This document shows positions 1 through 64,000 of a DNA stretch of 64,000 nucleotides, in pieces. The position numbers and the translations under genes were made by a program. The notes beneath the pieces were generated by a model. The model did no database searches and had not been told where the DNA came from. It was given only the letters and a program-made list of their open reading frames with translations. Numbering within the stretch: position 1 is the first letter of the stretch; every line of letters begins with the position of its first letter. Source of the stretch: an uncultured Pseudomonadota bacterium (GTDB taxonomy: Bacteria; Myxococcota_A; UBA796; GCA-2862545); contig CAJXTB010000001.1 in the NCBI GenBank assembly GCA_913061235.1, positions 310,001 to 374,000 on the forward strand, in the 5' to 3' direction.

Positions 1-214
1 CTAAATCTGCTGGCCTGTCGAGCCGACAGACAAGGACGAGGCCCAACATGCACATGTTGATGGACACGACCGCCAGACGACGTCCAGCGACGGCAGCAGC
101 AAGCTCCATCGGTGATGCAGGAAGAGCGAGTGTTGGGGACTGTTCCATGGGTCGCACGTCGCAAGGCATGTTCACGGCGCTGTGGACTCACCGATTCGAT
201 GCGTCGGAGGCCAC

Positions 215-580
215 ATGAAGCGCCTGGCAATCGTCGACGACAGTGCGGCAGATCGCTTTCTCATCGAACTGATGGTGGAAGACCGATTTCACGTTGATGT
301 CTACCCAGATGCGGCCTCAGCCATTGCTGGAATCCAGTTGACCCGGCCCGACGCCGTTCTCAGCGACATCGAACTACCGGGCATGCGCGGCACGGAACTA
401 TTGGGTCGGTTGCGAGAGGTCGCGCAGGGTGTGCCCGTCATTGCATTTACCGGTCACTCTTCGGCATTGGACAAAGCGCGACTGCTGAAAGCCGGGTTCG
501 ACGGATACGTGAGTAAGCCTGTTCTAAGTGACGAACAGCTGTTCGATGAGATTGGGCGTGTAATGGATGCGGCAGGCTGA
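215..580 (+). CDS. Single-domain response regulator (receiver only)
   Basis: A 121-residue protein consisting only of a CheY-like receiver domain. The acidic pair follows strand 1 (VDDS, residues 7-10), the likely phosphoacceptor is Asp51 (LSDIELPG) and the conserved lysine is Lys101 (SKP). No output domain follows. The ATG at 215 was chosen over an in-frame GTG at 182 because GGAGG lies at 206-210, 4 nt upstream. It converges on a minus-strand kinase cluster whose last gene ends 69 bp away, so it is a plausible diffusible phosphoacceptor for those kinases. That partnership is inferred from proximity only. Confidence 0.85.
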   Translation: MKRLAIVDDSAADRFLIELMVEDRFHVDVYPDAASAIAGIQLTRPDAVLSDIELPGMRGTELLGRLREVAQGVPVIAFTGHSSALDKARLLKAGFDGYVSKPVLSDEQLFDEIGRVMDAAG

Positions 581-649
581 GCGAATCCTCTGTGGGCTGC
601 CTTAGATCACGCCAAACCCGGTGTCGTTCACGGTAGCGACGCAGGACGC

Positions 650-2068
650 CTACTCGTCAGCCATCGGCGGGAAATCGAGTAAGAAAGTGGTACCAACCCC
701 CACTTCACTTGCCATTCGCAGAGTACCTCCCATACTCCGCATCGCCCGCGTGACGATAGCGAGGCCAAGTCCGGTGCCCGGTACATCTGAAGCAGCGCGC
801 TGGAGCGGCTGGAGCACGCGCTTGGCATCCGACCGCTTGATGCCGCGGCCATTGTCGCTCACCGTGAGCGTGACCCCACTGTCAGGACGCAGACGACTAC
901 CGATCTCAATGATCAGCGCTCGACCTGGGTCTCGGTAGGTGAGCGCGTTCTCCACGAGGTTCTGAAAGACCTGCACCAAGGCTCTGTGGGAACCAACAAC
1001 GCTCGGCAGGTCGGCAATGCGCACAATCGGCTTCACCTCTTCCAAAGGCCCCGCGAGCTGCGCCAGAGACTCCTCCAAGCACGACGAGGCTTCGACCTCA
1101 GTGAGCGATTCGTGCGCGCTAGATTGGGCAAAGACAAGAAGGTCTCTGACCAGACAGGTCATCGTGGTTGCCGCTTCCATCATGTAGTGCAAACATGTCT
1201 CGGCGTTCTCGCCCGTTGGATTGGCGGCAAACAGCTCGCCAAACTGGGACATTCGTCGAGCTGGCGCCTTTAGGTCGTGGGCGGCGTGGGACGCGAACGC
1301 TTCCAGGTCCGCCGTTCTCTCCTCCACGAGTTTGGTAAGCCGCACTCGCTCTTGGGCGTGACGCATGCACTGAGCCAGCCAACTCGCGGTGCATCCGATT
1401 CGGGGCAAGACCTCATCAACCCCCTCACCGATGAGGGCGGCACTGGCCTCTTCGGTGATGACGACCAGAGGGGCCTCGGCCATCTGAACGACTGTCTTGA
1501 CGTCGTCATCTGCGCTCCGATGCCAGACGAGGATATCTCTCGACCCTCCGGTCAGTTCCGAAGCTGTCTTCAGGATGCCCACAGTAGCCTTGGGGTCGAT
1601 GAGTGCCGCCGCCTCCCGGGCAAGCTGTACAACGTCTGGATCCGAAGTGATGACGTGGATAATGGGGCCATCGATATTGGGTACCAGCCATCGCCTGACC
1701 AGCCGTGCTGCGAGCTCCCGTAGCGGCTCCAGTCCACTTGGCTTGACCTCGAACCCGCTCGCACCGGCGAGAAGAGCCTTTTCCTGGTCACCTCGCGCTT
1801 CGGACGTGGTCAACACCACGGCTGGAATTGCACGGGTATCCGGTGTCTCGCGGAGCCACTTGAGAACCTCATGCCCCGAGCGGCCAGGCATCTTGAGGTC
1901 GAGCAGAATCAGCTGTGGCGGTGAGCTGCGAGCCATCAGGTAGTGCGACAGTTCATCGCCGTTGGGCAGTCGATGGCACCGTGCGCCGGCTCGAGCCAAC
2001 GCGCCCAGAATTAGCTCGGCATGGTCATTATTGTCCTCTACAAGGAGGATGGGTGGCTCAGAGTGCAT
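650..2068 (-). CDS. Receiver-histidine kinase hybrid (REC at N-terminus)
   Basis: A soluble 472-residue kinase with the receiver first. REC spans residues 5-125 (Asp57 phosphoacceptor in LLDLKMPG, Lys109 in VKP). A region at about 135-228 resembles a second, degenerate receiver without an obvious phosphoacceptor. The HisKA H-box follows (SHAAHDLKAP, His264), then an HATPase domain with the N-box (NLVENALTY) and G-boxes (DNGRGI, GTGLGL). The ATG at 2068 lies inside the last codons of the upstream ethylene-receptor-like kinase gene (11-nt overlap), so the two are probably translationally coupled. The arrangement suggests it takes phosphate or a signal from a partner kinase and then acts as a kinase itself. 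Its target is unknown. Confidence 0.82.
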   Translation of the reverse strand: MHSEPPILLVEDNNDHAELILGALARAGARCHRLPNGDELSHYLMARSSPPQLILLDLKMPGRSGHEVLKWLRETPDTRAIPAVVLTTSEARGDQEKALLAGASGFEVKPSGLEPLRELAARLVRRWLVPNIDGPIIHVITSDPDVVQLAREAAALIDPKATVGILKTASELTGGSRDILVWHRSADDDVKTVVQMAEAPLVVITEEASAALIGEGVDEVLPRIGCTASWLAQCMRHAQERVRLTKLVEERTADLEAFASHAAHDLKAPARRMSQFGELFAANPTGENAETCLHYMMEAATTMTCLVRDLLVFAQSSAHESLTEVEASSCLEESLAQLAGPLEEVKPIVRIADLPSVVGSHRALVQVFQNLVENALTYRDPGRALIIEIGSRLRPDSGVTLTVSDNGRGIKRSDAKRVLQPLQRAASDVPGTGLGLAIVTRAMRSMGGTLRMASEVGVGTTFLLDFPPMADE

Positions 2069-3206
2069 TGGGAAACTCCAATCGGAAGCGTGCTCCTCCG
2101 AGGTCCGATTCATCAACCCACGCGCGGCCACCATGTCGCTCCGCAACACGGGCCACAATCGCGAGTCCGACCCCGGTTCCTTGTTCGTCGCTGTGCAGTC
2201 GCTCGAAGAGCTGGAAGACACGCTCGGCATGCTCAGTGGGTACGCCGCGACCGTTGTCTTCGACACTTACAATAATGCTGTCCAGACCGGCCTCCACCGA
2301 CACTCTGGTCTGGCCTTTGCCATACTTAATCGCGTTCGTGATGAGGTTCTCCATGGCCTGCGTGAGTCGCTCACGGTCCGCCCAGAGCGTGCCTAGAGGG
2401 CCACGAATCTCTACCTGAATACCGTCCTCTTCAAGCTGACCGCGCAGTGGCGCCAACACGCCTTCTACCACATCATCGAGGTTGATTTCAGAGGGTTGAT
2501 GCTGGCCATTTCCGATTCGGCTGATGGTCAGCAAATCCTCGAGCAGCGCCTGCATGCGAACGCCCGCGCTCCGAATGCGTTGGAGATGTCGGCGGGTCTC
2601 TTCTGGGTCTCCTTCCAGCGACTCAGCGGCCAGGTCGACGAACCCACTCATGGTGACCAAGGGCGTACGAAGGTCGTGTGAGACCGTGTAGACGAACTCT
2701 TCCATGTCAGAGTTTCGTCCCTGTAATGCTGTGTTTGATGTGGCCAGATCGCCCCTGGCTTGCTCCAATGCAACCGCGTTGAGTTGAAGCTCGGACGTAC
2801 GTTGTCGAACGTCGAATTCCAGAGCCTCTGGATAGCGCATGGACATCATGCGCGGAACGACAGGAATCAGGGAGAGCACGGTTGCCCAAGACACCAAAGC
2901 GGTGATGAGCTTGAGTCCCCCTGCCAGTCGGTACATTGGCTTCCAGAAGATGATGGCTTCGAGCAGATGGGTGGTGCCACAGGCGAAGACGAACACCACG
3001 AAGAGGGCGACGATACGCGGGAACGGAATATCTCCACGCCTACGCACGTAAATAATGCCCAACAAAACCGGAATAGCCATGTAGGCCATGAACACCATGA
3101 GGTCGGATGTGATGTGCACCCACCCATGGGTGTCCGACCACTGCCCACAGTGCCACCGCGCCGGAAAGTCATCGGTGTTGAACAGGCTCATAAGGAACTC
3201 AAGCAT
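2058..3206 (-). CDS. Histidine kinase with ETR1-like (ethylene-receptor type) membrane domain
   Basis: A 382-residue membrane kinase. Residues 30-120 hold three hydrophobic helices laid out like the ethylene-binding domain of plant ETR1 and cyanobacterial SynEtr1. SDLMVFMAYMAIP carries the conserved Asp35 in helix 1. FACGTTHLLE in helix 2 has Cys76 and His80 in the Cys-x3-His spacing that ligates the copper cofactor in ETR1. Helix 3 contains LITALVSWATVLSL. A coiled linker leads to HisKA (VSHDLRTPL, His177) and HATPase (NLITNAIKYG, DNGRGV, GTGVGLAI). The start is ATG 3206, with an in-frame ATG at 3191 as alternative. Known family: ETR1 binds ethylene and SynEtr1 is reported to sense ethylene and light. 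Ethylene binding here is inferred from residues only. Confidence 0.85.
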   Translation of the reverse strand: MLEFLMSLFNTDDFPARWHCGQWSDTHGWVHITSDLMVFMAYMAIPVLLGIIYVRRRGDIPFPRIVALFVVFVFACGTTHLLEAIIFWKPMYRLAGGLKLITALVSWATVLSLIPVVPRMMSMRYPEALEFDVRQRTSELQLNAVALEQARGDLATSNTALQGRNSDMEEFVYTVSHDLRTPLVTMSGFVDLAAESLEGDPEETRRHLQRIRSAGVRMQALLEDLLTISRIGNGQHQPSEINLDDVVEGVLAPLRGQLEEDGIQVEIRGPLGTLWADRERLTQAMENLITNAIKYGKGQTRVSVEAGLDSIIVSVEDNGRGVPTEHAERVFQLFERLHSDEQGTGVGLAIVARVAERHGGRAWVDESDLGGARFRLEFPNAL

Positions 3207-3424
3207 TCCGACTCTCTCGTTGGTTCTGGTGCCTTCGACCCGCGCGACAAGGGTGACCGACGTCAAGTTTGCAGGAAGCTACCCTAGACTGCAGTGAAGG
3301 CGGCCGCCTAATGACGACGTTGTAACGAGTCACTACTCAACGGTTGTTCTCCCCTTCCCACAACCTGCAATCACGGTGCAAATCCATGCCCGTGTTTGGC
3401 TCCTAGTGCCCGACGGCCAACTCA

Positions 3425-5038
3425 CTACACAGCAATCGAACACTCCAACGGTAACTGCAGCAGGAATGTGGCCCCATGACCCGGCCCCCGGCTGTCACAG
3501 GTCAGCACGCCACCCAGCTCCCGAGCCGCGCACGCACTCGCATGCAAGCCAAACCCGTGGCCATCTGCACGCGTGGTGAAGCCTTGAGCAAACACACGAG
3601 AGAGGTTGGCCGGCGGAATACCAATGCCATTGTCGCGTATCCGAAACGACAAGAAGGCCTCTTCCTTCTGGCATCGAACCCACATCTGACGCCCATCTTC
3701 ACGTGCGGGTACGACCGCCTGAACGGCATTAGACATCAGGTTGACCAGAATCTGTAGGACCTTGTGCCGGTCAATGCTCAAATATGGCAGGTCATCGACC
3801 TCACACGCGACGCCGACGCTATTCTGGGCAATCAGCTCGGCGTTGAGTGTGAGTGCATCGTCCACCAGCTCTTGGGCCGTGCACACCTCGCTCACTCCGG
3901 CAGCCTTGGCAAACGACTGCTGGGTAGCCACAATCCGACGAATGTGGTCGATGTTCTTCGACAGTTGCTTGGCCTCGCCAACCACAGCGATTCTGTCTGC
4001 ATGCAGCTTACAGGCGAGCTTGCGGACGTACTGCGCAATCTGAGCGCGTCGGGCTGGGTCAGAAAGGTCCATCTCTTCATTCGCCAAGAGAATCGCCAGC
4101 GCTTCAAGTCGGCCATCCAGCAGACCCTCCACCTTGCCGCAGACCATCGATGCGCTCACATTGACGCTGTTAAGGACGTTACCTACATTGTGCAGAACAC
4201 CGGTTGCAACCTCGGACATACCTGCCAGCCGCGATGCCTCAATCAGCTCGCTCTGCGTTGCGCGCAGCTTCTCAAGACTGTCCTCGAGGCGGTCGTTCAC
4301 ACGGGTGAGCTGGTGCGTTCGAACCTCTACCCGCTCTTCGAGGTCTTGCCGCGCTTCATGCAGTTGGCGATTCATCTGGACCGCGTCCAAGGTCACTTCA
4401 ACGTCGCCGCGAACAATCTGAAGAAACGGCTCGTCATTCCGCCGTGGCTCGGCTTCCAGGTATCCGCGACTCTGACCACGCGGCAGTGTGGCGACGAGCA
4501 GGCCACGCGGGGTTCCGTCCTGGCCTCGCGCAGTCAGTACAACATTGACCTCGGCCTCGCGACGCGGGTGTAGGTCAGCCGGCGGGTCCAACCCATCCAC
4601 AATGTCGAGCACCCGGCAGATGTCGGCCTCTGGCTGTTCGTGCACGGCTTGGCACGACGGCAGCTCTTGTAGGTCGTAGAAGTGGAACCAGGAATCGACC
4701 TGAAATTCTTGTTGTTCCTGACCATCTCGATGCACAACCACTTCGGCCTGGCCATCGTCGAAGACGACGCCCACGACCATGGGTACCGGGTAGACATCCC
4801 GAATCAACGCCACCCACGCCCGAACAACGGCCCCTGCGGAACGAGCCCGTGCGGTCGAGAGCGTGAAGGCATTGAGCTTACGCATCCGGTCCATCTGGCG
4901 TTCGAGGTCCCGCTCCATGGCGTAGCCCCGACGTTCAGCCTGAACGAGCAGCTGCACTTCTTCATCCACAATCCGTCGCTCGGACCTGCAGCGCTCAAGT
5001 CGTTCTTCAAGCTCCGCAATACGGTCGGCCGGGCTCAT
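3425..5038 (-). CDS. Cytosolic sensor histidine kinase paired with FIST protein
   Basis: A 537-residue protein without membrane segments. An N-terminal coiled coil (5-55) precedes a GAF-like sensory region (about 58-220), a second coiled coil (222-270), and a kinase core. The H-box is LAGMSEVATGVLHNVGNVLN (His283), a variant H-box common in kinases encoded next to FIST proteins. An N-box (LVNLMSNAVQA) and G-boxes (DNGIGIP, GHGFGLH) follow. The ATG at 5038 starts 1 nt after the FIST stop codon, with GGAGGG just upstream, so co-translation is very likely. It presumably transduces the FIST ligand signal. About 220 bp separate it from the ETR1-like kinase, so those two may have separate promoters. 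Confidence 0.83.
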   Translation of the reverse strand: MSPADRIAELEERLERCRSERRIVDEEVQLLVQAERRGYAMERDLERQMDRMRKLNAFTLSTARARSAGAVVRAWVALIRDVYPVPMVVGVVFDDGQAEVVVHRDGQEQQEFQVDSWFHFYDLQELPSCQAVHEQPEADICRVLDIVDGLDPPADLHPRREAEVNVVLTARGQDGTPRGLLVATLPRGQSRGYLEAEPRRNDEPFLQIVRGDVEVTLDAVQMNRQLHEARQDLEERVEVRTHQLTRVNDRLEDSLEKLRATQSELIEASRLAGMSEVATGVLHNVGNVLNSVNVSASMVCGKVEGLLDGRLEALAILLANEEMDLSDPARRAQIAQYVRKLACKLHADRIAVVGEAKQLSKNIDHIRRIVATQQSFAKAAGVSEVCTAQELVDDALTLNAELIAQNSVGVACEVDDLPYLSIDRHKVLQILVNLMSNAVQAVVPAREDGRQMWVRCQKEEAFLSFRIRDNGIGIPPANLSRVFAQGFTTRADGHGFGLHASACAARELGGVLTCDSRGPGHGATFLLQLPLECSIAV

Positions 5039-5039
5039 T

Positions 5040-6245
5040 CTACTCACCCTCCGACAGCGCAACCAGAACGACCGTGTAGTTGTGGAACTCTGTGGCACCG
5101 CCCAGAGAGGCAATCTCACCAAACGTGTGCAGTCCAACCACCGGACAGTCGTCAAATGCATCCTGCACTGGCTGCGCGATGGATGCCGTAGTCCTGTCGC
5201 CAAAGAGCAAGCCCCCACGACCCGCACAGTCGAACTGCAGCACGACAAATGCGTTGGGGGCACTCTCGCGAAGCGCACACGACGCACGAACAACCGACTC
5301 GGTGATTCGGGTCGGGTCGCGACGCGTCAGTCGGACAACCGTGCCCTGCTCCAAGCCGCCGGGAAACATGACCTCGCCGGTCTCTAAGTTCACGCCCAAG
5401 GGCATTCGAATGATGTAGTCGCCATAGTCGACGCCACTCGGGACCTCGACGCGTCGGCCCAACGCGAAGTGTGCGCTGTCCATCGCATCAAATCGGGGTC
5501 GGTTCCCCACGTAGTCTTGCATGACCTCCCAAGCCGGTCGGTCGTCCATCGTGCCAACGAGCCGTCCGTCAGACTCGGTGACGGTCATCTCCCGGCCGAC
5601 CGGCCGACAGCCGTGATTGACTTGTGTGGTGACATCAACTGGACCACAGATGACGAGGCCACACACAGCATTGCTCAGCGCGCGCCCGTCTGCATACTGG
5701 AAGGTCTTGTTGAATGCCAGCATGTCGCCGGCCGTGCCACCTAGGATTTCCACATTGGGACAGCCTGCGTCTAAAGCCGGGAACAATTTGGAGACGTTCC
5801 CCGCTAGGCCGTCTGGAAAGAGCAAGAGTACCTGCGCATCTGGCAAACCAGACACCTGCTCGGCCAGCTCAACACCGCAGCGCTCTTCGTCACCCGACAA
5901 CCCTTCGCTGAACACGGGTACAAACCGCAGAGAGTCCGACGAGAACGCCACCAAGACCAGAGCGTTCGCCTGCTCAGACGAGACGCCATGGCAGATGACG
6001 CCTTCCCCCGAGCATCCAATGACGGGCGTGCCCGGCGGTAGCTGTGTGGCGAGCTGGACCGCGATTGCGTCCTGATCGTAGCCAGCCGTAGCGAACACCA
6101 AGACCGCATCTATTCCAGCGCCGTCCAGCGCCTCAGCCGATGCGACTCGGGCCTCTTCAACGGCTTCGCACTCGTCCACTGCCCGACTAAATCCTACGCC
6201 GCAACGAGACTGTCCAGATCGCACGCCTTCCAGAACTGTGGACAC
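5040..6245 (-). CDS. FIST N/C domain signal-sensing protein
   Basis: A 401-residue protein. The N-terminal half matches FIST-N: AVLVFATAGYDQDAIA, PVIGCSGEGVI, a run of beta strands, then an EILGGTAGD motif. The C-terminal half matches FIST-C: NPAxxV-type region, FECxGRGGLLFG-like segment FDCAGRGGLLFG, and a terminal VVGLHTFGEIA followed by FHNYTVVLVAL. FIST proteins are proposed small-ligand (possibly amino-acid) sensors linked to kinases and cyclic-nucleotide enzymes. The start is a GTG at 6245 with GGAGG at 6250-6254. The open frame extends upstream without another credible start. It is the first gene of the minus-strand signalling cluster, divergent from dapA, with the kinase at 5038 directly behind it. 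Confidence 0.85.
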   Translation of the reverse strand: MSTVLEGVRSGQSRCGVGFSRAVDECEAVEEARVASAEALDGAGIDAVLVFATAGYDQDAIAVQLATQLPPGTPVIGCSGEGVICHGVSSEQANALVLVAFSSDSLRFVPVFSEGLSGDEERCGVELAEQVSGLPDAQVLLLFPDGLAGNVSKLFPALDAGCPNVEILGGTAGDMLAFNKTFQYADGRALSNAVCGLVICGPVDVTTQVNHGCRPVGREMTVTESDGRLVGTMDDRPAWEVMQDYVGNRPRFDAMDSAHFALGRRVEVPSGVDYGDYIIRMPLGVNLETGEVMFPGGLEQGTVVRLTRRDPTRITESVVRASCALRESAPNAFVVLQFDCAGRGGLLFGDRTTASIAQPVQDAFDDCPVVGLHTFGEIASLGGATEFHNYTVVLVALSEGE

Positions 6246-6367
6246 AGGACCTCCATCGGCTCTCTTCGGTCCATTCTGTACATTTCTAAAGCGAAAGTTC
6301 GTCAAGACAGACGGAGCTGGCAGCCCAACAGGAACAGCGCTACGCGGTCGATCATTAGGAGGTCCGC

Positions 6368-7264
6368 ATGGGACAGCTCTCACCCGCTCGCTTCGGTCGT
6401 GTTCTCACGGCCATGGTCACCCCATTCGCACCCAATGGCGACCTAGACCTCCACGCAACGGCGGCACTCGCCAAGTGGCTCGTTGCCCACGGAAGCGACG
6501 GACTCGTGGTCAATGGCACCACCGGTGAGTCGCCAGCTCTGTCCCCCAAAGAGACGCTCCAGCTCTTCAGAGCCGTTCGAGATGCCGTGGATTGCCCAGT
6601 CATCGCAGGAACGGGAAGCAACGACACAGCGCACGCCATTGCCCAGAGCAAGGCTGCAGCCGACATGGGTATGGACGGGCTGCTCGTGGTCACGCCGTAC
6701 TACAACCGCCCTTCACAAGCGGGATTAGAGCAGCACTTTAAGGCCGTCGCTGGCGCTACTAAGACCCCGGTCGTTCTATACGACATTCCTTCGCGTGCGG
6801 GTCGAAAGGTAGACACCGACCTCATCATCCGCCTGGCGAATGAAGTCGAGACCATTGTTGGTCTCAAGGACGCCGCCGGTAATCCTGCAGAGACTGCCCG
6901 GGTCATCGCCGAGGCACCGGCCGATTTTCAGGTGTACTCGGGTGATGACGGACTGACCCTTCCGCTGTTGTCTGTTGGGGCCGTTGGCGTGATTGGCGTG
7001 GCGACACACTGGGCCGGTGAACGCATCAAGGCTGTCATTGACGCTGTTGACGCCGGTGAGCTCGCCACAGCGCGACGACTGAATGCCGAGCTCATCGAGA
7101 GCTACAGCTGGGAATCCACCTTAGCCGCGCCCAACCCGATTCCAGCAAAGGCCGCCATGCGAGCGCTGGGCCTCGCAGTTGGTCAGTGCCGCTTGCCCTT
7201 GGGAGACGCACCCGAGGGTCTGGACGCTGAAGCCCGCGCCTTGGTCGCGCGCCTGCGCAGCTAG
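6368..7264 (+). CDS. dapA: 4-hydroxy-tetrahydrodipicolinate synthase
   Basis: A 298-residue enzyme of normal DapA length. It condenses pyruvate with aspartate semialdehyde in the lysine/meso-diaminopimelate pathway. Visible motifs are the GTTGE substrate loop (Thr51-Thr52), the YYNRP segment, the catalytic Tyr138 (LYDIPSR) and the Schiff-base lysine Lys167 in VGLKDAAGN. The start ATG has GGAGG at 6358-6362. A methyltransferase begins at the very next base after the stop, so the two form an operon. The 122-bp gap to the divergent FIST gene must hold both promoters, but no clear -35/-10 pair was seen. DapA-family aldolases act on several keto acids, so the exact substrate is the family default. 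Confidence 0.92.
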   Translation: MGQLSPARFGRVLTAMVTPFAPNGDLDLHATAALAKWLVAHGSDGLVVNGTTGESPALSPKETLQLFRAVRDAVDCPVIAGTGSNDTAHAIAQSKAAADMGMDGLLVVTPYYNRPSQAGLEQHFKAVAGATKTPVVLYDIPSRAGRKVDTDLIIRLANEVETIVGLKDAAGNPAETARVIAEAPADFQVYSGDDGLTLPLLSVGAVGVIGVATHWAGERIKAVIDAVDAGELATARRLNAELIESYSWESTLAAPNPIPAKAAMRALGLAVGQCRLPLGDAPEGLDAEARALVARLRS

Positions 7265-7918
7265 ATGTACACGCTACGGCGATGGGTAGAGTCCGTCGGC
7301 GGACATGCGCTGACCATTGACGGTATCGCGAACTTTGAGGATGCCTGCACGGTCCTTGCGAATCGCGGGCCCGAGGTCCACGCCAACTACCAGAACCTGT
7401 GTCCGATGTTCGGCGTCACTTGGCCGGCGGCACGTGGGCTGTGCCAACGTCTGAGCACCACCTCGCTGCGCGGTCGCTCCGTGCTGGAGCTCGGCTGCGG
7501 TCTGGCCCTGCCAAGCCTGGTGGCCGCAAAGATGGGTGCACGGGTTGTCGCCACCGATCAGCATCCGGACACCGAGGCCTTCCTGCGCAGAAACATGCAC
7601 AACAACGGCATCACCGCACTTCGGTACGAGACGTTCGATTGGCACGGCACACTGCCGGCGGGCGTACGTGAACGTAGCTTCGACCATGTCATTGGCAGCG
7701 ACGTCCTGTACACCATCGAGATGCCGGACATCTTGGCGCGGGCCTACGAACGCTTCATTGGCCCCAACGGTACCGGCTGGCTCACCGACCCGGGGCGCCC
7801 CTGGCTGACCGAGTTCATCAGCGCCTGCGAAGGCCTCGGATTGTCCGTCTCAGACGACGTGGTGGTCGGTGACGACGGCAAAGACGACGCATTCTTGCTG
7901 TTGCTTCGCCGTACCTGA
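7265..7918 (+). CDS. Class I SAM-dependent methyltransferase (protein-lysine type)
   Basis: A 217-residue protein with a Rossmann methyltransferase fold. The SAM-binding motif I is VLELGCGLALPSL (about residues 77-89), and an acidic residue after strand 2 (VVATDQHPD) fits ribose binding. The post-I region HVIGSDVLYTIE resembles the METTL/Methyltransf_16 group, which includes protein-lysine methyltransferases such as ETFB-KMT. It has no signal peptide and should be cytosolic. Its ATG directly abuts the dapA stop codon (zero spacing), implying translational coupling. The target, protein or small molecule, cannot be read from sequence. Confidence 0.78.
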   Translation: MYTLRRWVESVGGHALTIDGIANFEDACTVLANRGPEVHANYQNLCPMFGVTWPAARGLCQRLSTTSLRGRSVLELGCGLALPSLVAAKMGARVVATDQHPDTEAFLRRNMHNNGITALRYETFDWHGTLPAGVRERSFDHVIGSDVLYTIEMPDILARAYERFIGPNGTGWLTDPGRPWLTEFISACEGLGLSVSDDVVVGDDGKDDAFLLLLRRT

Positions 7919-7923
7919 CAGAC

Positions 7924-8241
7924 CTACTCGTCTGGCTCGCTTGAGCACTGCAGCGGAAAGCCCGCCTGGCGCGCGAGGTCCATGACCTGGTCTACGCGCG
8001 TATCCGCAACATCACGCGTGTACACACCGGCAACACCAATACCCGTGTTGTGGATGTGACGCATGATTCGGGTAGCGGCTGGGGTGGTCAGACGGAAGAT
8101 TTGCTCAAGGATGAACACCACAAATTCCTGGGTGGTGTAGTCGTCATTGTGCACCAGGACCTTGTACATCCGTGGCTTCTTAAGATCTGTCTTCTTGCGG
8201 ACTTTGACGTCACCGTCTTCGTCGCGCCGGCGCGAGGACAT
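7924..8241 (-). CDS. clpS: ATP-dependent Clp protease adaptor ClpS
   Basis: A 105-residue protein matching ClpS, the adaptor that delivers N-degron substrates to ClpAP. Seen are the flexible basic N-terminus, then YKVLVHNDDYTTQEFV (the NDD(Y/F)T signature), a VVFILEQIF helix, and the C-terminal region GIGVAGVYTRDVAD ending in hydrophobic QAGFPL. The start ATG 8241 was preferred over an in-frame TTG at 8247 because GGAGAG lies 7 nt upstream. No clpA is present in the window. It sits downstream of the DUF455/ATP-grasp gene with a 61-bp gap, so it may be expressed separately. Confidence 0.9.
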   Translation of the reverse strand: MSSRRRDEDGDVKVRKKTDLKKPRMYKVLVHNDDYTTQEFVVFILEQIFRLTTPAATRIMRHIHNTGIGVAGVYTRDVADTRVDQVMDLARQAGFPLQCSSEPDE

Positions 8242-8302
8242 AGGCAAACTCTCCGGTTCGAGTGCGTTGGCAGTCGCTTACTTGGCCGCCAATAACGGGT
8301 TG

Positions 8303-10258
8303 TCAACCGGTCGGGGCGGTGGTTGACACGTCGAGCCATGTCAGCAGCGACGTTGCCGTTTGCACAGGAGTTGTGGCGAGCAACCCGCGCTCGATGCGCC
8401 CGTGCCGCAAGCGGACTGGACTCTCGGACAGCTGCTTGTTCAGGGCATCTACGGCAGCGGGAGTGCGGCGGGAGACGTGCCAGCGACCGTAGCTGCGTGC
8501 ATCAATGCGCTCGGACAGGGCCATAGCGATGCGTCCGAGGGTGTTGCGTGCGTTGGTCTCCAGCCACGGGTGCACGGCCAAGCGCCCCTCTTCGCGAACC
8601 ACTGCGGCATCGATCGACAGCGGGCCTTGGTAGCCCAGAGACTGCGCCCACTCGCCAGCCCGTCGTGCAGCAGCCAGAAGAATCGGCTCCACCGGCTCAC
8701 TGTCTCCGCCGCCATGAATCTCGCGCTGTATCTGCGCGGGTAGCCCCCGAGTCCAACGCCCCAGCCAAGCGCCTGTGTACGCACCATTGGGAGCCGTCTC
8801 GAAGCGGCTGATGCCGTCAATACGCACGTCATCGTCAACCGTCACATGCACCGACAGGTCGAGCACGCGCTCGTACCAAGGCTGCACCAGGACCTCGCCA
8901 TGGCGCTCGAGTTGGCGAAGAAGCCAGGTACGGTGGGCGTCTGACAGTGGCCCGCGGCCTCGGATGCGCTGCGTACCTGACGCACTAAACGGGGCCTTGA
9001 TGACCCACGCACCGTCGCCGAGGTCCTGCTCTTCTGTCCAAACCGAGCCACGGTCTGCAACGAGCCCGGGGACGTCTAGGGTGTGAAACTGCCGCGCGGT
9101 CGCCGTCTTGGAGGACAAGGCCTGCCACGCCGGGTTCCACTCGGGCGTGCGGCCCAACACCTCGACATCATCCGGGACATGAACATCTGGGTTGGGGCCC
9201 CAGGGCTCGACCGAGCCAAGTGGGTGAACCCCCAGCTCGGCGCGCGTGAGTGAGTCGACGAACCGCGGCACGACAAAGCCCGCATCCGCGAGAGCGCCAC
9301 AGAATGCTGGCGACGGACGCGGAGCGACGACGGTGTCGTGCGTCGCACACAAGAACATTGGTAGAACGGCTAGATCAGCGGAGACACGGGTGGAAATCGT
9401 GCTTCGAGCCGTGCCGCTGACCACCTCTTCAATGCCAGCATCGAACCAGATCACGCGGCCTGGGCGACCGCGAGAGCCTCCGACAGTACGCAGGCGCTCG
9501 ACCTCCTGCTCAGTGAACCCGGCGGACAAGCGCCCGACACGGTCGAACTGTGGACCCCGATTTCTAGCGGGGGTGAGTGGCGGCGGAAGGTGCTGCTCCC
9601 ATGCATCGATACGGTCGCCCTCTGTCCACCGGTCAAACCACACCAGACCATGGGCCACATGCCGGATTTCGTCCGTGTACACCACTGACAGAACATCCGC
9701 GGTCTTGTGGTCACCCGCGTCCGCAAAGCGCGTTCGCCAGGTCTGGCAGAAGTCCAAGTTGGCGACCTCAAAGCACAGGGAGAGCCCCGCCAAGAACGCT
9801 TCAGGGGTCTGAACGCCGCCCAACGTGTCCCAAAAGAAGCGGCTCACGGGCACCACGCCGACATCTTCCCCACACGCACGAAGACGAGCCAGGTACATGG
9901 CACAGTGGCGCTGCTCATCTCGAAGCGTGGCGACCAATCCACGGCGAAACCCGGCGGGAGCGTCTGGCCAGCGCAACAACGCCAGCGCAATCAGCTCAAT
10001 GGCTTGCAGCTCGTGATTCGCGAGCTCATGGAGTACCCGAGCACGCCCATCATTGGCCTGAAGGTCCGCTTTCCACACGCTGGGCAGCTTGCGGTGGGAC
10101 GTTGGCAGCGCCAGTTCTTTCGGGCGTCCTGGCAGCAGCGGACGCGTGTGTGCAGCCCCACCACGAACATCTACCTCGGGCCATGCCTGGAGCTTCTCCG
10201 CAAGGGTGATGCCGTACAGGGCTTGCTCGGCGTAGGTCTGGACAGAAGCTGAAGTCAT
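8303..10258 (-). CDS. DUF455 ferritin-like domain fused to ATP-grasp domain
   Basis: A 651-residue two-part protein. Residues 1-250 look like DUF455, a ferritin-like di-iron fold related to MiaE. Candidate ligands are HELANHELQAIEL (Glu78, His82/Glu83, Glu88), DEQRH (Glu115, His118), Glu164 and YTDEIRH (Glu197, His200). Residues about 290-630 resemble an ATP-grasp ligase: an ATP-contacting lysine strand (WVIKAPFSASG), EVLVQPWYERVLDLS with a conserved acidic residue, and a metal site ending LETNARNTLG. The fusion would join an oxygen/iron redox domain to a carboxylate-amine ligase-type domain. The product is unknown. It ends 8 nt after the GH16 gene stop side, so it is co-directional and probably co-transcribed with its neighbours. 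Confidence 0.72.
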   Translation of the reverse strand: MTSASVQTYAEQALYGITLAEKLQAWPEVDVRGGAAHTRPLLPGRPKELALPTSHRKLPSVWKADLQANDGRARVLHELANHELQAIELIALALLRWPDAPAGFRRGLVATLRDEQRHCAMYLARLRACGEDVGVVPVSRFFWDTLGGVQTPEAFLAGLSLCFEVANLDFCQTWRTRFADAGDHKTADVLSVVYTDEIRHVAHGLVWFDRWTEGDRIDAWEQHLPPPLTPARNRGPQFDRVGRLSAGFTEQEVERLRTVGGSRGRPGRVIWFDAGIEEVVSGTARSTISTRVSADLAVLPMFLCATHDTVVAPRPSPAFCGALADAGFVVPRFVDSLTRAELGVHPLGSVEPWGPNPDVHVPDDVEVLGRTPEWNPAWQALSSKTATARQFHTLDVPGLVADRGSVWTEEQDLGDGAWVIKAPFSASGTQRIRGRGPLSDAHRTWLLRQLERHGEVLVQPWYERVLDLSVHVTVDDDVRIDGISRFETAPNGAYTGAWLGRWTRGLPAQIQREIHGGGDSEPVEPILLAAARRAGEWAQSLGYQGPLSIDAAVVREEGRLAVHPWLETNARNTLGRIAMALSERIDARSYGRWHVSRRTPAAVDALNKQLSESPVRLRHGRIERGLLATTPVQTATSLLTWLDVSTTAPTG

Positions 10259-10266
10259 GCCGACAC

Positions 10267-12675
10267 CTATCCGGGTGGTCCATCTACAGGAAGCTCTCCG
10301 AACAGCAGCAACGTGTTGTCACCGTCGGCGCGCCCTCTCAAGATGACGTCGTCAGCGCCATCTCCATCGACATCCGCCGCTAGAGGTTCGTGGGTGCGGG
10401 ACGACCAGTTGGCGGGTCCGAGGGCATTGCGCCGCGTCCAGTCCACAGCATCCGAAAACTCGCCGTCTTCACTCAACAATGCCCAGGTTGTATCCGCGGC
10501 TTGCCTTCCTACGAGCAGCAAGTCCACGGCATCGTCGCCGTTCACATCTGCCCAGAGTGGGGCGTGAGAGTTCTCCGCCCAGTCGGTCGCACTCAGTCCG
10601 AACCGGAAGGTCCAGGGCAGCGCGGTGCCTAGTGTTCCACCGTTGTTGCGGGCGAACGTTGTCAGGTCGGCACCGCCTCGCCCTTGCAGCAAGACATCTG
10701 CGTCGCCGTCACCGTCCATGTCGGTCAGATGCAGACGATGGTCAGATGCCGCCCAGATGGCGTCTGTGATGCCACCTTCGTCGGTCCAGTCATCGTACAG
10801 TAGGAAGCCCGTCTCCGTGGACAGCAGCACAATCGGGAACTGGGTGCGGGTGCGCGGCTGGAGCAGCAGGTCATCATCACCGTCGCCATCTAGGTCCGCC
10901 ACATGGGGAATGCGGCGGCTCAGTGTCCACCGGGAGGCGTTCATGCCGGCAGCATTGGTCACGTCCGTAGCCGTCTCAAGGCCATCTCCCCGTCCCAACA
11001 ACCGCAAGGCCGTACCGGTCGGTCCGGTCGGCAACAGCAAGACATCCGCACGGGTGTCTCCATTGAAGTCCCCCACCACCGGTTCGTGTCCTGACCAGCT
11101 CGCACGCGAGGTCAAGTTCACAACGTCCGACGGCCCTTGCTCACTTCCGAGAACTGCGCGCGTGGGGCCCGAGCCACGTGGCACAAGCAACGCGTCGTCA
11201 AAGCCATCTCCGTTGACGTCGAGGACGACCATCGTGTGGGCTTGAGCATCCCAGCTTGCCGCAGACATGCCGTCCACAGTGGTCACCGTGCGCTCGTGGT
11301 CGAAGCCATCCACGGCGTGGCCAGGCATCCAGTAGGTCGCGTGCTGGTCTAGAGCGGTCTGCAGCAACAGGTCGTCTAGGCCGTCTCCGTTGAAGTCACC
11401 GGTGTGGCTGACGCGGAAGGATGCTGCCCACTTGGCGCTGCTCATCCAGAAGCGATTGCTGATGTTGCCGGACCCAGAGCCAACAATCCCGCACGAGTCA
11501 TCTGTTGGCGGACATCCTTCGTACACCCGAACCCAGTCAATGCGGTGTTCGAGTCGTTCAAACAAATCAATGTCCCAACCCCCCGTCTTGACGACCGAGG
11601 TGTTGAGGATGAAGTAGAACGGGTCGTCTGGAATATCGACGGGGAAAGCTGGCCATTCCGAGCCAATGAGCGAGCCATCGTTCGCTCCAATGACGTCACC
11701 AATCAGCGGCGTACCCGCCATCAGCTCGCCGGTCATCCAGTCGTCTACGTAAAACCGCAGGCGGTCGGGTGTCCACTCCACCGCGTAGGTGTGCCAGTCT
11801 TCGGCGAAACGCGGCTCACCAGGGTTGTGGTGGTTTCCGCTGGAGTGATGCACGCGCACATCATCGACATCCATGCCTCCGTGGAAGCTGCCGTGAACAT
11901 CTGTCGGGTCGTGAGCGACAGCCTCCATGATGTCGATCTCGCCGTCATTCGGCCAGCCTCCATCTGTTGGAAGCAGCCAGTGTGCGGGCCATGCACCGAG
12001 CTGGTTGGGGATGATTGCGCGCACTTCGAAGCGCCCGTAGGCCTGGTCAAACCCGGTCGGAGCGTGGTTGGGATTGCTGAGAACCGCACCGGCACGAATG
12101 GGACAGTTCTTAGAGACGTAGGAGTTCGGTTGGTCCACGCCGCAGTTCCAGGGTCCATCCCCTGCGGCGTGGTCTGCGGACAATCGCAGCTCACCGTCCA
12201 CCACCGCGACCTGGGCTGGGTCCAATGCGTTGATGCCTTCGCCGCGAGACGACAAGCCCCAGTCCATCCAGTTGTAGATGTCGTAGACCGCCCACGTACA
12301 CTTGTTCAGGTCCGCCACCTGGGCATGCATGGCACCATCGCAGTCGGCGGTCGACCAGTAGCGGTCCATGCAGACGGGTGGCGTAGTGACCGCGTCGTAG
12401 CAGGGGTCGTTTGGCGTGGTCGGGCCGTCAAAGTCGTCTTCGAAGGTCAGACGCCAACGGCGAGCGAGCTGACGCGGCGAAGGCTCAACGGGGGCGTCCG
12501 TATCGGCATCCGTGTCAGTGTCTGTTCCCAACTCCGTGTCGTCGTCCACTTCCGTGGACGCATCTGTATCGGCGGTCGTGTCGGTGCCATCCGAGGACTC
12601 AGTACCGGGGTCGTCTCCGGTCTCCACCATCTCAGACGGTCCGCACGCGACGAGCAAGAGCCAAAGTGGCCACAT
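10267..12675 (-). CDS. Lipoprotein glycoside hydrolase family 16 with FG-GAP repeats
   Basis: An 802-residue surface protein. The lipobox is LLLVAC (Cys11), followed by a Thr/Asp/Ser linker (about 16-62). A GH16 beta-glucanase domain (70-390) follows, with the catalytic signature GEIDIMEAV: Glu246 as nucleophile and Glu251 as acid/base around Asp248. After residue 400 come roughly six FG-GAP/VCBS-type calcium-binding repeats (DxNGDGxDD motifs) that should form a beta-propeller. GH16 enzymes cleave beta-1,3/1,4-glucans or galactans; the exact polymer is not clear. The ATG at 12675 has GGAGG upstream. It is the first gene of a minus-strand run leading into the DUF455/ATP-grasp gene. Confidence 0.87.
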   Translation of the reverse strand: MWPLWLLLVACGPSEMVETGDDPGTESSDGTDTTADTDASTEVDDDTELGTDTDTDADTDAPVEPSPRQLARRWRLTFEDDFDGPTTPNDPCYDAVTTPPVCMDRYWSTADCDGAMHAQVADLNKCTWAVYDIYNWMDWGLSSRGEGINALDPAQVAVVDGELRLSADHAAGDGPWNCGVDQPNSYVSKNCPIRAGAVLSNPNHAPTGFDQAYGRFEVRAIIPNQLGAWPAHWLLPTDGGWPNDGEIDIMEAVAHDPTDVHGSFHGGMDVDDVRVHHSSGNHHNPGEPRFAEDWHTYAVEWTPDRLRFYVDDWMTGELMAGTPLIGDVIGANDGSLIGSEWPAFPVDIPDDPFYFILNTSVVKTGGWDIDLFERLEHRIDWVRVYEGCPPTDDSCGIVGSGSGNISNRFWMSSAKWAASFRVSHTGDFNGDGLDDLLLQTALDQHATYWMPGHAVDGFDHERTVTTVDGMSAASWDAQAHTMVVLDVNGDGFDDALLVPRGSGPTRAVLGSEQGPSDVVNLTSRASWSGHEPVVGDFNGDTRADVLLLPTGPTGTALRLLGRGDGLETATDVTNAAGMNASRWTLSRRIPHVADLDGDGDDDLLLQPRTRTQFPIVLLSTETGFLLYDDWTDEGGITDAIWAASDHRLHLTDMDGDGDADVLLQGRGGADLTTFARNNGGTLGTALPWTFRFGLSATDWAENSHAPLWADVNGDDAVDLLLVGRQAADTTWALLSEDGEFSDAVDWTRRNALGPANWSSRTHEPLAADVDGDGADDVILRGRADGDNTLLLFGELPVDGPPG

Positions 12676-12735
12676 GTAGAACCTCCAAACAATCGATTAC
12701 CATGCCCAGCACCGGTCTGCGGCTACACTATCGCC

Positions 12736-13224
12736 ATGCCACGCGATGACGACGCCCTAAAGCGACTCTACGGACAAGACCCGCCCGCAAGCCCCAGCAG
12801 CGCAGGTGTGTCTTTGGTGTGGGTGGCGCTGGTCATTGGACTGGGACTGGTTGGAGTCGCTGGGATGCTTCTGGTGACGGTCATCAGTCTTCGGCCCGAC
12901 CCAGTCAACGACCGCTTGGTAGAGCTCGGTGTCGTTGGCCCCGGGGAAGTAGTCACCCTGATGTACGGCACACAAGACGACGGCTGTCTCATCACCCCAG
13001 ACGCCATGGTCACCTGGAGTCCATCTGGTGCGGCACGAGCGAGCCTTGTGGATGCGGTGGTGAGCGAAGAACGCCTACCTCACGCACTCGTCGTGACCAG
13101 CGACGCGACGGCACGCTGCCTGTTCACCGACGATGTCAGCTACACGCTCTTCTCGGAGTTGGTGAGGCGGAACGTCCGTCCTACCCGCGAATCGTGGCGG
13201 CCTATCGATCCTAGAATGCAGTAG
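12736..13224 (+). CDS. Small membrane-anchored protein of unknown function
   Basis: A 162-residue protein not recognised as a known family. A charged, proline-containing N-terminus (1-22) is followed by one strong transmembrane helix (VSLVWVALVIGLGLVGVAGMLLVTVI, about 24-50, given here in outline) and an extracytoplasmic-type domain with VVTLMYGTQDDGCLITPDAMVTWSP and two or three cysteines. The in-frame open region extends far upstream but opposes the GH16 gene, so the ATG at 12736, just outside that gene, is the sensible start. No strong ribosome-binding site is visible. It is divergent from the GH16 gene by 60 bp and convergent with the lamin-tail lipoprotein. Confidence 0.6.
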   Translation: MPRDDDALKRLYGQDPPASPSSAGVSLVWVALVIGLGLVGVAGMLLVTVISLRPDPVNDRLVELGVVGPGEVVTLMYGTQDDGCLITPDAMVTWSPSGAARASLVDAVVSEERLPHALVVTSDATARCLFTDDVSYTLFSELVRRNVRPTRESWRPIDPRMQ

Positions 13225-13264
13225 TCGACGCGATGGTCGGCCGAAGGGGAGGCACAAACGAAAG

Positions 13265-13300
13265 CGGCCACGCGACTCGCGGGTGCGAGAGGCGTGGCCG
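13265..13300 (-). terminator. Strong hairpin between convergent genes
   Basis: An outer 9-bp perfect stem (CGGCCACGC at 13265-13273 with GCGTGGCCG at 13292-13300) encloses an inner 5-bp stem (CTCGC / GCGAG). On the minus strand it is followed by CTTTCGTTTG, a moderately T-rich tail. It is best read as the terminator of the lamin-tail lipoprotein gene ending at 13333, and may also stop the opposing gene ending at 13224. Confidence 0.65.
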
Positions 13301-13332
13301 GGGGTGACCCGAGGGTCGGCAGGGCTAGTTGA

Positions 13333-14382
<1,050 letters not shown>

Positions 14383-14521
14383 GGTGTCTCCTCACTCAAT
14401 TGCCCATCGGACGTAGCACTTCTGACACCGACCTGCTTGATTGAGCAGCGGGCGTTGCACAGTTGTTGCCAAAAACCAAGAGGTTTCTGGACTCACTTGA
14501 AACTATCGTCAGCCGAATGCT

Positions 14522-16186
14522 CTACATCCCAAGCGACGGAAGCAACCAAGATCCCGAAGTTCCCGAAACCAGCAGGCCCGAGTTTCCACAACGTACACGA
14601 CTGCTCTGGGAGACCGAAATCCAAGCATCCGGTACAGGCGGCGCTCCATCAACGAGTCCCGGCCCATAGAACAGTTCGACGCCGTCAAAAGTGAAACCGG
14701 AAATGCCAGTCCGCCGACGCGTTCGGACGGCTAAGTCCACCTCTCCGTCTCGGTTGAAGTCGCACAGCATCGTTGGATCAGTGACGGTGAATACCTCTCC
14801 ATCAGGGTGAGGCCCGAGTGCCGAAAGCGCGATGCTTGGCGCCCCATCGGCATTGTATTGCCGCACCAGCAGCGGCAACGTTCCCGTGCTCGGCCACAAC
14901 CAGTCAACAATGCCGTCCCCGGTAATATCCCAGTTCGCATCTGGTATTGACCGGTTCGAGACACTCTCAAACCCATCCGGAAATGCCGCAAGTGACGACC
15001 ATTCGTACCCGGATTCTCGCGTCATCAACCTCGACACGACAGCAGTTCCGTCCTCCTGTACGGCCGGGAATCGGTCCAGTACATCGACGGAAATCCTGAT
15101 GCCAGTGCGAAATACATCACCCGACACCAGCGGTTCATCAGCAATCACACGGTCCACTCCGTGTGGACTTAGGAGCAAGTGAAATCCATCCCCTAGGGGC
15201 ACGAGAACCTCGTCTACGCCATCGGCATTTTGGTCATTGACCGCAACCAGCCGTCCATCGGGCAAATTCGACCCGGTCATCACGAAGGCCGCATCCGCCA
15301 AGGCAAACGACCCGGCTTCCACTGGCCCGTAGAACACGTAGATGCCTTCCTCATTGCAGTTCAAGGACAAATCTCCGACACCGTCGCCGTTGTAGTCCAC
15401 TTCCCCGCTAGCAGCGTGGCCAGCGCAATCGTAGGCGTCCGAAACTACGGTTGATGGTGAAGGAATCGATGAGTCAAAGGGTCCCAAATACAAGCTGCCA
15501 CTGCCATCGTCCGAAAGGGCAATCCAAGCATCATCCAGCCCATCATCATTCCAATCAGCCATCGCCACGTAATCAGAGGCTCCGAGTTGAATGGTCTCGA
15601 CGCCCGCCGCATCGAGGTCACCCGCATATTCACAGTCCCCCGGCCCCCCATCACAGTCATCATCCAGCCCATTGTTGCAGACCTCCGGCATGCCAGGGTT
15701 CACCTCCGCAAGCCCGTCGTGGCAGTCGTCCCCACCGCTGACAACAGCAATGAACCCGTCACCATCGGCGTCGTTGTCAGCGTCGCCTGAGCAGTCTTGG
15801 TCCACGCCGTTGTAGTAGACCTCTGTGGCGTTGGGGTTGACGTCTGCATCTGTGTCATCACAGTCGACGCCGTTGCTTAGGTCCGTGAAGGAGCCTGCTG
15901 GACGCGCGCACCCTTCCTGGACTTCGGGTGCCGGGAAGCCGTCTTGGTCGAGGTCGACGTACCACTCGACACTTCCCGCTCCAGCGTCATCAGTCAGACC
16001 GTCGCAGTTGTCATCTACACCGTTGCCGCACACCTCTGCTGCATCCGGGTTGATGTTGACGTTGTCGTCGTCACAGTCGTTGCCGTCGAGCTCGGATGTC
16101 TCAAATCCGTCTCCGTCTCGGTCCCGACCTTCCGTCGTGTCAAAGCAGCCAGTGAGAGCAAGCGTGAGCAATAGGGTGATGCGCAT
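14522..16186 (-). CDS. MopE-like Asp/Cys repeat lipoprotein with FG-GAP propeller
   Basis: A 554-residue secreted protein. Its lipobox is LALTGC. Residues 20-185 contain three MopE-type repeats, each with a DxDGDGF calcium-like loop, a CDD, an NP(D/N/G)xxEV and a CDG or CSG ending (for example GNGVDDNCDG). Such repeats are common in myxobacterial and other deltaproteobacterial surface proteins. The rest holds about five FG-GAP-like strands (DWNDDGLDD, DYNGDGVGD, DQNADGVDE, DITGDGIVD, DFNRDGEVD), suggesting an integrin-alpha-like beta-propeller. The start is ATG 16186 with GGAGG at 16191-16195. A role in surface attachment or metal binding is family-level inference. Confidence 0.82.
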   Translation of the reverse strand: MRITLLLTLALTGCFDTTEGRDRDGDGFETSELDGNDCDDDNVNINPDAAEVCGNGVDDNCDGLTDDAGAGSVEWYVDLDQDGFPAPEVQEGCARPAGSFTDLSNGVDCDDTDADVNPNATEVYYNGVDQDCSGDADNDADGDGFIAVVSGGDDCHDGLAEVNPGMPEVCNNGLDDDCDGGPGDCEYAGDLDAAGVETIQLGASDYVAMADWNDDGLDDAWIALSDDGSGSLYLGPFDSSIPSPSTVVSDAYDCAGHAASGEVDYNGDGVGDLSLNCNEEGIYVFYGPVEAGSFALADAAFVMTGSNLPDGRLVAVNDQNADGVDEVLVPLGDGFHLLLSPHGVDRVIADEPLVSGDVFRTGIRISVDVLDRFPAVQEDGTAVVSRLMTRESGYEWSSLAAFPDGFESVSNRSIPDANWDITGDGIVDWLWPSTGTLPLLVRQYNADGAPSIALSALGPHPDGEVFTVTDPTMLCDFNRDGEVDLAVRTRRRTGISGFTFDGVELFYGPGLVDGAPPVPDAWISVSQSSRVRCGNSGLLVSGTSGSWLLPSLGM

Positions 16187-16281
16187 AGGACCTCCGAGGC
16201 AGCAAGGATACGGTCCTACGAACCAGATAGCCAATCGCATCAACTACTACGCGTCTTAGATTTCCACCCCCGGCGTTTCCC

Positions 16282-17661
16282 CTACCCCTCCGGCAGACAC
16301 TCAATGGGTTCGGGCACACCACACTCATCATCCATTGGCACACCCCCCAATCGGTCCTGCACCCACTCCCACTGGAGCAGAATCGACGAAGCAGCGCCTT
16401 CGGTGTGGCCGGCACCTGCGCACTCGATCGTGTCCATGTCGTAGCCTTGGGCGCACAGGCGGGGGATGTCGTCGCGGTTGGTCTGGTGGTAGACGAGGTC
16501 GTCGGCGCCGCTGTAGACGTACAGCACGGGAGTGTCGCTGATGCGCTCGAAGGGTGCGGTGGCCAGCGAGTTTGCGGTAAGGGCGCAGCCCCAAGGTCCG
16601 AAGTCAGCCAGGGTGCCATCGGTCGCGGCCTGACGGAAGGCTTCGGTGTAGACGGTCTCTACGCTGGAGATGTCCGAGTAGGAGTCACCAAAATCGCAGC
16701 TACCGTTCATGGCTGGCAACAGAGTGGACGCGAGCTCGTAGGGCGCTTCGTCTGTCAGCACTTCGGTCAGTGGCTCGTCGAATCCGTACCAGTCTGAGTA
16801 GGTCGCCAACGCGCCGGCCAGTGCGAGCGACGTTGCCCCTTCAACAGTGGCACCTCGTGTTGCCAAGCCCACAACATCTGTTGGCGGAACGCTGGCGACG
16901 ACGCCCACCATATCGGCAGACGGCAGATACCAGGGCGCATACAGCTCGCTCCACAACGCAGCGAAGCCCCCCTCAGAACCACCGAAGAGGATGGTCTGTC
17001 GTGTGACGTCGGCGTCTACTCCCGAAAGCTCGGGTGTCAGTCGCCAGGCAGCTCGCAAGGCGTCCAATGACGCGACCGCGGTGGGCTCTGCAATCACGTA
17101 CGGGTGCACGTTCTCCGATGCTGGACCAAAACCGTTCATTCCCAGGTAGTCCGGCGAGACAACAGCCACGCCCATGCTCGACAACAGCAGGTTGCCCGCC
17201 GCCCCTTCAATGCCGGCAGCGCTGGGCGCACACTCGTCCATGAAGCCCGTGGTTCCATGAAGCCAGGCCACAGTGGGAACGGTCTCGTCTGTCTCGGGGA
17301 AAGACAACAGGGCAGTGGCCTCGACGGTCTGTCCCCTGTCTTGGGTGAGGTAGCGGAAGCGGTACATCCGGACGTCGTAGCGAATGTCCAACAGATCTGC
17401 CGGGAGGCCCGCGCCAGCCAGGACACCACGAATGGCTTGGGCGCTGAGATCGAGCTCGGATGCGCGCTCCCAGCTCACCACGGTGCCGACTTGGTCCAGC
17501 GGAACCCAGTCGTAGGGCGTGGGTCCGCACACACCGGTCGGAAGGTCCGTCAGTGGCGGTGCATCCGAGGTATCCAGGTCGGTATCTGGCTCATCCGTGT
17601 CCCCGGAATCGGGAAGTCCAGGACAGCCGGCAAGCAGACAAAGTAGCGACAGTCGAAACAC
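16282..17661 (-). CDS. Alpha/beta-hydrolase lipoprotein (secretory lipase-like)
   Basis: A 459-residue exported hydrolase. The start is a GTG at 17661 with GGAGG at 17666-17670, giving signal peptide VFRLSLLCLLAGC with the lipid-modified cysteine, then an acidic DTDEPDTD linker. The hydrolase core shows an oxyanion region (AWLHGTTG), the nucleophile elbow GGSEGGFAAL, an acid candidate in YSGADDLVYH and the histidine in GAGHTEGA. The layout resembles secretory lipases and large cephalosporin-esterase-like proteins. Several cysteines suggest disulfides outside the cytoplasm. It is divergent from the TetR gene by 144 bp, and the degenerate palindrome at 17773-17790 could also control it. Confidence 0.78.
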   Translation of the reverse strand: MFRLSLLCLLAGCPGLPDSGDTDEPDTDLDTSDAPPLTDLPTGVCGPTPYDWVPLDQVGTVVSWERASELDLSAQAIRGVLAGAGLPADLLDIRYDVRMYRFRYLTQDRGQTVEATALLSFPETDETVPTVAWLHGTTGFMDECAPSAAGIEGAAGNLLLSSMGVAVVSPDYLGMNGFGPASENVHPYVIAEPTAVASLDALRAAWRLTPELSGVDADVTRQTILFGGSEGGFAALWSELYAPWYLPSADMVGVVASVPPTDVVGLATRGATVEGATSLALAGALATYSDWYGFDEPLTEVLTDEAPYELASTLLPAMNGSCDFGDSYSDISSVETVYTEAFRQAATDGTLADFGPWGCALTANSLATAPFERISDTPVLYVYSGADDLVYHQTNRDDIPRLCAQGYDMDTIECAGAGHTEGAASSILLQWEWVQDRLGGVPMDDECGVPEPIECLPEG

Positions 17662-17772
17662 AGCGCCTCCAAGCCACAGAGTGCCCGTGACGGAGCGAGT
17701 CCGCAACGCTGCTGACGTTTCTCCGACAGGTCTGGACACCAACGCCCTCAAATTTTCCTTGCGCAAATCGGC

Positions 17773-17790
17773 GGACGGAATATTCATTCC
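17773..17790. promoter_or_regulatory. Imperfect palindrome upstream of TetR gene (probable operator)
   Basis: GGACGGAATATTCATTCC differs at two positions from the perfect 18-bp palindrome at 18412-18429. The right arm ATTCATTCC is identical. It lies 16 bp before the TetR start codon, in the gap shared with the divergent hydrolase. Autoregulation by the TetR protein is the simplest reading. Confidence 0.65.
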
Positions 17791-17805
17791 GCATCTGGAG
17801 TCACC

Positions 17806-18366
17806 GTGAGTACCAAGCGAGACGACATTCTGAACGCTGCCCTTCGTCTGTTCTCGCGTCGGGGTTTCTACGGCACCACAATGCCCGAGCTCGCACGGGA
17901 AGCTGGGGTTGGCGCCGGAACCATCTACCGCTACTTCGACAGCAAAGAGACGCTTGTCAACACGCTGTATCAGTCCTGGAAAGCCAAGATTACCGAAGAC
18001 GTGTACGCCGACCTTCCCGCTGATCTGCCGTGGCGAGCTCGATTCACCTTGCTGTGGACCCGCCTGTTCGACTTCGCCCATACGCACCCGGAAGCCTTCT
18101 CATTCGTCGACCTGCACTACCACAGCGACTACCTCGATGAGCAGAGTCGAATGGTCGAGCAGATGTCCGCTGCCACGCTGTTCACCATGGTGCTCGAGGG
18201 CCAAGCTGACCAAGTCCTGGTGGACCTCCCGCCCGCGGTGCTCATCGCCATGGTGTATAGCGCTTTTCTAGGCGTCGTTCGGGCTGAACAGGCCGGCTAT
18301 GTGGTGGTCGATGAGACCCTCGCAACGGCGACTGAAGAGCGCGCCTGGGCCATGATTCGACGCTAG
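17806..18366 (+). CDS. TetR-family transcriptional regulator
   Basis: A 186-residue TetR-type repressor. The helix-turn-helix is in the first 50 residues (ILNAALRLFSRRGFYGTTMPELAREAG, then GTIYRYFDSKETLV, shown in parts), followed by an all-helical ligand domain with an aromatic/His-rich stretch (FSFVDLHYHSDY). The GTG start at 17806 follows TGGAG at 17796-17800. Two related palindromes flank the gene, one before it and a perfect one before the downstream SDR gene, so it probably represses itself and the SDR-START unit. The ligand is unknown. The SDR/START context suggests a steroid, fatty-acyl or other hydrophobic compound. Confidence 0.88.
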   Translation: MSTKRDDILNAALRLFSRRGFYGTTMPELAREAGVGAGTIYRYFDSKETLVNTLYQSWKAKITEDVYADLPADLPWRARFTLLWTRLFDFAHTHPEAFSFVDLHYHSDYLDEQSRMVEQMSAATLFTMVLEGQADQVLVDLPPAVLIAMVYSAFLGVVRAEQAGYVVVDETLATATEERAWAMIRR

Positions 18367-18411
18367 GCAATCGCCTCGTCCCCCTTTTTTTTACCTCCCA
18401 TCTTCTCAAAC

Positions 18412-18429
18412 GGAATGAATATTCATTCC
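18412..18429. promoter_or_regulatory. Perfect 18-bp palindrome, probable TetR operator
   Basis: GGAATGAATATTCATTCC is a perfect inverted repeat located 16 bp upstream of the SDR start codon and 45 bp after the TetR stop. It shares its right arm with the site at 17773-17790. A T8 tract at about 18385-18392 precedes it. Confidence 0.75.
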
Positions 18430-18445
18430 TATTCTTGGAGCCAAC

Positions 18446-19327
18446 ATGACCCCTCAAATCATCCTCATCACAGGTGCCACCGCCGGTATCGGACGCCACG
18501 CTGCCTTGACCTTGGCACGCCGTGGACACACCGTCATTGCGACTGGGCGTCGTGAAGACGCGCTTGCCTCCCTGCAGACAGAGGCAGCGGGTCTGAACCT
18601 GACCACCCTCCGGTTGGACGTGACCGATGCCGAGAGCGTCAGTCAAGCCGTGGCAACGGTGGACGCGCAGACCGCAGGACACGGCCTGGACGTGCTCATC
18701 AACAACGCCGGATACGGACAGCTGGGTGCGGTTCTCGACGTAGACGATGCTCGCGTTCGCGCCCAGTACGAGACCAACGTCTTCGGCGTGCTCAACACCG
18801 TGCGCGCATTCGCCCCAGCAATGGTCCGCCGAGGGTCAGGACGCATTCTCAACGTGAGCAGCATTGGCGGCTTGTTCACTCTGCCCTTGTTCGGCGTGTA
18901 CAACTCGACAAAGTACGCCGTCGAATCCTTGTCAGACGCCCTGCGTCGTGAGCTTCGCCCCTGCGGTGTAGACGTTGTGATCATTGAGCCGGGCACCATC
19001 AACACGAACTTTAGCGGCACGGCCAAGGCCAGCGTGGACCGCGCGGACAGCGCATGGTCTGACGTGTACGCCACCGCCGAGAATAACTACGCATGGGCAG
19101 AGCGCATGGCGCCGGACCCCACGCCCATAAGTCACGTCATGACCAAGGCAATCGAGTCGCGTAGTCCACGTGCGCGCTACACAACTCCGTGGCGTGACAA
19201 GTTCGCTGTCCAGTTCATGAACCTGCTCCCCACGCGTCTGGCCGACGCTCTTGCATCCGCCTTCTTTGGTCTTGCGAAAGTCGACCCCGCACGTCTATCC
19301 CCAGCCCTGACTACCGAGGTCGCATAA
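18446..19327 (+). CDS. Short-chain dehydrogenase/reductase
   Basis: A 293-residue classical SDR. The cofactor motif is TGATAGIG near the N-terminus; an arginine after strand 2 (ATGRRED) favours NADP(H). NNAG, a catalytic serine (NVSSIGG), and Tyr-x3-Lys (YNSTKYAVE) are present, followed by PGTI and a C-terminal extension. This layout fits the group of SDRs acting on acyl or steroid-like alcohols and ketones. The ATG at 18446 follows TTGGAG. The stop overlaps the next gene start by 1 nt (TAATG), so it is coupled to the START-like protein. It is probably regulated by the adjacent TetR protein through the palindrome upstream. Confidence 0.88.
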   Translation: MTPQIILITGATAGIGRHAALTLARRGHTVIATGRREDALASLQTEAAGLNLTTLRLDVTDAESVSQAVATVDAQTAGHGLDVLINNAGYGQLGAVLDVDDARVRAQYETNVFGVLNTVRAFAPAMVRRGSGRILNVSSIGGLFTLPLFGVYNSTKYAVESLSDALRRELRPCGVDVVIIEPGTINTNFSGTAKASVDRADSAWSDVYATAENNYAWAERMAPDPTPISHVMTKAIESRSPRARYTTPWRDKFAVQFMNLLPTRLADALASAFFGLAKVDPARLSPALTTEVA

Positions 19328-19974
19328 TGCTCTTTCTACTTGCGCTTACTGCATTCGCCCAAGACCACGATGCCCTGGACAGCGCCGACTGGAAAGAGGT
19401 TGGCGACCGCCGTTCGGACGTTGGGTCGGTCCATCTGCGAAAGAGCACGGTTGACGAGGTGATGTGCATTGAGGGCACCGTGGACGTGCAAGCGACCACC
19501 GATGCCCTGCATGCCGTCACAACCCGCATGGTCACGTCTCCCGACTGGTCTTCCGCAGACCTGTCCGTGTCCGAAGAGCTCTCGCGGGACGGCGATAGCT
19601 TCGTGCTCTATCAGCACTTTGACAGCCCAGGCTGGACCTTATCGGCAGACCGCTTCTGGATTGTGCAAGGAGTGCCAGAGGTGCTCACCGCCACGTCAGC
19701 ACGCTACCGCTGGCATCGGGTTCCCGCATCCGACTGGCCCACCGCGGCAGAGAAGTCGGCTGCCCTCTCCCGAAATGCCGTAGAGATGCCGACCAACTAC
19801 GGAGAGTGGCTGTTCACCCAGAACGCCGGTGCGACGACGCTTCGCTACCGCGCATGTGCCGACATTGGTGGACGCGCTCCAACCGCATTGGTCACGTGGC
19901 TGACCACGCAACAGGTGCCCGACCTCATCGCTGAGCTGGCGACGGAGGCACTGCGCGCATCCGACGCAGGGTGA
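19327..19974 (+). CDS. START/SRPBCC-like lipid-binding protein, probably secreted
   Basis: A 215-residue protein. A short hydrophobic leader (MLFLLALTAFAQ) suggests export with cleavage after Ala-Phe-Ala. The body resembles a START/SRPBCC helix-grip fold: VGSVHLRKSTVDEVMCIEG, TRMVTSPDW, FVLYQHFDSPGW, RFWIVQG, and a long C-terminal helix (VPDLIAELATEALR). Such proteins bind hydrophobic ligands. It starts at the last base of the SDR stop codon, so the two are surely co-translated. An enzyme and lipid-binding partner under one TetR operator suggests handling of a hydrophobic metabolite, which is inference. Confidence 0.68.
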   Translation: MLFLLALTAFAQDHDALDSADWKEVGDRRSDVGSVHLRKSTVDEVMCIEGTVDVQATTDALHAVTTRMVTSPDWSSADLSVSEELSRDGDSFVLYQHFDSPGWTLSADRFWIVQGVPEVLTATSARYRWHRVPASDWPTAAEKSAALSRNAVEMPTNYGEWLFTQNAGATTLRYRACADIGGRAPTALVTWLTTQQVPDLIAELATEALRASDAG

Positions 19975-19982
19975 GGCCGCCG

Positions 19983-20411
19983 CTATTCCGTGGCGGTGTC
20001 TTCCAGCATCAGTCCACGCAGCTTCTCGCGCATCACGGGCGGGATGGGACTCGGCTTGTTCGCGTCGTAGTCTACAAGCACGACCACTCCAATGCCCTTG
20101 GCAACCAACGCGCCATCCGATGAGCGGTTGGCAAGATGACGCATGGTGAACGACGTGGTTCCAATGCGCTCAATGTACGCTTGCACGGCAATCGTGTTCG
20201 GCCACACGACCGGCAGGACAAAGTCACAGGTGGTGCTCGCCAGAATGGGGCCCACACCCTTCGCCGTTGTGGACTGCAGGCCAATGGCGTCAAACAGTGC
20301 AATGCGCGACTCCTCAAACCAGCGGAAGAAGTGTGCGTTGTTGACGTGCCCAAGCGCGTCCATGTCTCCCCAGCGAACTGGGGTCTCAATGCGAATCTCT
20401 GACTCACTCAC
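19983..20411 (-). CDS. 4HBT-type acyl-CoA thioesterase
   Basis: A 142-residue hot-dog fold protein of the YbgC/FadM type. The diagnostic motif is RWGDMDALGHVNNAHFFRWFEESR, seen here as WGDMDALGHVNN with the catalytic aspartate in the xxDxxGHVNN segment. A GTG at 20411 is preferred over an upstream GTG at 20426 because GGAGG lies 8-9 nt before it. It hydrolyses acyl-CoA or acyl-ACP thioesters in the cytosol; the chain length cannot be judged. It converges on the START-like gene, ending 8 bp after it, and may be functionally linked to the SDR-START lipid theme. Confidence 0.85.
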   Translation of the reverse strand: MSESEIRIETPVRWGDMDALGHVNNAHFFRWFEESRIALFDAIGLQSTTAKGVGPILASTTCDFVLPVVWPNTIAVQAYIERIGTTSFTMRHLANRSSDGALVAKGIGVVVLVDYDANKPSPIPPVMREKLRGLMLEDTATE

Positions 20412-20490
20412 AGCAGTGTCCTCCACTCGCCGGCTATCTCGCCATGCACTTCATTCCGACAATCGCGCGCTCGCGCGCTAAATAGACTGC

Positions 20491-21309
20491 ATGCGCACTT
20501 CACTCATGGCCACAGTCCTCCTCATGGGCTGCGCCTCCGAACAGACCATCCGCACCCAGTGCACCCTGCCTGGTCCGTGCTTCTGTGACGCCGATTGCGT
20601 GGAGCCAGACTCCGACGAACCCACAATTCAATGCCCCGCACCTCGGGTATACGACGTCCCAACCACCTACACCATCGACATTGGTGGCACCGGGTGCGAC
20701 GCGATTGTCGAGATGTGGGGCGGTGGTGGTGGTGGCGGTGTGGCCGAAGGCGGAGGGGGTGCCTACGCACAGGTGAATGTGTTCGATCTCCCTCGGTTGA
20801 CCATGCAAGTGGGCTTTGGTGGAGAGGGCGGCGGCGCACCGGACGGCGGTGGCGGCGGCGGCTCGGCAACCTGGGTGTACGAGCCAGGCATCGTCACGCT
20901 CGCTGTCGCAGCCGGCGGTGGTGGCGGTGCTGGCAGCGTGCCTCAAGAAGCGACCGAGGGATTCCCTGCCCCCGCGCAGACTGGAACGGATGGCGCCCCC
21001 GGCACCAGTGGAACGGGCAGCCTGGGTGGCACCGGTGGATTCGCGGCCGTTGGGTACGGAGGCAGAGGCGGTGACAGCAATGGTGGCGGCGGAGGTGGTG
21101 GAGGATCCACGCCCGGCATCGGTGGTGGTCCTGCCCAGCCCGGCACAACGGGTGGCTCCTGGAGCCGGGACAACAACGTCCGCCAACCTTCGGGGGTGCA
21201 AGTAGCGAATGCTGATGGTGCTGCGGGTGCGGGACGAGGCGGTGCGCCCAATACAGACGGGTCAGGAGGCCGCATCGTCATCCGATTTGAACCCCCTAGC
21301 GGCGGTTGA
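20491..21309 (+). CDS. Glycine-rich lipoprotein (ALK/LTK-type Gly-rich domain)
   Basis: A 272-residue lipoprotein with lipobox LLMGC (Cys14) and a Cys-containing segment (CTLPGPCFCDADC). A strand-rich lead-in (YDVPTTYTIDIGGTGCDAIVEMWGGG, in outline) runs into long poly-glycine loops, alternating with hydrophobic strands such as TLAVAAGGGGGAG and ending RIVIRFEPP. The pattern matches the glycine-rich domain first known from ALK/LTK receptors, now recognised in bacterial surface proteins, where polyglycine helices bundle. A larger protein with the same domain is encoded at 24648-26570. A role in the cell surface is inferred. Confidence 0.75.
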   Translation: MRTSLMATVLLMGCASEQTIRTQCTLPGPCFCDADCVEPDSDEPTIQCPAPRVYDVPTTYTIDIGGTGCDAIVEMWGGGGGGGVAEGGGGAYAQVNVFDLPRLTMQVGFGGEGGGAPDGGGGGGSATWVYEPGIVTLAVAAGGGGGAGSVPQEATEGFPAPAQTGTDGAPGTSGTGSLGGTGGFAAVGYGGRGGDSNGGGGGGGGSTPGIGGGPAQPGTTGGSWSRDNNVRQPSGVQVANADGAAGAGRGGAPNTDGSGGRIVIRFEPPSGG

Positions 21310-21382
21310 CAACGCCACGTTGAGCAGGGGAACTCGCACCAGCGTGCTCTACACGTTACACGGGCCGAAAATGGAGGGCCCC

Positions 21383-21535
21383 ATGGCCGGAAAGTCAGCG
21401 CGTCACCGCGCAAAGCTCAAAGCAAAGCACATGAAGAAGCGTTCGCGTGACTGTGGATTCTCCAAAGTCCGCAAGAAAGGTGGACGTGTCAAGCGTTCCG
21501 GCAAGCGTCCCGCTTCGGGTGTCTTGGTCGGCTAG
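21383..21535 (+). CDS. 50-residue highly basic protein
   Basis: A small protein with about 20 Lys/Arg residues (KSARHRAKLKAKHMKKRSR, SKVRKKGGRVKRSGKR). It starts at ATG 21383 with GGAGGG at 21373-21378, 4 nt upstream, and is followed by a textbook hairpin terminator at 21585-21611, which supports it being a real transcription unit. No family was recognised. Composition suggests nucleic-acid binding, for example with DNA or ribosomes, but this rests on charge alone. Confidence 0.65.
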   Translation: MAGKSARHRAKLKAKHMKKRSRDCGFSKVRKKGGRVKRSGKRPASGVLVG

Positions 21536-21584
21536 TCACCGCTGAGATCCACTAGGGTCTCACAGTGATTGCTTCACTTCAATG

Positions 21585-21611
21585 AGCCCCGATGCCCTGC
21601 GCATCGGGGCT
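21585..21611 (+). terminator. Rho-independent-like terminator
   Basis: Perfect 11-bp stem AGCCCCGATGC / GCATCGGGGCT with a 5-nt loop, followed by TGTTGTG. It lies 50 bp after the small basic protein gene and ahead of the convergent helicase gene. Confidence 0.85.
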
Positions 21612-21660
21612 TGTTGTGCGTGGGGTCTTCGGTCTTCACCCCCTCGGTCCTTGTCTCCTG

Positions 21661-23445
21661 TCAGGCCGACAACACGCCGTCCCAAGGTGGCTCGAAGACG
21701 CTCGCCAAGCCGCCAGCATTGGCGATGTCGTCGACCAGGGCTGCAAATCGCGGATGACCGCACAGCGTGGCACTGTCCCCTACCTGGAACAGGGCCCGAC
21801 GCGCACGGGTCAAGCTCACCGTCAGACGACGCGTGTCGGCAACGAACCCCAAGGCTGCGTCCCCGTTGGAGCGGACCCAGCTGACAATGATCACATCCCG
21901 TTCTCGACCTTGGTAGGCGTTGACGGTAGCGACCTCTACCCCAGGAAGAACCGCCTTTAGGCGAGCCACCTGTGCGCTGTATGGGGCAATGACTGCGATG
22001 GACGACCGCGCCACGCCGAGTGCTTCCAGCTCGCCAATCAACAGGCCCACCACCTGCGCCTCACCCGGGTTCGCCAGCGAGCGTGTGGCCGGGTCCATCA
22101 CCTCTGCCAAGCCGCTGCCAGCTGTATCAATGAACCATGTAGGTACGTCTGTCAGAGGCGCTGATAGGACGCTGGGTAGTCCACTCAGGGCCTGAATGCT
22201 CACGGATGAGTGGTCGGTATACGCGGGGCCGTACACCCGTTTCACCAACGCACGAATGCGGCCGTCCATGCGGTGCTGAACCGACAGCATGGGGGCTTCG
22301 AGTCCCGCCATCATCAAGCGCTCCAGGGCAGACATCTCCAAGGCGCTACCGGGCACACGGGTCACGGGCCCAAGCTGTTCCGGGTCGCCAACCACGATGA
22401 GTCGCTGCACCCATGGGACGGCGACCCATACCGCCGGCTCGGTCGCCTGTGTGGCTTCGTCAACAACCGCTGTGTGAGGCGTCGGCAGCTTCGATGCCCA
22501 ACGCCCAAGCGACCCAAACGTACACGCGATGACGTCCGCCCCTTGCAGGACATGGTCCTGGGCCTGCTCTGCGACGCCGCGCCTCTGCTGAATCAGACGC
22601 TTACGCTCGCGAAAGTCGGTCGCTCGGGAGATGTCTCGGTTCAACGCTGCCAGAGCGGCCGCAAATGGCCCTGTCTTCAGCCGGCTATCGAGCGACAAGG
22701 CTTCGACATCTGGGTGGATACGCGAGACAGCTCCCAGACGAACCACGTTGAGGCCCAGCTTGTGGGCCGTCAACGTCAAGTGATCCACGGCAGCGTTGCT
22801 GTCCGCCAGCGCCCAGGGTGTGTCGCCCCTGCGGACCAACTCCGCCAGCAACGCACCAATGACCCGAGTCTTACCTGTTCCAGGAGGTCCATGAATTGCG
22901 GCCAGCGCGTTCGCTCGTAGCGCATGGTCCGCGGCGGCGACCTGAGAACTGTTGAGCCCAGAGAGGGTGGCTCCTTCCTGTTCGGCCTCGTCCACCTCGG
23001 CGGTCAGCAGGGCACGGACCAAGGGGGTGTCGAGCTCGGACGCCCGCTCCAGAGCCTGCCGGTACCGAATCCAAGTCGACGGGTCTGCGCGTAGACCGAC
23101 GTCAATTCCCGCTCCAGAGTCCACGGGTTCGGAGAGCGTGATGTCGACAACACGACCGTCGTTGCCGCGACATCGGCCCGAGAGGACTTGCCCACCCACG
23201 GTCACAACAACGGAGTCACCACCGTCAATCCCGTCATGTAGCCAGACGCCCTTGGGGGCCCTCGCTACGATTCGGTACTGACGACCCGCCCAGTACCCTT
23301 CCTCAACGGTCAGGCGCGGAAAGGCCACTCCCGCGGCAATGCGTTCGTCCAGCGAGCATGTTGCCCAGTGAGCAAGCGCATCACGCTCGGCACGCTCCTC
23401 TTCCTTGAGGGCTGCATGCAGCTCAGCCAAGCGTGGAGGCATCAT
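21661..23445 (-). CDS. Superfamily 1 helicase (UPF1/IGHMBP2-like)
   Basis: A 594-residue AAA_11/AAA_12-type helicase. Motifs in order: Q-like LNSSQVAAADHAL, Walker A GPPGTGKT, Ia ADSNAAVDHL, motif II VVDEATQ, motif III VGDPEQLGPV, motif IV-like SVQHRM, then NAYQGRERDVII and SLTRARRALF. This order is that of the UPF1-like SF1B group, which unwinds RNA or DNA 5' to 3'. A beta-rich segment before Walker A (about 45-130) resembles the 1B/stalk region of IGHMBP2. Met1 or Met2 (23445/23442) may be used. It ends the minus-strand unit behind the SD-repeat lipoprotein, separated by 7 bp, so they may be co-transcribed by accident. Confidence 0.87.
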   Translation of the reverse strand: MMPPRLAELHAALKEEERAERDALAHWATCSLDERIAAGVAFPRLTVEEGYWAGRQYRIVARAPKGVWLHDGIDGGDSVVVTVGGQVLSGRCRGNDGRVVDITLSEPVDSGAGIDVGLRADPSTWIRYRQALERASELDTPLVRALLTAEVDEAEQEGATLSGLNSSQVAAADHALRANALAAIHGPPGTGKTRVIGALLAELVRRGDTPWALADSNAAVDHLTLTAHKLGLNVVRLGAVSRIHPDVEALSLDSRLKTGPFAAALAALNRDISRATDFRERKRLIQQRRGVAEQAQDHVLQGADVIACTFGSLGRWASKLPTPHTAVVDEATQATEPAVWVAVPWVQRLIVVGDPEQLGPVTRVPGSALEMSALERLMMAGLEAPMLSVQHRMDGRIRALVKRVYGPAYTDHSSVSIQALSGLPSVLSAPLTDVPTWFIDTAGSGLAEVMDPATRSLANPGEAQVVGLLIGELEALGVARSSIAVIAPYSAQVARLKAVLPGVEVATVNAYQGRERDVIIVSWVRSNGDAALGFVADTRRLTVSLTRARRALFQVGDSATLCGHPRFAALVDDIANAGGLASVFEPPWDGVLSA

Positions 23446-23452
23446 CAGCGAT

Positions 23453-24082
23453 CTACTGGGTTGTACCGCTGAAGCCGAAGTCGTTCAGGCACCAGACTTC
23501 GCCACCGTCCACCGGAATCGCTTCGAACGTTCTTGGGTCAATGACGGCTTCGATGAGCACAACACTCTCGAAAGTGCCCGCGAGGATCTGGCCATCTGCG
23601 TTCGGAGACCCGGTGAACACGATGTCACCCGACTGCGCCACGAAGGTCTTTTCGCAGGTGGAGGAATCCGAGCAGTCGGTAGCAATGCTCAGACAGATCT
23701 CACAGTCGTCAAAGTCGTCTCTCGGCGAGAAGGTGTGTGTGTTCGGCCCCACGGTCGCTCCGGCCGTGTAGAAAATCTCTAGGTTGAGACCGTCGTAGTT
23801 CGGGCTCGGTGCCGTAGTCGCGGTGTACAGGTCGTACCCAGTGATGTTGACGAAGTCCTCGTCCACTGGAACAAAGTTGGTCCGGTCGCACCCTTCAACA
23901 GATGTGTCGCTGTCGGTATCGCTGTCCGTGTCCGAGTCCGAGTCGCTGTCGGAATCCGAGTCACTGTCGGAGTCGCTGTCCGAGCCCAAGTCTGTGTCCG
24001 TTCCCGTACCAGCATCCGTGTCTGTGGTGTCGTCTGGGCAGGCCGTGAGCAAGAAAAGCAGGGACAAAGACAGGGCGCGCAT
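23453..24082 (-). CDS. Ser-Asp repeat lipoprotein of unknown function
   Basis: A 209-residue lipoprotein: signal peptide with lipobox LLTAC (Cys15), then an Asp-Ser/Asp-Thr stalk (about 19-60), then a compact domain with six cysteines (CDRTNFVPVDEDF, DDCEICLS, DCSDSSTC, EVWCL). The domain is not recognised. Even cysteine number suggests disulfides. GGAGG precedes the ATG. It belongs to the same architectural class as the lamin-tail lipoprotein at 13333-14382 but has a different head domain. Confidence 0.7.
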   Translation of the reverse strand: MRALSLSLLFLLTACPDDTTDTDAGTGTDTDLGSDSDSDSDSDSDSDSDSDTDSDTDSDTSVEGCDRTNFVPVDEDFVNITGYDLYTATTAPSPNYDGLNLEIFYTAGATVGPNTHTFSPRDDFDDCEICLSIATDCSDSSTCEKTFVAQSGDIVFTGSPNADGQILAGTFESVVLIEAVIDPRTFEAIPVDGGEVWCLNDFGFSGTTQ

Positions 24083-24133
24083 AAAGCCTCCAGCGGGAAT
24101 GGCGCGCCTCGTAGCCCGTCTTCGAGGTGCCGC

Positions 24134-24520
24134 CTAGCTCGGGGTCTCTCGATTGCGCATGTGAAGCGCAATCCGCGCAAAGTTCTCTTCCAGTTGGTCA
24201 CGAAGGCGCACATCTTCGACCTCTGCCGCCAGGGCAATGCGCATGCAGTGCATCCACTCCATGGCAGCGCGGTCATCGACGGCGAACGGCATGTGACGCA
24301 TGCGTAGGCGGGGGTGCCCGTACTTCTCTACGTACAGCGGGGGCCCCCCAGTCCAACCGCTCAAGAACTCGTACAACTTGTCCCGAGACACGCTCAAGTT
24401 CTTCGCATGCATGTCCCGCAGCGTCTTGACCGCCGGATCCGTGTCCATGACGTCGTAGAAGTGGTCCACCAGCGCACGGATTCGAGGTGCGCCGCCCATG
24501 GTTTCGAAGAGTGATTGCAT
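24134..24520 (-). CDS. Group II truncated hemoglobin
   Basis: A 128-residue globin of the TrHb2 (YjbI/GlbO) class. Features: the short N-terminus (LFETMGGAPRIRALVDHFYDVM, in outline), FLSGWTGGPPLYVEKYGHPRLRMRH, where GGP and YxxxxGHPxLRxRH are the family hallmarks and the last His is the probable proximal heme ligand, and Trp in EWMHCM at the G8 position. TrHb2 proteins bind O2/NO and help with oxygen or nitrosative chemistry. It is divergent from the large glycine-rich protein gene by 127 bp. No regulator is adjacent. Confidence 0.88.
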   Translation of the reverse strand: MQSLFETMGGAPRIRALVDHFYDVMDTDPAVKTLRDMHAKNLSVSRDKLYEFLSGWTGGPPLYVEKYGHPRLRMRHMPFAVDDRAAMEWMHCMRIALAAEVEDVRLRDQLEENFARIALHMRNRETPS

Positions 24521-24647
24521 GTGGGCGGCCTATCTCGCTCACAGCGGTGACCTCGACACGTGCAGCACCTTTGCACAGCGGTTCTTACCAATGCGCCACA
24601 ACTCACCGGAGATAATCCGCTATCATGCGACTGGTTCGGGGGTTTCT

Positions 24648-26570
24648 ATGCGTTTTGTTTCAGGTCTCGCCATTGCCATCAGCTGTTGCGTTTCGGTCGC
24701 CGCGTCTGCCTCTCCAACCGTCCATCAGGGACGAGTGTTGGACGCCGTGGGCACGCCCCAGCAAGGAAGCATGTCGCTCGAGGTCGCTCTGTACGAGGTG
24801 GTCGCCAACGGCAGTCCGGTGTGGTCAGAGCCGCACACCGTCCAGCTCGAGGACGGCTACTACTCGGTTCTACTCGGCGGAATCACCCCAATTCCCTTGG
24901 GGTTGCTGGACGGTCGAGACCTGTGGCTTCAGGTGAGTGCGGACGGCGTCGCGATGCCGCGTCAGGTATTCACCGAGGTCCCTCGCGCGACTGTTGCGTC
25001 GCACATTCCCACCCACTCAGTAGCGCCTGTGACCTGCTCAACTGCAGCCGTTGGTGCCGTCTACTTGGACACCGCGTTGTCGGTCCTTCGCGTCTGCAGC
25101 GGGGCCGAGTGGGTCTCGATTGGCGGAGGCGTTGTGGGGGGAGTCCAGCCTGTCGCGTTTGCTCCAGTCGCTGGCCTGGCTCCAAACACGGTTTCAACGT
25201 CCAACACGGTCACCCTGGACTCCATCGGAAGCTCCGTAACGGTGATTATCACCGGTGGTAGCGGAGCCTCTTCGGCATCGCTGATTCGCAACGGCGTCAA
25301 CACCAACAGCACCGAAGCCGTGTTCCAACCAGACGACACCCTCGCCATCCAGATGAGCGCTGCCCCCAGTCCAGATGCATTGTCGACGGCGGTGATCTAC
25401 GTCGGCGGCGTGACCACCGAGTGGCGCTTGTCCACGGGTGCCAATGCACAACCCACAGCACCGCTCGTTGCGGTGTCACCTGTGCGTCCCCTACCGACCG
25501 ACACGCTCGCTTGTGCCATCACAACACCCTCGACAGATTCCGACGGCGACACGGTGAGCTACAGCTATGAGTGGCTTCGAAACGGCGTAAGCACAGGCAT
25601 AACCACCCCAACTGTGGCCCCGAATAATACGTCTGAAGCAGACGAGTGGACCTGTACGGTCACCCCCAACGACGGCTACGAGGACGGGGCAACGGCAACC
25701 GCTGCTGGCCGCGTCGCACAACGCTTTGTCTATGGCTACTCGGGCAGCAACCAAGCCCATCAAGTGCCAGCTTGGGCCTCGGAAGTCACGGTCAAGGCAT
25801 GGGCCGGCGCCGGAGGTGGCGGTGCCGCTGAGAACGGGTCGCACGCGGGCGGTGCGGGTGGATACGTCTCCGGCCGCTTCTCGGTCTCGCCGGGAGAAAC
25901 GCTCACAGTCAAGGTGGGCCAAGGAGGCGACTACTCCTCCGGCTTCGGCTACGCAGCCTGGCCAAACGGCGGCTTCGGAAGCAGTCGAACCAGCTATTTC
26001 AGCGGTGGTGGAGGCGGACGCAGCGCGGTTGAACGCGGCTCCACAGAGCTGGCTGTCGCGGGTGGCGGCGGCGGCGCGGGCGGAACTGGCTGGAGCTGCG
26101 GAAGCAACAACCTCTTCGGCGGCGGCGGCGGCGGAACCGTGGGGGGCAGCGGAGGCTTCTGCCCAGGGTCGAACCGAAGCACGAACTGCCAAGGCGACGG
26201 CGGCACACAGTCTGCTGGCGGCGCATCGGGCACTGGATGCCCCTACAGCTACACCTCCTCTCCTGGCTCTCGTAATCAAGGCGGCCACGGCGGCCAGTTC
26301 GGCGCAGCGGCCAATGCAACGTATGGCAACGAGAACTGCGGTGGCGGCGGCGGAGACGGCTACTTCGGAGGCGGCTCGGCACAAGTTCACGCCGGTGGTG
26401 GTGGCGGTTCGAGCTACCTGATGCCGGGTGTCAGTGACGCGGTCCTACCAGACTCCAGCTCAACCACGTCGCCCCCAAACACCAGTGACGCAGACTACGG
26501 CGGCAACGCAGGACTCGGACGCACTGCAGCCACCGGGTTGAACGGACGGGTGGTACTCTGGGTCCACTAA
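24648..26570 (+). CDS. Large secreted glycine-rich protein (ALK/LTK-type)
   Basis: A 640-residue exported protein. The signal peptide runs to about residue 22 (CCVSVAASA). Residues 25-165 resemble the collagen-like/tail-fibre-style N-terminal module often starting HQGRVLDA. Residues 170-350 carry two Ig/cadherin-like segments (SYSYEWLRNGVSTG, WTCTVTPNDGYEDG). Residues 365-640 form a glycine-rich domain with long Gly runs, several cysteines and hydrophobic strands (VTVKAWAGAGGGGAA, TLTVKVGQGG). Start ATG 24648 was chosen since it alone gives a signal peptide. Its C-terminal domain is paralogous to the lipoprotein at 20491-21309. The next gene begins 16 bp downstream. Confidence 0.75.
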   Translation: MRFVSGLAIAISCCVSVAASASPTVHQGRVLDAVGTPQQGSMSLEVALYEVVANGSPVWSEPHTVQLEDGYYSVLLGGITPIPLGLLDGRDLWLQVSADGVAMPRQVFTEVPRATVASHIPTHSVAPVTCSTAAVGAVYLDTALSVLRVCSGAEWVSIGGGVVGGVQPVAFAPVAGLAPNTVSTSNTVTLDSIGSSVTVIITGGSGASSASLIRNGVNTNSTEAVFQPDDTLAIQMSAAPSPDALSTAVIYVGGVTTEWRLSTGANAQPTAPLVAVSPVRPLPTDTLACAITTPSTDSDGDTVSYSYEWLRNGVSTGITTPTVAPNNTSEADEWTCTVTPNDGYEDGATATAAGRVAQRFVYGYSGSNQAHQVPAWASEVTVKAWAGAGGGGAAENGSHAGGAGGYVSGRFSVSPGETLTVKVGQGGDYSSGFGYAAWPNGGFGSSRTSYFSGGGGGRSAVERGSTELAVAGGGGGAGGTGWSCGSNNLFGGGGGGTVGGSGGFCPGSNRSTNCQGDGGTQSAGGASGTGCPYSYTSSPGSRNQGGHGGQFGAAANATYGNENCGGGGGDGYFGGGSAQVHAGGGGGSSYLMPGVSDAVLPDSSSTTSPPNTSDADYGGNAGLGRTAATGLNGRVVLWVH

Positions 26571-26586
26571 ACCCGTAGGTTCACCG

Positions 26587-28905
26587 ATGACACGACACTT
26601 GCTCCCCTGGATAGCCCTCGCTGCGACGCTCGCTGGGTGCGACCCCGATGGCCTGGACTCAGAAGACCCCATTGTCCGGGACTTTGCCACACGGGCCGGA
26701 GTGGAGCAGGTCAGCGTTCTCGATGCACGTGCGAACGCAGAGCTGTCCCTGTACAGCGATGCTGGAGAGCTGCTCGTGACCGTCATCGCAGACGACTTGG
26801 GTCAAGCGCACTTCGCCTACATTCCCTCCGATCCCATTGTGTTCGACGGCAGCCAAGCATCACGCGAGGCCATTGTGGACGGCCGCGTCCTGTCTCCTGG
26901 CGACTACACCATCACCGACGAGACCGGACTGACATCGGGTCCCATCGCCGTTCTAGGTCTCGATGATGTTCCGGAGCCCGAGTGGTACGACGGCCAAGAA
27001 CTCGAGGGGGTCGTGTTCTCTCCCTTGGGCGGAGACCAAGACGACCCACAAGACGGCTTTCAGTACATCGAGGTCCGCGACGGCGTAAAGCTGTCGGCCA
27101 TGGTGCGCTTCCCAGACCCGTTGCTGTTTGGCGAAGGTCCTTGGCCAACGGTCGTTGAGTACTCAGGCTACTCCCCCTCCCGGCCCACGCGCATGGAGCC
27201 CGGAACACGGATTGCGAACGCCCTCGGCTATGCCGTCGTCAGCGTGAACATGCGCGGAACAGGATGCTCGGACGGCGTCTTCGACGTGTTCAACCCCGCC
27301 CAACAAGCAGACGGCTACGACATCATCGAGGTGGTTGCGCGCCAAGACTGGGCGTTGAACAACCAAGTCGGCGTCATTGGTTTGTCCTACTCGGGCATTG
27401 CCGCCATGTACACCGCGACCACAGCACCGCCGTCACTCGCAGCGGCCGTACCGATGTCGGTCATTGGAGACCCCTGGGAGATGCAGTGGCCAGGCGGTAT
27501 CTACAACCAAGGCTTCACTCAAAGCTGGATTGAAAACCGCGAGTCGCAGGCAGCCGCCAATGGCTCGAGCTGGGTGGTTGAGCAGATTGCTTCTGGCGAC
27601 GAGACCTGTCGTGAGAACGTGGCCCTGTCCCACCTGAGCATCGACTTCGAAGAGTTCCTGGCGCTGTTGGAGTTTCGCCACACTCTCCTGGACGAACGTG
27701 ACCTGACCCTGCTGATTGACAAGGTACAGGCGCCTATCTACTTGGTCGGCCAGTTCCAGGACGAGCAGACCGGCGCTCAGTTTGGTCGCATGTTGGACGG
27801 CCTCGACAACAGCCCACACAGCCGCTTGTCACTGTCCAACGGGCGTCACCCTGACGGCTACGGCCCAGACATGGCGTTCCGCTGGTTTGAGTTCTTGGAG
27901 TTCTACGTCGCCAAGCGTGTTCCGGAACTCAACGGTGTGATTCGTGCAGCGGGCTCCAACGAGTTCGCCGGCGAGTTCAACATGACCGGCTACAGCTTCC
28001 CGGAAGACCGCTTCACAGGCATGTCCTACGAAGAGGCGCTGCAGGCGTACCAAGACGAAGACCCGGTACTGCTTCAGTTCGAGAATGGCGCGGCACTTCC
28101 CGAGCAACCCGGAGCTCCCCTGCCCCGCTTTTCGACAACTCTCGATGCCTGGCCCGCTCGCGATGCCGTCCCAAACACATGGTTTGCTGACGCCGCCGGT
28201 GCCTTGGCCTCAACGACTCCCGCCACCCCCGGCGTAGACGTATGGGCATTCGACCCAGACGCTGGTACAACGGTATTCTTCGGCGAGCGGGGCTATCAGC
28301 TACTCGCCCGCCAGTGGGACCTCAACTGGACCCGGTTTGCCCCGGGCGACTTCGTCTCCTACCTGACCCCAGCATTCGACGACGACGTGATTCTGACGGG
28401 GCCCGGAGTCGCAGAAATCTGGCTACGGAGCGAACAGACCGACGTTCATGTGCAGGTCACGTTGACGGAAGTCACGCCACGCGGCGACGAGACCCTCATA
28501 CAGTCTGGCTGGCTTAGGGTCGGCCACCGAGCAGCGACCAGCGGCGAAGATGGCCGCATTGTACGCACGTTTGCCGAAGAGGACTTCGAGTCGGTCCCCC
28601 CCGGCGAATGGGTCCGCGCTGACGTCGAAATCCCCTCCGTCGCTCATCCCCTGCGCGCCGGCTCCCAGCTGCGAATGGTCATCAGCGCTCCCGGTCGGGA
28701 CCACGGAACGTGGGAGTTTCGCGCTCCAGAATACACTGGAGAGGTGGCGTTTGACCTGGGTCGCGGCGGCGCCCACGCAACGTCTCTGACCCTTGGCATG
28801 TTGCCGGGCGTGGACATTCCAGATGGCCTGCCCGAGTGCAATGCACTGCGCGGTCAGCCATGTCGTCCGTTCGAAGGCGAAGAAAACGTGGTTGGCGAGG
28901 AGTAG
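26587..28905 (+). CDS. CocE/NonD-family (S15-like) hydrolase lipoprotein
   Basis: A 772-residue exported hydrolase. It has lipobox TLAGC (Cys18). A beta-rich leader (30-145) precedes the X-Pro dipeptidyl peptidase/CocE core: IEVRDGVKLSAMVRFP, WPTVVEYSGYSP, VVSVNMRGTGCSDG, the nucleophile elbow GLSYSGIAAM, and a C-terminal jelly-roll domain (PGVAEIWLRSEQTDVHVQVTLTE in outline; LRAGSQLRMVISAPGRDHGTWEF). The family cleaves esters such as cocaine, X-Pro peptides or antibiotic acyl groups. The true substrate cannot be told. It follows the glycine-rich protein gene with a 16-bp gap, so probably one transcript. Confidence 0.87.
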   Translation: MTRHLLPWIALAATLAGCDPDGLDSEDPIVRDFATRAGVEQVSVLDARANAELSLYSDAGELLVTVIADDLGQAHFAYIPSDPIVFDGSQASREAIVDGRVLSPGDYTITDETGLTSGPIAVLGLDDVPEPEWYDGQELEGVVFSPLGGDQDDPQDGFQYIEVRDGVKLSAMVRFPDPLLFGEGPWPTVVEYSGYSPSRPTRMEPGTRIANALGYAVVSVNMRGTGCSDGVFDVFNPAQQADGYDIIEVVARQDWALNNQVGVIGLSYSGIAAMYTATTAPPSLAAAVPMSVIGDPWEMQWPGGIYNQGFTQSWIENRESQAAANGSSWVVEQIASGDETCRENVALSHLSIDFEEFLALLEFRHTLLDERDLTLLIDKVQAPIYLVGQFQDEQTGAQFGRMLDGLDNSPHSRLSLSNGRHPDGYGPDMAFRWFEFLEFYVAKRVPELNGVIRAAGSNEFAGEFNMTGYSFPEDRFTGMSYEEALQAYQDEDPVLLQFENGAALPEQPGAPLPRFSTTLDAWPARDAVPNTWFADAAGALASTTPATPGVDVWAFDPDAGTTVFFGERGYQLLARQWDLNWTRFAPGDFVSYLTPAFDDDVILTGPGVAEIWLRSEQTDVHVQVTLTEVTPRGDETLIQSGWLRVGHRAATSGEDGRIVRTFAEEDFESVPPGEWVRADVEIPSVAHPLRAGSQLRMVISAPGRDHGTWEFRAPEYTGEVAFDLGRGGAHATSLTLGMLPGVDIPDGLPECNALRGQPCRPFEGEENVVGEE

Positions 28906-28959
28906 GTGCGGCCCACGCTTCGTAGACGAGGTACAGCCGCGCCATCCATGGAGAGTCGC

Positions 28960-29241
28960 ATGCGTTTTCTAGCCCTATTTGCCCTTCTTGCAGCCTGTTC
29001 GGGCGACGGCACCGACACGAACACCGAACCCAGCTGCTCGGACTGTGCAGACGGCGAGTACTGCCTTGTGTACTTTGAAGCCGACGGCGAGCGCGAAGCC
29101 TGCGCCACTCTGCCCGAAGCCTGTGCTGGCGACGATTCCTGCGAGTGCCGCGGCGAGATGTACGACGGCTGTGAAGACCCCTTCATTGGCGTGGGATGCT
29201 CCGACACACTGGCGCCGACTCAGATTAGCTGCAACGAGTAG
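28960..29241 (+). CDS. Small cysteine-rich lipoprotein
   Basis: A 93-residue protein. Signal peptide MRFLALFALLAAC gives Cys13 as the lipidated residue. The mature part contains ten further cysteines (CSDCADGEYCLVYF, CATLPEAC, DSCECRG, GCEDPF, GCSD, SCNE), implying a disulfide-knotted mini-domain. Start ATG 28960 has GGAGAG 4 nt upstream and is preferred over in-frame Met codons at 28906 and 28948. Small Cys-rich lipoproteins of this sort are common in myxobacteria and function is unknown. It lies 54 bp behind the CocE gene. Confidence 0.7.
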   Translation: MRFLALFALLAACSGDGTDTNTEPSCSDCADGEYCLVYFEADGEREACATLPEACAGDDSCECRGEMYDGCEDPFIGVGCSDTLAPTQISCNE

Positions 29242-29257
29242 TCTCTCGTTGTTTCGT

Positions 29258-29941
29258 CTACTCTGCAGTCAATAGCTTTCGTATCGTCAGGCCGTGAAAC
29301 AGCACGGCCCCCGCTACACACACGGTGGCAATCCACTGTGCGGGCAGCTGAAACGCAAGCAGCAGAGGCTCATCGAACTGCTTCATTGGCGTAGGCAGCG
29401 ACAGGAACACAACCCGCACCACGTTCGCGAGCAGCACCACGCCCACAACCTGACTCGCCCAAGCAACAGCCCGCGACCGGTCTGCAAACGGGGCTGCGAT
29501 GAGGCATACGACACCTGCGATGATGTCGATGTTCTGACCCGTCCACGTCATCTGCGGCGGCGCTACTCCCTGCTCAGCCCAGGCATGCAGTACCAACTCA
29601 AGAGGCAGGCGTAATCCCTGGGCACCGACCAACAGCCACAGCGGCAGTGTGGTGGCCAGACGGCGTCCTACCGGCGAAAGAATCACCGCAAAAATCACCG
29701 CGAACATGACGCCCATCTGGAGCGGCGCTCCCGGAATGGCATTTTCTTGAGTGACCCAGCCCATGTAGATGGGAATGGACTGCACAAGTGTCCAGGTAAC
29801 CAGTCCGGCAAACGCCAAGACACCATTGCGTGCACGATTCGCGGGCGCTGAAATCGCTACTGCGCTGCCAGCACCAATGCCCCAGCAGACAACGACAATG
29901 ACAAGGAAACTCCATAGGGCTGGACCGGTGGCTTGGACCAT
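29258..29941 (-). CDS. Polytopic membrane protein, divergent from HxlR regulator
   Basis: A 227-residue protein with about six or seven transmembrane helices (for example FLVIVVVCWGIGAGSAVAI, GVMFAVIFAVIL, VVGVVLLANVVRVVFL). No family was recognised with certainty. ATG 29941 has GGAGAG 6 nt upstream. It is divergent from the HxlR regulator, with only 52 bp between starts and an inverted repeat in the gap, so it is the likely regulatory target. Genes divergent from HxlR proteins often encode quinone or electrophile defence enzymes or transporters. This one has no visible catalytic motif. Confidence 0.72.
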   Translation of the reverse strand: MVQATGPALWSFLVIVVVCWGIGAGSAVAISAPANRARNGVLAFAGLVTWTLVQSIPIYMGWVTQENAIPGAPLQMGVMFAVIFAVILSPVGRRLATTLPLWLLVGAQGLRLPLELVLHAWAEQGVAPPQMTWTGQNIDIIAGVVCLIAAPFADRSRAVAWASQVVGVVLLANVVRVVFLSLPTPMKQFDEPLLLAFQLPAQWIATVCVAGAVLFHGLTIRKLLTAE

Positions 29942-29973
29942 TTTCGACTCTCCATTGCTGTAGCAACCCACAG

Positions 29974-29995
29974 ATGGTATCATAAAACATACTAT
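29974..29995. promoter_or_regulatory. Inverted repeat at HxlR start, likely operator
   Basis: Arms ATGGTAT (29974-29980) and ATACTAT (29989-29995) are inverted with one mismatch, separated by 8 nt (CATAAAAC). The right arm overlaps the HxlR ATG at 29994, so the mRNA is likely leaderless or very short-leadered and autorepressed. Confidence 0.55.
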
Positions 29996-30605
29996 GAAGT
30001 CATATAAACAATACTGCGGCGTTGCGATGGCCCTTGATGTCGTTGGCCAGCGCTGGACGCTTCTCCTCATTCGTGAGCTTCTTCCAGGGCCTCGGCGCTT
30101 CACCGATCTTCGTCTACCCGGACTGACACCCAACGTCTTGAGTGACCGGCTGAAGCACCTGAACGAAGTGGGTCTCATTGAGCAGCAAGACCTTCCCCCA
30201 CCTGCTGCCCGAACGGTGTGGGCGCTGACCGATCGGGGGCGTCAACTCGAGCCCGCCATCTTGGCACTCGGTGCTTTTGGAGCTTCTTATCTCCAGCAAC
30301 CTGAGGGCCTGACCCTGTCCCCCCGATGGCTGATGGTCTCACTACAGCGTCGGTACCAAGGCGGCGTGCCAGCGGGCGTGGTCCATCTCACCCTTGGGGA
30401 CAGTCCCTACTCCGTCACCGTCACCCCAGATTCGCTCACCGTACGCGACGGGCACACAGGCGACCCAACCGTCACTGTGGCTGGCCCTATGCTGGACCTT
30501 GCCGGTGTGTTGGCACGAGGACAAGCCCTACCAGACAGCGTGACCGTCAGCGGGGACAGCGCGTATCTGATGCGGTGGCTCGCGACCCTTATACCCGTTC
30601 GGTAG
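29994..30605 (+). CDS. HxlR-family regulator with SCP2-like C-terminal domain
   Basis: A 203-residue protein. The N-terminal 100 residues are an HxlR winged helix: YCGVAMALDVVGQRWTLLLIREL, PRRFTDLRLPG, LSDRLKHLNEVGLIEQ. The conserved Cys8 of thiol-sensing HxlR proteins is present. After a linker, residues 110-200 (VHLTLGDSPYSVTVTPD, PTVTVAGPMLDLAGVLARG) resemble a sterol-carrier/SCP2 fold, suggesting a hydrophobic ligand. No Shine-Dalgarno is visible. The last 17 bp overlap the 3' end of the opposing racemase gene. Confidence 0.82.
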   Translation: MKSYKQYCGVAMALDVVGQRWTLLLIRELLPGPRRFTDLRLPGLTPNVLSDRLKHLNEVGLIEQQDLPPPAARTVWALTDRGRQLEPAILALGAFGASYLQQPEGLTLSPRWLMVSLQRRYQGGVPAGVVHLTLGDSPYSVTVTPDSLTVRDGHTGDPTVTVAGPMLDLAGVLARGQALPDSVTVSGDSAYLMRWLATLIPVR

Positions 30606-31293
30606 TCGACATTGCCCAGTCTGCAGCGGCATCCGCATGAATCAATGCGGTGTCGTACACAGGAACGTCAACGTCGCCCGACCGAATCAACAGGCCAATC
30701 TCCGTGCATCCCAGCACCATGGCTTGCGCTCCCTGACGCTGCAGACGCGACATGCACTCAGCGAACATCTGTCGAGACGATGCCTCAACCCGGCCCACGG
30801 CTAGCTCCCCCAAGACAATGTGGTCAATCACCACAATATCGTCGGGTTCGGGTACGACAACGCCGATGCCGTGCGAGTTGAGTCGGTCGATATAGAACCG
30901 CTCGGTCATCGTAAAGGCGGTTCCAAATAAGGCAATACACGTGACCTCGTCAGCGAGCAGCCGCGCCACTAAGGCGTCCACAATGTGCAGGACCGGGATG
31001 GACAGCTGGCTACGCATGGACGGCACAAGACGATGAATCGTGTTGCTGCAGACCACCAAGCCCTCAGCACCTGACCGCTGAAGACCGGTTGCCGCCTTGC
31101 GAAGATGTGTGGCGAATCGCTTCCAGTCGTTGGTCTGCTGTGCCTGAACAATCCAGTCGTAATCAATGGAATGCAGGAGCAGAGACGCAGACCGCTTCGG
31201 CCCGAGCGTGCTCGCAACTCGCTCGTTGATGCGTGTGTAGTAGGTGGCGGTTGAGTGCCAGGTCATGCCGCCGAGCAGGCCGAGTGTCTTCAT
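30589..31293 (-). CDS. Aspartate/glutamate racemase family protein
   Basis: A 234-residue PLP-independent amino-acid racemase fold: GLLGGMTWHSTATYY at the N-terminus, VCSNTIHR, and LGCTEIGLL. In this family the two catalytic bases flank the substrate. The C-terminal Cys196 is present. The N-terminal position, usually Cys in CNT or Thr in the E. coli YgeA type (TNT), is Ser83 here (SNT). So a conventional two-cysteine racemization is not possible, and it is closest to the YgeA-like broad-specificity group. It converges with the HxlR gene, overlapping by 17 bp. Confidence 0.83.
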   Translation of the reverse strand: MKTLGLLGGMTWHSTATYYTRINERVASTLGPKRSASLLLHSIDYDWIVQAQQTNDWKRFATHLRKAATGLQRSGAEGLVVCSNTIHRLVPSMRSQLSIPVLHIVDALVARLLADEVTCIALFGTAFTMTERFYIDRLNSHGIGVVVPEPDDIVVIDHIVLGELAVGRVEASSRQMFAECMSRLQRQGAQAMVLGCTEIGLLIRSGDVDVPVYDTALIHADAAADWAMSTTERV

Positions 31294-31328
31294 GGACGGA
31301 GCCTATCGGGGTGGCAGACAGCATCCCA

Positions 31329-32627
31329 CTAGCGTCTCAAGACACCGCCGCGGGCGCCCCAGACCCACACTCGAATGTGGTCTTCCCGGATACCCAAGGA
31401 CTGCATTTCTTCGGGTGTCAGCTGCGCAACAAGGGCGTCTGCGTCCGACTCACCGAGCTCGGCGATGGTTAGAATGTCTCGCTGTGCCAGCCAGCGCGCT
31501 CCCACATCTCCCATGCCGCGGTGGACCATCATCTGGGCGTAGTGCCAGGAAGGCGCCAGGGCACTCCGCGGAACTCCGGTCTCAGCCTCAACGACGAACG
31601 GGTTGGCCACAGCCAAGCGCTCCGGTGTGGACCACTGACTCTGACGAAGTCGCTGGCGTTGACGCAGGGACAGGCTGTCGATGTCGGACAGTGTTGGACG
31701 CACCGTAATGGCAGGCGTCAGCGGCACAAGCGTGGCCGTGACCGAGAACACCAGAAGCGCGGCCATAGCGACAGCACGGTGCGTTGACCGAACGATGGGC
31801 TGCACGTCATCCGCCAGTTCCCAGTGCCGTCCCCCGCGTGCGATGTGGCACCACAGGGCGTACAGCGAGAAACTGGCCACCGACAGCACGGGAAAGCCAA
31901 CGAAGCCGAGCCAGGGCATCTCGAAGATCTTGCCCGTCTCAAAGCCCGGAACCGTGTACACCCACTTTGTATGGGCCCAAAAGTTGAGGCTCTCCCACAG
32001 GCCGCCGGCGATCAGCCCGCCTGCCAAGAGTCGAGCGAGCCGGCCCGGTTGCCCCAACTCGAGGTCGCGAAGCAAGCTCTGGGCCCCCACCCTCCGGTTG
32101 ATGACCAAGGGGATGCCCAGAGGAGCGCCCCAGACCATCCAGAAGCACTGCTGGGGAGCCACCATAGGCAAGACGATGCACAGGGCCCCAAACACCAGCA
32201 AGAAGGCTTCTAGCGCTCGGGAAACGCGTAACGGTCGCACTGCCCAGTTCGTCCACACGCCGTACACACGAAGCAGCTCGGCTGGGAAGAAACAGGCCGG
32301 CAACACCGTCGCAAAGGCCAATCCACCGTACAGTGCCTGCCAGACATCCGACCGAGGAACAAACACGTAATACCAGTTCTCAAGTCGTAAGTTGAGCTGC
32401 TCGTACACGGTCCAATAGGCCATGGAGAAGACGCCCATAGCCAGCAGTTCCCGCCGACGACCCACCAAAAATGAGGGTCCGCGAGTAGCGATGCATGCGT
32501 CGAGCACGACCAGCGCTCCGACCCAGCCGAACAGAAACCAGGTGGTGTTGAGCCCTGGTATCTCAAGGAGTAAACAACCCAGTCCAGCGACTATCGTAGC
32601 TAGACCAACCCCTCCCCACCAACGCAT
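31329..32627 (-). CDS. Conserved polytopic membrane protein with C-terminal HhH-like tail
   Basis: A 432-residue protein with about eight transmembrane helices in the first 300 residues, with conserved-looking loops NLRLENWYYVFVP and ESLNFWAHTKWVYTVPGF followed by EMPWLGFVGFPVLS. This is a recurrent uncharacterised membrane family with a carotenoid-cyclase-like look. After a soluble stretch, the last 45 residues (LTIAELGESDADALVAQLTPEEMQSLG, in outline) form a helix-hairpin-helix-like motif. ATG 32627 has GGAGGG at 32633-32638 and is preferred over 32687. It is divergent from the Rsm22-like gene by 58 bp. Confidence 0.68.
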   Translation of the reverse strand: MRWWGGVGLATIVAGLGCLLLEIPGLNTTWFLFGWVGALVVLDACIATRGPSFLVGRRRELLAMGVFSMAYWTVYEQLNLRLENWYYVFVPRSDVWQALYGGLAFATVLPACFFPAELLRVYGVWTNWAVRPLRVSRALEAFLLVFGALCIVLPMVAPQQCFWMVWGAPLGIPLVINRRVGAQSLLRDLELGQPGRLARLLAGGLIAGGLWESLNFWAHTKWVYTVPGFETGKIFEMPWLGFVGFPVLSVASFSLYALWCHIARGGRHWELADDVQPIVRSTHRAVAMAALLVFSVTATLVPLTPAITVRPTLSDIDSLSLRQRQRLRQSQWSTPERLAVANPFVVEAETGVPRSALAPSWHYAQMMVHRGMGDVGARWLAQRDILTIAELGESDADALVAQLTPEEMQSLGIREDHIRVWVWGARGGVLRR

Positions 32628-32685
32628 TCGCACCCTCCGCTCACCGCACTGTCGCACGTTGGCACGCGTTGCGGTACGCAGCCCC

Positions 32686-33816
32686 ATGATTCACGCACAG
32701 CCCCTCGCTCCCGCATGGCTCGACGCCATCGACGCCACAGCCACAAACATCCTCGGGTCCCGCGACCGCACCGGCAGAGCGCTGGTGGACGAGGTCAAGG
32801 CGCTGTCGCAGATCTACACCCGCGAACGCAGCCAGCTGGCCACTCAGGCCGACCCAATCGCCGGCCGGCTTCGCTTCTTTCTGCCGCGAGACCTCCCCAA
32901 GGTCGAAGGTCCTTTGGCAGACCTGTCACGCCAAGGATTGCTGCCAACGGCGTCAACGTGGCGGGTTCTCGACTTGGGTGCAGGCCTCGGAACCACCACC
33001 TTCGGGATCTCTGCATTCGCCAAACGCGCAGGTGTACAGAGCCTTCACGTCACAGCAGTCGAGCAGGACGACATTGGCCTGCGCATTCTAGAGAGCCTTG
33101 CCCGGGGCTGCGGACACGGCGTGATGAGCGAGCACTCGGTCCCCATCAAGCTGCGCGTCGACAACTCCGACATGACCACCGCCGCCGACCGACACCAAGG
33201 ACCGTTCGACCTCATTGTGATGGGCTTGTCACTCAACGAGCTGTTCAACGACCGAGCCACCATTGAGCGCCGTGTCGCCTACTTGCTACGACTGCGCTCA
33301 CTGCTGTCGCACGACGGCAGTATTATCCTTGTTGAACCTGCCTTGAAGACCACCTCGCGCGACCTACAGCAGGTCCGTGGATTCCTTCAAGACCGCGGAG
33401 CTCACATTGCCGCTCCCTGCACCCACACCGAGGCCTGTCCACTGCTTCGTCGGGACCGTGACTGGTGTCATCAACAGCTCACCGTGCCGCTTCCGGCCCC
33501 ACTCATCCCCATCGCAAAACAGGCAGGTCTTCGCTTTGAGCGTCTGACCTGGGCGCACCTGGTCATTCACGCCGGACCCAGCCGTCCGTCCACGTCTGAC
33601 TGGCGCGTGGTGGGTGGCCCGATTGTGAGCAAAGGGCGCGTGGAGTGGCAGGTGTGTGGCGAGCCTGGGCTGGCGCGCATTGCCCGTCTGGACAGGCATC
33701 AGACCCCCGAACATCCCCTCAACGAGGTCGGGCGAGGCGCCTTGCTGCAGATCGATCCCATGCCGAAGGATGGTCAGTTGGTGCGAGCAGACAAGGTGAC
33801 CGTTCACGCCGTCTAG
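32686..33816 (+). CDS. Rsm22/METTL17-like ribosome-associated methyltransferase-fold protein
   Basis: A 376-residue protein. RVLDLGAGLGTTTFG (about 93-107) is the SAM-type glycine motif and AVEQDD the following acidic strand. LIVMGLSLNELFND and IILVEPALK fit the Rsm22 group. The metal signature CTHTEACPL then DWCH (Cys245, His247, Cys251, Cys261, His262) matches the cysteine cluster that holds an iron-sulfur site in mitochondrial METTL17/Rsm22, which assist small-subunit assembly. ATG 32686 is used because the open frame upstream opposes the neighbouring gene. Cytosolic. Bacterial members are poorly studied. Confidence 0.78.
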   Translation: MIHAQPLAPAWLDAIDATATNILGSRDRTGRALVDEVKALSQIYTRERSQLATQADPIAGRLRFFLPRDLPKVEGPLADLSRQGLLPTASTWRVLDLGAGLGTTTFGISAFAKRAGVQSLHVTAVEQDDIGLRILESLARGCGHGVMSEHSVPIKLRVDNSDMTTAADRHQGPFDLIVMGLSLNELFNDRATIERRVAYLLRLRSLLSHDGSIILVEPALKTTSRDLQQVRGFLQDRGAHIAAPCTHTEACPLLRRDRDWCHQQLTVPLPAPLIPIAKQAGLRFERLTWAHLVIHAGPSRPSTSDWRVVGGPIVSKGRVEWQVCGEPGLARIARLDRHQTPEHPLNEVGRGALLQIDPMPKDGQLVRADKVTVHAV

Positions 33817-33832
33817 CGGGTTTTGAACATGA

Positions 33833-34645
33833 CTATTCGCCCTGAACAGCCTCATTCAGCGACCAGTCATAGTCCATCCACTGAACCGTCCAGTCCCCTG
33901 TTGCTAGCTCCGGCCTAGACCGTGCTGCAAAGGCCAACGATGTTCCAGCCACCTGCTCAAAGTCCGATTTGTACCAAAGGTACAAGGGTGTCAGATGAAC
34001 CGTTGTGCCCTCAATACGAACCCACCGCTCATCCTCGTGCATGACCCGAGTTTGGTCCGCCAGCTGCTCTTCCAGTCGTTCACCTACGTACGCTTCAACG
34101 CGCAGAGGAGGGCAGCCAACGCTGGCACAGTTGACGGCAAAATGAATGCGCGGCTCCGCGAACTTGGCTCGAATCTCTTCATGTTCCAGTGACGTCAGCG
34201 AGTACGACTGACCCGCAATCGTCCAGCGCTCCGAGTCCCAACGGTCCGATCCTGCGATGTCCTTGATGGACGCAATGGGCCTGTGATCTAGTATCAACTT
34301 GATGGTAAATGCGTTGTACGCATTGATCAACAGCGCGAGCTTCTCATCTCGGTCCAACGTATCAAATGGCGCCTCACCTACCGCAGAAATGTAGCTATCC
34401 AGCGTCTCCTGCTCACTCGCAATCCCGTCGTAGTCGACGGTAAACCCGTGCACATGACGCGACAACAGTCCGTCCAATGCTGAGTGGTCAAAGGTGCCCC
34501 CACTTCCGGTGCCCGCGTACGCCTCTTCAAGCGACGGGGTGGGAGGTCCAAAGAGCGAGACAACCAGCGGATTGGTCTGCAGGTCGCAGCCGGTCATGGA
34601 CAGTGCGGCTGCTCCGAGTGCTGCAATACGGGCCTTGAGGGACAT
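33833..34645 (-). CDS. DUF547 lipoprotein
   Basis: A 270-residue lipoprotein with lipobox SMTGC (Cys20). The DUF547 domain is clear: LDSYISAVGEAPFDTLDRDEKLALLINAYNAF (in outline: EKLALLINAYNAFTIKL), IASIKDIAG, LTSLEHEEIRAKF, and PRIHFAVNCASVGCPPLRVEAY with the invariant Cys-Ala-Ser-x-Gly-Cys-Pro. The family is widespread and exported, with a proposed papain-like/transglutaminase-like fold but no settled activity. ATG 34645 follows GGAGAA. Its 3' end lies 16 bp past the Rsm22-like gene in convergent orientation. Confidence 0.85.
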   Translation of the reverse strand: MSLKARIAALGAAALSMTGCDLQTNPLVVSLFGPPTPSLEEAYAGTGSGGTFDHSALDGLLSRHVHGFTVDYDGIASEQETLDSYISAVGEAPFDTLDRDEKLALLINAYNAFTIKLILDHRPIASIKDIAGSDRWDSERWTIAGQSYSLTSLEHEEIRAKFAEPRIHFAVNCASVGCPPLRVEAYVGERLEEQLADQTRVMHEDERWVRIEGTTVHLTPLYLWYKSDFEQVAGTSLAFAARSRPELATGDWTVQWMDYDWSLNEAVQGE

Positions 34646-34692
34646 ACGATTTCTCCAATGCCTAGACCGTATGCGAACCACACGATGTGGTT

Positions 34693-35589
34693 TCACTCGC
34701 GGCGGGCAACACGGGCCGCTTCACGGCGGCGACAGCTCTCAAACTTCGCCGGTTCATCAATGTCTACCTCAATAAAATCACCCGTGACAGGGTGCGGAAC
34801 GCGGACGGATAGAGACCACAGGTACAGCCCCTTGCCGCGCAAGACCTTGCGCCCACCATACAGATCATCGCCTAAGATTGCGTGCCCAAGACCCTGCATG
34901 TGACGCCGAATCTGATGGGTTCGTCCGGTGACTGGCCGGCACTCCACAGTGGTCAGCCAGTCTGTCGTCAGTGAGGGCGTATGCTCGACGGCCCGCCACA
35001 GGGTGTGTGCAGCGCGGCCTTCAACGTCCTCCGTGCACTCCCCCTCGCCTTCCAATCTACCCACAACAATCGTCCGATAACGCTTGCTCACCCTTCGTTC
35101 TTGGAAGGATTCGGACAGCGACGTCATGGCCGTTCCCGTCCGTGCACACACAATCAGGCCCCCAGTCCGAACATCCAGACGATGCACCGGGCGGGACACG
35201 CGCAAGGCATCGTGCTCGGTGGACAGCGCCAGGTTGTGGGCGAGTGCGTTCTCAAGCGTCTTCCAATAGTTTCCACTTGTTGGAAGCCCCGGTGGCTTGA
35301 TGGCGACCGCGACGTGCTCGTCTAGATACGGAAACACAATGTCTCGCGGATACGGCTTTGCCGTCGGACGACTGTCCTGCCGCAGCGTGATGGTCTGGCC
35401 GGGCGACAGGTAGCGGCCGGACACCCAATGTTCGCCGTCCACCTCTAGGTCGCGCCGCTTCAAGGCCTTGCGTGCCGCAGCTCTCGACGGCAGACAGCGA
35501 AACACGTCAGCAGCGAATCGGTCGACTCGAACCGGACAATGCGTGTCCAGTACAACATGCGATTCGATGATGGGACCCACTTCAGACAT
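34693..35589 (-). CDS. RluA-family pseudouridine synthase
   Basis: A 298-residue enzyme. An N-terminal S4-like RNA-binding segment ([22 protein letters not shown], in outline) precedes the catalytic domain with [12 protein letters not shown], where the aspartate of HRLD attacks uridine. The remaining motifs are [24 protein letters not shown] and [12 protein letters not shown]. RluA-type enzymes modify 23S rRNA or tRNA; which site is not clear. ATG 35589 has GAGAGG upstream and beats an in-frame codon at 35604. It precedes the DUF547 gene on the same strand by 47 bp. Confidence 0.88.
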
Positions 35590-35666
35590 CAACACCTCTC
35601 GCACAGCGCGATGCCGTACACAGGGTCTGTAACGACAAACGCAAGTCGGGTGCGGTAGGAGGCTGT

Positions 35667-36680
35667 ATGAACGACGTCATCATCATCGGTGCGGGCATCT
35701 CCGGCCTCATCGCAGCACGCCAGCTTCGCGCGGCCAACAAACAAGTCGTCTTGCTAGAAGGCCGCCCGAGAACCGGTGGACGTGCGCTCAGCCTTCGCAT
35801 TGGCGACGGTGCATTCGACCTGGGCCCAACCTGGGTGTGGGCGAGCGAGACCCAGGTCATGGGTCTCGTAGACGAGCTCGGGCTGACGCTCTTCGATGGA
35901 CGCAAGCCCGGCGCAGATGTCTACCAGACCGCGACAGGCAACCAGCACGGTCGTCTGCCCACAAGTTCTGTTGCCGAGCACCGAATTGACGGCGGTACGC
36001 AGCGACTCACCGATGCACTGACACAGACCGTCGGTGCCGTTGAGTTCGATTGCGTGGCCACGGCCATCACAGACCACAGCACACACTTGAGCGTGACGAC
36101 CAACCGTGGAGAGTTCCTTGGCAAGCACGTCATCGCCGCTCTCCCCCCTCGCCTCTTGGCACGAAGCATTCAGGTCGACGACCCACTGACCCAGATCTGG
36201 CGCCGTGTGCCCACCTGGATGGCGGACATTGCGAAGGTGGTGGCCGTCTTTGACGCGCCCGTCTGGCGGAGTGCCGGCCTGAGCGGTCGCGCCGCGAGTG
36301 CTGTGGGCCCAATGGTCGAAGTCCACGACCTGTCTAGTCGAGATGACGCACACACGGCACTCTTCGGCTTCGTTCCACGCACACTCGCAGGTGCTGACCT
36401 GGAGCAGCGCGTGCGAACCCAGCTACATCAACTCTTTGGCCCGAAGACCACGCCAACCGCCGTTCACATTCAAGCGTGGTGGACCGAACGCCTCACCCAC
36501 ACCGGAGACACTGAGGCCGCTGACCAGACACTCTTCGCCCACCCAAGCCTACACAAACCCGCACTGGGCGGGCGCCTGCATCTGACCTCTTGTGAGACCT
36601 CAACGGTCAGTCCCGGACACCTCAACGGCGCCATCGAGCGGTCGCTGACGGTTACCCAGCAGCTGTTGTCGCTCCTATGA
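35667..36680 (+). CDS. FAD-dependent amine oxidase-like protein
   Basis: A 337-residue flavoprotein. The dinucleotide-binding motif [35 protein letters not shown] (seen in order, given in outline) is complete, followed by FDLGPTWVW, a substrate-domain core and a C-terminal [23 protein letters not shown] that matches the FAD-contacting end of monoamine-oxidase-like enzymes. At 337 residues it is short for the family (about 430-500). It overlaps the next FAD oxidoreductase by ATGA, so both are made together, a pairing that suggests consecutive oxidation steps. The substrate is unknown. Confidence 0.8.
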
Positions 36681-37702
36681 TGGATGCCCTCGTTGTGGGT
36701 CTGGGCCTTGCCGGGGTGAGTGTGACGCACGCGCTGCGCAGTGCAGGCCACCGCTTCACCGTGGTGGACGTTCCTCTCCCTCACAGCGGCTCTCCCGTTG
36801 CCGCCGGGCTGATGCTGCCAATCTCGGGCCCGCGCTGGGTTCTGCGGCCCCACTACGCCGAGCTGCTCGAGGCAGCGACGGGTCTGTACGGCCCCCTCAT
36901 GACACCCTTTCGCGTCAACCGACTGCTCGGCGAAGAGCACGAGCCCTACCTGCACAAACGTCAGCAAGACCCTGCATATGCCGACTATCTATCCGAACAA
37001 CAGCCCCCGCAAGACGATGCCACTATCGACCCCCATGGCCGCGTTCAGTGGACGGCGCACTGTCTGGACGTCCCCACACTGTTGAGCCAGGCTCGTCAAC
37101 AGCTCACCGACGAAGAGAGGCTTGTTGAAGCCTCATTTTCATTGGATGACGTGACCTACCACCCCACCCATATTGACTACAGAGGTACGCCCTACAAGTG
37201 GCTCATTCTGTGCACCGGGCACCGGGCCATTCAGCAGCCCCCCTTCGAGTGGCTACGGTACCAACCATCCCATGGCGAATGGTGTGAGCTGCACCCAATC
37301 GACAGAGTAGAACCCGGGATTATCGACCGCCGATACTGGATGCATCAGGAGCCCACACGGACCCGATTCGGCTCCACATACGACTACAAGGAGCTTGACG
37401 CAGGTACGACCGCCGCTGGAGCCCTGGCCCTCATCGAAGCCGCGAAGACCCTCGTCGATTGTGATGTGCGCATCAAGACTCAGTACGCGGGAATCCGCGC
37501 AGCAACCATCGACTGGTCGCCGTACGTCGGCACGTCCCCCACCCAGCCCCGAGCCGCACTTCTGGCCGGGCTCGGAAGTACGGGCGCCCTACTTGCCCCC
37601 TACTGTGGACACGCGTTGGTCAGACTTCTGATGGACGATGATCCACTTCCATCGTGGATAAATCTTGCGCGACGGGAGCGTGACCGAGTACCGCCAGCGT
37701 AG
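36677..37702 (+). CDS. FAD-dependent (DAO-type) oxidoreductase
   Basis: A 341-residue protein with an N-terminal FAD motif VVGLGLAGVSVTHALRSAGH and a D-amino-acid-oxidase-like layout: AAGLMLPISGPRW after the binding fold, an internal WLILCTGHRA strand, and the C-terminal LLAGLGSTGALLAPYCGHAL that contacts FAD. It begins within the stop of the preceding amine-oxidase-like gene (ATGA), so translation is coupled. Function beyond oxidation of an amine or hydroxy acid is not readable. Confidence 0.78.
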   Translation: MMDALVVGLGLAGVSVTHALRSAGHRFTVVDVPLPHSGSPVAAGLMLPISGPRWVLRPHYAELLEAATGLYGPLMTPFRVNRLLGEEHEPYLHKRQQDPAYADYLSEQQPPQDDATIDPHGRVQWTAHCLDVPTLLSQARQQLTDEERLVEASFSLDDVTYHPTHIDYRGTPYKWLILCTGHRAIQQPPFEWLRYQPSHGEWCELHPIDRVEPGIIDRRYWMHQEPTRTRFGSTYDYKELDAGTTAAGALALIEAAKTLVDCDVRIKTQYAGIRAATIDWSPYVGTSPTQPRAALLAGLGSTGALLAPYCGHALVRLLMDDDPLPSWINLARRERDRVPPA

Positions 37703-37816
37703 GCGAGGGCTCGTCACAGAGCGTGCCCTCTGCACTCGTGTACGGCGAACATCGACTCCAACGGACGGATGCCAGTGCACCCGGCCATTGGAAGACGAAA
37801 TCAGCTTCTCACCTGG

Positions 37817-37924
37817 CTACTTGCCAGCAGCCTTACCAGCAGCCTTGGCGTTCTTCTTGGCTTTCTTCTCTTTGGTCGTGAGCTTTACGGGAGGGGCTTG
37901 CTTCTTTGGGGACTTGTCTGCCAT
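37817..37924 (-). CDS. 35-residue Lys/Ala-rich basic protein
   Basis: A very small gene reading MADKSPKKQAPPVKLTTKEK followed by KAKKNAKAAGKAAGK. Thirteen of 35 residues are lysine and the tail repeats KAAGK like histone H1 C-termini. ATG 37924 and TAG at 37817-37819 are in frame. The ribosome-binding site is weak (GGCAAAGACCC). Protein-like lysine usage (AAG-rich) and the absence of an alternative gene at this spot support it. A DNA- or RNA-binding role is inferred from composition only. Compare the 50-residue basic protein at 21383-21535. Confidence 0.55.
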   Translation of the reverse strand: MADKSPKKQAPPVKLTTKEKKAKKNAKAAGKAAGK

Positions 37925-38060
37925 GGGTCTTTGCCTGCGAACACGAGTGCGGTCCTGTGTGACGCGAACCGCCGCACACGACCGCCCTCTCGGTCGGTTC
38001 GTACCCCCACTCTATCCGCATTTTTCGATGACGACGCGCATTGACGGAGCTGGCCGTAGA

Positions 38061-38918
38061 CTACGGGGTCGCGCCTTCGTTCTTGGGCGTCTCGGGGTCC
38101 TCTCCCCACTCGTTCCACGAACCGTCGTACAGCCGCACATCCAGACCGGCAAAATCCAGGAGAGCCCAGGATACCGACGCTCTCGCCCCACTCTGGCAGT
38201 ACACGACGACCGTGGGCTGGGTGGGGTTTGAGTGGAGGTCGAGGGTGTCTGACGATGGCAAGAACAGACCATCCGAATCAAGATTTCGCGTCCACTCCAC
38301 GTTCTGCGCGCCTGGAATGTGGCCGCCCTCGTACTCGCCGGACGAGCGAACATCAAAGAACGCGACGTCCGCGTCTTCAAGGTGCTCCAGGACCCATGCC
38401 TTGTCGACAACCAGGAAATCGTCGGCTGTGGTCTCCGCCCAGCTGGATGCAGTCGGTGTGACTGCAGCGTCCGACACCTCGCGGCCCTCGTCCTCCCACT
38501 GGGCCAAGCCACCGTCCATGAGCCGCAGGGAGTCTTCGGCGCCGTACAAGCCCAAAGACCAGAGCGTTCGCGCTGTCGTCGTGTCGTTCTCGTCCCCGTA
38601 GACCACGGTGGTGAGACCCGGCTCAATCCCGGCCGACTCCAGCAACTGAAGCGCCTCAGCACGAGCGACCGCCTGCCCTCTCACACCGCCCACGTTGCCG
38701 CGAAGAGCTTCTCCATCAATGTTCAGTGCACCCGGCAAGTGACCGCGGTCGTAGGCGCTTGCGGACCGTACATCGACTAATTGAACAGTGTCCAATTGCG
38801 AGGCCACATCCCCCGTAGAGACCACCTCCCACACGATGACGTCGTCAACAATCTCCTCTTGTTCGGGGGACGAAGTACAGGCTGCAAGCAGCACGAGAGC
38901 CGGGGCGATGTGTTTCAC
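38061..38918 (-). CDS. Two-domain rhodanese (sulfurtransferase) lipoprotein
   Basis: A 285-residue lipoprotein with lipobox LLAAC (Cys14). Two rhodanese domains follow. In the first (35-148) the active loop is VVYGDEND, with Gly108 in the cysteine position, so it is inactive. In the second (165-275) VVYCQSGARAS holds the catalytic Cys241. This inactive-active layout matches thiosulfate:cyanide sulfurtransferases (TST/SseA). The GTG start at 38918 has AGGAG 5 nt upstream. Envelope location suggests handling of thiosulfate, cyanide or sulfane sulfur outside the cytoplasm. Confidence 0.87.
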   Translation of the reverse strand: MKHIAPALVLLAACTSSPEQEEIVDDVIVWEVVSTGDVASQLDTVQLVDVRSASAYDRGHLPGALNIDGEALRGNVGGVRGQAVARAEALQLLESAGIEPGLTTVVYGDENDTTTARTLWSLGLYGAEDSLRLMDGGLAQWEDEGREVSDAAVTPTASSWAETTADDFLVVDKAWVLEHLEDADVAFFDVRSSGEYEGGHIPGAQNVEWTRNLDSDGLFLPSSDTLDLHSNPTQPTVVVYCQSGARASVSWALLDFAGLDVRLYDGSWNEWGEDPETPKNEGATP

Positions 38919-38988
38919 AAGAACTCCTGCGCGCGAGAGTCACGGCGCTAAAAATGGGAATCAACGACAGGCAAAATGAGTCGGCCTG

Positions 38989-39576
38989 TCAGCCAGACTT
39001 GCTGGCGACAACCTGAAGCACGGCGGCTCGCCCGTTGTGGAACTGGCCTTCAACCACGTCACGCTCCACCTCTTCAAGACGGTCGTACACGAGCGTTGGC
39101 ATGTCAGTGCGAACCAAGTCTTCTGTGTAGAGCATGGGCAACGACGGCGGGCCACCGGTTCGGAACTCAAGCTGACGTGGCGCGTACATCTCCATCACCA
39201 GCTTGCCTCCAGGGCGTAGCGCGCCAGGAATTGCGGCGTGAACACGGGCACGGATGGCGGGTGGAACGTGGACAAAGATGGCCACAATGGCCCCCCAGCG
39301 GTTGTCACCAAAGTCGAATGTGGCGAGGTCTGCAACCTGCGCATGAACAGTGACCCCGCGCTGCGCGGCCAGGGTGAGAGTCTTGTCTACGCCGACAGAC
39401 GAGCTGTCCACGCCATGGACCTCCAGACCCTGCTCGGCCAGCCACACCGCGTTGCGTCCTTCACCAGAGGCAATGCACAATACCGGTCCCTGGAGACCCG
39501 CAGCCTGCTCACGAAGGAAGTCGTTCGGTTCGGTGCCATAGGCAAATTCGGATGCCGAATACCGTTCATTCCACAT
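38989..39576 (-). CDS. SAM-dependent methyltransferase (TehB/thiopurine type)
   Basis: A 195-residue methyltransferase. The start WNERYSASEFAYGTEPNDFL is typical of TehB-like and thiopurine-methyltransferase-like proteins. VLCIASGEGRNAVWLAEQG is the SAM motif, VHGVDSSSVGV the ribose-binding strand and LRPGGKLVMEMYAP the late strand. GGAGAG precedes ATG 39576. Such enzymes methylate tellurite, selenite or thiols. It neighbours the anti-sigma gene (52 bp downstream of it), with no direct proof of a link. Confidence 0.82.
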   Translation of the reverse strand: MWNERYSASEFAYGTEPNDFLREQAAGLQGPVLCIASGEGRNAVWLAEQGLEVHGVDSSSVGVDKTLTLAAQRGVTVHAQVADLATFDFGDNRWGAIVAIFVHVPPAIRARVHAAIPGALRPGGKLVMEMYAPRQLEFRTGGPPSLPMLYTEDLVRTDMPTLVYDRLEEVERDVVEGQFHNGRAAVLQVVASKSG

Positions 39577-39628
39577 ACAACTCTCCAGTTCAATGGGGGC
39601 CCGGCGTCACACCCCTAGTGTCTCGCAC

Positions 39629-39880
39629 CTAAAGGAGTATCCGGTCCAGGACCGCTTCCGCCTCTGCTGCGCCAATCGGAGGCGGCTCGGCCAAGCGCAG
39701 GCGAAGTTGTCGTACGACGGCGCTGAACTCCCCGCCAAACTGTTCGCACCACGAGCATTCAGACAGGTGCGCCTCAATGCAGACGCGCGTGTCTTGGGAC
39801 ACCTCTCCCGCAAGGTAGTCGGACAGGACTGCAAGAATCTGGGTGCAGCGGATTCCTGAGATTTCCCGGTCATGCGCCAT
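39629..39880 (-). CDS. Zinc-finger anti-sigma factor
   Basis: An 83-residue cytosolic protein. The zf-HC2/ZAS motif HLSECSWC (His-x3-Cys-x2-Cys, with an upstream Cys) marks it as an anti-sigma factor that binds ECF sigma factors; there is no transmembrane segment, so it resembles soluble ChrR/RsrA-like types in which zinc or redox state sets release. ATG 39880 lies 11 nt inside the sigma gene with AAGGAG upstream, so production is coupled with its target. Confidence 0.83.
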   Translation of the reverse strand: MAHDREISGIRCTQILAVLSDYLAGEVSQDTRVCIEAHLSECSWCEQFGGEFSAVVRQLRLRLAEPPPIGAAEAEAVLDRILL

Positions 39881-40436
39881 GGCCAAACTCCTTTCGAACA
39901 GCTGCAGCGAGCTCAAGACGGGCGCGGTGTAGGCGACTCTTCATCGCGGGTAGGGTGACCTCAAGCATCAATGCCACCTCGGGGCCAGCCATGCCCTCTA
40001 GAACGCGCAGGGTGAGCACCTCGCGGGCCTCCGGATGCAACGTCGCCAACGCTCGCGTCAGACGGACAGCATCCAGCCGACTGGCCACCGAACTCTCGGG
40101 GTCTGAGCCCCACCCAGCAGCCACCGCAATCGCGTCCAACGGGACATGAACTCGAGGTTGCCCAGCGCGCAGACGCTTCGAGCGCAAGGCCGCATGACGC
40201 GTCAGGGTCAACAACCACGCCCGCACCGCCGAACGCCCGCTGTAGGTATGACCGCCTCGAATGGCATCCACCCACGCCTGTTGCACAACATCATCGGCGT
40301 CGTGTCCAACAATGGACTGGGCGTACCTACGCATCGACGCATGGTGACGTTGAACCAACACGGCACCTGCTGCGCGCTCTCCTTGGGAGGCAGCGACCAA
40401 CAGGTCCGAATCGTAGGTTTCCGAGCAGTTCGACAT
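39870..40436 (-). CDS. ECF sigma-70 family factor
   Basis: A 188-residue ECF sigma factor. Region 2 includes GHDADDVVQQAWVDAIRGGHTYSG (the DDVVQxxWV helix) and RAWLLTLTRHAAL. Region 4 includes LHPEAREVLTLRVLEGMAGPEVALMLEVTLPAMKSRLHRARLEL (seen in order, in outline). It overlaps its anti-sigma gene by 11 nt and follows the DUF2892 gene by 9 nt. Two TGAACCC motifs on the minus strand upstream (40705-40699 and 40670-40664) may be part of its own promoter. Confidence 0.88.
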   Translation of the reverse strand: MSNCSETYDSDLLVAASQGERAAGAVLVQRHHASMRRYAQSIVGHDADDVVQQAWVDAIRGGHTYSGRSAVRAWLLTLTRHAALRSKRLRAGQPRVHVPLDAIAVAAGWGSDPESSVASRLDAVRLTRALATLHPEAREVLTLRVLEGMAGPEVALMLEVTLPAMKSRLHRARLELAAAVRKEFGHGA

Positions 40437-40445
40437 ACGGTGAAA

Positions 40446-40649
40446 TCAGGACTCGCTGGCGGTACTCACACCCAGCACCGCGTAGGCCGGACAGCTACCT
40501 GCGGCGCCCGTAACCAACGGTACCAGACCCAGAACAATGAGCCCCGCGCCTAGCCAGGTGGAGAGCAAAAGCAGTCCGCCACCTGCGATAAGACCGACGC
40601 CTAGGACGACTCGGATAGGACGTTCGATGCGGTGGATATTCTTGGTCAT
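40446..40649 (-). CDS. DUF2892 (YgaP-type) inner-membrane protein
   Basis: A 67-residue protein with two hydrophobic helices (VVLGVGLIAGGGLLLLSTWL, LIVLGLVPLVTGAAG) and the DUF2892 signature: IERPIRVVLG start, PLVTGxxGxCPAYxxLG at the end. This is the membrane module of YgaP, where it is fused to a rhodanese. Here it is free-standing, first gene of the sigma/anti-sigma unit, with GGAGG before ATG 40649. The nearby rhodanese lipoprotein (38061-38918) could be a split partner, which is inference. Confidence 0.85.
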   Translation of the reverse strand: MTKNIHRIERPIRVVLGVGLIAGGGLLLLSTWLGAGLIVLGLVPLVTGAAGSCPAYAVLGVSTASES

Positions 40650-40717
40650 GATGTACCTCCATGGGGTTCACTGCCCATGAGTCTCAGACGTCGAGAAAGG
40701 GTTCAACATTTCTCACC

Positions 40718-41428
40718 CTACAGCACGTCTTCCGGTGGTCCGTCCCCTACCAAGTGCCCGTCCACCATCTTGAGCACACGTGGACAACGCCGGGCAATGC
40801 TCGGGTCGTGGGTGACAATGACGAAGGTGGTCTTCCGGTCTCGATTCCACCGGGCCAGCAGTTCCATGACGCGGTCGCTGCTCTCGGTATCCAAGTTTCC
40901 AGTTGGTTCATCGGCAAACACAACGGCCGGATTGTTCATGAGCGCTCGCGCGATGGCGACGCGCTGCTGCATACCTCCGGACAGCTTGCCCGCCATTCGG
41001 TGCGCCTGGTCTCCCAGGCCAACGTGCTCCAGCAGCACCTGGGCACGCGGGAGCTGACTGGCCCGAAGCGCTCCCTCCAACGCTGCAGCCGGCAGCATCA
41101 CGTTCTCACCGACCGACAGTCCAGGAAGTAGATGATGAAACTGAAAGACGAAGCCCAGCGTCTCACCCCTAAGTTTGGTGAGCTGAGCATCGGTCAAGCC
41201 CGCGACGTCTTGACCCGCAATGGTGAGAGAGCCGGAGGTTGCGCGGTCTAGCAAGCCCATGATGTTGAGCAGCGTGCTCTTGCCCGACCCCGATGGACCG
41301 ATGAGGGCTACCATCTCCCCACGGTTCAGGGTCACGTCAATACCGTGAAGGACCTCCACCTGGGTCTCTGGGGAATCACCAAAGGACCGTCGGATTTGGC
41401 GCATCTGAACGATAGGCTCGTCGCTCAT
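40718..41428 (-). CDS. ABC transporter ATPase (MacB/LolD type)
   Basis: A 236-residue ATPase. Walker A is GPSGSGKST (44-52), the signature LSGGMQQR, Walker B VVFADEPTG and the D-loop NLDTESS, then the H-loop VIVTHD. The sequence FVFQFHHLLPGLSVGENV is typical of LolD/MacB-type ATPases that power FtsX-like permeases. Its ATG overlaps the permease stop (ATGA at 41425-41428). The last gene of a fusion protein/permease/ATPase operon. Confidence 0.92.
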   Translation of the reverse strand: MSDEPIVQMRQIRRSFGDSPETQVEVLHGIDVTLNRGEMVALIGPSGSGKSTLLNIMGLLDRATSGSLTIAGQDVAGLTDAQLTKLRGETLGFVFQFHHLLPGLSVGENVMLPAAALEGALRASQLPRAQVLLEHVGLGDQAHRMAGKLSGGMQQRVAIARALMNNPAVVFADEPTGNLDTESSDRVMELLARWNRDRKTTFVIVTHDPSIARRCPRVLKMVDGHLVGDGPPEDVL

Positions 41429-42618
41429 CCGTCCCCCCGAATCGCAGCAGAGGGGTCCATGCGCGCTGCCGATGCCGCCGGCCAGAGTGCAGCCAGAATA
41501 CCGGTAGTGAGGCTGATAGCGAGTGCCTGTCCAGCCGTAGAGGCGTCCACAACAATGTCGAACGGCACCACAGTCGCGAGCCCTTTTCCCGCTAGCATTC
41601 CAACGCCCGTTCCCAGGAAGGCACCCGCGATGCCCAACAGCGCGCCCTGCCACAGGAAGGTCATCAGGATGACGCGGGCCCGCACGCCCATGGCCCGTAG
41701 AATACCGATCTGACCACGACGCTGCACAACCGTCACCGCAAGCACGCTGGCAATGCCCATGGCCACAGAGAGCAGCGTGAACACGCGGATGAGAATGGTG
41801 GACTGCGACTGAGCATCCAGCGCGGTCAGAAGCGCGCCATTCCTCTCCATCCAGCTCTCAGCGGTCAGACCCGTTCGTGCGGCGACGCGTGTGGCAATCG
41901 CCTCCGCCTCGTACAGTTCTTCCACCGTGACGTCGATGGCGGTGATGTCGCCCGGGCGTCCGAGCAGCGATTGTGCAGTGCGAAGACTGGTGACCACCCA
42001 CTGGCCATCCACCCCTGCTGCGCCAAGCTCAAAGATGCCGACCACCCGTACACTCGCCTCGCCGCTAGTGGTCCGGATGCGCATGGGCCGACCGATTCCA
42101 AGACCCAGTTCCTCAGCCAAGATCGACCCAATGACCACCTGGTCGGCGTCTGGACGGAACTCTCCCTCAACCATGTTCGACGGAATGTCGATGACCCGCC
42201 GCAGCCGGTACGGGTCGGCTCCAACAATGCGGATGGCCTGCTGACCGCCGCCACGCAGGGCAAGAGCCGTCCCTGACAGGGTCGGACACGCCGACGTGAC
42301 GCCAGGAGTCGCTTCCACCCGAGTCAACGCCCGCTGCCACTGGTCGAAGGGCTTCTGACTCGGCTCTGGGTTGACGACAATTCGCAGCATGGAGCGGCCG
42401 TCTGCTGTGATCAGCGGCTGAGGCGGCTGCGTCTCATCGAATACGGAGATGTGCGCTTGGCTGCCCAGAGTCTTGGACACCATGTTCTCGCCAACACCGA
42501 CCATGGTCGCTGTGATGAACACGTAGGCAGCCACACCAATGGTCACACCGGCCAAGATGAGTAAGGTCTGCGTGCGTCCCTCTTTGAGGAAACGGTATGC
42601 GAGCTGTAACGCCAGCAC
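41425..42618 (-). CDS. FtsX-like ABC permease (MacB/LolC type)
   Basis: A 397-residue permease. One N-terminal helix (TLLILAGVTIGVAAYVFITA), a large periplasmic domain (about 65-255), and three C-terminal helices beginning LLSVAMGIASVLAVTVVQRR, with the FtsX signature REIGILRAMG-like QIGILRAMGVRARVI. A GTG at 42618, 1 nt after the fusion-protein stop, is the likely start; no ATG fits. Permeases of this type extrude envelope molecules, antibiotics or lipoproteins with a mechanotransmission mechanism. Confidence 0.85.
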   Translation of the reverse strand: MLALQLAYRFLKEGRTQTLLILAGVTIGVAAYVFITATMVGVGENMVSKTLGSQAHISVFDETQPPQPLITADGRSMLRIVVNPEPSQKPFDQWQRALTRVEATPGVTSACPTLSGTALALRGGGQQAIRIVGADPYRLRRVIDIPSNMVEGEFRPDADQVVIGSILAEELGLGIGRPMRIRTTSGEASVRVVGIFELGAAGVDGQWVVTSLRTAQSLLGRPGDITAIDVTVEELYEAEAIATRVAARTGLTAESWMERNGALLTALDAQSQSTILIRVFTLLSVAMGIASVLAVTVVQRRGQIGILRAMGVRARVILMTFLWQGALLGIAGAFLGTGVGMLAGKGLATVVPFDIVVDASTAGQALAISLTTGILAALWPAASAARMDPSAAIRGDG

Positions 42619-42619
42619 C

Positions 42620-43855
42620 TCAGCCGCCCACGGGAATCGCAGGCTGAACCGCGCGATGCCGCACGGGGTCGCCGGCCTCAACATCGGCGGTCGGAGGAAG
42701 AACTGCGTCAGCCTCAGTAAGCCCGCTAACAACCTCAACAGTATCGGTTCCTTCTAAGCCCAGGACGAGCGCGTGACGTACCGCCACACCATCCTCCGAG
42801 ACCAAGGCCCAAGGCTGGCGCGTACCCAGGTCATGCACGAGCCAGGTAGGCAGAACGAGCGTGTCGTCGCGCTCACCGAGAAGCACCTCAACCGTTGCGG
42901 TCATGTCGGGCCGAAGCGCTACGTCGTCGACCTCACCCACGATGCTGAGGTGCACCTCAACGGTCCCCCGGCTGGCATCTACGCCGGGTGCAATGCGCGA
43001 CACCACCGCATCCACGGGGCGGTCTGGAAACGCTTCGGTGACCACCGAGGCCGACTGGCCGACTCTCAACAGTCCCAGGTGGAATTCGTCCGGCGTGATG
43101 CGGACATCAAGGGGGCCTTCGCCAACAAACGTGAGCAGAACGTCTCCAGGACGCACGACTTGCCCCACTTCCACCGAGCGCTCCAGCACCTGTCCGCGAC
43201 TCGGAGCACGCAGACGAGTGCGGTCTAGACCCGCTTGAGCCACCTCTAGCGAGGCTTGTGCACGCGCCAGACTTGCGGCAGATGCTGCGGTATCCGCTCC
43301 TGAAGCATCGGATGCAGCCGCCTCTAGCTGGGCGGCAACAAGCTGACTGCGCGCCACATCGCGGGCGCGACGGTCCACGTCATACTGAGCCTCGGTGAGG
43401 GAGCCTTGTGCGAACAGAGTCTCCGCTCGCTGGTACTGCCGCTCGAGTTCTTCAGCCTGGGCTGCCGCCTGAGTCAGACGCTCACCAGCGACTTGGCGCC
43501 CCACTCCACGCACCCGTCGCAGTCGCGCTGCTGCTTCTGCAACCTGGGCTTCGGCTTCCCGGACTCGTGCCGCTGCTTCATCATCCGCCAACGACACCAG
43601 CAGTGTGCCGGCCTCCACAATCTGGCCCTCTTCGACGGCCACATTCACCACGGTGTTCTGCACCATGGCACCGAGCGGCGCTCGAGCCGGAGGTGCCACG
43701 CGACCGGTGACCAGCAAGGTCTGCGCAATGGGGTTGCGAACCGCGTGGTAGGCGGCGGACTTTGGCCCTTGGCGAGTCTGGTTCAGCGCTACGCCAGCCC
43801 CCACGACGACAAGGGCACCAGCGACAACAGCAATGACTAGAGTTTGTTTTTTCAC
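42620..43855 (-). CDS. HlyD/MacA-type periplasmic fusion protein
   Basis: A 411-residue membrane fusion protein. A GTG at 43855 gives a signal anchor (KKQTLVIAVVAGALVVVGAG). It contains the split biotinyl-lipoyl domain (VNVAVEEGQIVEAGTLLVSL and RAPSRGQVLERSVEVGQVV), a long alpha-helical hairpin (about 115-245: AAARVREAEAQVAEAAARL and beyond), and the beta-barrel region ending DDTLVLPTWLVHDLG. Together with the FtsX-like permease and ATPase it makes a MacAB-like tripartite export unit; no TolC gene is here. Confidence 0.87.
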   Translation of the reverse strand: MKKQTLVIAVVAGALVVVGAGVALNQTRQGPKSAAYHAVRNPIAQTLLVTGRVAPPARAPLGAMVQNTVVNVAVEEGQIVEAGTLLVSLADDEAAARVREAEAQVAEAAARLRRVRGVGRQVAGERLTQAAAQAEELERQYQRAETLFAQGSLTEAQYDVDRRARDVARSQLVAAQLEAAASDASGADTAASAASLARAQASLEVAQAGLDRTRLRAPSRGQVLERSVEVGQVVRPGDVLLTFVGEGPLDVRITPDEFHLGLLRVGQSASVVTEAFPDRPVDAVVSRIAPGVDASRGTVEVHLSIVGEVDDVALRPDMTATVEVLLGERDDTLVLPTWLVHDLGTRQPWALVSEDGVAVRHALVLGLEGTDTVEVVSGLTEADAVLPPTADVEAGDPVRHRAVQPAIPVGG

Positions 43856-44001
43856 GGTGCGATTCCCTATCCTAGAGGGACTCCAGCGGCGGCGACTTTG
43901 TGGCTGCGGGCGCGACAGGTCGATGAGAATCTGCACCGTCCATCATGGGGTCTGGGTCCCTGCTTGGACAGGGTCGACTGGCGCCCCAACCAGCCACGAC
44001 A

Positions 44002-45246
44002 CTAGCCCTGGTACATGCCCCGCAGCGCACGCATCGCCTCCGCCACAATCTCTTCGTCCGTCCACCCCTCCAGCTCATCAGCGACAGACGATGCATTGAA
44101 TCCCAGCAAGACCGGCTCACCGGTAATCTTGGCAATATTGACCCACTCGGAAAACAGGCCTCTCTCAGGACCGTCGTAGCCGAGCAGGTCCGCCTCTTCG
44201 TCCCAGAAGACCTCGGGAAACCGCAGGTAGACCTTGTTCAACAGTCCCATCCCTAAGTCCGCGATGGCATTGCGCTTTTCTTGTGGAAGTTCCGGCGCAA
44301 AGACCACAGAGCCAGACTGCAACACACCAAGCGGTAGCGTCACAATCACCGCATCGAATGGCGTGCCCTCCGCGTCCAACAGGACCCGTCCCGCACTCCA
44401 CTCAATGCGGTCGACAACGGCATTCAAGCGAACCTCGTAGTCTCCAGCAAAGGCCTCGAGTACATCGTCGTACCCACAGACAAAGATTCGGTCCTTCCCA
44501 CCATACAGTCCCCCCTCTTCTTCTGCCTCATCGCTGAGGTCTGCAATATCGGCACCGTACTCGTGCTCAACCCAGGTGACTTCCTGCCAGCCGGCCGACG
44601 TGTCCGACTCGCACAGCACCTCACCGTCTTCATTACGAATGACCTGATTTCCATACCGAGTCTTGGCCCGCATCAGGTCTAGGTCCTCGGCAATGTCAGT
44701 CAACGGATTACCTCTCGCCCCGTGAATCCACGAGGCCCCTAAGTCCAGCGGAGTTCCTAGGGTTCGGTCAGTGACCACTCGGCCTCCAATACGGTCCCTG
44801 GCCTCGAACACTTCGACGACAAGCCCTGCATCCGCCAGAGCAGCGGCAGCGGCGAGGCCAGAGACACCGGCGCCTATGACAGCAATCCGGCTGGCGGAAG
44901 ACGCGAGCACCTCTTCTGCTGCGCGTAGGCCGCTCAGAAGCGCTCCGTCAACGGTGGAGGGAGAGTCTGACGAGGTCGCCTCACCCGCAAAGAACAACGT
45001 CTCTTGGACTGGAGCGCGCAGAACCACTCGGTCAGACGCTCGTCCACCCATCGGAATGTACGAATACGACCCTCGTGCGTACGGGTCCTGACGCCAACGG
45101 GTGACCAAAGAACCGGTGGGTTGCGGGATCTGAGCGTTGCCCAGCGCGCTGCCCTGGATGCACTTCTTGCAGCCCGGGAGCAGGATGCCCATGCCCACAG
45201 CCGACATGGACAGAAGAAATTCACGGCGAGCTGTACTGTGCGGCAT
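44002..45246 (-). CDS. Circularly permuted flavin amine oxidase, Tat lipoprotein
   Basis: A 414-residue protein with a twin-arginine signal (ARREFLLSM) ending in lipobox LLPGC (Cys26). Directly after comes the block that normally ends amine oxidases: VTRWRQDPYARGSYSYIPMG (48-67), LFFAGEATSS (84-93), DGALLSGLRAAEEVL (100-114). Only then does the FAD-binding GAGVSG (125-130), FEARDRIGGR (147-156), DLGASWIHGA follow, with LLNKVYLRF carrying the conserved lysine region. The chain stops at ALRGMYQG, exactly where ordinary family members would enter VTRW. The whole fold is thus present with rotated order, which argues for permutation and against truncation. Envelope amine oxidation is inferred. Confidence 0.85.
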   Translation of the reverse strand: MPHSTARREFLLSMSAVGMGILLPGCKKCIQGSALGNAQIPQPTGSLVTRWRQDPYARGSYSYIPMGGRASDRVVLRAPVQETLFFAGEATSSDSPSTVDGALLSGLRAAEEVLASSASRIAVIGAGVSGLAAAAALADAGLVVEVFEARDRIGGRVVTDRTLGTPLDLGASWIHGARGNPLTDIAEDLDLMRAKTRYGNQVIRNEDGEVLCESDTSAGWQEVTWVEHEYGADIADLSDEAEEEGGLYGGKDRIFVCGYDDVLEAFAGDYEVRLNAVVDRIEWSAGRVLLDAEGTPFDAVIVTLPLGVLQSGSVVFAPELPQEKRNAIADLGMGLLNKVYLRFPEVFWDEEADLLGYDGPERGLFSEWVNIAKITGEPVLLGFNASSVADELEGWTDEEIVAEAMRALRGMYQG

Positions 45247-45456
45247 GTGTCATCTCAGGTGAGGACGGCAGTATGGTCACGCCAAGTCGGGACCACCCCT
45301 CACCGACCAGCTTTGCACACATTGGTACCGCGCAGGCGTCGCAATGAATGAACGACGGTTTCGAACCGGATAGAGAGAGACAAAGCCCCTTCATGAGCGC
45401 CGGGCTCTCTGCTTCGCTTCCGGCCCCCTCCCCCATTTCCGAAATCCGGAGCCCCC

Positions 45457-46221
45457 ATGTACCGCTGGCTACCCGTCGTCCTCGTCCTCGCATCCTGCGC
45501 ACCCAAGACCGCTGCCACACCGTCTCCGGCCACATCTGCTGAAACCCCGCCGGCCGAGACACAGCCTGCCGCCTCGGCGCCAGTGCTGAACCTCCCACCA
45601 CCGGCCCACGACTCTGACACCGTTGTTCAGATGCATGCGTGGCTACAGTCGGCGGAGACCGCTCGCACCCATCTCACACACGGCGACCTTGAGTCGGCCA
45701 AAGAGGCTGCGGCTGCCATGGCGGCCTCTCCCTCACCCGACGGCATTCCACCGGGCTGGCGTCCCTTCGCCGCCGACCTACTTGTCGAGGCTACAGCACT
45801 GGCTGCGGCGCAGAACGCGCAAGAAGCCGGCGGGCACCTCGGACAGATGGCCCTGGCTTGCGGTACTTGCCACACAGAGGCCGGCGTTCTTGAACAGGTG
45901 AAGCTCGCAGCCCTACCCCAAGAAATGTACGACGAAGACGTGCGTATGGACAATCACCAGTGGGGGTCAGACTGGATGTGGTTCGGCCTGGTCACCAACA
46001 GCGCAGACGCCTACCGCCTAGGTGCGGCCGTGTTCACAAGCGAAAACCTTCCGGCACCAACACAAGTGGTGAGCGGCACCGACTTGATGCCGCTGTTGGG
46101 TGAAGTCGCAGCCGTAGCCGCGCGTGCGGCAGCAGCCGAAGACGACGAGCAGCGCGCCGCTCACTACGGTGAGCTGTTGGCGAGCTGTGCTGCGTGTCAC
46201 TCGGTGCAGATGACCGAGTAG
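45457..46221 (+). CDS. Di-heme cytochrome c lipoprotein
   Basis: A 254-residue lipoprotein with lipobox VLASC (Cys14), then a Pro/Ala/Thr linker (20-52). Two heme-attachment motifs are present, CGTCH (135-139) and CAACH (244-248), separated by about 105 residues in an alpha-helical, alanine-rich protein that resembles tandem cytochrome c prime-like or c556-like helical bundles. It is divergent from the permuted amine oxidase with 210 bp between, and could serve as an electron acceptor for it. That link is inference. Its 3' end lies 21 bp before the msrA fragment. Confidence 0.82.
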   Translation: MYRWLPVVLVLASCAPKTAATPSPATSAETPPAETQPAASAPVLNLPPPAHDSDTVVQMHAWLQSAETARTHLTHGDLESAKEAAAAMAASPSPDGIPPGWRPFAADLLVEATALAAAQNAQEAGGHLGQMALACGTCHTEAGVLEQVKLAALPQEMYDEDVRMDNHQWGSDWMWFGLVTNSADAYRLGAAVFTSENLPAPTQVVSGTDLMPLLGEVAAVAARAAAAEDDEQRAAHYGELLASCAACHSVQMTE

Positions 46222-46242
46222 CCGGACGAGGCCAACCCCCGA

Positions 46243-46326
46243 CTAGGCTCCAGGCCCAATCGGGCAGCTCACCCGGTTGAGCCTGGGATTGCAGTGCTCG
46301 CCGGGATTCTTGTGCAGGTACTGCTG
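46243..46326 (-). pseudogene. Stranded 3' fragment of msrA
   Basis: The minus strand codes for [20 protein letters not shown] then CPIGPGA and a TAG stop. It matches the final 27 residues plus stop of intact msrA (53465-53548) at 73 of 84 bases by hand alignment, with a 28-bp exact block (CGCCGGGATTCTTGTGCAGG onwards). Homology ends sharply at 46326. No upstream msrA sequence is attached. It lies in the same orientation as the intact gene, so the two copies form direct repeats bounding 7.1 kb. Confidence 0.85.
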
Positions 46327-46430
46327 TGGAAGCCCCTGGCGAGCGCCCCCGCTGGGTCTCCCGGTTTCTCTTCGTGAGCGTAAATCGCCGGCTAGGCGCG
46401 CGTCACATCATGAGAAGACCCAGAATGGCC

Positions 46431-47441
46431 CTAGGGAATCTGGAACTCACACTGGGTCGCCTCGCAGCTCTTCTCCCAAAGCAGGTCACGCGTCTCGGGA
46501 TTGTCGTAGTACCCCTCCAGCGCAAACGGTTTGGCCTCACCCTTCAGAGAGGCCTGCCCGGAGCCGGGCCCGTAGAATTCACCAGAAGCAGCCTGTGGAA
46601 GGCACATACAGCTGATGATGCCCATCGCTCCATCTTCGATGCTCTGGCTGAAGCGCATCATGAAACTGGTGAACATGCTGCCCATGCCGCCCGCTTTTGC
46701 CGTGGTGTGCTGGAGTTGGGTATTCGCGAACCCCGGGTGCGCCACCAGGGCCTTGACCGTTGACCCGGTGGTAGCGAGGCGGTGGTGGAGAGCGGCTGTG
46801 AAGGCGCAATTCGCGAGCTTTGATTGATTGTAGCGCAACCAGCGTGGGCCCCGAAACAAGGCGTTCTGAAAGGCATTACCGTCGCCTCCAAGGTCTCCGC
46901 CACGCTTCTCGAGGAACTCTGCCAGCAACGTCTTGCTAGGCGCGAACCGCGCAACACTGGAGTGGTTGACGATTCGGGCTTCTCCGGCTGACCCGGCTGC
47001 CTTTTCGAGGAGCGGCATCAGTTCGGCGGTCAACAGGAAGTGGGAAAGGTGGTTGGTCTGCATCTGAACATCGAAGCCGTCGACGGTTGCCTGGTCGGGC
47101 AGGGCCATCACACCGGCGTTGTTGCACAGCACATGCACACCCTCTGGGCAGAGTTCATGCACGCGAGCCGCTGCAGATTTCACCGATGCGAAGGACTGGA
47201 GGTCGCACTCAATAGGGTGGAAATCAGCTCCGGGAACTGCTGCTTTCAGGTCGGCGAGGCTGGCTTCGGAGCGACTGGAAGCCCGGTTGAGCAGCAGCAC
47301 TTTGGCGCCGAGCTCCGCCACCACCTGGGCCGCGGCTCTTCCGGTGCCAGAGGTGGTACCTGTGATGACGACGGTGCGACCCCCCATCGAGGGCAGGGAG
47401 GCTCGAAAGGCCGGGAAGTGTACTGATTGGACGGGCGGCAT
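46431..47441 (-). CDS. Short-chain dehydrogenase (retinol-dehydrogenase-like)
   Basis: A 336-residue SDR. The cofactor motif TGTTSGTGRAAA, an arginine after strand 2 (LNRASS), CNNAGVM, a catalytic serine in VNHSSVARF and Tyr-x3-Lys in YNQSKLAN are present; PGFANT follows. This is the longer SDR type like WW-domain oxidoreductase and retinol dehydrogenases. ATG 47441 has AGAGG upstream. It is divergent from the AraC regulator (starts 152 bp apart) and probably controlled by it. Lies inside the candidate island. Confidence 0.85.
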   Translation of the reverse strand: MPPVQSVHFPAFRASLPSMGGRTVVITGTTSGTGRAAAQVVAELGAKVLLLNRASSRSEASLADLKAAVPGADFHPIECDLQSFASVKSAAARVHELCPEGVHVLCNNAGVMALPDQATVDGFDVQMQTNHLSHFLLTAELMPLLEKAAGSAGEARIVNHSSVARFAPSKTLLAEFLEKRGGDLGGDGNAFQNALFRGPRWLRYNQSKLANCAFTAALHHRLATTGSTVKALVAHPGFANTQLQHTTAKAGGMGSMFTSFMMRFSQSIEDGAMGIISCMCLPQAASGEFYGPGSGQASLKGEAKPFALEGYYDNPETRDLLWEKSCEATQCEFQIP

Positions 47442-47593
47442 GAGAACCTCTTGGTGAGAAGGAAGTCTAGGACCGCGCCTAGCTCGCGTCATTCGCCAAC
47501 TGCGCCAAAATGGCGTTCTTGGTGGGTCACTTGGCGCGTCTTGCGAATGCTCCCTGCATCCCCAGGCCATACACTGCGACAAGAGAGGTCGAG

Positions 47594-48586
47594 ATGACTG
47601 CAGTGGTGATGTTGGACCGTTCGTGGTCCTTGATGCTCAGCGATCTGGGCGTGAGCATCCATGATGTGGCACGCCGAGCGGGGGTGGCCGCCGACCTCGT
47701 CACCAAGGAGTCCTTTCGGCTGCCTGTGACGGACTACTTCCGTCTGGTAGAGGCCATCGAGGCCGAAGTAGACGACCCTGCCCTGGCGCTGCGCCTCGCA
47801 GACCTCCCCAACTCGATGCCCTTCTCGCCCGTTCTTTTCGCCGCACTGTGCAGCTCCACCCTTTCGATTGCGGTGCAGAGGCTCGCGCAGCACAAGCGTC
47901 TCGTTGCCCCAATGAGCGTTCGCCATCGGCATACCGACGAAGGCTTCGAGGTGGGCTGGTCGTGGGATGACCCGGCGATTCGCTCGCCTCGCCTGCTGGC
48001 CGCCACCGAGCTCGTCATGATGACCCAAATCGCCCGCATCGGAACACGTGAGCGGGTGCGTCCTATACGGGTGTGCAGCCCCGTGCCCTTGGCACCTACC
48101 GGCGCGTACGAGGCGTTCTTCGGCGTCGTGCCTCAGGTAGCCGAAGAGGCCTGCCTCGTATTCAGCGATGCCGACGCTCGGCGTCCCTTCCTCACCGCCA
48201 GCGATGACCTATGGCGCAGCTTCGAGCCGGAACTGCGACGTCGCCTCAGCAAGCTAGACGCCGAGATGCCAACGATGGAGAGGACCCGGTCCGTGCTGCT
48301 CGAGTGTCTCCCAAGCGGCGAGGTCGAGCTAGGCCAGGCCGCTCGGCGCCTCGGGATGAGTGGCCGCACTCTGCAGAGACGGCTTGCGAACGAAGGTGTC
48401 ACCTTCCGACAGCTCGTTCAGTCCACACGAGAGCGACTTGCCTTGCACTACCTCACGACCACCGCCATTCCCTACACTGAAGTCGCTTTTCTCCTGGGCT
48501 TCGATGAACCCAGCTCCTTCTTCCGCGCCTTCCGTACCTGGACCGGCAAGACCCCGGAAGCGACCCGGCGAAGCGCGACAGCCTGA
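47594..48586 (+). CDS. AraC-family regulator with Arabinose_bd (OruR/ArgR-like) sensor domain
   Basis: A 330-residue regulator. Residues 15-200 match the Arabinose_bd-type N-terminal domain (SIHDVARRAGVAADLVTKES, YFRLVEAIEAEVDDPALALRLAD in outline). The C-terminal 90 residues hold the two AraC helix-turn-helix motifs: LGQAARRLGMSGRTLQRRLANEG and IPYTEVAFLLGFDEPSSFFRAFRTWTGKTP (in outline). ATG 47594 has GAGAGG at 47583-47588, better than an upstream GTG-type start. Divergent from the SDR gene, a standard arrangement for a pathway-specific activator. Confidence 0.88.
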   Translation: MTAVVMLDRSWSLMLSDLGVSIHDVARRAGVAADLVTKESFRLPVTDYFRLVEAIEAEVDDPALALRLADLPNSMPFSPVLFAALCSSTLSIAVQRLAQHKRLVAPMSVRHRHTDEGFEVGWSWDDPAIRSPRLLAATELVMMTQIARIGTRERVRPIRVCSPVPLAPTGAYEAFFGVVPQVAEEACLVFSDADARRPFLTASDDLWRSFEPELRRRLSKLDAEMPTMERTRSVLLECLPSGEVELGQAARRLGMSGRTLQRRLANEGVTFRQLVQSTRERLALHYLTTTAIPYTEVAFLLGFDEPSSFFRAFRTWTGKTPEATRRSATA

Positions 48587-48836
48587 AGCGCAGGCTGACG
48601 GAATCCACGCGCGGCTCGCTCGTTGTTGGGTGACACCCATGCTGTACCGGATCGACTGCCGGAGCCTCCGGCTGGCTGGGATGCACGCTACCCCCCCTCG
48701 CACGCAGGAGTGGGCTTCCGTGGGAGAACCTCGAGACTGTCCATGCGCGGGTGGGGCTCCTCGATCCGCTGCTGGCGAACGAGCGGGGCTCTTGGTCGCC
48801 GGACATGGGTGGATGGACCCCGCCCTCATGGAATGC

Positions 48837-49757
48837 TCACTCGGGATCCCGCAGCGCGCGGGCGGCCGCCGCCACCTGGTCGATAAACCACCGAGTCCCT
48901 GGCTCGTCCCCGAGCGCGGCGTTGCGGAACAGCGACAAGCCAAAGGGGCGTAGGTCGAACGGCAGCTCGTGGCGCTCCAGTCCAAACGATGTCGCGACGC
49001 TGGACAGGCTCACCGACGGTACGGTTATCAACAGGTCTGTCTGCGCCAGGACCGACGCCGCCATGGTGAAGTGTGGCACGACAGCGCCGATGGTCCGGTG
49101 GACTCCTAGTTTGGCGATGCGACGGTCGATCGGGCCCGGTCGGGACGAGCTCCCACGACTGACCTTCAAGTGAGGGTGGGCCGCCCAGGCGGCGATAGAC
49201 CAGTCGTCAAACGCGGGGTGCCCAGCGCGGCCAAAGACGACCCAGGGCCACGAGCCCAGTGGCTCGTGTCGCAGCCCACCATGTTCCTTGAACGAGGGCG
49301 CGAGCAGCGCGTCATAGCGGCCATCCGCGAGCTCCTCCATCACCGTGCCCGAGTGCGGCAACAGCTCCACGCCCACCGATGGCGCGACTCGCCCCACCTC
49401 AGCCAGCAGACGTGGGACCACCGTTGCGATGAAGTCGGGAGCGACCAGGCGAAACACGCGGGTCGACGTGGCGGGGTCGAAGGCTTCCGGGGCTGCGAGG
49501 GTGCGCTCCACCTGTTGGAGCAAGCGTGGCAGGGTCTCAGCAAGACCCAGGGCTCGGACCGTCGGCGCCAGACCCCGCCCGTCTCGGACGAACAGCTCGT
49601 CGCCGAACAACTCACGGAGGCGACCCAAGGCGTGGCTGACAGCGGAGCGCGTCACATGGAGCTGCTCGGCGGCCCGCGTGACGCTTCGCTCGCGAAGAAG
49701 CACATCGAGCACGACGAGGAGGTTGAGGTCTACTTGGCGTAGGTGAACTCTGCTCAC
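48837..49757 (-). CDS. LysR-family transcriptional regulator
   Basis: A 306-residue LTTR. N-terminal winged helix: LRQVDLNLLVVLDVLLRERS, VTRAAEQLHVTRSAVSHALGRLRE (in outline), ELFVRDGRGLAPT. The substrate domain (90-300) is of the NodD/SyrM-like PBP2 type. The start used is GTG 49757 with GGGAG upstream; an in-frame start at 49814 is less likely because it would cover the probable operator side. It is divergent from the secreted-protein pair starting at 49915, with an LTTR-type box in between, so those two genes are the expected targets. Confidence 0.87.
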   Translation of the reverse strand: MSRVHLRQVDLNLLVVLDVLLRERSVTRAAEQLHVTRSAVSHALGRLRELFGDELFVRDGRGLAPTVRALGLAETLPRLLQQVERTLAAPEAFDPATSTRVFRLVAPDFIATVVPRLLAEVGRVAPSVGVELLPHSGTVMEELADGRYDALLAPSFKEHGGLRHEPLGSWPWVVFGRAGHPAFDDWSIAAWAAHPHLKVSRGSSSRPGPIDRRIAKLGVHRTIGAVVPHFTMAASVLAQTDLLITVPSVSLSSVATSFGLERHELPFDLRPFGLSLFRNAALGDEPGTRWFIDQVAAAARALRDPE

Positions 49758-49827
49758 AGCAAGCGACTCCCATGTCGTGGTGTTCACCCTAGGCCACCCC
49801 AGACTCCGCTGCAACGGCTCTTGATGA

Positions 49828-49842
49828 GTGAATCATGCTCAC
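49828..49842. promoter_or_regulatory. LysR-type box (T-N11-A dyad)
   Basis: GTGA and TCAC arms enclose 7 nt (GTGAATCATGCTCAC), fitting the T-N11-A rule for LTTR sites. A second, wider inverted repeat AGTGAAT (49827-49833) / ATTCACT (49857-49863) overlaps it. Both lie in the 157-bp gap between the LysR gene and the divergent secreted-protein gene. Confidence 0.55.
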
Positions 49843-49914
49843 CAATCGAAAAAACCATTCACTTTCGCTCTTGTATGACGCCGCTTACCGTCGTTGCCTG
49901 AACGGGAGCCCACC

Positions 49915-51153
49915 ATGTCTCACCTCACCTCACTCGCAACCGCACTGCTAGCCGGAGCACTCATGACCGACACCACCCATGCCGAACAGCCCACCCTCGG
50001 CCTGCAGTTCGCCGGGGCGCTCGAGTTCGCGGACGACGGCACCCTCTTCGTTGGCGACAACTACCGTGGTGCCGTCTACGCATTCGAGATTCCGGCCGAA
50101 GCGTCTACCACCGAGATCCAGCCCAGCTCGGTCCTCAACATCGACACGCGCATCGCCGAGCTGCTCGGCGTCGGGGTGGGTGCAATCGAGATCAACGACA
50201 TCGCGACGCATCCCATCTCCGATGACATCTACATCTCGGTCACACGCATCGGCAACTTCGCGTCGCAGCCTGCGATCGTCACGGTATCCCCTGACAATCG
50301 CCTTCAGCTGCTCGACATGTCGGCGCTGACCTTCACCAAGCAGGAGCTGAACGCGTTCCCCGATGCACAGACCACGTTCACGGTCCGTGGAGCCCGCAGG
50401 GTGGGCATCCTGCCGCGGGACCAGGCCAAGGGGTCGGTCGCAGTACGCTCACTCGCCATCATGGACATGGAGTTCTACGACGGCGAGCTGTTCGTCGCCG
50501 GCGTCGCTCACGACGACTTCCAGTCTTCGCTCCGCCGGATTGCGTACCCCTTCGAAGGCAGCCAGAGCCTCGCCAGCGTCGACATGTACCACATCGTGCA
50601 CGACCAGTACGAGAGCCGCGCCCCCATCCGGGCGATGTCGGTTCAGCAAGTCGATGGAAAGGCCCAGCTTGTTGCCGCCTACACCTGCAGCCCGGTCGTG
50701 TTGATCCCGCTGGAGGACATCGAGGACGGAGCCCAGATCTCCGCCAGCACCATCATGGACATGGGCAACGGGCAGCCGCTCGACATGGTCCCCTTTCAAA
50801 TGGGCGACGAGCCCATGCTGTTCGTGACCAACCACAGCCGCTCGCCCCGGGTCATCCCTGTGGCGGGACTGAGCGGGGCTCGCGTCGTCACCGACGAGGA
50901 CTTCGAGCGTGGGCCCAAGCTCGACATGCATCCGGTCATGCCATTCGGCCCGGTCGGCAAACACGTCATGTTCGACGGGGTGTCCCTGCACATTGCTCGG
51001 CTCGGCGACAGCCACTTCGCGTCGGTGACGCGGGATGCGTACACCGGCACCCTGAACCTCGACATCAACCCGACGTTCTTCCCGAACCGGATGCACAACT
51101 TCTTCGCGGAGTCCGACATCCCCGCGTCCAACAACGCCGAGCCCCGGCGCTGA
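49915..51153 (+). CDS. Secreted beta-propeller-like protein
   Basis: A 412-residue protein. The signal peptide MSHLTSLATALLAGALMTDT ends near Ala-Glu (THAEQ). The mature part is all strands with propeller-like repeats: GALEFADDGTLFVGDNYRGAVYAFEIP (in outline) resembles SMP-30/gluconolactonase or YncE blades, further blades contain VRSLAIMDMEFYDGELFVAG and RAMSVQQVDGKAQLVAAYTC. Catalytic residues cannot be assigned. ATG 49915 has GGGAG upstream. The next secreted protein starts 6 nt after the stop, so they are an operon, probably controlled by the divergent LysR protein. Confidence 0.65.
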   Translation: MSHLTSLATALLAGALMTDTTHAEQPTLGLQFAGALEFADDGTLFVGDNYRGAVYAFEIPAEASTTEIQPSSVLNIDTRIAELLGVGVGAIEINDIATHPISDDIYISVTRIGNFASQPAIVTVSPDNRLQLLDMSALTFTKQELNAFPDAQTTFTVRGARRVGILPRDQAKGSVAVRSLAIMDMEFYDGELFVAGVAHDDFQSSLRRIAYPFEGSQSLASVDMYHIVHDQYESRAPIRAMSVQQVDGKAQLVAAYTCSPVVLIPLEDIEDGAQISASTIMDMGNGQPLDMVPFQMGDEPMLFVTNHSRSPRVIPVAGLSGARVVTDEDFERGPKLDMHPVMPFGPVGKHVMFDGVSLHIARLGDSHFASVTRDAYTGTLNLDINPTFFPNRMHNFFAESDIPASNNAEPRR

Positions 51154-51159
51154 GAGACG

Positions 51160-52299
51160 GTGGACCGTGCATTGTGCAAATCGCTGGCTCGCTCCGTTGC
51201 GACCGTCTTGCTGGTGTGGCCAATGAGTCGCTCACACGCCCTCGCAGAGGACAGCCTGATCGGCTTGCCGACCCACGCTGACGACCCCATCACGCTCCGG
51301 GCCGCCGACGGAATCGCCGCTTGGCAGACCCTCGAAGGCGACGACCTCCTGCAGGTCTTTGTGGGGTCGTCGGAGCGGTGTTGTGAGGGAAAGGTCCCCA
51401 TCGCCGGTCGCTACGGTCGCGAGGGTGACGCGCTCACCTTCACTCCTGCATTTCCGTTGGTGGCCGGTCAGGCATACACGGCGCGAATCCAAGCCGCAGG
51501 CCCAGAGCCAGACCAAGTCACCTTTGCCATTCCATTCACCACACCCGCCGTGGACGCCGTGGTCACCGATGTCTTCCCCAGTGGCGACGTCCTCCCAGAG
51601 AACCTGCTTCGGTTCTATGTCCACTTTTCGGTCCCGATGGCGCCCCACGCGGCGTTCGACCACATCCAGCTGCTCGACGCGTCGGGCTCGGCCGACCAGG
51701 CCGCCTTCATGCGGTTCAAGCAGGAGCTCTGGAACGAAGACCGGACCCGCCTGACGGTGCTGTTCGACCCGGGCCGCATCAAGCGCGAGGTGGCCACCAA
51801 TGTCGAGCTGGGGCCCGCCATAGAGGCAGGCAAGCCATACCGCATCGCCATAGCGGGCGGCTGGCCATCGGCAGACGGTCGTTCGACCCTGGCCGACTTC
51901 TCCAAGTCGTTCACGGCGTCGAGCGCGCTGAGGGAGAGGCCGGACGTACAGCGGTGGCAGGTCACATCCCCGTGCAGAGATTCCCGCGACGCGCTGGAGC
52001 TCGTTCTCGACCGACCTTTCGACCGCCACCGGCTCGAAGGCGCCCTCCGCGTGGTGACAGGCGATGGTCACAACGTCGCGGGTACGGTCCAGATCGGGAC
52101 AGACGAGCGCGTCTGGCGCTTCACCCCAGATCAGGCCTGGACCGGCCACGAGGTGCGCGTTGTCGTCGACAGCCGCTTGGAAGATGTGGCTGGAAACAAC
52201 TTCCGTGACCTCCTCGATCAGCCGCTGACCGAAGAGCGCAGGGATGAGCCCACCACGGAACTCTCCGTACCACTCCGCAACTGCGGAGAGCAGAGATGA
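51160..52299 (+). CDS. Secreted protein with bacterial Ig-like domains
   Basis: A 379-residue protein starting at GTG 51160, right behind the preceding stop. A signal sequence (LARSVATVLLVWPMSRSHALA) is followed by Ig-like (SbsA-type) beta-sandwich segments: LTFTPAFPLVAGQAYTARI, NLLRFYVHFSVPMAP, LTVLFDPGRIKRE, and RVWRFTPDQAWTGHEVRVVV (each ends in the YxxxI/V strand typical of SbsA Ig-like repeats). No enzyme motif. It presumably works with the propeller-like partner at the cell surface or outside it. Confidence 0.65.
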   Translation: MDRALCKSLARSVATVLLVWPMSRSHALAEDSLIGLPTHADDPITLRAADGIAAWQTLEGDDLLQVFVGSSERCCEGKVPIAGRYGREGDALTFTPAFPLVAGQAYTARIQAAGPEPDQVTFAIPFTTPAVDAVVTDVFPSGDVLPENLLRFYVHFSVPMAPHAAFDHIQLLDASGSADQAAFMRFKQELWNEDRTRLTVLFDPGRIKREVATNVELGPAIEAGKPYRIAIAGGWPSADGRSTLADFSKSFTASSALRERPDVQRWQVTSPCRDSRDALELVLDRPFDRHRLEGALRVVTGDGHNVAGTVQIGTDERVWRFTPDQAWTGHEVRVVVDSRLEDVAGNNFRDLLDQPLTEERRDEPTTELSVPLRNCGEQR

Positions 52300-52495
52300 G
52301 CACGGTCGGCGGCATCGCATCGACGTTGTGGCCGCCAACCAAGTGTCGGACCGCGCCGCAAAAACGACACGAACGAAGAGGATGACGAGAGATGAACAGA
52401 CTTTGAGAGCAGCAAATCGAGCGGACGGCACGACTTCGTCCGCCTAGGGCCTTGCGACCGGTGAGGGCGCGGGCCTCAACTCAAGAGAGTGGGGA

Positions 52496-53107
52496 ATGAA
52501 GATGAGCACAAAGAAAAAAGTACTGATGGTGGTCTCAGCGATTCTGGCATTGGTAGCGATGGCCGTTGCGGCCCTGGTTGTCTCTGTACAGTTTGATCAG
52601 AAGAGTGAGTTCGAGTACCACAGCACGCTGGTGAACAGCATTCAGCTCTGGTCGAATGGCTTTGAACCGAACGGCACCATCCCGACAGAGTTCACCGCTC
52701 AAGGCGAAGAGCTTTCTCCGTCGCTGTTCTGGGACGACCTACCGCCAGGGACGCAGTCGTTGGTGATTACGGCTGCAGACTACGACGGACCGTCGCCGAG
52801 CTTCAGACTGATGACCATTGATCATTGGGTTGTCTACAACATCGACCCGACCATAGATCGCATCGAGAAAGCGGCACCGGTCGAGGTGTTGGAAGAACAG
52901 GGCATGAAGGTGGGCCAGAATGTGTATGGCGGCATTGGCTACATCGGCCCCGACCCCCCGATGGGAGAGCATCGATACTTCTTCCGAATCTATGCGCTCT
53001 CGGTTCCGTCATTGGATTTGGTTCAGCCCACAAGGTCCGAGCTTATGGAGAGCATGAAAGACCACGTCATCGCATATGGCGAGCTGGTGGGGACGTACGG
53101 CGGTTGA
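52496..53107 (+). CDS. Membrane-anchored PEBP (YbhB/YbcL) family protein
   Basis: A 203-residue protein. One N-terminal transmembrane anchor (VLMVVSAILALVAMAVAALVV) is followed by a phosphatidylethanolamine-binding-protein fold: GTIPTEFTAQGEELSPSLFWDDLPPGTQSLVI (in outline), DHWVVYNID, and GEHRYFFRIYALSVP. Members bind anionic ligands through a DPD/DHW-type pocket. GGGGA precedes the ATG. Its base composition is less GC-rich by eye than its neighbours, which fits recent arrival. Located near the right edge of the candidate island. Confidence 0.85.
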   Translation: MKMSTKKKVLMVVSAILALVAMAVAALVVSVQFDQKSEFEYHSTLVNSIQLWSNGFEPNGTIPTEFTAQGEELSPSLFWDDLPPGTQSLVITAADYDGPSPSFRLMTIDHWVVYNIDPTIDRIEKAAPVEVLEEQGMKVGQNVYGGIGYIGPDPPMGEHRYFFRIYALSVPSLDLVQPTRSELMESMKDHVIAYGELVGTYGG

Positions 53108-53464
53108 GGAAGCCCCACATGACCCGGCCAGCGCATGGTAGCGGACCACACGGAGCTGTCCGGGTAGTGAGCCTGACAGGTGCGCGGAGGCATCCAGGCT
53201 GGGCCGATGTCCGACCCCGCTCCGCATGTTGCGCTGCGGGACTGCCTGCTCACGTTTTACTGTGTGCCGCCGCGCGCTCGAGCGCGCGGTGCCGGTTTCG
53301 AGGTAGCCACACCCATGGTACGGCTAATGCCGGGCGGCAGGTCTGCTAGCCGCGGGCGTCGCCGTGTTGTTGGGCCGACCTCAAGCTCGCTAGGCAGCCG
53401 GTGAGCCGTAACGTTCCATCGGGAACTGCGAAAATTGGCGAGTCCCTCTAGAGCACTTGGCCCC
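53108..53464. other. 357-bp stretch without a convincing gene
   Basis: Short open frames here (for example 53180-53404) look non-coding. The one ordered element is a 20-bp perfect palindrome CCGCGCGCTCGAGCGCGCGG at 53270-53289. The segment lies between the PEBP gene and the msrA 3' end, i.e. at the right edge of the candidate island. Confidence 0.6.
53270..53289. repeat. 20-bp perfect palindrome
   Basis: CCGCGCGCTCGAGCGCGCGG is self-complementary over its full length with no loop. It could be a terminator-like cruciform or a recombination-linked site. No T-tract follows on either strand. Confidence 0.8.
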
Positions 53465-54082
53465 CTACGCTCCCAGCCCAATCGGGCAGCTCACCCCATT
53501 GAACCCATGATTGCAGTACCCGCCGGGATTCTTGTGCAGGTACTGCTGGTGCTCAGCCTCGGCGTAGTAATACGGCCCTGCAATCGTAATCTCGGTGGTA
53601 ATCTCGCCCATTCCAGCCTTGCTAAGCTGCTCTTGATACACGCCTTCGGTCTTGCGTGCCGTCTTCAGCTGCTCTGGGGAGGTGGCGTAAACACCCGACC
53701 GATACTGGGTTCCACGGTCGTTGCCCTGACGCATGCCTTGTGTGGGGTCGTGGTTCTCCCAGAAGGTCTTCAGGAGCGTCTCGAAGGAGACGACGGCGGG
53801 ATCAAACACGACCCGAACCGCTTCGGTGTGACCGGTCTTGCCCGTACAGACCTCGCGATACGTGGGGTTCTTTGTGAAGCCTCCAACGTAGCCAACAGAC
53901 GTTGAGAAGACGCCATCGAGCTTCCAAAAGAAGCGTTCCGCTCCCCAGAAGCAGCCCATGGCAAACACCGCGACCTCATGGCCTAGAGGTTGGTCGGTGA
54001 GCGAGTTTCCGAGCACGACGTGCTGATGCTCGATGGGCATGGCGTCGTCCCGGCCGGGCAGTGCGTCTTCTCTGTTGAACAT
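53465..54082 (-). CDS. msrA: Peptide methionine-S-sulfoxide reductase A
   Basis: A 205-residue MsrA. The active-site motif [13 protein letters not shown] contains catalytic Cys44; [27 protein letters not shown] and [21 protein letters not shown] (in outline) are diagnostic. The C-terminal tail has the probable resolving cysteines Cys190 and Cys199 ([13 protein letters not shown]). ATG 54082 follows AAGGAG. The last 84 bp recur as a fragment at 46243-46326. Reduces methionine sulfoxide in proteins with thioredoxin. Confidence 0.94.
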
Positions 54083-54202
54083 ACTTGGCTCCTTCGCGGA
54101 TGCAGCAACATAAGCACATCCGCTGACGCGGCTGTCTCATGTTGTACTCAGGTGGCATCAACACACGTTGCGGGTGATGACGCTGCCATCCCTGGAGACC
54201 CC

Positions 54203-54709
54203 ATGCGTTTTGCCGTCATTGCACTCTTCCTTGCTGCCTGTGGTACGTCCCCCGACGTCACCGAAGCCCCTGCCGACGCCGTTGTTGAGCCTGTCGTTGA
54301 GCCCGCTGTCGAGCCTGTTATTGAACCCGCCACCGCACAAGCGCGCATCAACGTCAATACCGCAGACGAAGCGACCCTAAAGGGCATTCCCGGCGTGACC
54401 GAACGCATGGCCCACGAGTTCGACGAGTACCGCCCCTACGTGAGCATCACCCAGTTCCGCGCTGAAATCGGCAAGTACGTCGATGAAGCCACGGTGGCCG
54501 GGTACGAACAGCACATCTACGTGCCCATCGAGTTCAACGACTGTGACGCCGCTACGCTGATGCAGGTTCCTGGCATTGACGCAGCCGTTGCCGAACAGCT
54601 CATTGCTGGGCGCCCGTTCGCCTCTGCCGACGAGTTCACCACAATGGTCGAGGGCGTAGCATCCAATGATGCGGGTATCGCCGCCGCCGCCATGCTCTCG
54701 TCCCAGTAA
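54203..54709 (+). CDS. Helix-hairpin-helix (ComEA-like) lipoprotein
   Basis: A 168-residue lipoprotein with lipobox LFLAAC (Cys13), then a VEPVVEPAVEPVIEP repeat spacer (about 27-43). Two HhH modules follow: ARINVNTADEATLKGIPGVTERMAHEF (in outline) with its LxxIPGV hairpin, and FNDCDAATLMQVPGIDAAVAEQL with the LMQVPGI hairpin. ComEA-type proteins bind double-stranded DNA at the surface during uptake; here the domain is lipid-anchored. ATG 54203 has TGGAG at 54193-54197. Confidence 0.8.
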   Translation: MRFAVIALFLAACGTSPDVTEAPADAVVEPVVEPAVEPVIEPATAQARINVNTADEATLKGIPGVTERMAHEFDEYRPYVSITQFRAEIGKYVDEATVAGYEQHIYVPIEFNDCDAATLMQVPGIDAAVAEQLIAGRPFASADEFTTMVEGVASNDAGIAAAAMLSSQ

Positions 54710-54710
54710 G

Positions 54711-55127
54711 TTGCCCTCGGCAACACGACAGCGCACCGGCAGCCTGCTTCTGGTGCTCGCCGGAGCCGTTGGACTTGCTGCCGAGCTTGCGCTGACCGAG
54801 CACTGGCATGACAGGTGGCAGTACATTCCGTTCGCGCTGTGCCTGCTGATCAGCACGGCGAGCGTGGTGTGCCTGGTCCGACCCGGCTCCGCAGCCACAC
54901 GAATGGCTCGCGTCGTCGCGGTTCTGACCGTGATCGGCGCGTGTGTCGGCGTTGGCCAACACCTGTGGGCCAACGCCACGTTCACCGCTGAGATTCGCCC
55001 GTCGTATACGCTCTCGCAGCTGATTATTCCCGCCTTCACCGGGGCCAGTCCCGCCTTGGCTCCCGGCGCCTTGGGCCTGTTTGGCGCGTGGCTGTGGCTG
55101 ATTGCCCCGTGTCCGTCCGAGCGCTGA
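54711..55127 (+). CDS. Four-helix membrane protein of unknown function
   Basis: About 138 residues with four predicted helices (LLLVLAGAVGLAAELALTEH, PFALCLLISTASVVCLVR, MARVVAVLTVIGACVGVG, ALGLFGAWLWLIAPC). The start is uncertain: a TTG at 54711 right after the preceding stop is used here, and in-frame ATG codons at 54666/54669 overlap the HhH gene and would add an unlikely proline-rich leader. Family not recognised. The gene is co-directional with both neighbours. Confidence 0.55.
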   Translation: MPSATRQRTGSLLLVLAGAVGLAAELALTEHWHDRWQYIPFALCLLISTASVVCLVRPGSAATRMARVVAVLTVIGACVGVGQHLWANATFTAEIRPSYTLSQLIIPAFTGASPALAPGALGLFGAWLWLIAPCPSER

Positions 55128-55175
55128 CACGTCGATTGCCGTACAATGCGCGTCCCCAGTTCCAAGGAGACCGCA

Positions 55176-56336
55176 ATGGCCAAGACCGAGACCGAGAGCC
55201 TAGAAGCCATCCTCGCCAAGCTGCCGAAGGCGGACCAAGCCGAGGCGCACCGCATCCTGTACGGCGTCCTCCCAAAGACGCTTGAGATTCCGGCTAAGAC
55301 CGCAGCTCGCGCCAAAGACGGCGGCTTCGACGTTGCCGCTTATGGCTTCGGCTCAACGCCTGAGCAGAAGCGTGCACCGCGTATCACCCGCATCGGCGTC
55401 ATCCAGAACGCGGTCGTCAAGCCAACAGATGCTCCTGTCCAAGAACAGTACGACGCTATTGCCGACCGCATCGAAACTATGGTTCATGCCGCGGGCGAGC
55501 TGGGCGTCAACATCCTGTGCCTGCAAGAAGCCTGGACCATGCCCTTCGCCTTCTGCACGCGCGAAAAGACCCCATGGGTTGAGTTCGCCGAGCCCATTGA
55601 TGGCCCAAGCACCCAGCGCCTCGCGGTCCTGGCGCGCAAGTACAACATGGTCATCGTCTCCTCCATCCTTGAACGCGATGACGCTCACGGCGAGACACTG
55701 CACAACACGGCAGTTGTCATTGGAAACCACGGCAACATCATTGGTTCACACCGCAAGAACCACATTCCGCGCGTTGGCGACTTCAATGAGTCGACCTACT
55801 ACATGGAAGGCAACACCGGACACCCGGTCTTCGCGACCCAGTTTGGCAAGGTCGCCATCAACATTTGCTACGGCCGCCACCATCCACTGAACTGGTTCAT
55901 GTTCGGCATGAACGGCGCCGAGATTGTGTTCAATCCGTCCGCCACGGTAGGGGCGCTCTCCGAGCCATTGTGGCCAATTGAAGCGCGCTGTGCAGCGATT
56001 GCCAACAGCTACTTTGTGGCCGGAATCAATCGCATTGGCACCGAGACCTTCCCGAACGCCTTCACAAGCGGAGACGGCAAGCCAGCCCACAAGGACTTCG
56101 GCCACTTCTACGGCTCGTCCTACGTGGCCACGCCAGACGGCTCACGCACACCGGGTCTGTCGCGTATCCGCGACGGCCTGTTGGTGACCGAGGTCGACCT
56201 CAATCAGTGCCGCCAAGTCCGCGACAAGTGGGGCTTGCAGATGACCGGTCGACACGAGCTGTACGCTGAAGCGCTCACCAACTTGGTGAAGCCGGACTTC
56301 CAGCCACAGGTCATCAAGGACACCCACCTAGAATAG
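55176..56336 (+). CDS. Beta-ureidopropionase-like nitrilase-superfamily amidohydrolase
   Basis: A 386-residue carbon-nitrogen hydrolase very like eukaryotic beta-ureidopropionase, including the N-terminal helical region ([21 protein letters not shown]). The catalytic triad aligns as Glu118 (LCLQEAW), Lys194 (SHRKNHIP) and Cys231 (NICYGRHHP), close to the human UPB1 numbering. It would convert N-carbamoyl-beta-alanine to beta-alanine, CO2 and NH3 in pyrimidine breakdown. ATG 55176 has AAGGAG upstream, better than 55146. Other reductive-pathway genes are not in the window. Confidence 0.88.
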
Positions 56337-56343
56337 GTCGGCC

Positions 56344-57246
56344 CTAGGGCAGTGCCGGCGCGTCCAACCGACCTCGGGTGTACGCGTCGACCACTCCGAA
56401 GCGCTCGTGTCCAGCCTGCCAGTCCGCGTGGGCTTGGCGAATCTCCGCGTCCGTGCGTGCGACAAAGTTCCACCACAGCAAGATGGCCTCGTTGAGCGGT
56501 TTGCCACCGACCACCATGATCTTGGCGGCACCACGAGTCTCAACGTCTAGGCTGCTCCGCCCCATGCCCAAGTAGGCCAATTCACCTACCGACAGCGCTT
56601 TCCCGTCGACGGATGCCTCGCCTTCAATAACGATAACGCCATGTTCGAACCCTTCGGACAGGCCAAGCTCGCTGCGCCCAGCTTCTCCACGGGCAAGCTC
56701 GAAGCCAACCAACGGACTGTGAACGCGGGCTGGGGACGTCAGCCCCATGGCACTACCTGCAAAGACCGTCATCTCCCCTCCCGACAGGTCAAGCTTGGGA
56801 AGCTCCGCGAAGTGCTCGAACGAAGGCGGCCCGTTGCGGTCAGCGTCAGGTAGCGCAAGCCACAGCTGCACACCGTGGATGTCCCCGGATGCACCAACCG
56901 GCACTTCTTCGGAGTGACTGATGCCGTGACCCGCGGTCATCCAGTTGAGCTGGCCCGGCCGAATGACTTGCTCGGAGCCAAGGCTGTCTTTGTGCAAGAT
57001 CTGGCCGCTCACCACCCACGTCACCGTGGACAGGCCACAGTGCGGATGTGCAGCCACATCAAACTCGGTGGCTGCTACGTCAGCGGGCCCGAAGTGGTCC
57101 AGGAAGGTCCACGGACCAATCTGCCGCCGCGTCCGATGAGGCAACATCCGGCGAACATCAAGCGCCGTGCCGACCGTCCCCATCCGCGCAGCGAGACGGT
57201 CAAAGGTGGGAGCGGTTGTCGGTTGGGTGGCACGCGCAGTCAGCAA
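56344..57246 (-). CDS. Pirin-family protein
   Basis: A 300-residue pirin with two cupin domains. The metal ligands of human pirin are conserved: His67 and His69 (AAHPHCGLST), His111 and Glu113 (ISHSEEV). GLSTVTWVVSG and PGQLNWMTAGHGISHSE are hallmark stretches; GVQLWLALPD starts the second half. Bacterial pirins can be quercetin dioxygenases or modulate enzymes. It converges on the ureidopropionase-like gene (7 bp apart). Confidence 0.9.
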   Translation of the reverse strand: MLTARATQPTTAPTFDRLAARMGTVGTALDVRRMLPHRTRRQIGPWTFLDHFGPADVAATEFDVAAHPHCGLSTVTWVVSGQILHKDSLGSEQVIRPGQLNWMTAGHGISHSEEVPVGASGDIHGVQLWLALPDADRNGPPSFEHFAELPKLDLSGGEMTVFAGSAMGLTSPARVHSPLVGFELARGEAGRSELGLSEGFEHGVIVIEGEASVDGKALSVGELAYLGMGRSSLDVETRGAAKIMVVGGKPLNEAILLWWNFVARTDAEIRQAHADWQAGHERFGVVDAYTRGRLDAPALP

Positions 57247-57274
57247 GAGTGGCTCCTAGGGCGCAAGGGCGCCT

Positions 57275-57772
57275 CTACAGGTCGATGACGATTCCGAGCG
57301 CAGAGTACGGCGAACCCAGACGAAGTTGAACGGCAACGGTGTCACTAAACTTGTACCGCCCCCCAATCGCTCCGATTCCCCAGTTGTAGTAGTAGGGGTC
57401 CCGACCGGAGTCGTCGAAATACAGGTTGAAACCCGCTTCTACGAACGCTGACCACTCCTCCGAAAAGTAGAAGTTCCACTGCAACGCGACGGGAACGCCA
57501 ACGGCGAAGCCGCGACTCCCTCCGTAATCAGCGTTGTACACGTCGGCTCCAACCGACAGGTAGACCGAGTTGTTGATGGTGGACACGAAGCCGTTGTGGA
57601 CCAAGGGTACACCGAGCCGGGCTCCGAATGCGACCCCGTTGCCATACCAAGCAAACCCCGCGTGAACGCCGAGGGTCAGCGGACGTCGACCCGAAAAGGG
57701 CTGTTCAATGGGAGCGGCAACTGCGGGTGTCGCTAGGGAAAAAGCCAACGCTGAGAGGGCTAAGAGACGCAT
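57275..57772 (-). CDS. Small outer-membrane beta-barrel-like protein
   Basis: A 165-residue protein with a cleavable signal (LLALSALAFSLATPAVAA). The mature chain alternates hydrophobic/aromatic strands with Gly (TLGVHAGFAWYGNGVAFGARLG, VGVPVALQWNFYF, AFVEAGFNLYF in outline) and ends in a strand terminating GIVIDL, which fits an 8-stranded barrel in the OmpW/OmpA-like size class. ATG 57772 is chosen as the only start giving a signal peptide. It follows the FGGY kinase gene by 13 bp. Confidence 0.65.
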   Translation of the reverse strand: MRLLALSALAFSLATPAVAAPIEQPFSGRRPLTLGVHAGFAWYGNGVAFGARLGVPLVHNGFVSTINNSVYLSVGADVYNADYGGSRGFAVGVPVALQWNFYFSEEWSAFVEAGFNLYFDDSGRDPYYYNWGIGAIGGRYKFSDTVAVQLRLGSPYSALGIVIDL

Positions 57773-57785
57773 GAAACATCCATGA

Positions 57786-58988
57786 TTACACTGGAGCAGT
57801 TTTGCCAACCAGCAGGGAATAACGGGTAAGTCGAGCACTCCAGCGGGCATCATTGGTGGGCCTCACCAATCGATGCTCTAGCGGCAGAATATTGGCCGCT
57901 GGTGCTTCAACACACTCTAGGGCTAACACAGCTGCGCCAAATAACCCACATTCTAAGTCCGAAAAATCCAGAACGTCTACTTGGAATGCTGTGGATAGCC
58001 ACTGTGCGAACTGCGCCGTGGCAGCGCCACCACACACCCCAACGGGCCCTTCAATGCGCCCGAGTCGAGCACTCGAAACCGCCAACTCCAACACCAAGGA
58101 CTCCAGCCATGCGGCGTACAGTTGGTCCACATCCACTGTGGCGTCCATGCCCACAAAATGGCCAGTGGCGGCGGGATTAAGCAAGCTGCCAGCGAAGTAT
58201 GGGACACACATCACACCGCCGACCGGTGGCAAGCCTACCCCCGAACGCGGCCCCCCGAAGCGTTCGGCCATGACACCGCCTGCGGCGAGCCCTACTTCAA
58301 TGGTGTCCAAGCCCATAGATACGGACGGCGTGCGAAAGGTTCCGGGCGTGCACTCGGAATCGGACGCAATGAGCGTTCCCATAGACAGCGCGGTTCCAAA
58401 GCTCACGGCACAACGTCCCGGTGATGTCGCACCGGCTCCAACGAGCTCGCAGTTCTTGTCACCCCCCACAGCAACCAAGATGCTGCCAGCAGCGAAGGGT
58501 CCTGCACTGCACCCAATGGGCCCGTCAACTTCCCGAGTCGGTTGTCCGAGAGATGCGCCAGCACGAGTCGCTGCGTGTTCCGCCCACTCCCCTGTCCATC
58601 GGTGCACCAACAAGCTCGCGATGGATGCTTGCCGAACTGTCCGCTCAGCAACACTGGGTGCGTGCTCACCGAACCAGGCGGCAATGCCTCCAGACCTGCG
58701 GTCTTGCCACGAGATGATGGGCGTCAGCGGCACGTCCAGCGCATCAACAAGAATCGTGGTCCCACGCTGCGAGGTGAGCGCAACAACACACGCATCCTCA
58801 CCACAGACCTCGGCAACCGCCCTGTCCACAGCAGACAGAGTCGCTTCAACGGGCTGCTCAGCACGGCCCTCTCGACGACACATCGCTGGTGCCGGGTAGC
58901 TAGCCAACTGCACACACTTCCCAGTTGCGTCCCATCGCGCTGCACGAATGCGCGTAGTGCCAACATCAACCGCTACAATCGGGGTCAC
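57786..58988 (-). CDS. FGGY-family carbohydrate kinase (short form)
   Basis: A 400-residue kinase. The phosphate-1 motif AVDVGTTRIRAARWDATG is intact, as are ALTSQRGTTILVD and IISWQDRRSGG, the sugar-binding region. The C-terminal half shows SFGTALSMGTL, GAGATSPG and CGGAATAQFAQWLST (adenosine motif). FGGY kinases usually have about 500 residues; about 100 residues of the N-terminal lobe after WQDRR appear missing or reduced. The GTG at 58988 overlaps the phosphorylase stop (GTGA). Sugar specificity is unknown; the neighbour suggests a ribose or methylthioribose derivative. Confidence 0.8.
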   Translation of the reverse strand: MTPIVAVDVGTTRIRAARWDATGKCVQLASYPAPAMCRREGRAEQPVEATLSAVDRAVAEVCGEDACVVALTSQRGTTILVDALDVPLTPIISWQDRRSGGIAAWFGEHAPSVAERTVRQASIASLLVHRWTGEWAEHAATRAGASLGQPTREVDGPIGCSAGPFAAGSILVAVGGDKNCELVGAGATSPGRCAVSFGTALSMGTLIASDSECTPGTFRTPSVSMGLDTIEVGLAAGGVMAERFGGPRSGVGLPPVGGVMCVPYFAGSLLNPAATGHFVGMDATVDVDQLYAAWLESLVLELAVSSARLGRIEGPVGVCGGAATAQFAQWLSTAFQVDVLDFSDLECGLFGAAVLALECVEAPAANILPLEHRLVRPTNDARWSARLTRYSLLVGKTAPV

Positions 58989-59755
58989 GACTCGAACCGG
59001 TGAATGCGATTGGCAAAGGGCACCCCGCACCCCTCGTTCAGGAACCGGACAACGACCGCCTCGGTGGCGGCCCGGGAATCTCGCAGAGACTGCGCTACCC
59101 AATCGCCATCGTCTTGGCGCAAGGTCACACCACTTCGCTTGTGTCCAGTCACTAAGCCTGCCACCGGAATCTCAAGCTCATTCGCCAACACGACCTCGGG
59201 TCCAATGCTCATGGAGTTCACATGTGCCCCCAACGACTGAAACCACCGATTCTCACTGGCCGTCTTGGTACGGGGACCCGATTGATAAGCGAACGTCAGT
59301 CGGAGCTCACCGTGGTCCAACCACGGCGCAATCTGGTCGTTCAACATCGACGAAAACGGTCCGTCCTCCCACACCAAGTGCCCCTGCTCTGGGCTCGGTT
59401 CTGGCCACATGGTGCACGGCCCACCACCAGGCAGACGATTCTCTGGCATGAGCAAATCACCGAGCAGAACCGGCGCGAATACCGGCGTCTCGGCATCCAA
59501 CACCCCAACACTACTGGTCAGCAGCAGAGCCGAACACCCCACCTCTTTCAATGCAGCAGTGTGGGCACGAAACGGAATCTGGTGAGGCAGATACCGGTGA
59601 GGCACACCATGTCGGACCAGCACCCAGGCATCGGCGTCTGGCCAGCGAAACAAGGGAACCGTCCCAAAGGGCGTCTGCACCTGTCGTGACTCCAGAGCAC
59701 GCCCCCCCAAGGTTCCCGTTCCAAAGGCACTTCCAACGACTACGGCAACACTCAT
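58985..59755 (-). CDS. MTAP/purine nucleoside phosphorylase-family protein
   Basis: A 256-residue phosphorylase. The fold markers are VVVGSAFG at the N-terminus, RHGVPHRYLPHQIPFRAHTAALKEVG (in outline, matching the RHGxxHxxxPHxxxYRANxxALK core of MTAP/PNP), LLTSSVGVL, YQSGPRTKTASENRWFQSLG and NSMSIGPEVVLANELEIP. It would cleave methylthioadenosine or purine nucleosides with phosphate to the pentose-1-phosphate. Overlaps the lipase stop by ATGA and the kinase start by GTGA, so the three are made together. Confidence 0.82.
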   Translation of the reverse strand: MSVAVVVGSAFGTGTLGGRALESRQVQTPFGTVPLFRWPDADAWVLVRHGVPHRYLPHQIPFRAHTAALKEVGCSALLLTSSVGVLDAETPVFAPVLLGDLLMPENRLPGGGPCTMWPEPSPEQGHLVWEDGPFSSMLNDQIAPWLDHGELRLTFAYQSGPRTKTASENRWFQSLGAHVNSMSIGPEVVLANELEIPVAGLVTGHKRSGVTLRQDDGDWVAQSLRDSRAATEAVVVRFLNEGCGVPFANRIHRFES

Positions 59756-60591
59756 TCGCGCACCGAGTCAGCGACGAGCGCATGTACGACGCGGTCCAAC
59801 GAGACGCCGTACACCAACAATCCAGCATGCCCCATTCCCGGCAGCACCCACTGAGTGGCCCCATCCAACAGCGCTGATGTGGATGGGTAGACGATGAAGT
59901 CTCGCACTGCAGCGATGGTCGTCACATCCGCATGTTCAGCAATAGAATCGAACAATGGCAAGGCTGCGAGTACGGGGCTTCTGCGAGAGAGCTCCCGAAT
60001 GTCCGACGCAAACCCCAGCCCACGCGGCCCCGCTGTTCCACGATGTGGCGAGCCCAGGGTGACGATACGGCGGACCTTACCGCGTAGTTCCGGTGATTCG
60101 TCTAGGACGATTCGCAGGATGATTCCGCCCATTGAGTGACACACGACATCCACTGGCTCATCCAGCTCGCGCATGACCCGGGTCAAGGCGACGGCATAGC
60201 CGGCGAGCGGTTGAAGCGGCCGCCCCAGGTACAGCGCACGAGAGGCTCTACCCGCCTTGTACAGACGCTTGCGCAGACCCCAAAAGTTGCTCCCGTTCTG
60301 GGTAAATCCGTGTACGCACAAGACGGGAGGCCCGGTCTGCGACGGCGGAACTCGCCATCCATCCCGGGTCAGTGCAATCAGGGTCCACCACCCCAACACT
60401 ACCCACGCCCACATCTCTCGGGAATGCAACGCGACGAAGGCCACTGGTCCCAAGCGCGGCAGCTGAATGGACTTATGACGATGGTACTGAACAAACCTGA
60501 AGTGCGAGATCTGTAGCCATAGCGCAATGCCAACGACCGTCAGCACCAGCGTGAGCCCTGCCCACGAAAGAAGCGTGATTAACCAGCTCAT
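59752..60591 (-). CDS. Membrane-anchored alpha/beta-hydrolase (lipase-like)
   Basis: A 279-residue protein with one N-terminal membrane helix (LLSWAGLTLVLTVVGIALWL) and a lipase-type hydrolase: oxyanion HGFTQNGSNFW, nucleophile CHSMGGII, LGSPHRGTAGP, catalytic-histidine candidate in GMGHAGLL. The pattern is like bacterial triacylglycerol lipases or PGAP1-like enzymes. Its ATG overlaps the SelD-fusion stop (ATGA at 60588-60591) and its own stop overlaps the phosphorylase start. Confidence 0.83.
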   Translation of the reverse strand: MSWLITLLSWAGLTLVLTVVGIALWLQISHFRFVQYHRHKSIQLPRLGPVAFVALHSREMWAWVVLGWWTLIALTRDGWRVPPSQTGPPVLCVHGFTQNGSNFWGLRKRLYKAGRASRALYLGRPLQPLAGYAVALTRVMRELDEPVDVVCHSMGGIILRIVLDESPELRGKVRRIVTLGSPHRGTAGPRGLGFASDIRELSRRSPVLAALPLFDSIAEHADVTTIAAVRDFIVYPSTSALLDGATQWVLPGMGHAGLLVYGVSLDRVVHALVADSVRE

Positions 60592-62666
60592 CGGACTGGC
60601 TCCGATGACAGACGCGGGCCACCGTCGTACCCAACCAATCGCCCAATCACCACGGCATCCAGCGCCACCGCGATGTCATTGGCGACGGCGGCGGCGGCTG
60701 TGACCAACAGTCCCCCACCCGTCTGGGGGTCAAACAGGAGTGGACGCAGCGGATGAGCATCCACACTGACCAGCCCCTGCACCGCTTCTTCGTTGCTTGG
60801 CGCGGACGTCGACCGCACTCCCTCAGCAAGCGCCTTTGGGACCCCAGCAAGCACGGGCAAGTCATCCATGCGAACCACTGCGGCGCACCTACTCGCTAGG
60901 CACAGGTCCAACCAATGTTTGGCGAGACCAAAGCCGCTGACATCTGTGGCGGTGTGAATCTGGTCCACAACGCCCAAGAGTGCAGCATGGGAGCGCATCA
61001 TATGGCCATGGGCAGACTTCATGTCATCCCCACTCACCGTGCCATTGTTGTCAGCCCGCAGCAAGACGCCGGTTCCCAACGGGCGCGTGAGCATCACAAC
61101 GTCGCCTACCTGACCAGCATCAATGCCCAAGAAGGTTGTAGCGGGGCCCACAGCGGTCAGCCCCACTGACAGCGTCTCCCCCAACACCGTGTGTCCACCA
61201 GCGAGGGCAATGGAGTGTTCATCCAAAACGCGGCGCACTCCGGCCATCACTTGAGCAAAGGTCACTGCGGACTCCGCTTCGGGAACGGTGACCAAGGCCA
61301 AGGCATGTGTCGGACGAACCCCCTTGGCCCAGAGGTCCGCCAACGCATGCACGGTAGCCACATGGGCGACCTGTTCAGCATCGTCAGAGAAGGCGGGGAA
61401 CACATCGACCGTCCAGGCCACAGGGGCCCCAACATCAATGCGGGCGGCGTCTTCTCCCGGTGTTCCCGCGACAGCGTCCATCAAGACGTGCTCAAGGGCT
61501 TTCGCTGGAACCTTTGCCGCGCACCCCAGGCACTGCATCTCCATCGGAGGCATCTTCGGAAGGCCGTCTCCTCGGTAGCGGTCTAGCCACGCGCGGTCGA
61601 TAGAGTCCTTCCACCGGTAGACACTGGCAGACCGCGTGAACACTCCCCATTTGTGCGCCAGAGCGGTGCCGTCGCACACGTTCAACAAACTGAGCATCGA
61701 GCGTTGTGGGCGCCACGGCTCAAGCGGTCTTCCCAACAGATACTGCCGCAGATTGTGCGCCAACAGAGGTCCGGCGCGAACCGCGTAGACACCGGCACGT
61801 GGGAGGTCCTGACGCGAGCGAGGCACGGCACAGTCGCCGGCAGCGAACAGCGACGGGAACCCTGCGACTTGAAGCGTGTCTTCCGTCAGGGTGAATCCGC
61901 GGTCCGCCACGGGCAGCTCAGATGCTTGAAGGACTGGATGCGGCGCGGCACCGGTCGCCCACAACACAACCTCCGCCTCGAGCAACGAGCCATCGGCACG
62001 AACAATGCCCTGCGAGGTGACCGATGCAACGTTCGTCCTGGTTTGAACGTCGATATTCCGCTCGACCAAGACCGACAGCACACGTCGACGGTACCGCTTC
62101 CCAACGTCTGGCAGAATGGTCTCCGCCCGCTCAACCAAGGCGACTCGACTCTTCGGAAACCGAGCTCGCAACGAAAACGCCAGCTCAATACCCGCCGGGC
62201 CACTCCCAACAACCGCGATGCTCTGTGGAGACGCACTCGACAGCGCGACCATCCGGTCCAACAGGGTCGCCAGCGGTCGCGTTGAGATCGCGTTGGCTCG
62301 AACACCATTCGTCTCAAGTCCCGCAACCGAACCGCCAATATCCAGGCTGCAGACGTCGTAAGCGAGCGGCTGACGCGCCTCGAGCATCACCCGCTTAGCA
62401 ACCGGGTCGATGCGGGTCATTCTTGCTTCGATGACCGTAGCCCCAGCGCGACGTGCAAGCGGCCAGACATCGATCTCAAGGTCTGAAAGGGCCACCGCCC
62501 CCGCGATGAATGCCGGGACCATGCCACTGTACGCACTCGTGGTCCGGTCCATCACCACCGTGACGCGGACGCCTTCGGGTCGACGCATGGCAAACGCACG
62601 CAACACTTCTACGTGCGCATGTCCGCCTCCGACCAACACGAGATGACGGATTGCTTCACCTGTCAT
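60588..62666 (-). CDS. selD: FAD/NAD(P)-oxidoreductase fused to selenophosphate synthase SelD
   Basis: A 692-residue fusion. Residues 1-365 are an NDH-2-like pyridine-nucleotide-disulfide oxidoreductase (LVLVGGGHAHVEVL, VVGSGPAGIELA, SLFAAGDCAVPR). Residues 375-692 are SelD (AIR-synthase superfamily): CLGCAAKVPAKAL with Cys382 and Lys385 at the catalytic Cys/Sec and Lys positions, ATVHALADLWAKGVRPTHAL, LAGGHTVLGE, GTGVLLRAD and FDPQTGGGLLV. SelD uses ATP to make selenophosphate from selenide for Sec or selenouridine. Such fusions are known in other bacteria. It heads a four-gene overlapping operon. No other selenium gene is in the window. Confidence 0.9.
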   Translation of the reverse strand: MTGEAIRHLVLVGGGHAHVEVLRAFAMRRPEGVRVTVVMDRTTSAYSGMVPAFIAGAVALSDLEIDVWPLARRAGATVIEARMTRIDPVAKRVMLEARQPLAYDVCSLDIGGSVAGLETNGVRANAISTRPLATLLDRMVALSSASPQSIAVVGSGPAGIELAFSLRARFPKSRVALVERAETILPDVGKRYRRRVLSVLVERNIDVQTRTNVASVTSQGIVRADGSLLEAEVVLWATGAAPHPVLQASELPVADRGFTLTEDTLQVAGFPSLFAAGDCAVPRSRQDLPRAGVYAVRAGPLLAHNLRQYLLGRPLEPWRPQRSMLSLLNVCDGTALAHKWGVFTRSASVYRWKDSIDRAWLDRYRGDGLPKMPPMEMQCLGCAAKVPAKALEHVLMDAVAGTPGEDAARIDVGAPVAWTVDVFPAFSDDAEQVAHVATVHALADLWAKGVRPTHALALVTVPEAESAVTFAQVMAGVRRVLDEHSIALAGGHTVLGETLSVGLTAVGPATTFLGIDAGQVGDVVMLTRPLGTGVLLRADNNGTVSGDDMKSAHGHMMRSHAALLGVVDQIHTATDVSGFGLAKHWLDLCLASRCAAVVRMDDLPVLAGVPKALAEGVRSTSAPSNEEAVQGLVSVDAHPLRPLLFDPQTGGGLLVTAAAAVANDIAVALDAVVIGRLVGYDGGPRLSSEPVR

Positions 62667-62702
62667 TGCACGCTCATGCGATATGCGCTGCGCGAGGTGT
62701 CC

Positions 62703-63140
62703 ATGATTCGAATGTTCTCTTTGCCACGCATCAACGACATCAGCACCGACCTACAGGACCCTCCCGCCTTCGTTTCAGACTCCGGCAGGCCCTGTGCAGA
62801 CGTATCCTATCCGTCGGCGTTCAAGGACAAGGTCGCGAAGAGCTACTCTGACCTTCAGCCAGAACCGCTCGCTATGTCCCCAGGGGATGCCTTCGCCAAG
62901 GCCGTCCGCATTGCCGGAGACATGGACGGATGGGAGGTGGTTCATACAGATGCAGAGGCGCTACAGCTGGAGGCCGTCGCCACAACACCGCTGCTGCGAT
63001 TCAAAGACGACATCTGCATCCGCGTCAAGCCAGACGGTGACGGCGCTCGCGTTGACATGCGCTCGCGCTCACGCCTCGGCAAACACGACTTCGGCGCCAA
63101 TGCCGACCGAATTCGCGCCTACTTCGCACGCCTGCGCTGA
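62703..63140 (+). CDS. DUF1499 protein
   Basis: A 145-residue protein of the DUF1499 family: IRMFSLPRINDISTDLQDPP at the start, AFKDKVAKSYSDLQPEPL, then AVRIAGDMDGWEVVHTDAEALQLEAVATTPLLRFKDDICIRVKPD (in outline) and VDMRSRSRLGKHDFGANADRIRAYF. The family is conserved but uncharacterised. ATG 62703 follows GAGG at 62694-62697. Divergent from the SelD-fusion gene by 36 bp, and its 3' end overlaps the dacB-like gene by 22 bp in convergent orientation. Confidence 0.85.
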   Translation: MIRMFSLPRINDISTDLQDPPAFVSDSGRPCADVSYPSAFKDKVAKSYSDLQPEPLAMSPGDAFAKAVRIAGDMDGWEVVHTDAEALQLEAVATTPLLRFKDDICIRVKPDGDGARVDMRSRSRLGKHDFGANADRIRAYFARLR

Positions 63141-64000
63141 CAGCGGCGGCCGCAGCGCCGGTCATCACTTGGGGAATAGTCCAGAATGCGCTCCGCGATT
63201 GCGTCTTGGACCCCACGAACTTGGCTACGGGACCCCATCACGCCGTTGCTCAGCATCACGTAGACCAGAGGCCCCGCGTCGGACGGCACGAGAACGGCGA
63301 GGCTTAGCACCCCGCTCATAGAACCGGTTTTACCTTGGATTCTACCAGCGCCGCCGCTCATACGCCCACGAAGTGTGCCGGACTCGCCGGCGACCGCCAA
63401 GGTCTCGACCCAAGCCGGTCCCCATGGGCGTGTCTGTGCCCAATGCATCACGTCTGCAAGAGTAGAGGCGGACAGCTGGTCGTAGCGAGACAGACCACTT
63501 CCATCCACCAAGGTCCACTCCCGGCCAATGCCCGAACCAGACAGTGCCTCTGCCAAGGCGTTCTCCGCGACCGCCATGGTCTTTCCGGTCGGGGCGGGGT
63601 CCAGCCAGCGCACGACAGACTCGGCCACCAGGTTGTCGCTGTCCTGAAGGATGGCAGGAAGTAACTCTACGAGCGACGGCGACGTGACCGACGCGAGCTG
63701 TGTGCCTTGCCAACCTGCATCCGCGGGGAGCGTCGTCCGAGCGTCCCCTACAACCTCGACCCCCGCCTGCTGCAGTGCCGAGCGAAAGCGCGACGCGAGA
63801 CACTGCTCGGGGTCGGCAAGCGTCACCCGAAGCGTCCGTTCACTGCCCGCAGCGACCGCGCCATCCAGCACCAACACCGCACTCGACGGGCGACGGTAGG
63901 CCTGGAGGCCCCCCGCTACTTCCGGGTCGTCGACCGTCAGTCGGTTGTCGATGTCTAGACAGTCCGACCACTCACCGGAATCAACAATCACAGAACCATC
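63119..64000 (-). CDS. dacB: D-alanyl-D-alanine carboxypeptidase/endopeptidase (PBP4, S13), 5' end missing
   Basis: The C-terminal 293 residues of a peptidase S13 protein. The SxN motif (SDNLVAE) and the KTG triad (GKTGSM) are visible, as is the DGSGLSRYDQLS segment typical of PBP4. The catalytic Ser-x2-Lys box would be in the part beyond the window edge; the frame is open to base 64000. It acts in the periplasm on cross-linked peptidoglycan. The last 22 bp overlap the opposing DUF1499 gene. Confidence 0.88.
   Translation of the reverse strand, partial: DGSVIVDSGEWSDCLDIDNRLTVDDPEVAGGLQAYRRPSSAVLVLDGAVAAGSERTLRVTLADPEQCLASRFRSALQQAGVEVVGDARTTLPADAGWQGTQLASVTSPSLVELLPAILQDSDNLVAESVVRWLDPAPTGKTMAVAENALAEALSGSGIGREWTLVDGSGLSRYDQLSASTLADVMHWAQTRPWGPAWVETLAVAGESGTLRGRMSGGAGRIQGKTGSMSGVLSLAVLVPSDAGPLVYVMLSNGVMGSRSQVRGVQDAIAERILDYSPSDDRRCGRRCQRRRAK

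Follow-up and report, generated by a model that had tools for sequence, protein, structure and literature searches.

An ethylene-receptor-type sensor kinase with a predicted copper site and a putative two-kinase output in an uncultured bacterium

Among bacteria, ethylene sensing is established for cyanobacteria and for one proteobacterium, and both the receptor family and its sensing principle are already known. In plants, the receptors act through the CTR1/EIN2 pathway, whereas the locus described here, found in a 64,000-nucleotide stretch of DNA from an uncultured bacterium (the window), has a bacterial two-component output. Among the bacterial receptors, SynEtr1 (also UirS or PixA; slr1212) of Synechocystis binds ethylene; its histidine kinase bears an ethylene-binding domain and, for light, a cyanobacteriochrome, and response regulators lie close by (PMC6682694). 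A preliminary description of the locus had remarked that few members outside the cyanobacteria have been studied, and this still holds, AzoEtr1 of Azospirillum being at least one such receptor examined since 2025 (PMC11819568). Residues 1-130 of AzoEtr1 bind 14C-ethylene, and D35A/C75A variants did not restore function (PMC11819568).

The locus in the window comprises the following features:

2058-3206, minus strand: ETR1_N-HisKA-HATPase sensor histidine kinase, 382 aa (Pfam, motif positions)
2808-3206, minus strand: N-terminal sensor of this kinase, residues 1-133 (alignment, homologue conservation, AlphaFold2 model)
650-2068, minus strand: partner gene REC-HK, 472 aa (sequence, Pfam, motif positions, low-confidence model)
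182-580, plus strand, convergent with the gene pair: single-domain receiver (Pfam Response_reg, E 9e-22)
3207-3424, minus strand: upstream gap of 218 bases, expected site of the promoter of the two-gene operon

The preliminary description had placed the sensor kinase frame correctly at 2058-3206 but gave no strand; the frame runs from an ATG at 3206 to 2058 on the minus strand. The match of its product to ETR1_N (PF25487) is far beyond chance (111 bits against a cut-off of 27, E 3.4e-32, residues 27-123 on profile positions 2-97). HisKA follows at 168-234 and HATPase at 277-380, and the Pfam search found no domain besides these three. The N-terminus carries the signature FPARWHCGQW, then three membrane helices, and a short helical linker joins this sensor to the full HisKA/HATPase kinase. 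All the boxes of a two-component sensor kinase are complete, namely SHDLRTP at 176 (H), NLITNAIKYG at 287 (N), DNGRG at 317 (G1) and GTGVGLAI at 343 (G2), and motif position identifies His177 as the phosphoacceptor. According to a genome profile search, this kinase holds the single ETR1_N copy of the source genome. A phage origin was considered and rejected, with 0 matches among 50,697 phage records.

Asp35, Cys76 and His80, previously proposed as the residues that hold copper and ethylene, lie at the claimed positions and align with D25, C65 and H69 of ETR1, its Cu(I) ligand set, and with D35, C75 and H79 of AzoEtr1. In the same alignment, Tyr42, Ile45, Pro46 and Val73 correspond to Y32, I35, P36 and I62 of ETR1, and Lys99 (K91) and Ser106 (S98) are also conserved. 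The landmark residues of the AtETR1 sensor sequence used match the published numbers. AzoEtr1 (L044, on a plasmid of Azospirillum brasilense Sp7) provided an independent reference, in which Asp35, Cys75, His79 and Lys98 agree with the published numbering (PMC11819568). Seven ethylene-binding residues of ETR1 were identified by alanine scanning (PMC11819568); six of the seven are identical in the window, the sole difference being the conservative change of Ile62 to Val73, and I62 lies near ethylene clusters in a published model (PMC6586836). Because I62 is a valine here, we assign the protein to the ETR1_N-family kinases and do not call it a proven ethylene receptor. Pfam and alignment thus confirm family membership and the ligand set, while ligand binding had already been marked as conjecture in the preliminary description.

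Conservation was counted over 57 distinct homologues. Asp is present in 52 of them, Tyr and Cys in 56 each and His in all 57, while position 73 is Ile in 55, Thr in one and Val in the window alone. Loss of Asp, Cys or His among close homologues had been named beforehand as a finding that would speak against the claim; the three are invariant there, occurring together in 24 of 24 close-clade rows. Another residue, Cys20 (3147-3149), lies before helix 1, is present in 53 of the 57 homologues and is usually preceded by His; it may form the disulphide of a dimer or contribute to another metal site.

An AlphaFold2 model built from 24 aligned sensors (mean pLDDT 89) has the three N-terminal helices typical of the ETR1_N family, at 25-54, 63-85 and 92-122, and a further helix leads from there to the kinase. 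It places Asp35 in helix 1 and Cys76 and His80 in helix 2, in agreement with the preliminary description; being four residues apart, Cys76 and His80 therefore lie on the same face. When solved relatives of the sensor were sought in the PDB, only coiled-coil or designed-bundle matches were obtained by sequence, and the fold search gave no match with E below 1.7, which leaves the copper site without a template.

Like the window protein, AzoEtr1 combines an ETR1_N sensor with a transmitter kinase, and in both loci the kinase stop slightly overlaps the start of a downstream receiver gene. However, AzoEtr1 has a PAS domain, the N-terminus LPHGVC and Ile at the I62 position, whereas the window protein has no PAS domain, begins with FPARWHC and has Val73. 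The partners also differ: that of AzoEtr1 is a lone 135-aa receiver, and that of the window is a receiver heading a second kinase. With SynEtr1, the window protein shares the ethylene-binding domain on a histidine kinase and the nearby response regulators, but Pfam detects in it no cyanobacteriochrome or phytochrome-type domain. The "light-dependent copper" sensing once suggested for this kinase is therefore unsupported. In comparison with plant ETR1/ERS1, the three-helix sensor and the residues D25, Y32, I35, P36, C65, H69 and K91 are retained, whereas the GAF domain is missing, the N-terminus has one Cys and not two, and I62 is replaced. The closest relative comes from a Polyangia metagenome-assembled genome (JAUILJ010000454.1); it begins at a Met aligned with the window start and shares 67% sensor identity, the signature and the ligand set, but has a longer linker ahead of the kinase and no REC-HK beside it within its short contig.

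In a maximum-likelihood tree of 44 sensors, the window sensor falls in a well-supported group (98/99) of 28 rows whose N-termini share a P[AP]RWxC-type signature, in full form P[AP]RWxCGxW, with members in Bacteroidota, Planctomycetota, Verrucomicrobiota and Myxococcota. AzoEtr1 and one cyanobacterial plasmid member fall in a separate, mostly MPHGHC set. Two entries, one from a genome of the window's phylum (L014) and one labeled "Polyangia bacterium" (L023), carry an identical sensor, and the source genome of the window is very likely one of Myxococcota. ETR1_N scores above the cut-off in 17 of 284 genomes of the phylum, 2 of 63 of the order and 1 of 21 of the family, and in 14 of 198 genomes of the phylum of a Bacteroidota member. 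This patchy distribution suggests gain by transfer, and it is distribution that carries the suggestion, since foreign base composition was considered and rejected (the GC3 of the genes is ordinary for the window). Three homologues (L022, L025 and L042) have a short sensor frame, followed in L022 and L042 by a kinase frame in a different reading frame; these are possible frameshifts or sequencing errors. A distant homologue, L097 (G448:C66), has Asn for the copper-ligand Cys and Thr for both I62 and P36, with His and Asp kept.

The last 11 bases of the sensor kinase gene (3206-2058) are also the first of REC-HK (2068-650), counted from its ATG. The product of REC-HK consists of a receiver (Asp57), a region at 119-225 and a histidine kinase (His264). 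Region 119-225, perhaps a degenerate receiver, gives no hit in Pfam up to an E-value of 5 and is poorly modeled (pLDDT 28-48 in a single-sequence model), and no full-length relative of REC-HK was found among the genomes of its order. A sigma-70 scan of the minus strand found no promoter in the 218-base gap. From gene order, we infer that phosphate passes from the sensor kinase to REC-HK. Many relatives, like AzoEtr1, have a lone receiver in the place of REC-HK, and of 42 other loci, 18 show a receiver as the next gene downstream in the same orientation. In three loci of the same phylum (L058, L060 and L061), the sensor kinase and REC-HK form a single polypeptide, accompanied by a lone receiver, with the domain order of the window's two genes, and in several further loci of the phylum REC-HK-REC genes adjoin the sensor kinase; we take these fusions and neighbors as support for a putative kinase-to-kinase relay. 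The fused sensors themselves have Asn for the copper-site Asp, Ala or Thr for Pro and Arg for Lys, a consistent subfamily that has possibly been re-purposed. The receiver at 182-580 is, from its position, a possible downstream phosphoacceptor.

The window protein is probably a real sensor of ethylene, or of a similar gas, from the known family. We put at roughly 60% the probability that it is a sensor kinase of the bacterial ethylene-receptor type that senses ethylene or a similar gas by means of Cu(I) and has its output via REC-HK. This sensing is favored because the homologous AzoEtr1 and SynEtr1 sensors bind ethylene (PMC11819568; PMC6682694), and the estimate is held there because of the Val73 change and because a literature search found no published assay of any P[AP]RWxCGxW clade member. 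The patchy distribution of the family and the failure to find a full-length REC-HK relative in the order also count against this reading. In the proposed mechanism, the protein would form an inner-membrane dimer, perhaps with Cys20 as the link, and hold Cu(I), to which ethylene or a similar small olefin would bind. Binding would change kinase activity at His177, phosphate would move to Asp57 of the adjoining REC-HK, and this phosphorylation would control the second kinase and the downstream receiver, possibly the convergent one. The genome also encodes a copper P-type ATPase (match above cut-off), which was counted in favor of this reading; its ACC-deaminase match is below cut-off and carries no weight.

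It is also conceivable, but rather unlikely, that the sensor binds Cu(I) while its signal is copper itself, carbon monoxide, another olefin or an alkyne, ethylene being incidental. The conserved Cys, His and Asp are primarily copper ligands, the almost invariant Cys20 and the common His19 could make a further metal site, and the host is not known to encounter or produce ethylene. However, a plain copper sensor has no obvious need of the conserved non-ligand pocket residues Tyr42, Ile45, Pro46 and Ser106, and ethylene is bound by AzoEtr1 and SynEtr1 alike (PMC11819568; PMC6682694). Less probable still is a derived receptor, in which the Ile62-to-Val change weakens or abolishes ethylene binding and the kinase has another input or is constitutive. 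Val73 is indeed unique among the 57 homologues, and relatives with altered sites exist (Asp-to-Asn in five rows, Cys-to-Asn in L097), but replacing Ile by Val is very mild, none of the copper ligands is affected, and the requirement of ETR1 for Ile62 comes from alanine scanning.

That the residues are conserved merely for the packing of a three-helix membrane anchor, with nothing sensed through them, seems highly improbable. Many further columns of the domain are invariant too (26 in A3), but Asp, Pro and Lys vary in the Asn-type subfamily with the fold retained, and mutation of the equivalent positions kills AzoEtr1 function.

What appears new, judging from sequence, is a clade whose predicted copper site is intact, together with a putative two-kinase output. 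Tentatively, and with somewhat less than even odds, the P[AP]RWxCGxW clade may be a separate branch of ethylene or olefin receptors, working in some Myxococcota through a relay from the ETR1_N kinase to REC-HK. If so, it would give ethylene input to bacteria outside the plant-associated groups, and an intact ligand set in a further multi-phylum clade would widen the range of perceivers of this plant and soil gas. Nature also supplies, in Val73 and the Asp-to-Asn sensors, variants with which the requirements of the pocket can be probed.

Directly upstream of the sensor kinase (3425-6248, minus strand) lie genes for a FIST_N/FIST_C protein, weakly NosP-like (72.7 bits, cut-off 450), and, following it, for a histidine kinase whose H box is of the HNVGN type. 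Membership of these genes in one operon with the sensor kinase was considered and rejected, and we regard them as a distinct second sensing module, because of the 218-base gap and because no FIST gene was seen next to the kinase in other loci. Elsewhere on the minus strand, the product of 8303-10258 has a DUF455 domain (residues 35-253) and about 400 residues with no Pfam match at the threshold used, and 13333-14382 encodes a protein, predicted to be secreted, in which a signal-like start is followed by a long run of Ser/Thr-Asp repeats.

What the first reader, a model, noticed from the sequence alone, without database searches (positions are those of the whole stretch)
8303..10258. DUF455 (ferritin-like) fused to an ATP-grasp domain
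The N-terminal half has a full set of candidate di-iron ligands and the C-terminal half has ATP-grasp lysine and LETN-type metal motifs. A single-chain union of a di-iron oxygenase-like fold with a ligase fold could modify an amino acid or peptide in two steps. I do not recall a characterised protein with this architecture.
Basis: partly seen in the sequence, partly recalled or inferred. Interest (0 to 1): 0.62.

Follow-up and report, generated by a model that had tools for sequence, protein, structure and literature searches.

The report
Di-iron oxidase–ligase fusion enzyme
One bacterial gene encodes a single protein that joins an iron-binding module of the oxidising kind to an ATP-driven module of the kind that links amino acids; the two modules occur together in many related bacteria, so they probably make an unknown oxidised small molecule together.

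Summary
The ORF lies on the minus strand (10258 to 8303, 651 aa). Residues 35-253 are DUF455 (PF04305, E 6e-44). The AlphaFold model (pLDDT 94, pTM 0.90) shows a ferritin-like bundle followed by a complete ATP-grasp enzyme; its closest solved folds are 3wvr (Z 29.4), 8ynd (27.0), BesA (25.0) and 7r8q (24.6), peptide or amino-acid ligases. The six-ligand set E83, E115xxH118, E164, E197xxH200 is invariant in 45 of 45 fusions and 20 of 20 stand-alone relatives; ATP-grasp K421 and N569 are invariant in the fusions, E567 in 44 of 45. Of 377 genomes of the phylum, 192 have both halves, 9 only DUF455, 9 only the ATP-grasp, 167 neither. In other genomes the halves are mostly adjacent same-strand genes; in one family they are apart yet both kept. 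No third gene or precursor peptide was found conserved beside them. Best reading: a bifunctional oxidase-ligase making an oxidised amino-acid amide; the chemistry is inferred. The nearest known kind is heme-oxygenase-like di-iron oxidase plus ATP-grasp ligase clusters (mangotoxin); here the oxidase candidate has another fold and is fused. The papers searched do not describe this pairing.

The parts
8303..10258 (-). The bifunctional gene, 651 aa, start ATG at 10258
   Evidence: relatives start at about the same place in alignment A1
9485..10258 (-). DUF455 ferritin-like domain, residues 1-258
   Evidence: PF04305 E 6.4e-44 on residues 35-253; model of residues 1-253 alone, pLDDT 90.8; ferritin-like matches Z 13-15
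9659..10012 (-). Stretch with the codons of the six candidate di-iron ligands E83, E115, H118, E164, E197, H200
   Evidence: invariant in 45 of 45 fusions and 20 of 20 stand-alone relatives; they fall in four long helices 69-96, 102-128, 152-180, 184-211
8306..9472 (-). ATP-grasp domain including the pre-ATP-grasp part, residues 263-651
   Evidence: rows span 263-651; profile hit 8ynd E 5.7e-5; PreAtp-grasp at E 0.01 or better in 4 of 45 members
8546..9109 (-). Stretch with codons of the conserved ATP-grasp residues K384, K421, D550, E567, N569, R571
   Evidence: K384 44/45, K421 45/45, D550 45/45, E567 44/45, N569 45/45, R571 45/45
10267..12675 (-). Upstream same-strand gene (GH16 plus FG-GAP repeats), ends 8 bases before the start codon; not part of the conserved unit
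   Evidence: blastp at 1e-6 found no relative among the ORFs of the other 61 loci

Best explanation
The protein is a bifunctional oxidase-ligase. Shown: the N-terminal DUF455 domain models as a ferritin-like four-helix bundle with an intact E...ExxH...E...ExxH ligand set; the C-terminal half models as a complete ATP-grasp enzyme whose nearest solved folds join amino acids or peptides; the two halves are kept together in the phylum as a fusion, as neighbouring genes or as genes apart. Inferred: the DUF455 domain binds two irons and, with electrons from a general cell reductase, uses O2 to oxidise an amino acid or a small amino-acid-like molecule (for example hydroxylation or desaturation). The ATP-grasp domain activates a carboxylate as acyl phosphate and joins it to an amine, giving an oxidised dipeptide-like product. 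The order of the steps is not known. That no third conserved gene was found suggests that both substrates come from common metabolism.
For: Domain and fold. Conserved residues. Co-occurrence over 377 genomes: 192 both, 9 DUF455 only, 9 ATP-grasp only, 167 neither. Gene order: of 62 loci, 39 fused, 15 directly adjacent and same strand, 1 with one gene between, 7 with one half only. In 24 genomes chosen because they showed only one match, 17 have a strong DUF455, and 14 of these have the ATP-grasp within about 160 bases on the same strand. In family f15, 12 genomes keep both halves, and in the 9 for which both places are listed they are on different contigs or 69 and 126 kb apart. Fusion or fission happened at least twice on a quick tree. 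The nearest solved folds include BesA, named a ligase of two amino acids, and peptide ligase 8ynd; that 3wvr is PGM1 and that SAOUHSC_02373 (7r8q) is the Asp-Met ligase LdmS is recalled, though one stand-alone relative, L086, hits the LdmS model weakly (E 0.00043). Known pathways pair di-iron oxidases with ATP-grasp ligases (PMC2922099 section 8; PMC13185094 passages).
Against: No iron, oxygenase or ligase activity has been measured. The solved relatives share only 12-18% identity with the ligase half, so the substrate cannot be read across. For the DUF455 half Foldseek gave no E below 0.001, and Z of 13-15 is modest for a helical bundle. E567 and K384 are each replaced in 1 of 45, and position 459, E in 41 of 45, is Q in the window protein itself. 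Three stand-alone ATP-grasp rows (L096, L097, L099) have R where the others mostly have K. No redox partner gene was found conserved beside the gene, whereas mangotoxin has one (MboB, abstract). Co-occurrence counts are not corrected for relatedness of the genomes.
Confidence: 0.5

Rival explanations
1. The ATP-grasp half is a ligase, but the DUF455 half is not an oxygenase: it is a metal-binding hydrolase, lyase, peroxidase-like or sensing domain that prepares or controls the ligation.
For: Ferritin-like folds also store iron or act as peroxidases: the best fold rows include a Dps-like protein, bacterioferritin and rubrerythrin as well as aldehyde deformylating oxygenase. No redox partner gene was found conserved next door.
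Against: The full ligand set shared with di-iron oxidases is invariant; that it is the oxidase-type set is recalled. The weak sequence hits include toluene monooxygenase components, E 0.01 to 0.25, beside encapsulin-associated EncC and bacterioferritin. Known partners of such ligases are oxidases.
Confidence: 0.22
2. The enzyme modifies a macromolecule, for example a protein tail, an RNA or a cell-wall peptide, rather than a free small molecule.
For: Both halves occur in 192 of 377 genomes of the phylum and no dedicated neighbours were found, which is more like a general modification than an antibiotic cluster. Other ATP-grasp ligases act on proteins (recalled).
Against: The closest solved folds act on amino acids and short peptides (names; partly recalled). 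In 167 of 377 genomes neither half reaches the thresholds used, so the target would have to be dispensable.
Confidence: 0.17
3. A ribosomally made precursor peptide is modified by this enzyme (graspetide or pheganomycin-like logic).
For: Fold similarity to 3wvr and 8ynd, peptide-ligase structures.
Against: No small ORF within 1 kb on either side and either strand had relatives at more than 3 other loci. A precursor encoded far away is not excluded, and very short or fast-evolving peptides could escape this blastp search at 1e-4.
Confidence: 0.08
4. The link between the halves is accidental: the genes are neighbours by descent without a shared reaction.
For: Related genomes share gene order, and the counts are not corrected for this. 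Nine genomes have only DUF455 and nine only the ATP-grasp at the thresholds used.
Against: At least two fusion or fission events; one family keeps both genes although they lie apart; 10 weaker DUF455 places have no ATP-grasp match of the A1 profile beside them.
Confidence: 0.03

Closest known systems
Heme-oxygenase-like di-iron oxidase plus ATP-grasp ligase pathways (mangotoxin MboA with MboC/MboD; operons of PMC2922099)
   Same: A di-iron oxidase acts with ATP-grasp amino-acid ligases in a small gene set; at least 25 such clusters are reported (PMC13185094 passages; PMC2922099 section 8).
   Different: Here the oxidase candidate is DUF455 with a ferritin-like fold. It is fused to a single ligase, and no conserved redox partner or exporter was found beside it. 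PF14518 hits in 3 of 45 members are below its cut-off.
ATP-grasp peptide ligases 3wvr/3wvq (PGM1, recalled) and 8ynd
   Same: Same ATP-grasp fold with the part before it, Z 29.4 and 27.0 over 348 and 332 residues.
   Different: 15-17% identity; the aligned chains have 427 and 414 residues, so no room for the di-iron domain; no precursor peptide found here.
BesA, L-propargylglycine-L-glutamate ligase (8yi6)
   Same: Z 25.0 over 348 residues; weak sequence hit. That its pathway uses the di-iron oxidase BesC is recalled; the reference list of PMC13185094 names BesC as a heme-oxygenase-like di-iron oxidase.
   Different: 13.8 bits against a cut-off of 750, so not a BesA; 14% identity.
DUF455 stand-alone proteins (PF04305)
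   Same: Same ligands in 20 of 20 stand-alone relatives aligned here.
   Different: No ligase domain. Against the PDB only weak hits, best E 0.0027.

Membership tests
DUF455 (PF04305) | Profile match above the curated cut-off | tested here: met
   150.8 bits against 34.3; 45 of 45 members of A2 match at E 0.01 or better
Ferritin-like di-iron proteins | Four-helix bundle with E...ExxH...E...ExxH ligands | tested here: met
   Ligands invariant, in four long helices of the model, fold rows Z 13-15 for ferritin-like proteins; against: Foldseek alone gave no E below 0.001
Ferritin-like di-iron oxygenases | Bound iron and O2-dependent oxidation | not testable with these tools
   needs purified protein
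ATP-grasp superfamily | ATP-grasp fold with ATP-binding lysine and Mg-binding E-x-N motif | tested here: met
   the roles of the residues are recalled
PGM1-type peptide ligases | Pre-ATP-grasp domain plus ATP-grasp and peptide-bond formation | tested here: inconclusive
   Fold match Z 29.4; PF18604 in only 4 of 45 members at E 0.01 and below its cut-off in the one member whose score was seen; activity untested
BesA equivalog (NF042917) | Score above cut-off 750 | tested here: not met
   13.8 bits
Heme-oxygenase-like di-iron oxidases (PF14518) | Score above cut-off 28.9 | tested here: not met
   window protein has no hit at E 1; 3 of 45 members hit at E 0.01 or better, best 26.7 bits
Graspetide / precursor-peptide systems | Conserved precursor gene beside the ligase | tested here: inconclusive
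   none with relatives at more than 3 other loci within 1 kb; distant or very short genes not excluded

The most novel reading that the evidence does not exclude
A previously undescribed class of self-contained two-step enzyme, widespread in one phylum, that uses a ferritin-like (not heme-oxygenase-like) di-iron centre in DUF455 to oxidise an amino acid and an attached ATP-grasp ligase to join it to another, making a metabolite that many members of the phylum share and that has not been described. It would give DUF455 its first biochemical function.
Probability: 0.35. Interest if true: 0.75.

Novelty: new variant of a known kind. Interest (0 to 1): 0.57.

Why it matters
I found no measured function for DUF455 in the papers seen, and the di-iron plus ATP-grasp pairings that I found in print use heme-oxygenase-like oxidases. 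A single gene whose two activities are both present in about half of the sampled genomes of a phylum, with no dedicated neighbours found, is an easy target: express one protein and look for one product. If it works as proposed, it gives a function to a di-iron family, a new route to oxidised amino-acid conjugates, and a product shared by many related bacteria.

Tried and rejected
Small precursor peptide: ORFs of 20 aa and more within 1 kb of the gene at 62 loci, blastp at 1e-4; none with relatives at more than 3 other loci.

Conserved neighbour: all-against-all comparison of ORFs of 90 aa and more from 62 loci (about 20 kb or less each). Most clusters in 5 or more loci overlap the gene and are the gene itself or antisense shadows. 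The largest true neighbour cluster is protein kinases in 19 loci, with 2 members within 300 bases that do not overlap the gene; others (sigma factor, ABC transporter, short-chain dehydrogenase, acyl-CoA dehydrogenase, response regulator, histidine kinase) are in 5-6 loci each.

Lysine/DAP link: the window has dapA convergent with the gene, and the Planctomycetota MAG locus L031 has dapC and a dapD-like gene downstream. At the other loci only weak aminotransferase hits appeared (3 loci, 27-30% identity) and no dapA or dapD hit, so I dropped it.

BesA as a family name: rejected by score. Heme-oxygenase-like family: hits below cut-off.

Plasmids: tblastn found 14 records, none covering 80% of the protein. 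ATP-grasp-half matches: 4 Bacteroidota records (best 27% over residues 267-642) and one Streptomyces; DUF455-half matches: 7 alphaproteobacterial and 2 Neisseria records. Of these I looked at the neighbours of three Bacteroidota, the Streptomyces and one Azospirillum record; no partner half is annotated there, in a gene table that is incomplete.

Genomes with one half only: 18 of 377, 7 of them looked at. G376 and G329 end within or right at the pair; G151 keeps only a DUF455 stub (profile positions 2-31) before its ATP-grasp; G109 and G169 belong to family f15, where the halves lie apart; G163 and G233 remain unexplained.

Wider taxa: the one genome-contig scan gave a single relative, a Planctomycetota MAG. 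It reaches close relatives only, so rarity outside the phylum is not shown. I did not scan viral contigs or the phage collection. PHROGs had no hit at E 0.001.

Statements on DUF455 in print that I did not adopt: PMC12828279 (passages) lists it under electron transport and Fe-S-cluster biogenesis by database prediction and names a Cys-His-Asp triad protein (4BGF) as DUF455, which does not fit the proteins here; PMC4520260 (passage) relates DUF455 to a fold by designed sequences without naming it in the passage seen; in PMC12090721 (passage) COG2833 is a table entry at E 0.92.

Full report
What is there. The gene runs from 10258 down to 8303 on the minus strand and encodes 651 aa; the start fits the relatives. 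DUF455 matches residues 35-253 with E 6.4e-44. The second half has no Pfam match of its own. A profile of 45 fused sequences, window included (A2), matches the solved ATP-grasp peptide ligase 8ynd with E 5.7e-5 and, weakly, DcsG (0.022) and BesA (0.05). A profile of the ATP-grasp half made mostly of separate genes (A4: 15 from separate genes, 6 from fusions) matches 7r8p best, E 6.7e-6.

Structure. AlphaFold on A2 gave mean pLDDT 94.1 and pTM 0.90. VIA-align over the 1000 best Foldseek chains put residues 263-651 on 3wvr (Z 29.4, rmsd 3.2, 348 aligned), 8ynd (27.0), BesA 8yi6 (25.0) and 7r8q (24.6); after other entries of these same proteins, ATP-grasp enzymes of purine metabolism follow at Z below 20. 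That 3wvr is PGM1 of pheganomycin biosynthesis is recalled; PMC8939145 passages describe PGM1 as an ATP-grasp ligase that links a core peptide with a non-protein amino acid. The DUF455 domain folded alone (A3, residues 1-253, pLDDT 90.8) resembles ferritin-like proteins: Dps-like PA4880 Z 14.8, aldehyde deformylating oxygenase Z 14.5 over 180 residues, bacterioferritin and rubrerythrin about 14. Foldseek itself gave no E below 0.001 for this half, and Z of 13-15 is modest for a helical bundle, so the fold claim leans on the ligands as well.

Residues. E83, E115, H118, E164, E197 and H200 are identical in 45 of 45 fusions and in all 21 rows of A3, which are the window plus 20 stand-alone relatives. 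They sit singly or as ExxH in the four long helices 69-96, 102-128, 152-180 and 184-211. In the ATP-grasp half K421, D550, N569 and R571 are 45 of 45, E567 44 of 45 and K384 44 of 45; position 459, E in 41 of 45, is Q in the window protein and one other.

Distribution. Relatives of part or all of the protein are in 43 of 58 genomes, the own genome included, drawn from its family and order. Over 377 genomes of the phylum the DUF455 profile finds 201 (E up to 1e-50) and the ATP-grasp profile 201 (E up to 1e-20); 192 have both, 9 only the one, 9 only the other, 167 neither (Fisher p 8e-83, not corrected for relatedness). That the phylum is Myxococcota is my inference from genome sizes, not a tool result. 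Of the 218 genomes matched, 66 by my count have one place that reaches from profile position 48 or before to 582 or beyond; I counted these by eye from a listing that is cut at its weak end.

Gene order. In 39 both halves are in one frame, in 15 they are adjacent same-strand genes with DUF455 first, in L100 one alpha/beta hydrolase gene lies between, and in 7 only one half is present. Of these 7, L085 with L086 and L088 with L089 are the two halves from the same two genomes, and for L090 and L117 the ATP-grasp is on another contig; only L116 (G233) truly lacks its partner. In 24 further genomes, chosen because they had one match only, 17 had a strong DUF455 match (E below 1e-60), and 14 of these had the ATP-grasp within about 160 bases on the same strand; of the other three, G376 stops at the contig end, G321 has the halves on different contigs with DUF455 at a contig end, and G109 has only a weak ATP-grasp hit elsewhere. 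In family f15 twelve genomes keep both halves, and in the nine for which both places are listed they lie apart: 69 kb, 126 kb or on different contigs, a few of these places being close to contig ends. A tree of 65 DUF455 domains needs at least two changes between fused and not fused on its starred branches (quick tree); it cannot tell gain from loss. In one search ten weaker DUF455 places (within profile positions of about 37-260) had no ATP-grasp match of that profile beside them, so the pairing seems to belong to this subfamily. L031 is a Planctomycetota MAG with the two genes adjacent and overlapping frames; misbinning cannot be excluded.

Neighbours. No third gene and no small ORF was found conserved. 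The upstream GH16 gene ends 8 bases before the start codon here but has no relative at the other loci.

Mechanism. Shown: sequence families, modelled folds, conserved sites, co-retention. Inferred: iron binding, O2 use, amino-acid substrate, amide product, order of steps. The reasoning is that the nearest solved ligases join amino acids or peptides, that such ligases are known partners of di-iron oxidases (PMC2922099 section 8; PMC13185094 abstract and passages), and that two genes kept together without a third are likely to act on one substrate.

Known or new. Literature searches: 'DUF455' with 'ATP-grasp' 0 papers; 'DUF455' 15 papers, titles and starts of abstracts seen, passages seen in two of them, none with a measured activity of these proteins in what I saw; 'COG2833' 1 paper, one passage seen, a table entry; 'ferritin-like' with 'ATP-grasp' and 'di-iron' 0; two of 'MiaE-like', 'ferritin-like', 'DUF455' 0; 'ferritin-like' with 'ATP-grasp' 2 papers, of which one lists an unrelated fold in a table (passage) and the other is the mangotoxin paper (passages); 'diiron' with 'ATP-grasp' and 'oxygenase' 5 papers, of which I saw passages of PMC13185094 and passages and one section of PMC2922099. 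The library holds open-licence papers only, so absence there is weak. The kind (di-iron oxidase working with an ATP-grasp ligase) is known; a ferritin-like DUF455 oxidase candidate, fused, spread through a phylum, is a new variant.

Noticed in passing
2058-6383, minus strand: A histidine kinase with an ethylene-receptor-like N-terminal domain (ETR1_N, E 3.7e-32) near another HATPase protein and a FIST-domain protein: a possible signalling cluster.
   Followed up: no
6368-7918, plus strand: dapA directly followed by a small methyltransferase gene, convergent with the finding; L031 has dapC and a dapD-like gene after its ATP-grasp gene, but no dapA or dapD relative was seen at the other loci.
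   Followed up: partly
13333-18087, minus strand: Run of probable surface or secreted proteins: lamin-tail domain (just below its cut-off), MopE-type metal-binding motif, secretory lipase.
   Followed up: no
60588-62666, minus strand: A pyridine-nucleotide-disulphide oxidoreductase fused to an AIR-synthase-related domain (SelD-like, recalled).
   Followed up: no
L129-L131: Bacteroidota carry a stand-alone, unannotated relative of the ATP-grasp half (Parabacteroides 27% over residues 267-642), with no DUF455 annotated within 6 kb.
   Followed up: partly
L132, match at 6001-6390: A Streptomyces plasmid protein matching part of the ATP-grasp half (residues 447-591) lies among radical SAM, acyl carrier protein, condensation-domain and MFS transporter genes, which looks like a biosynthetic cluster.
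   Followed up: no
L122 (G151), L123 (G163), L116 (G233): ATP-grasp genes without a DUF455 partner; in L122 a DUF455 stub of about 30 residues is left, which may be a deletion or an assembly error.
   Followed up: partly
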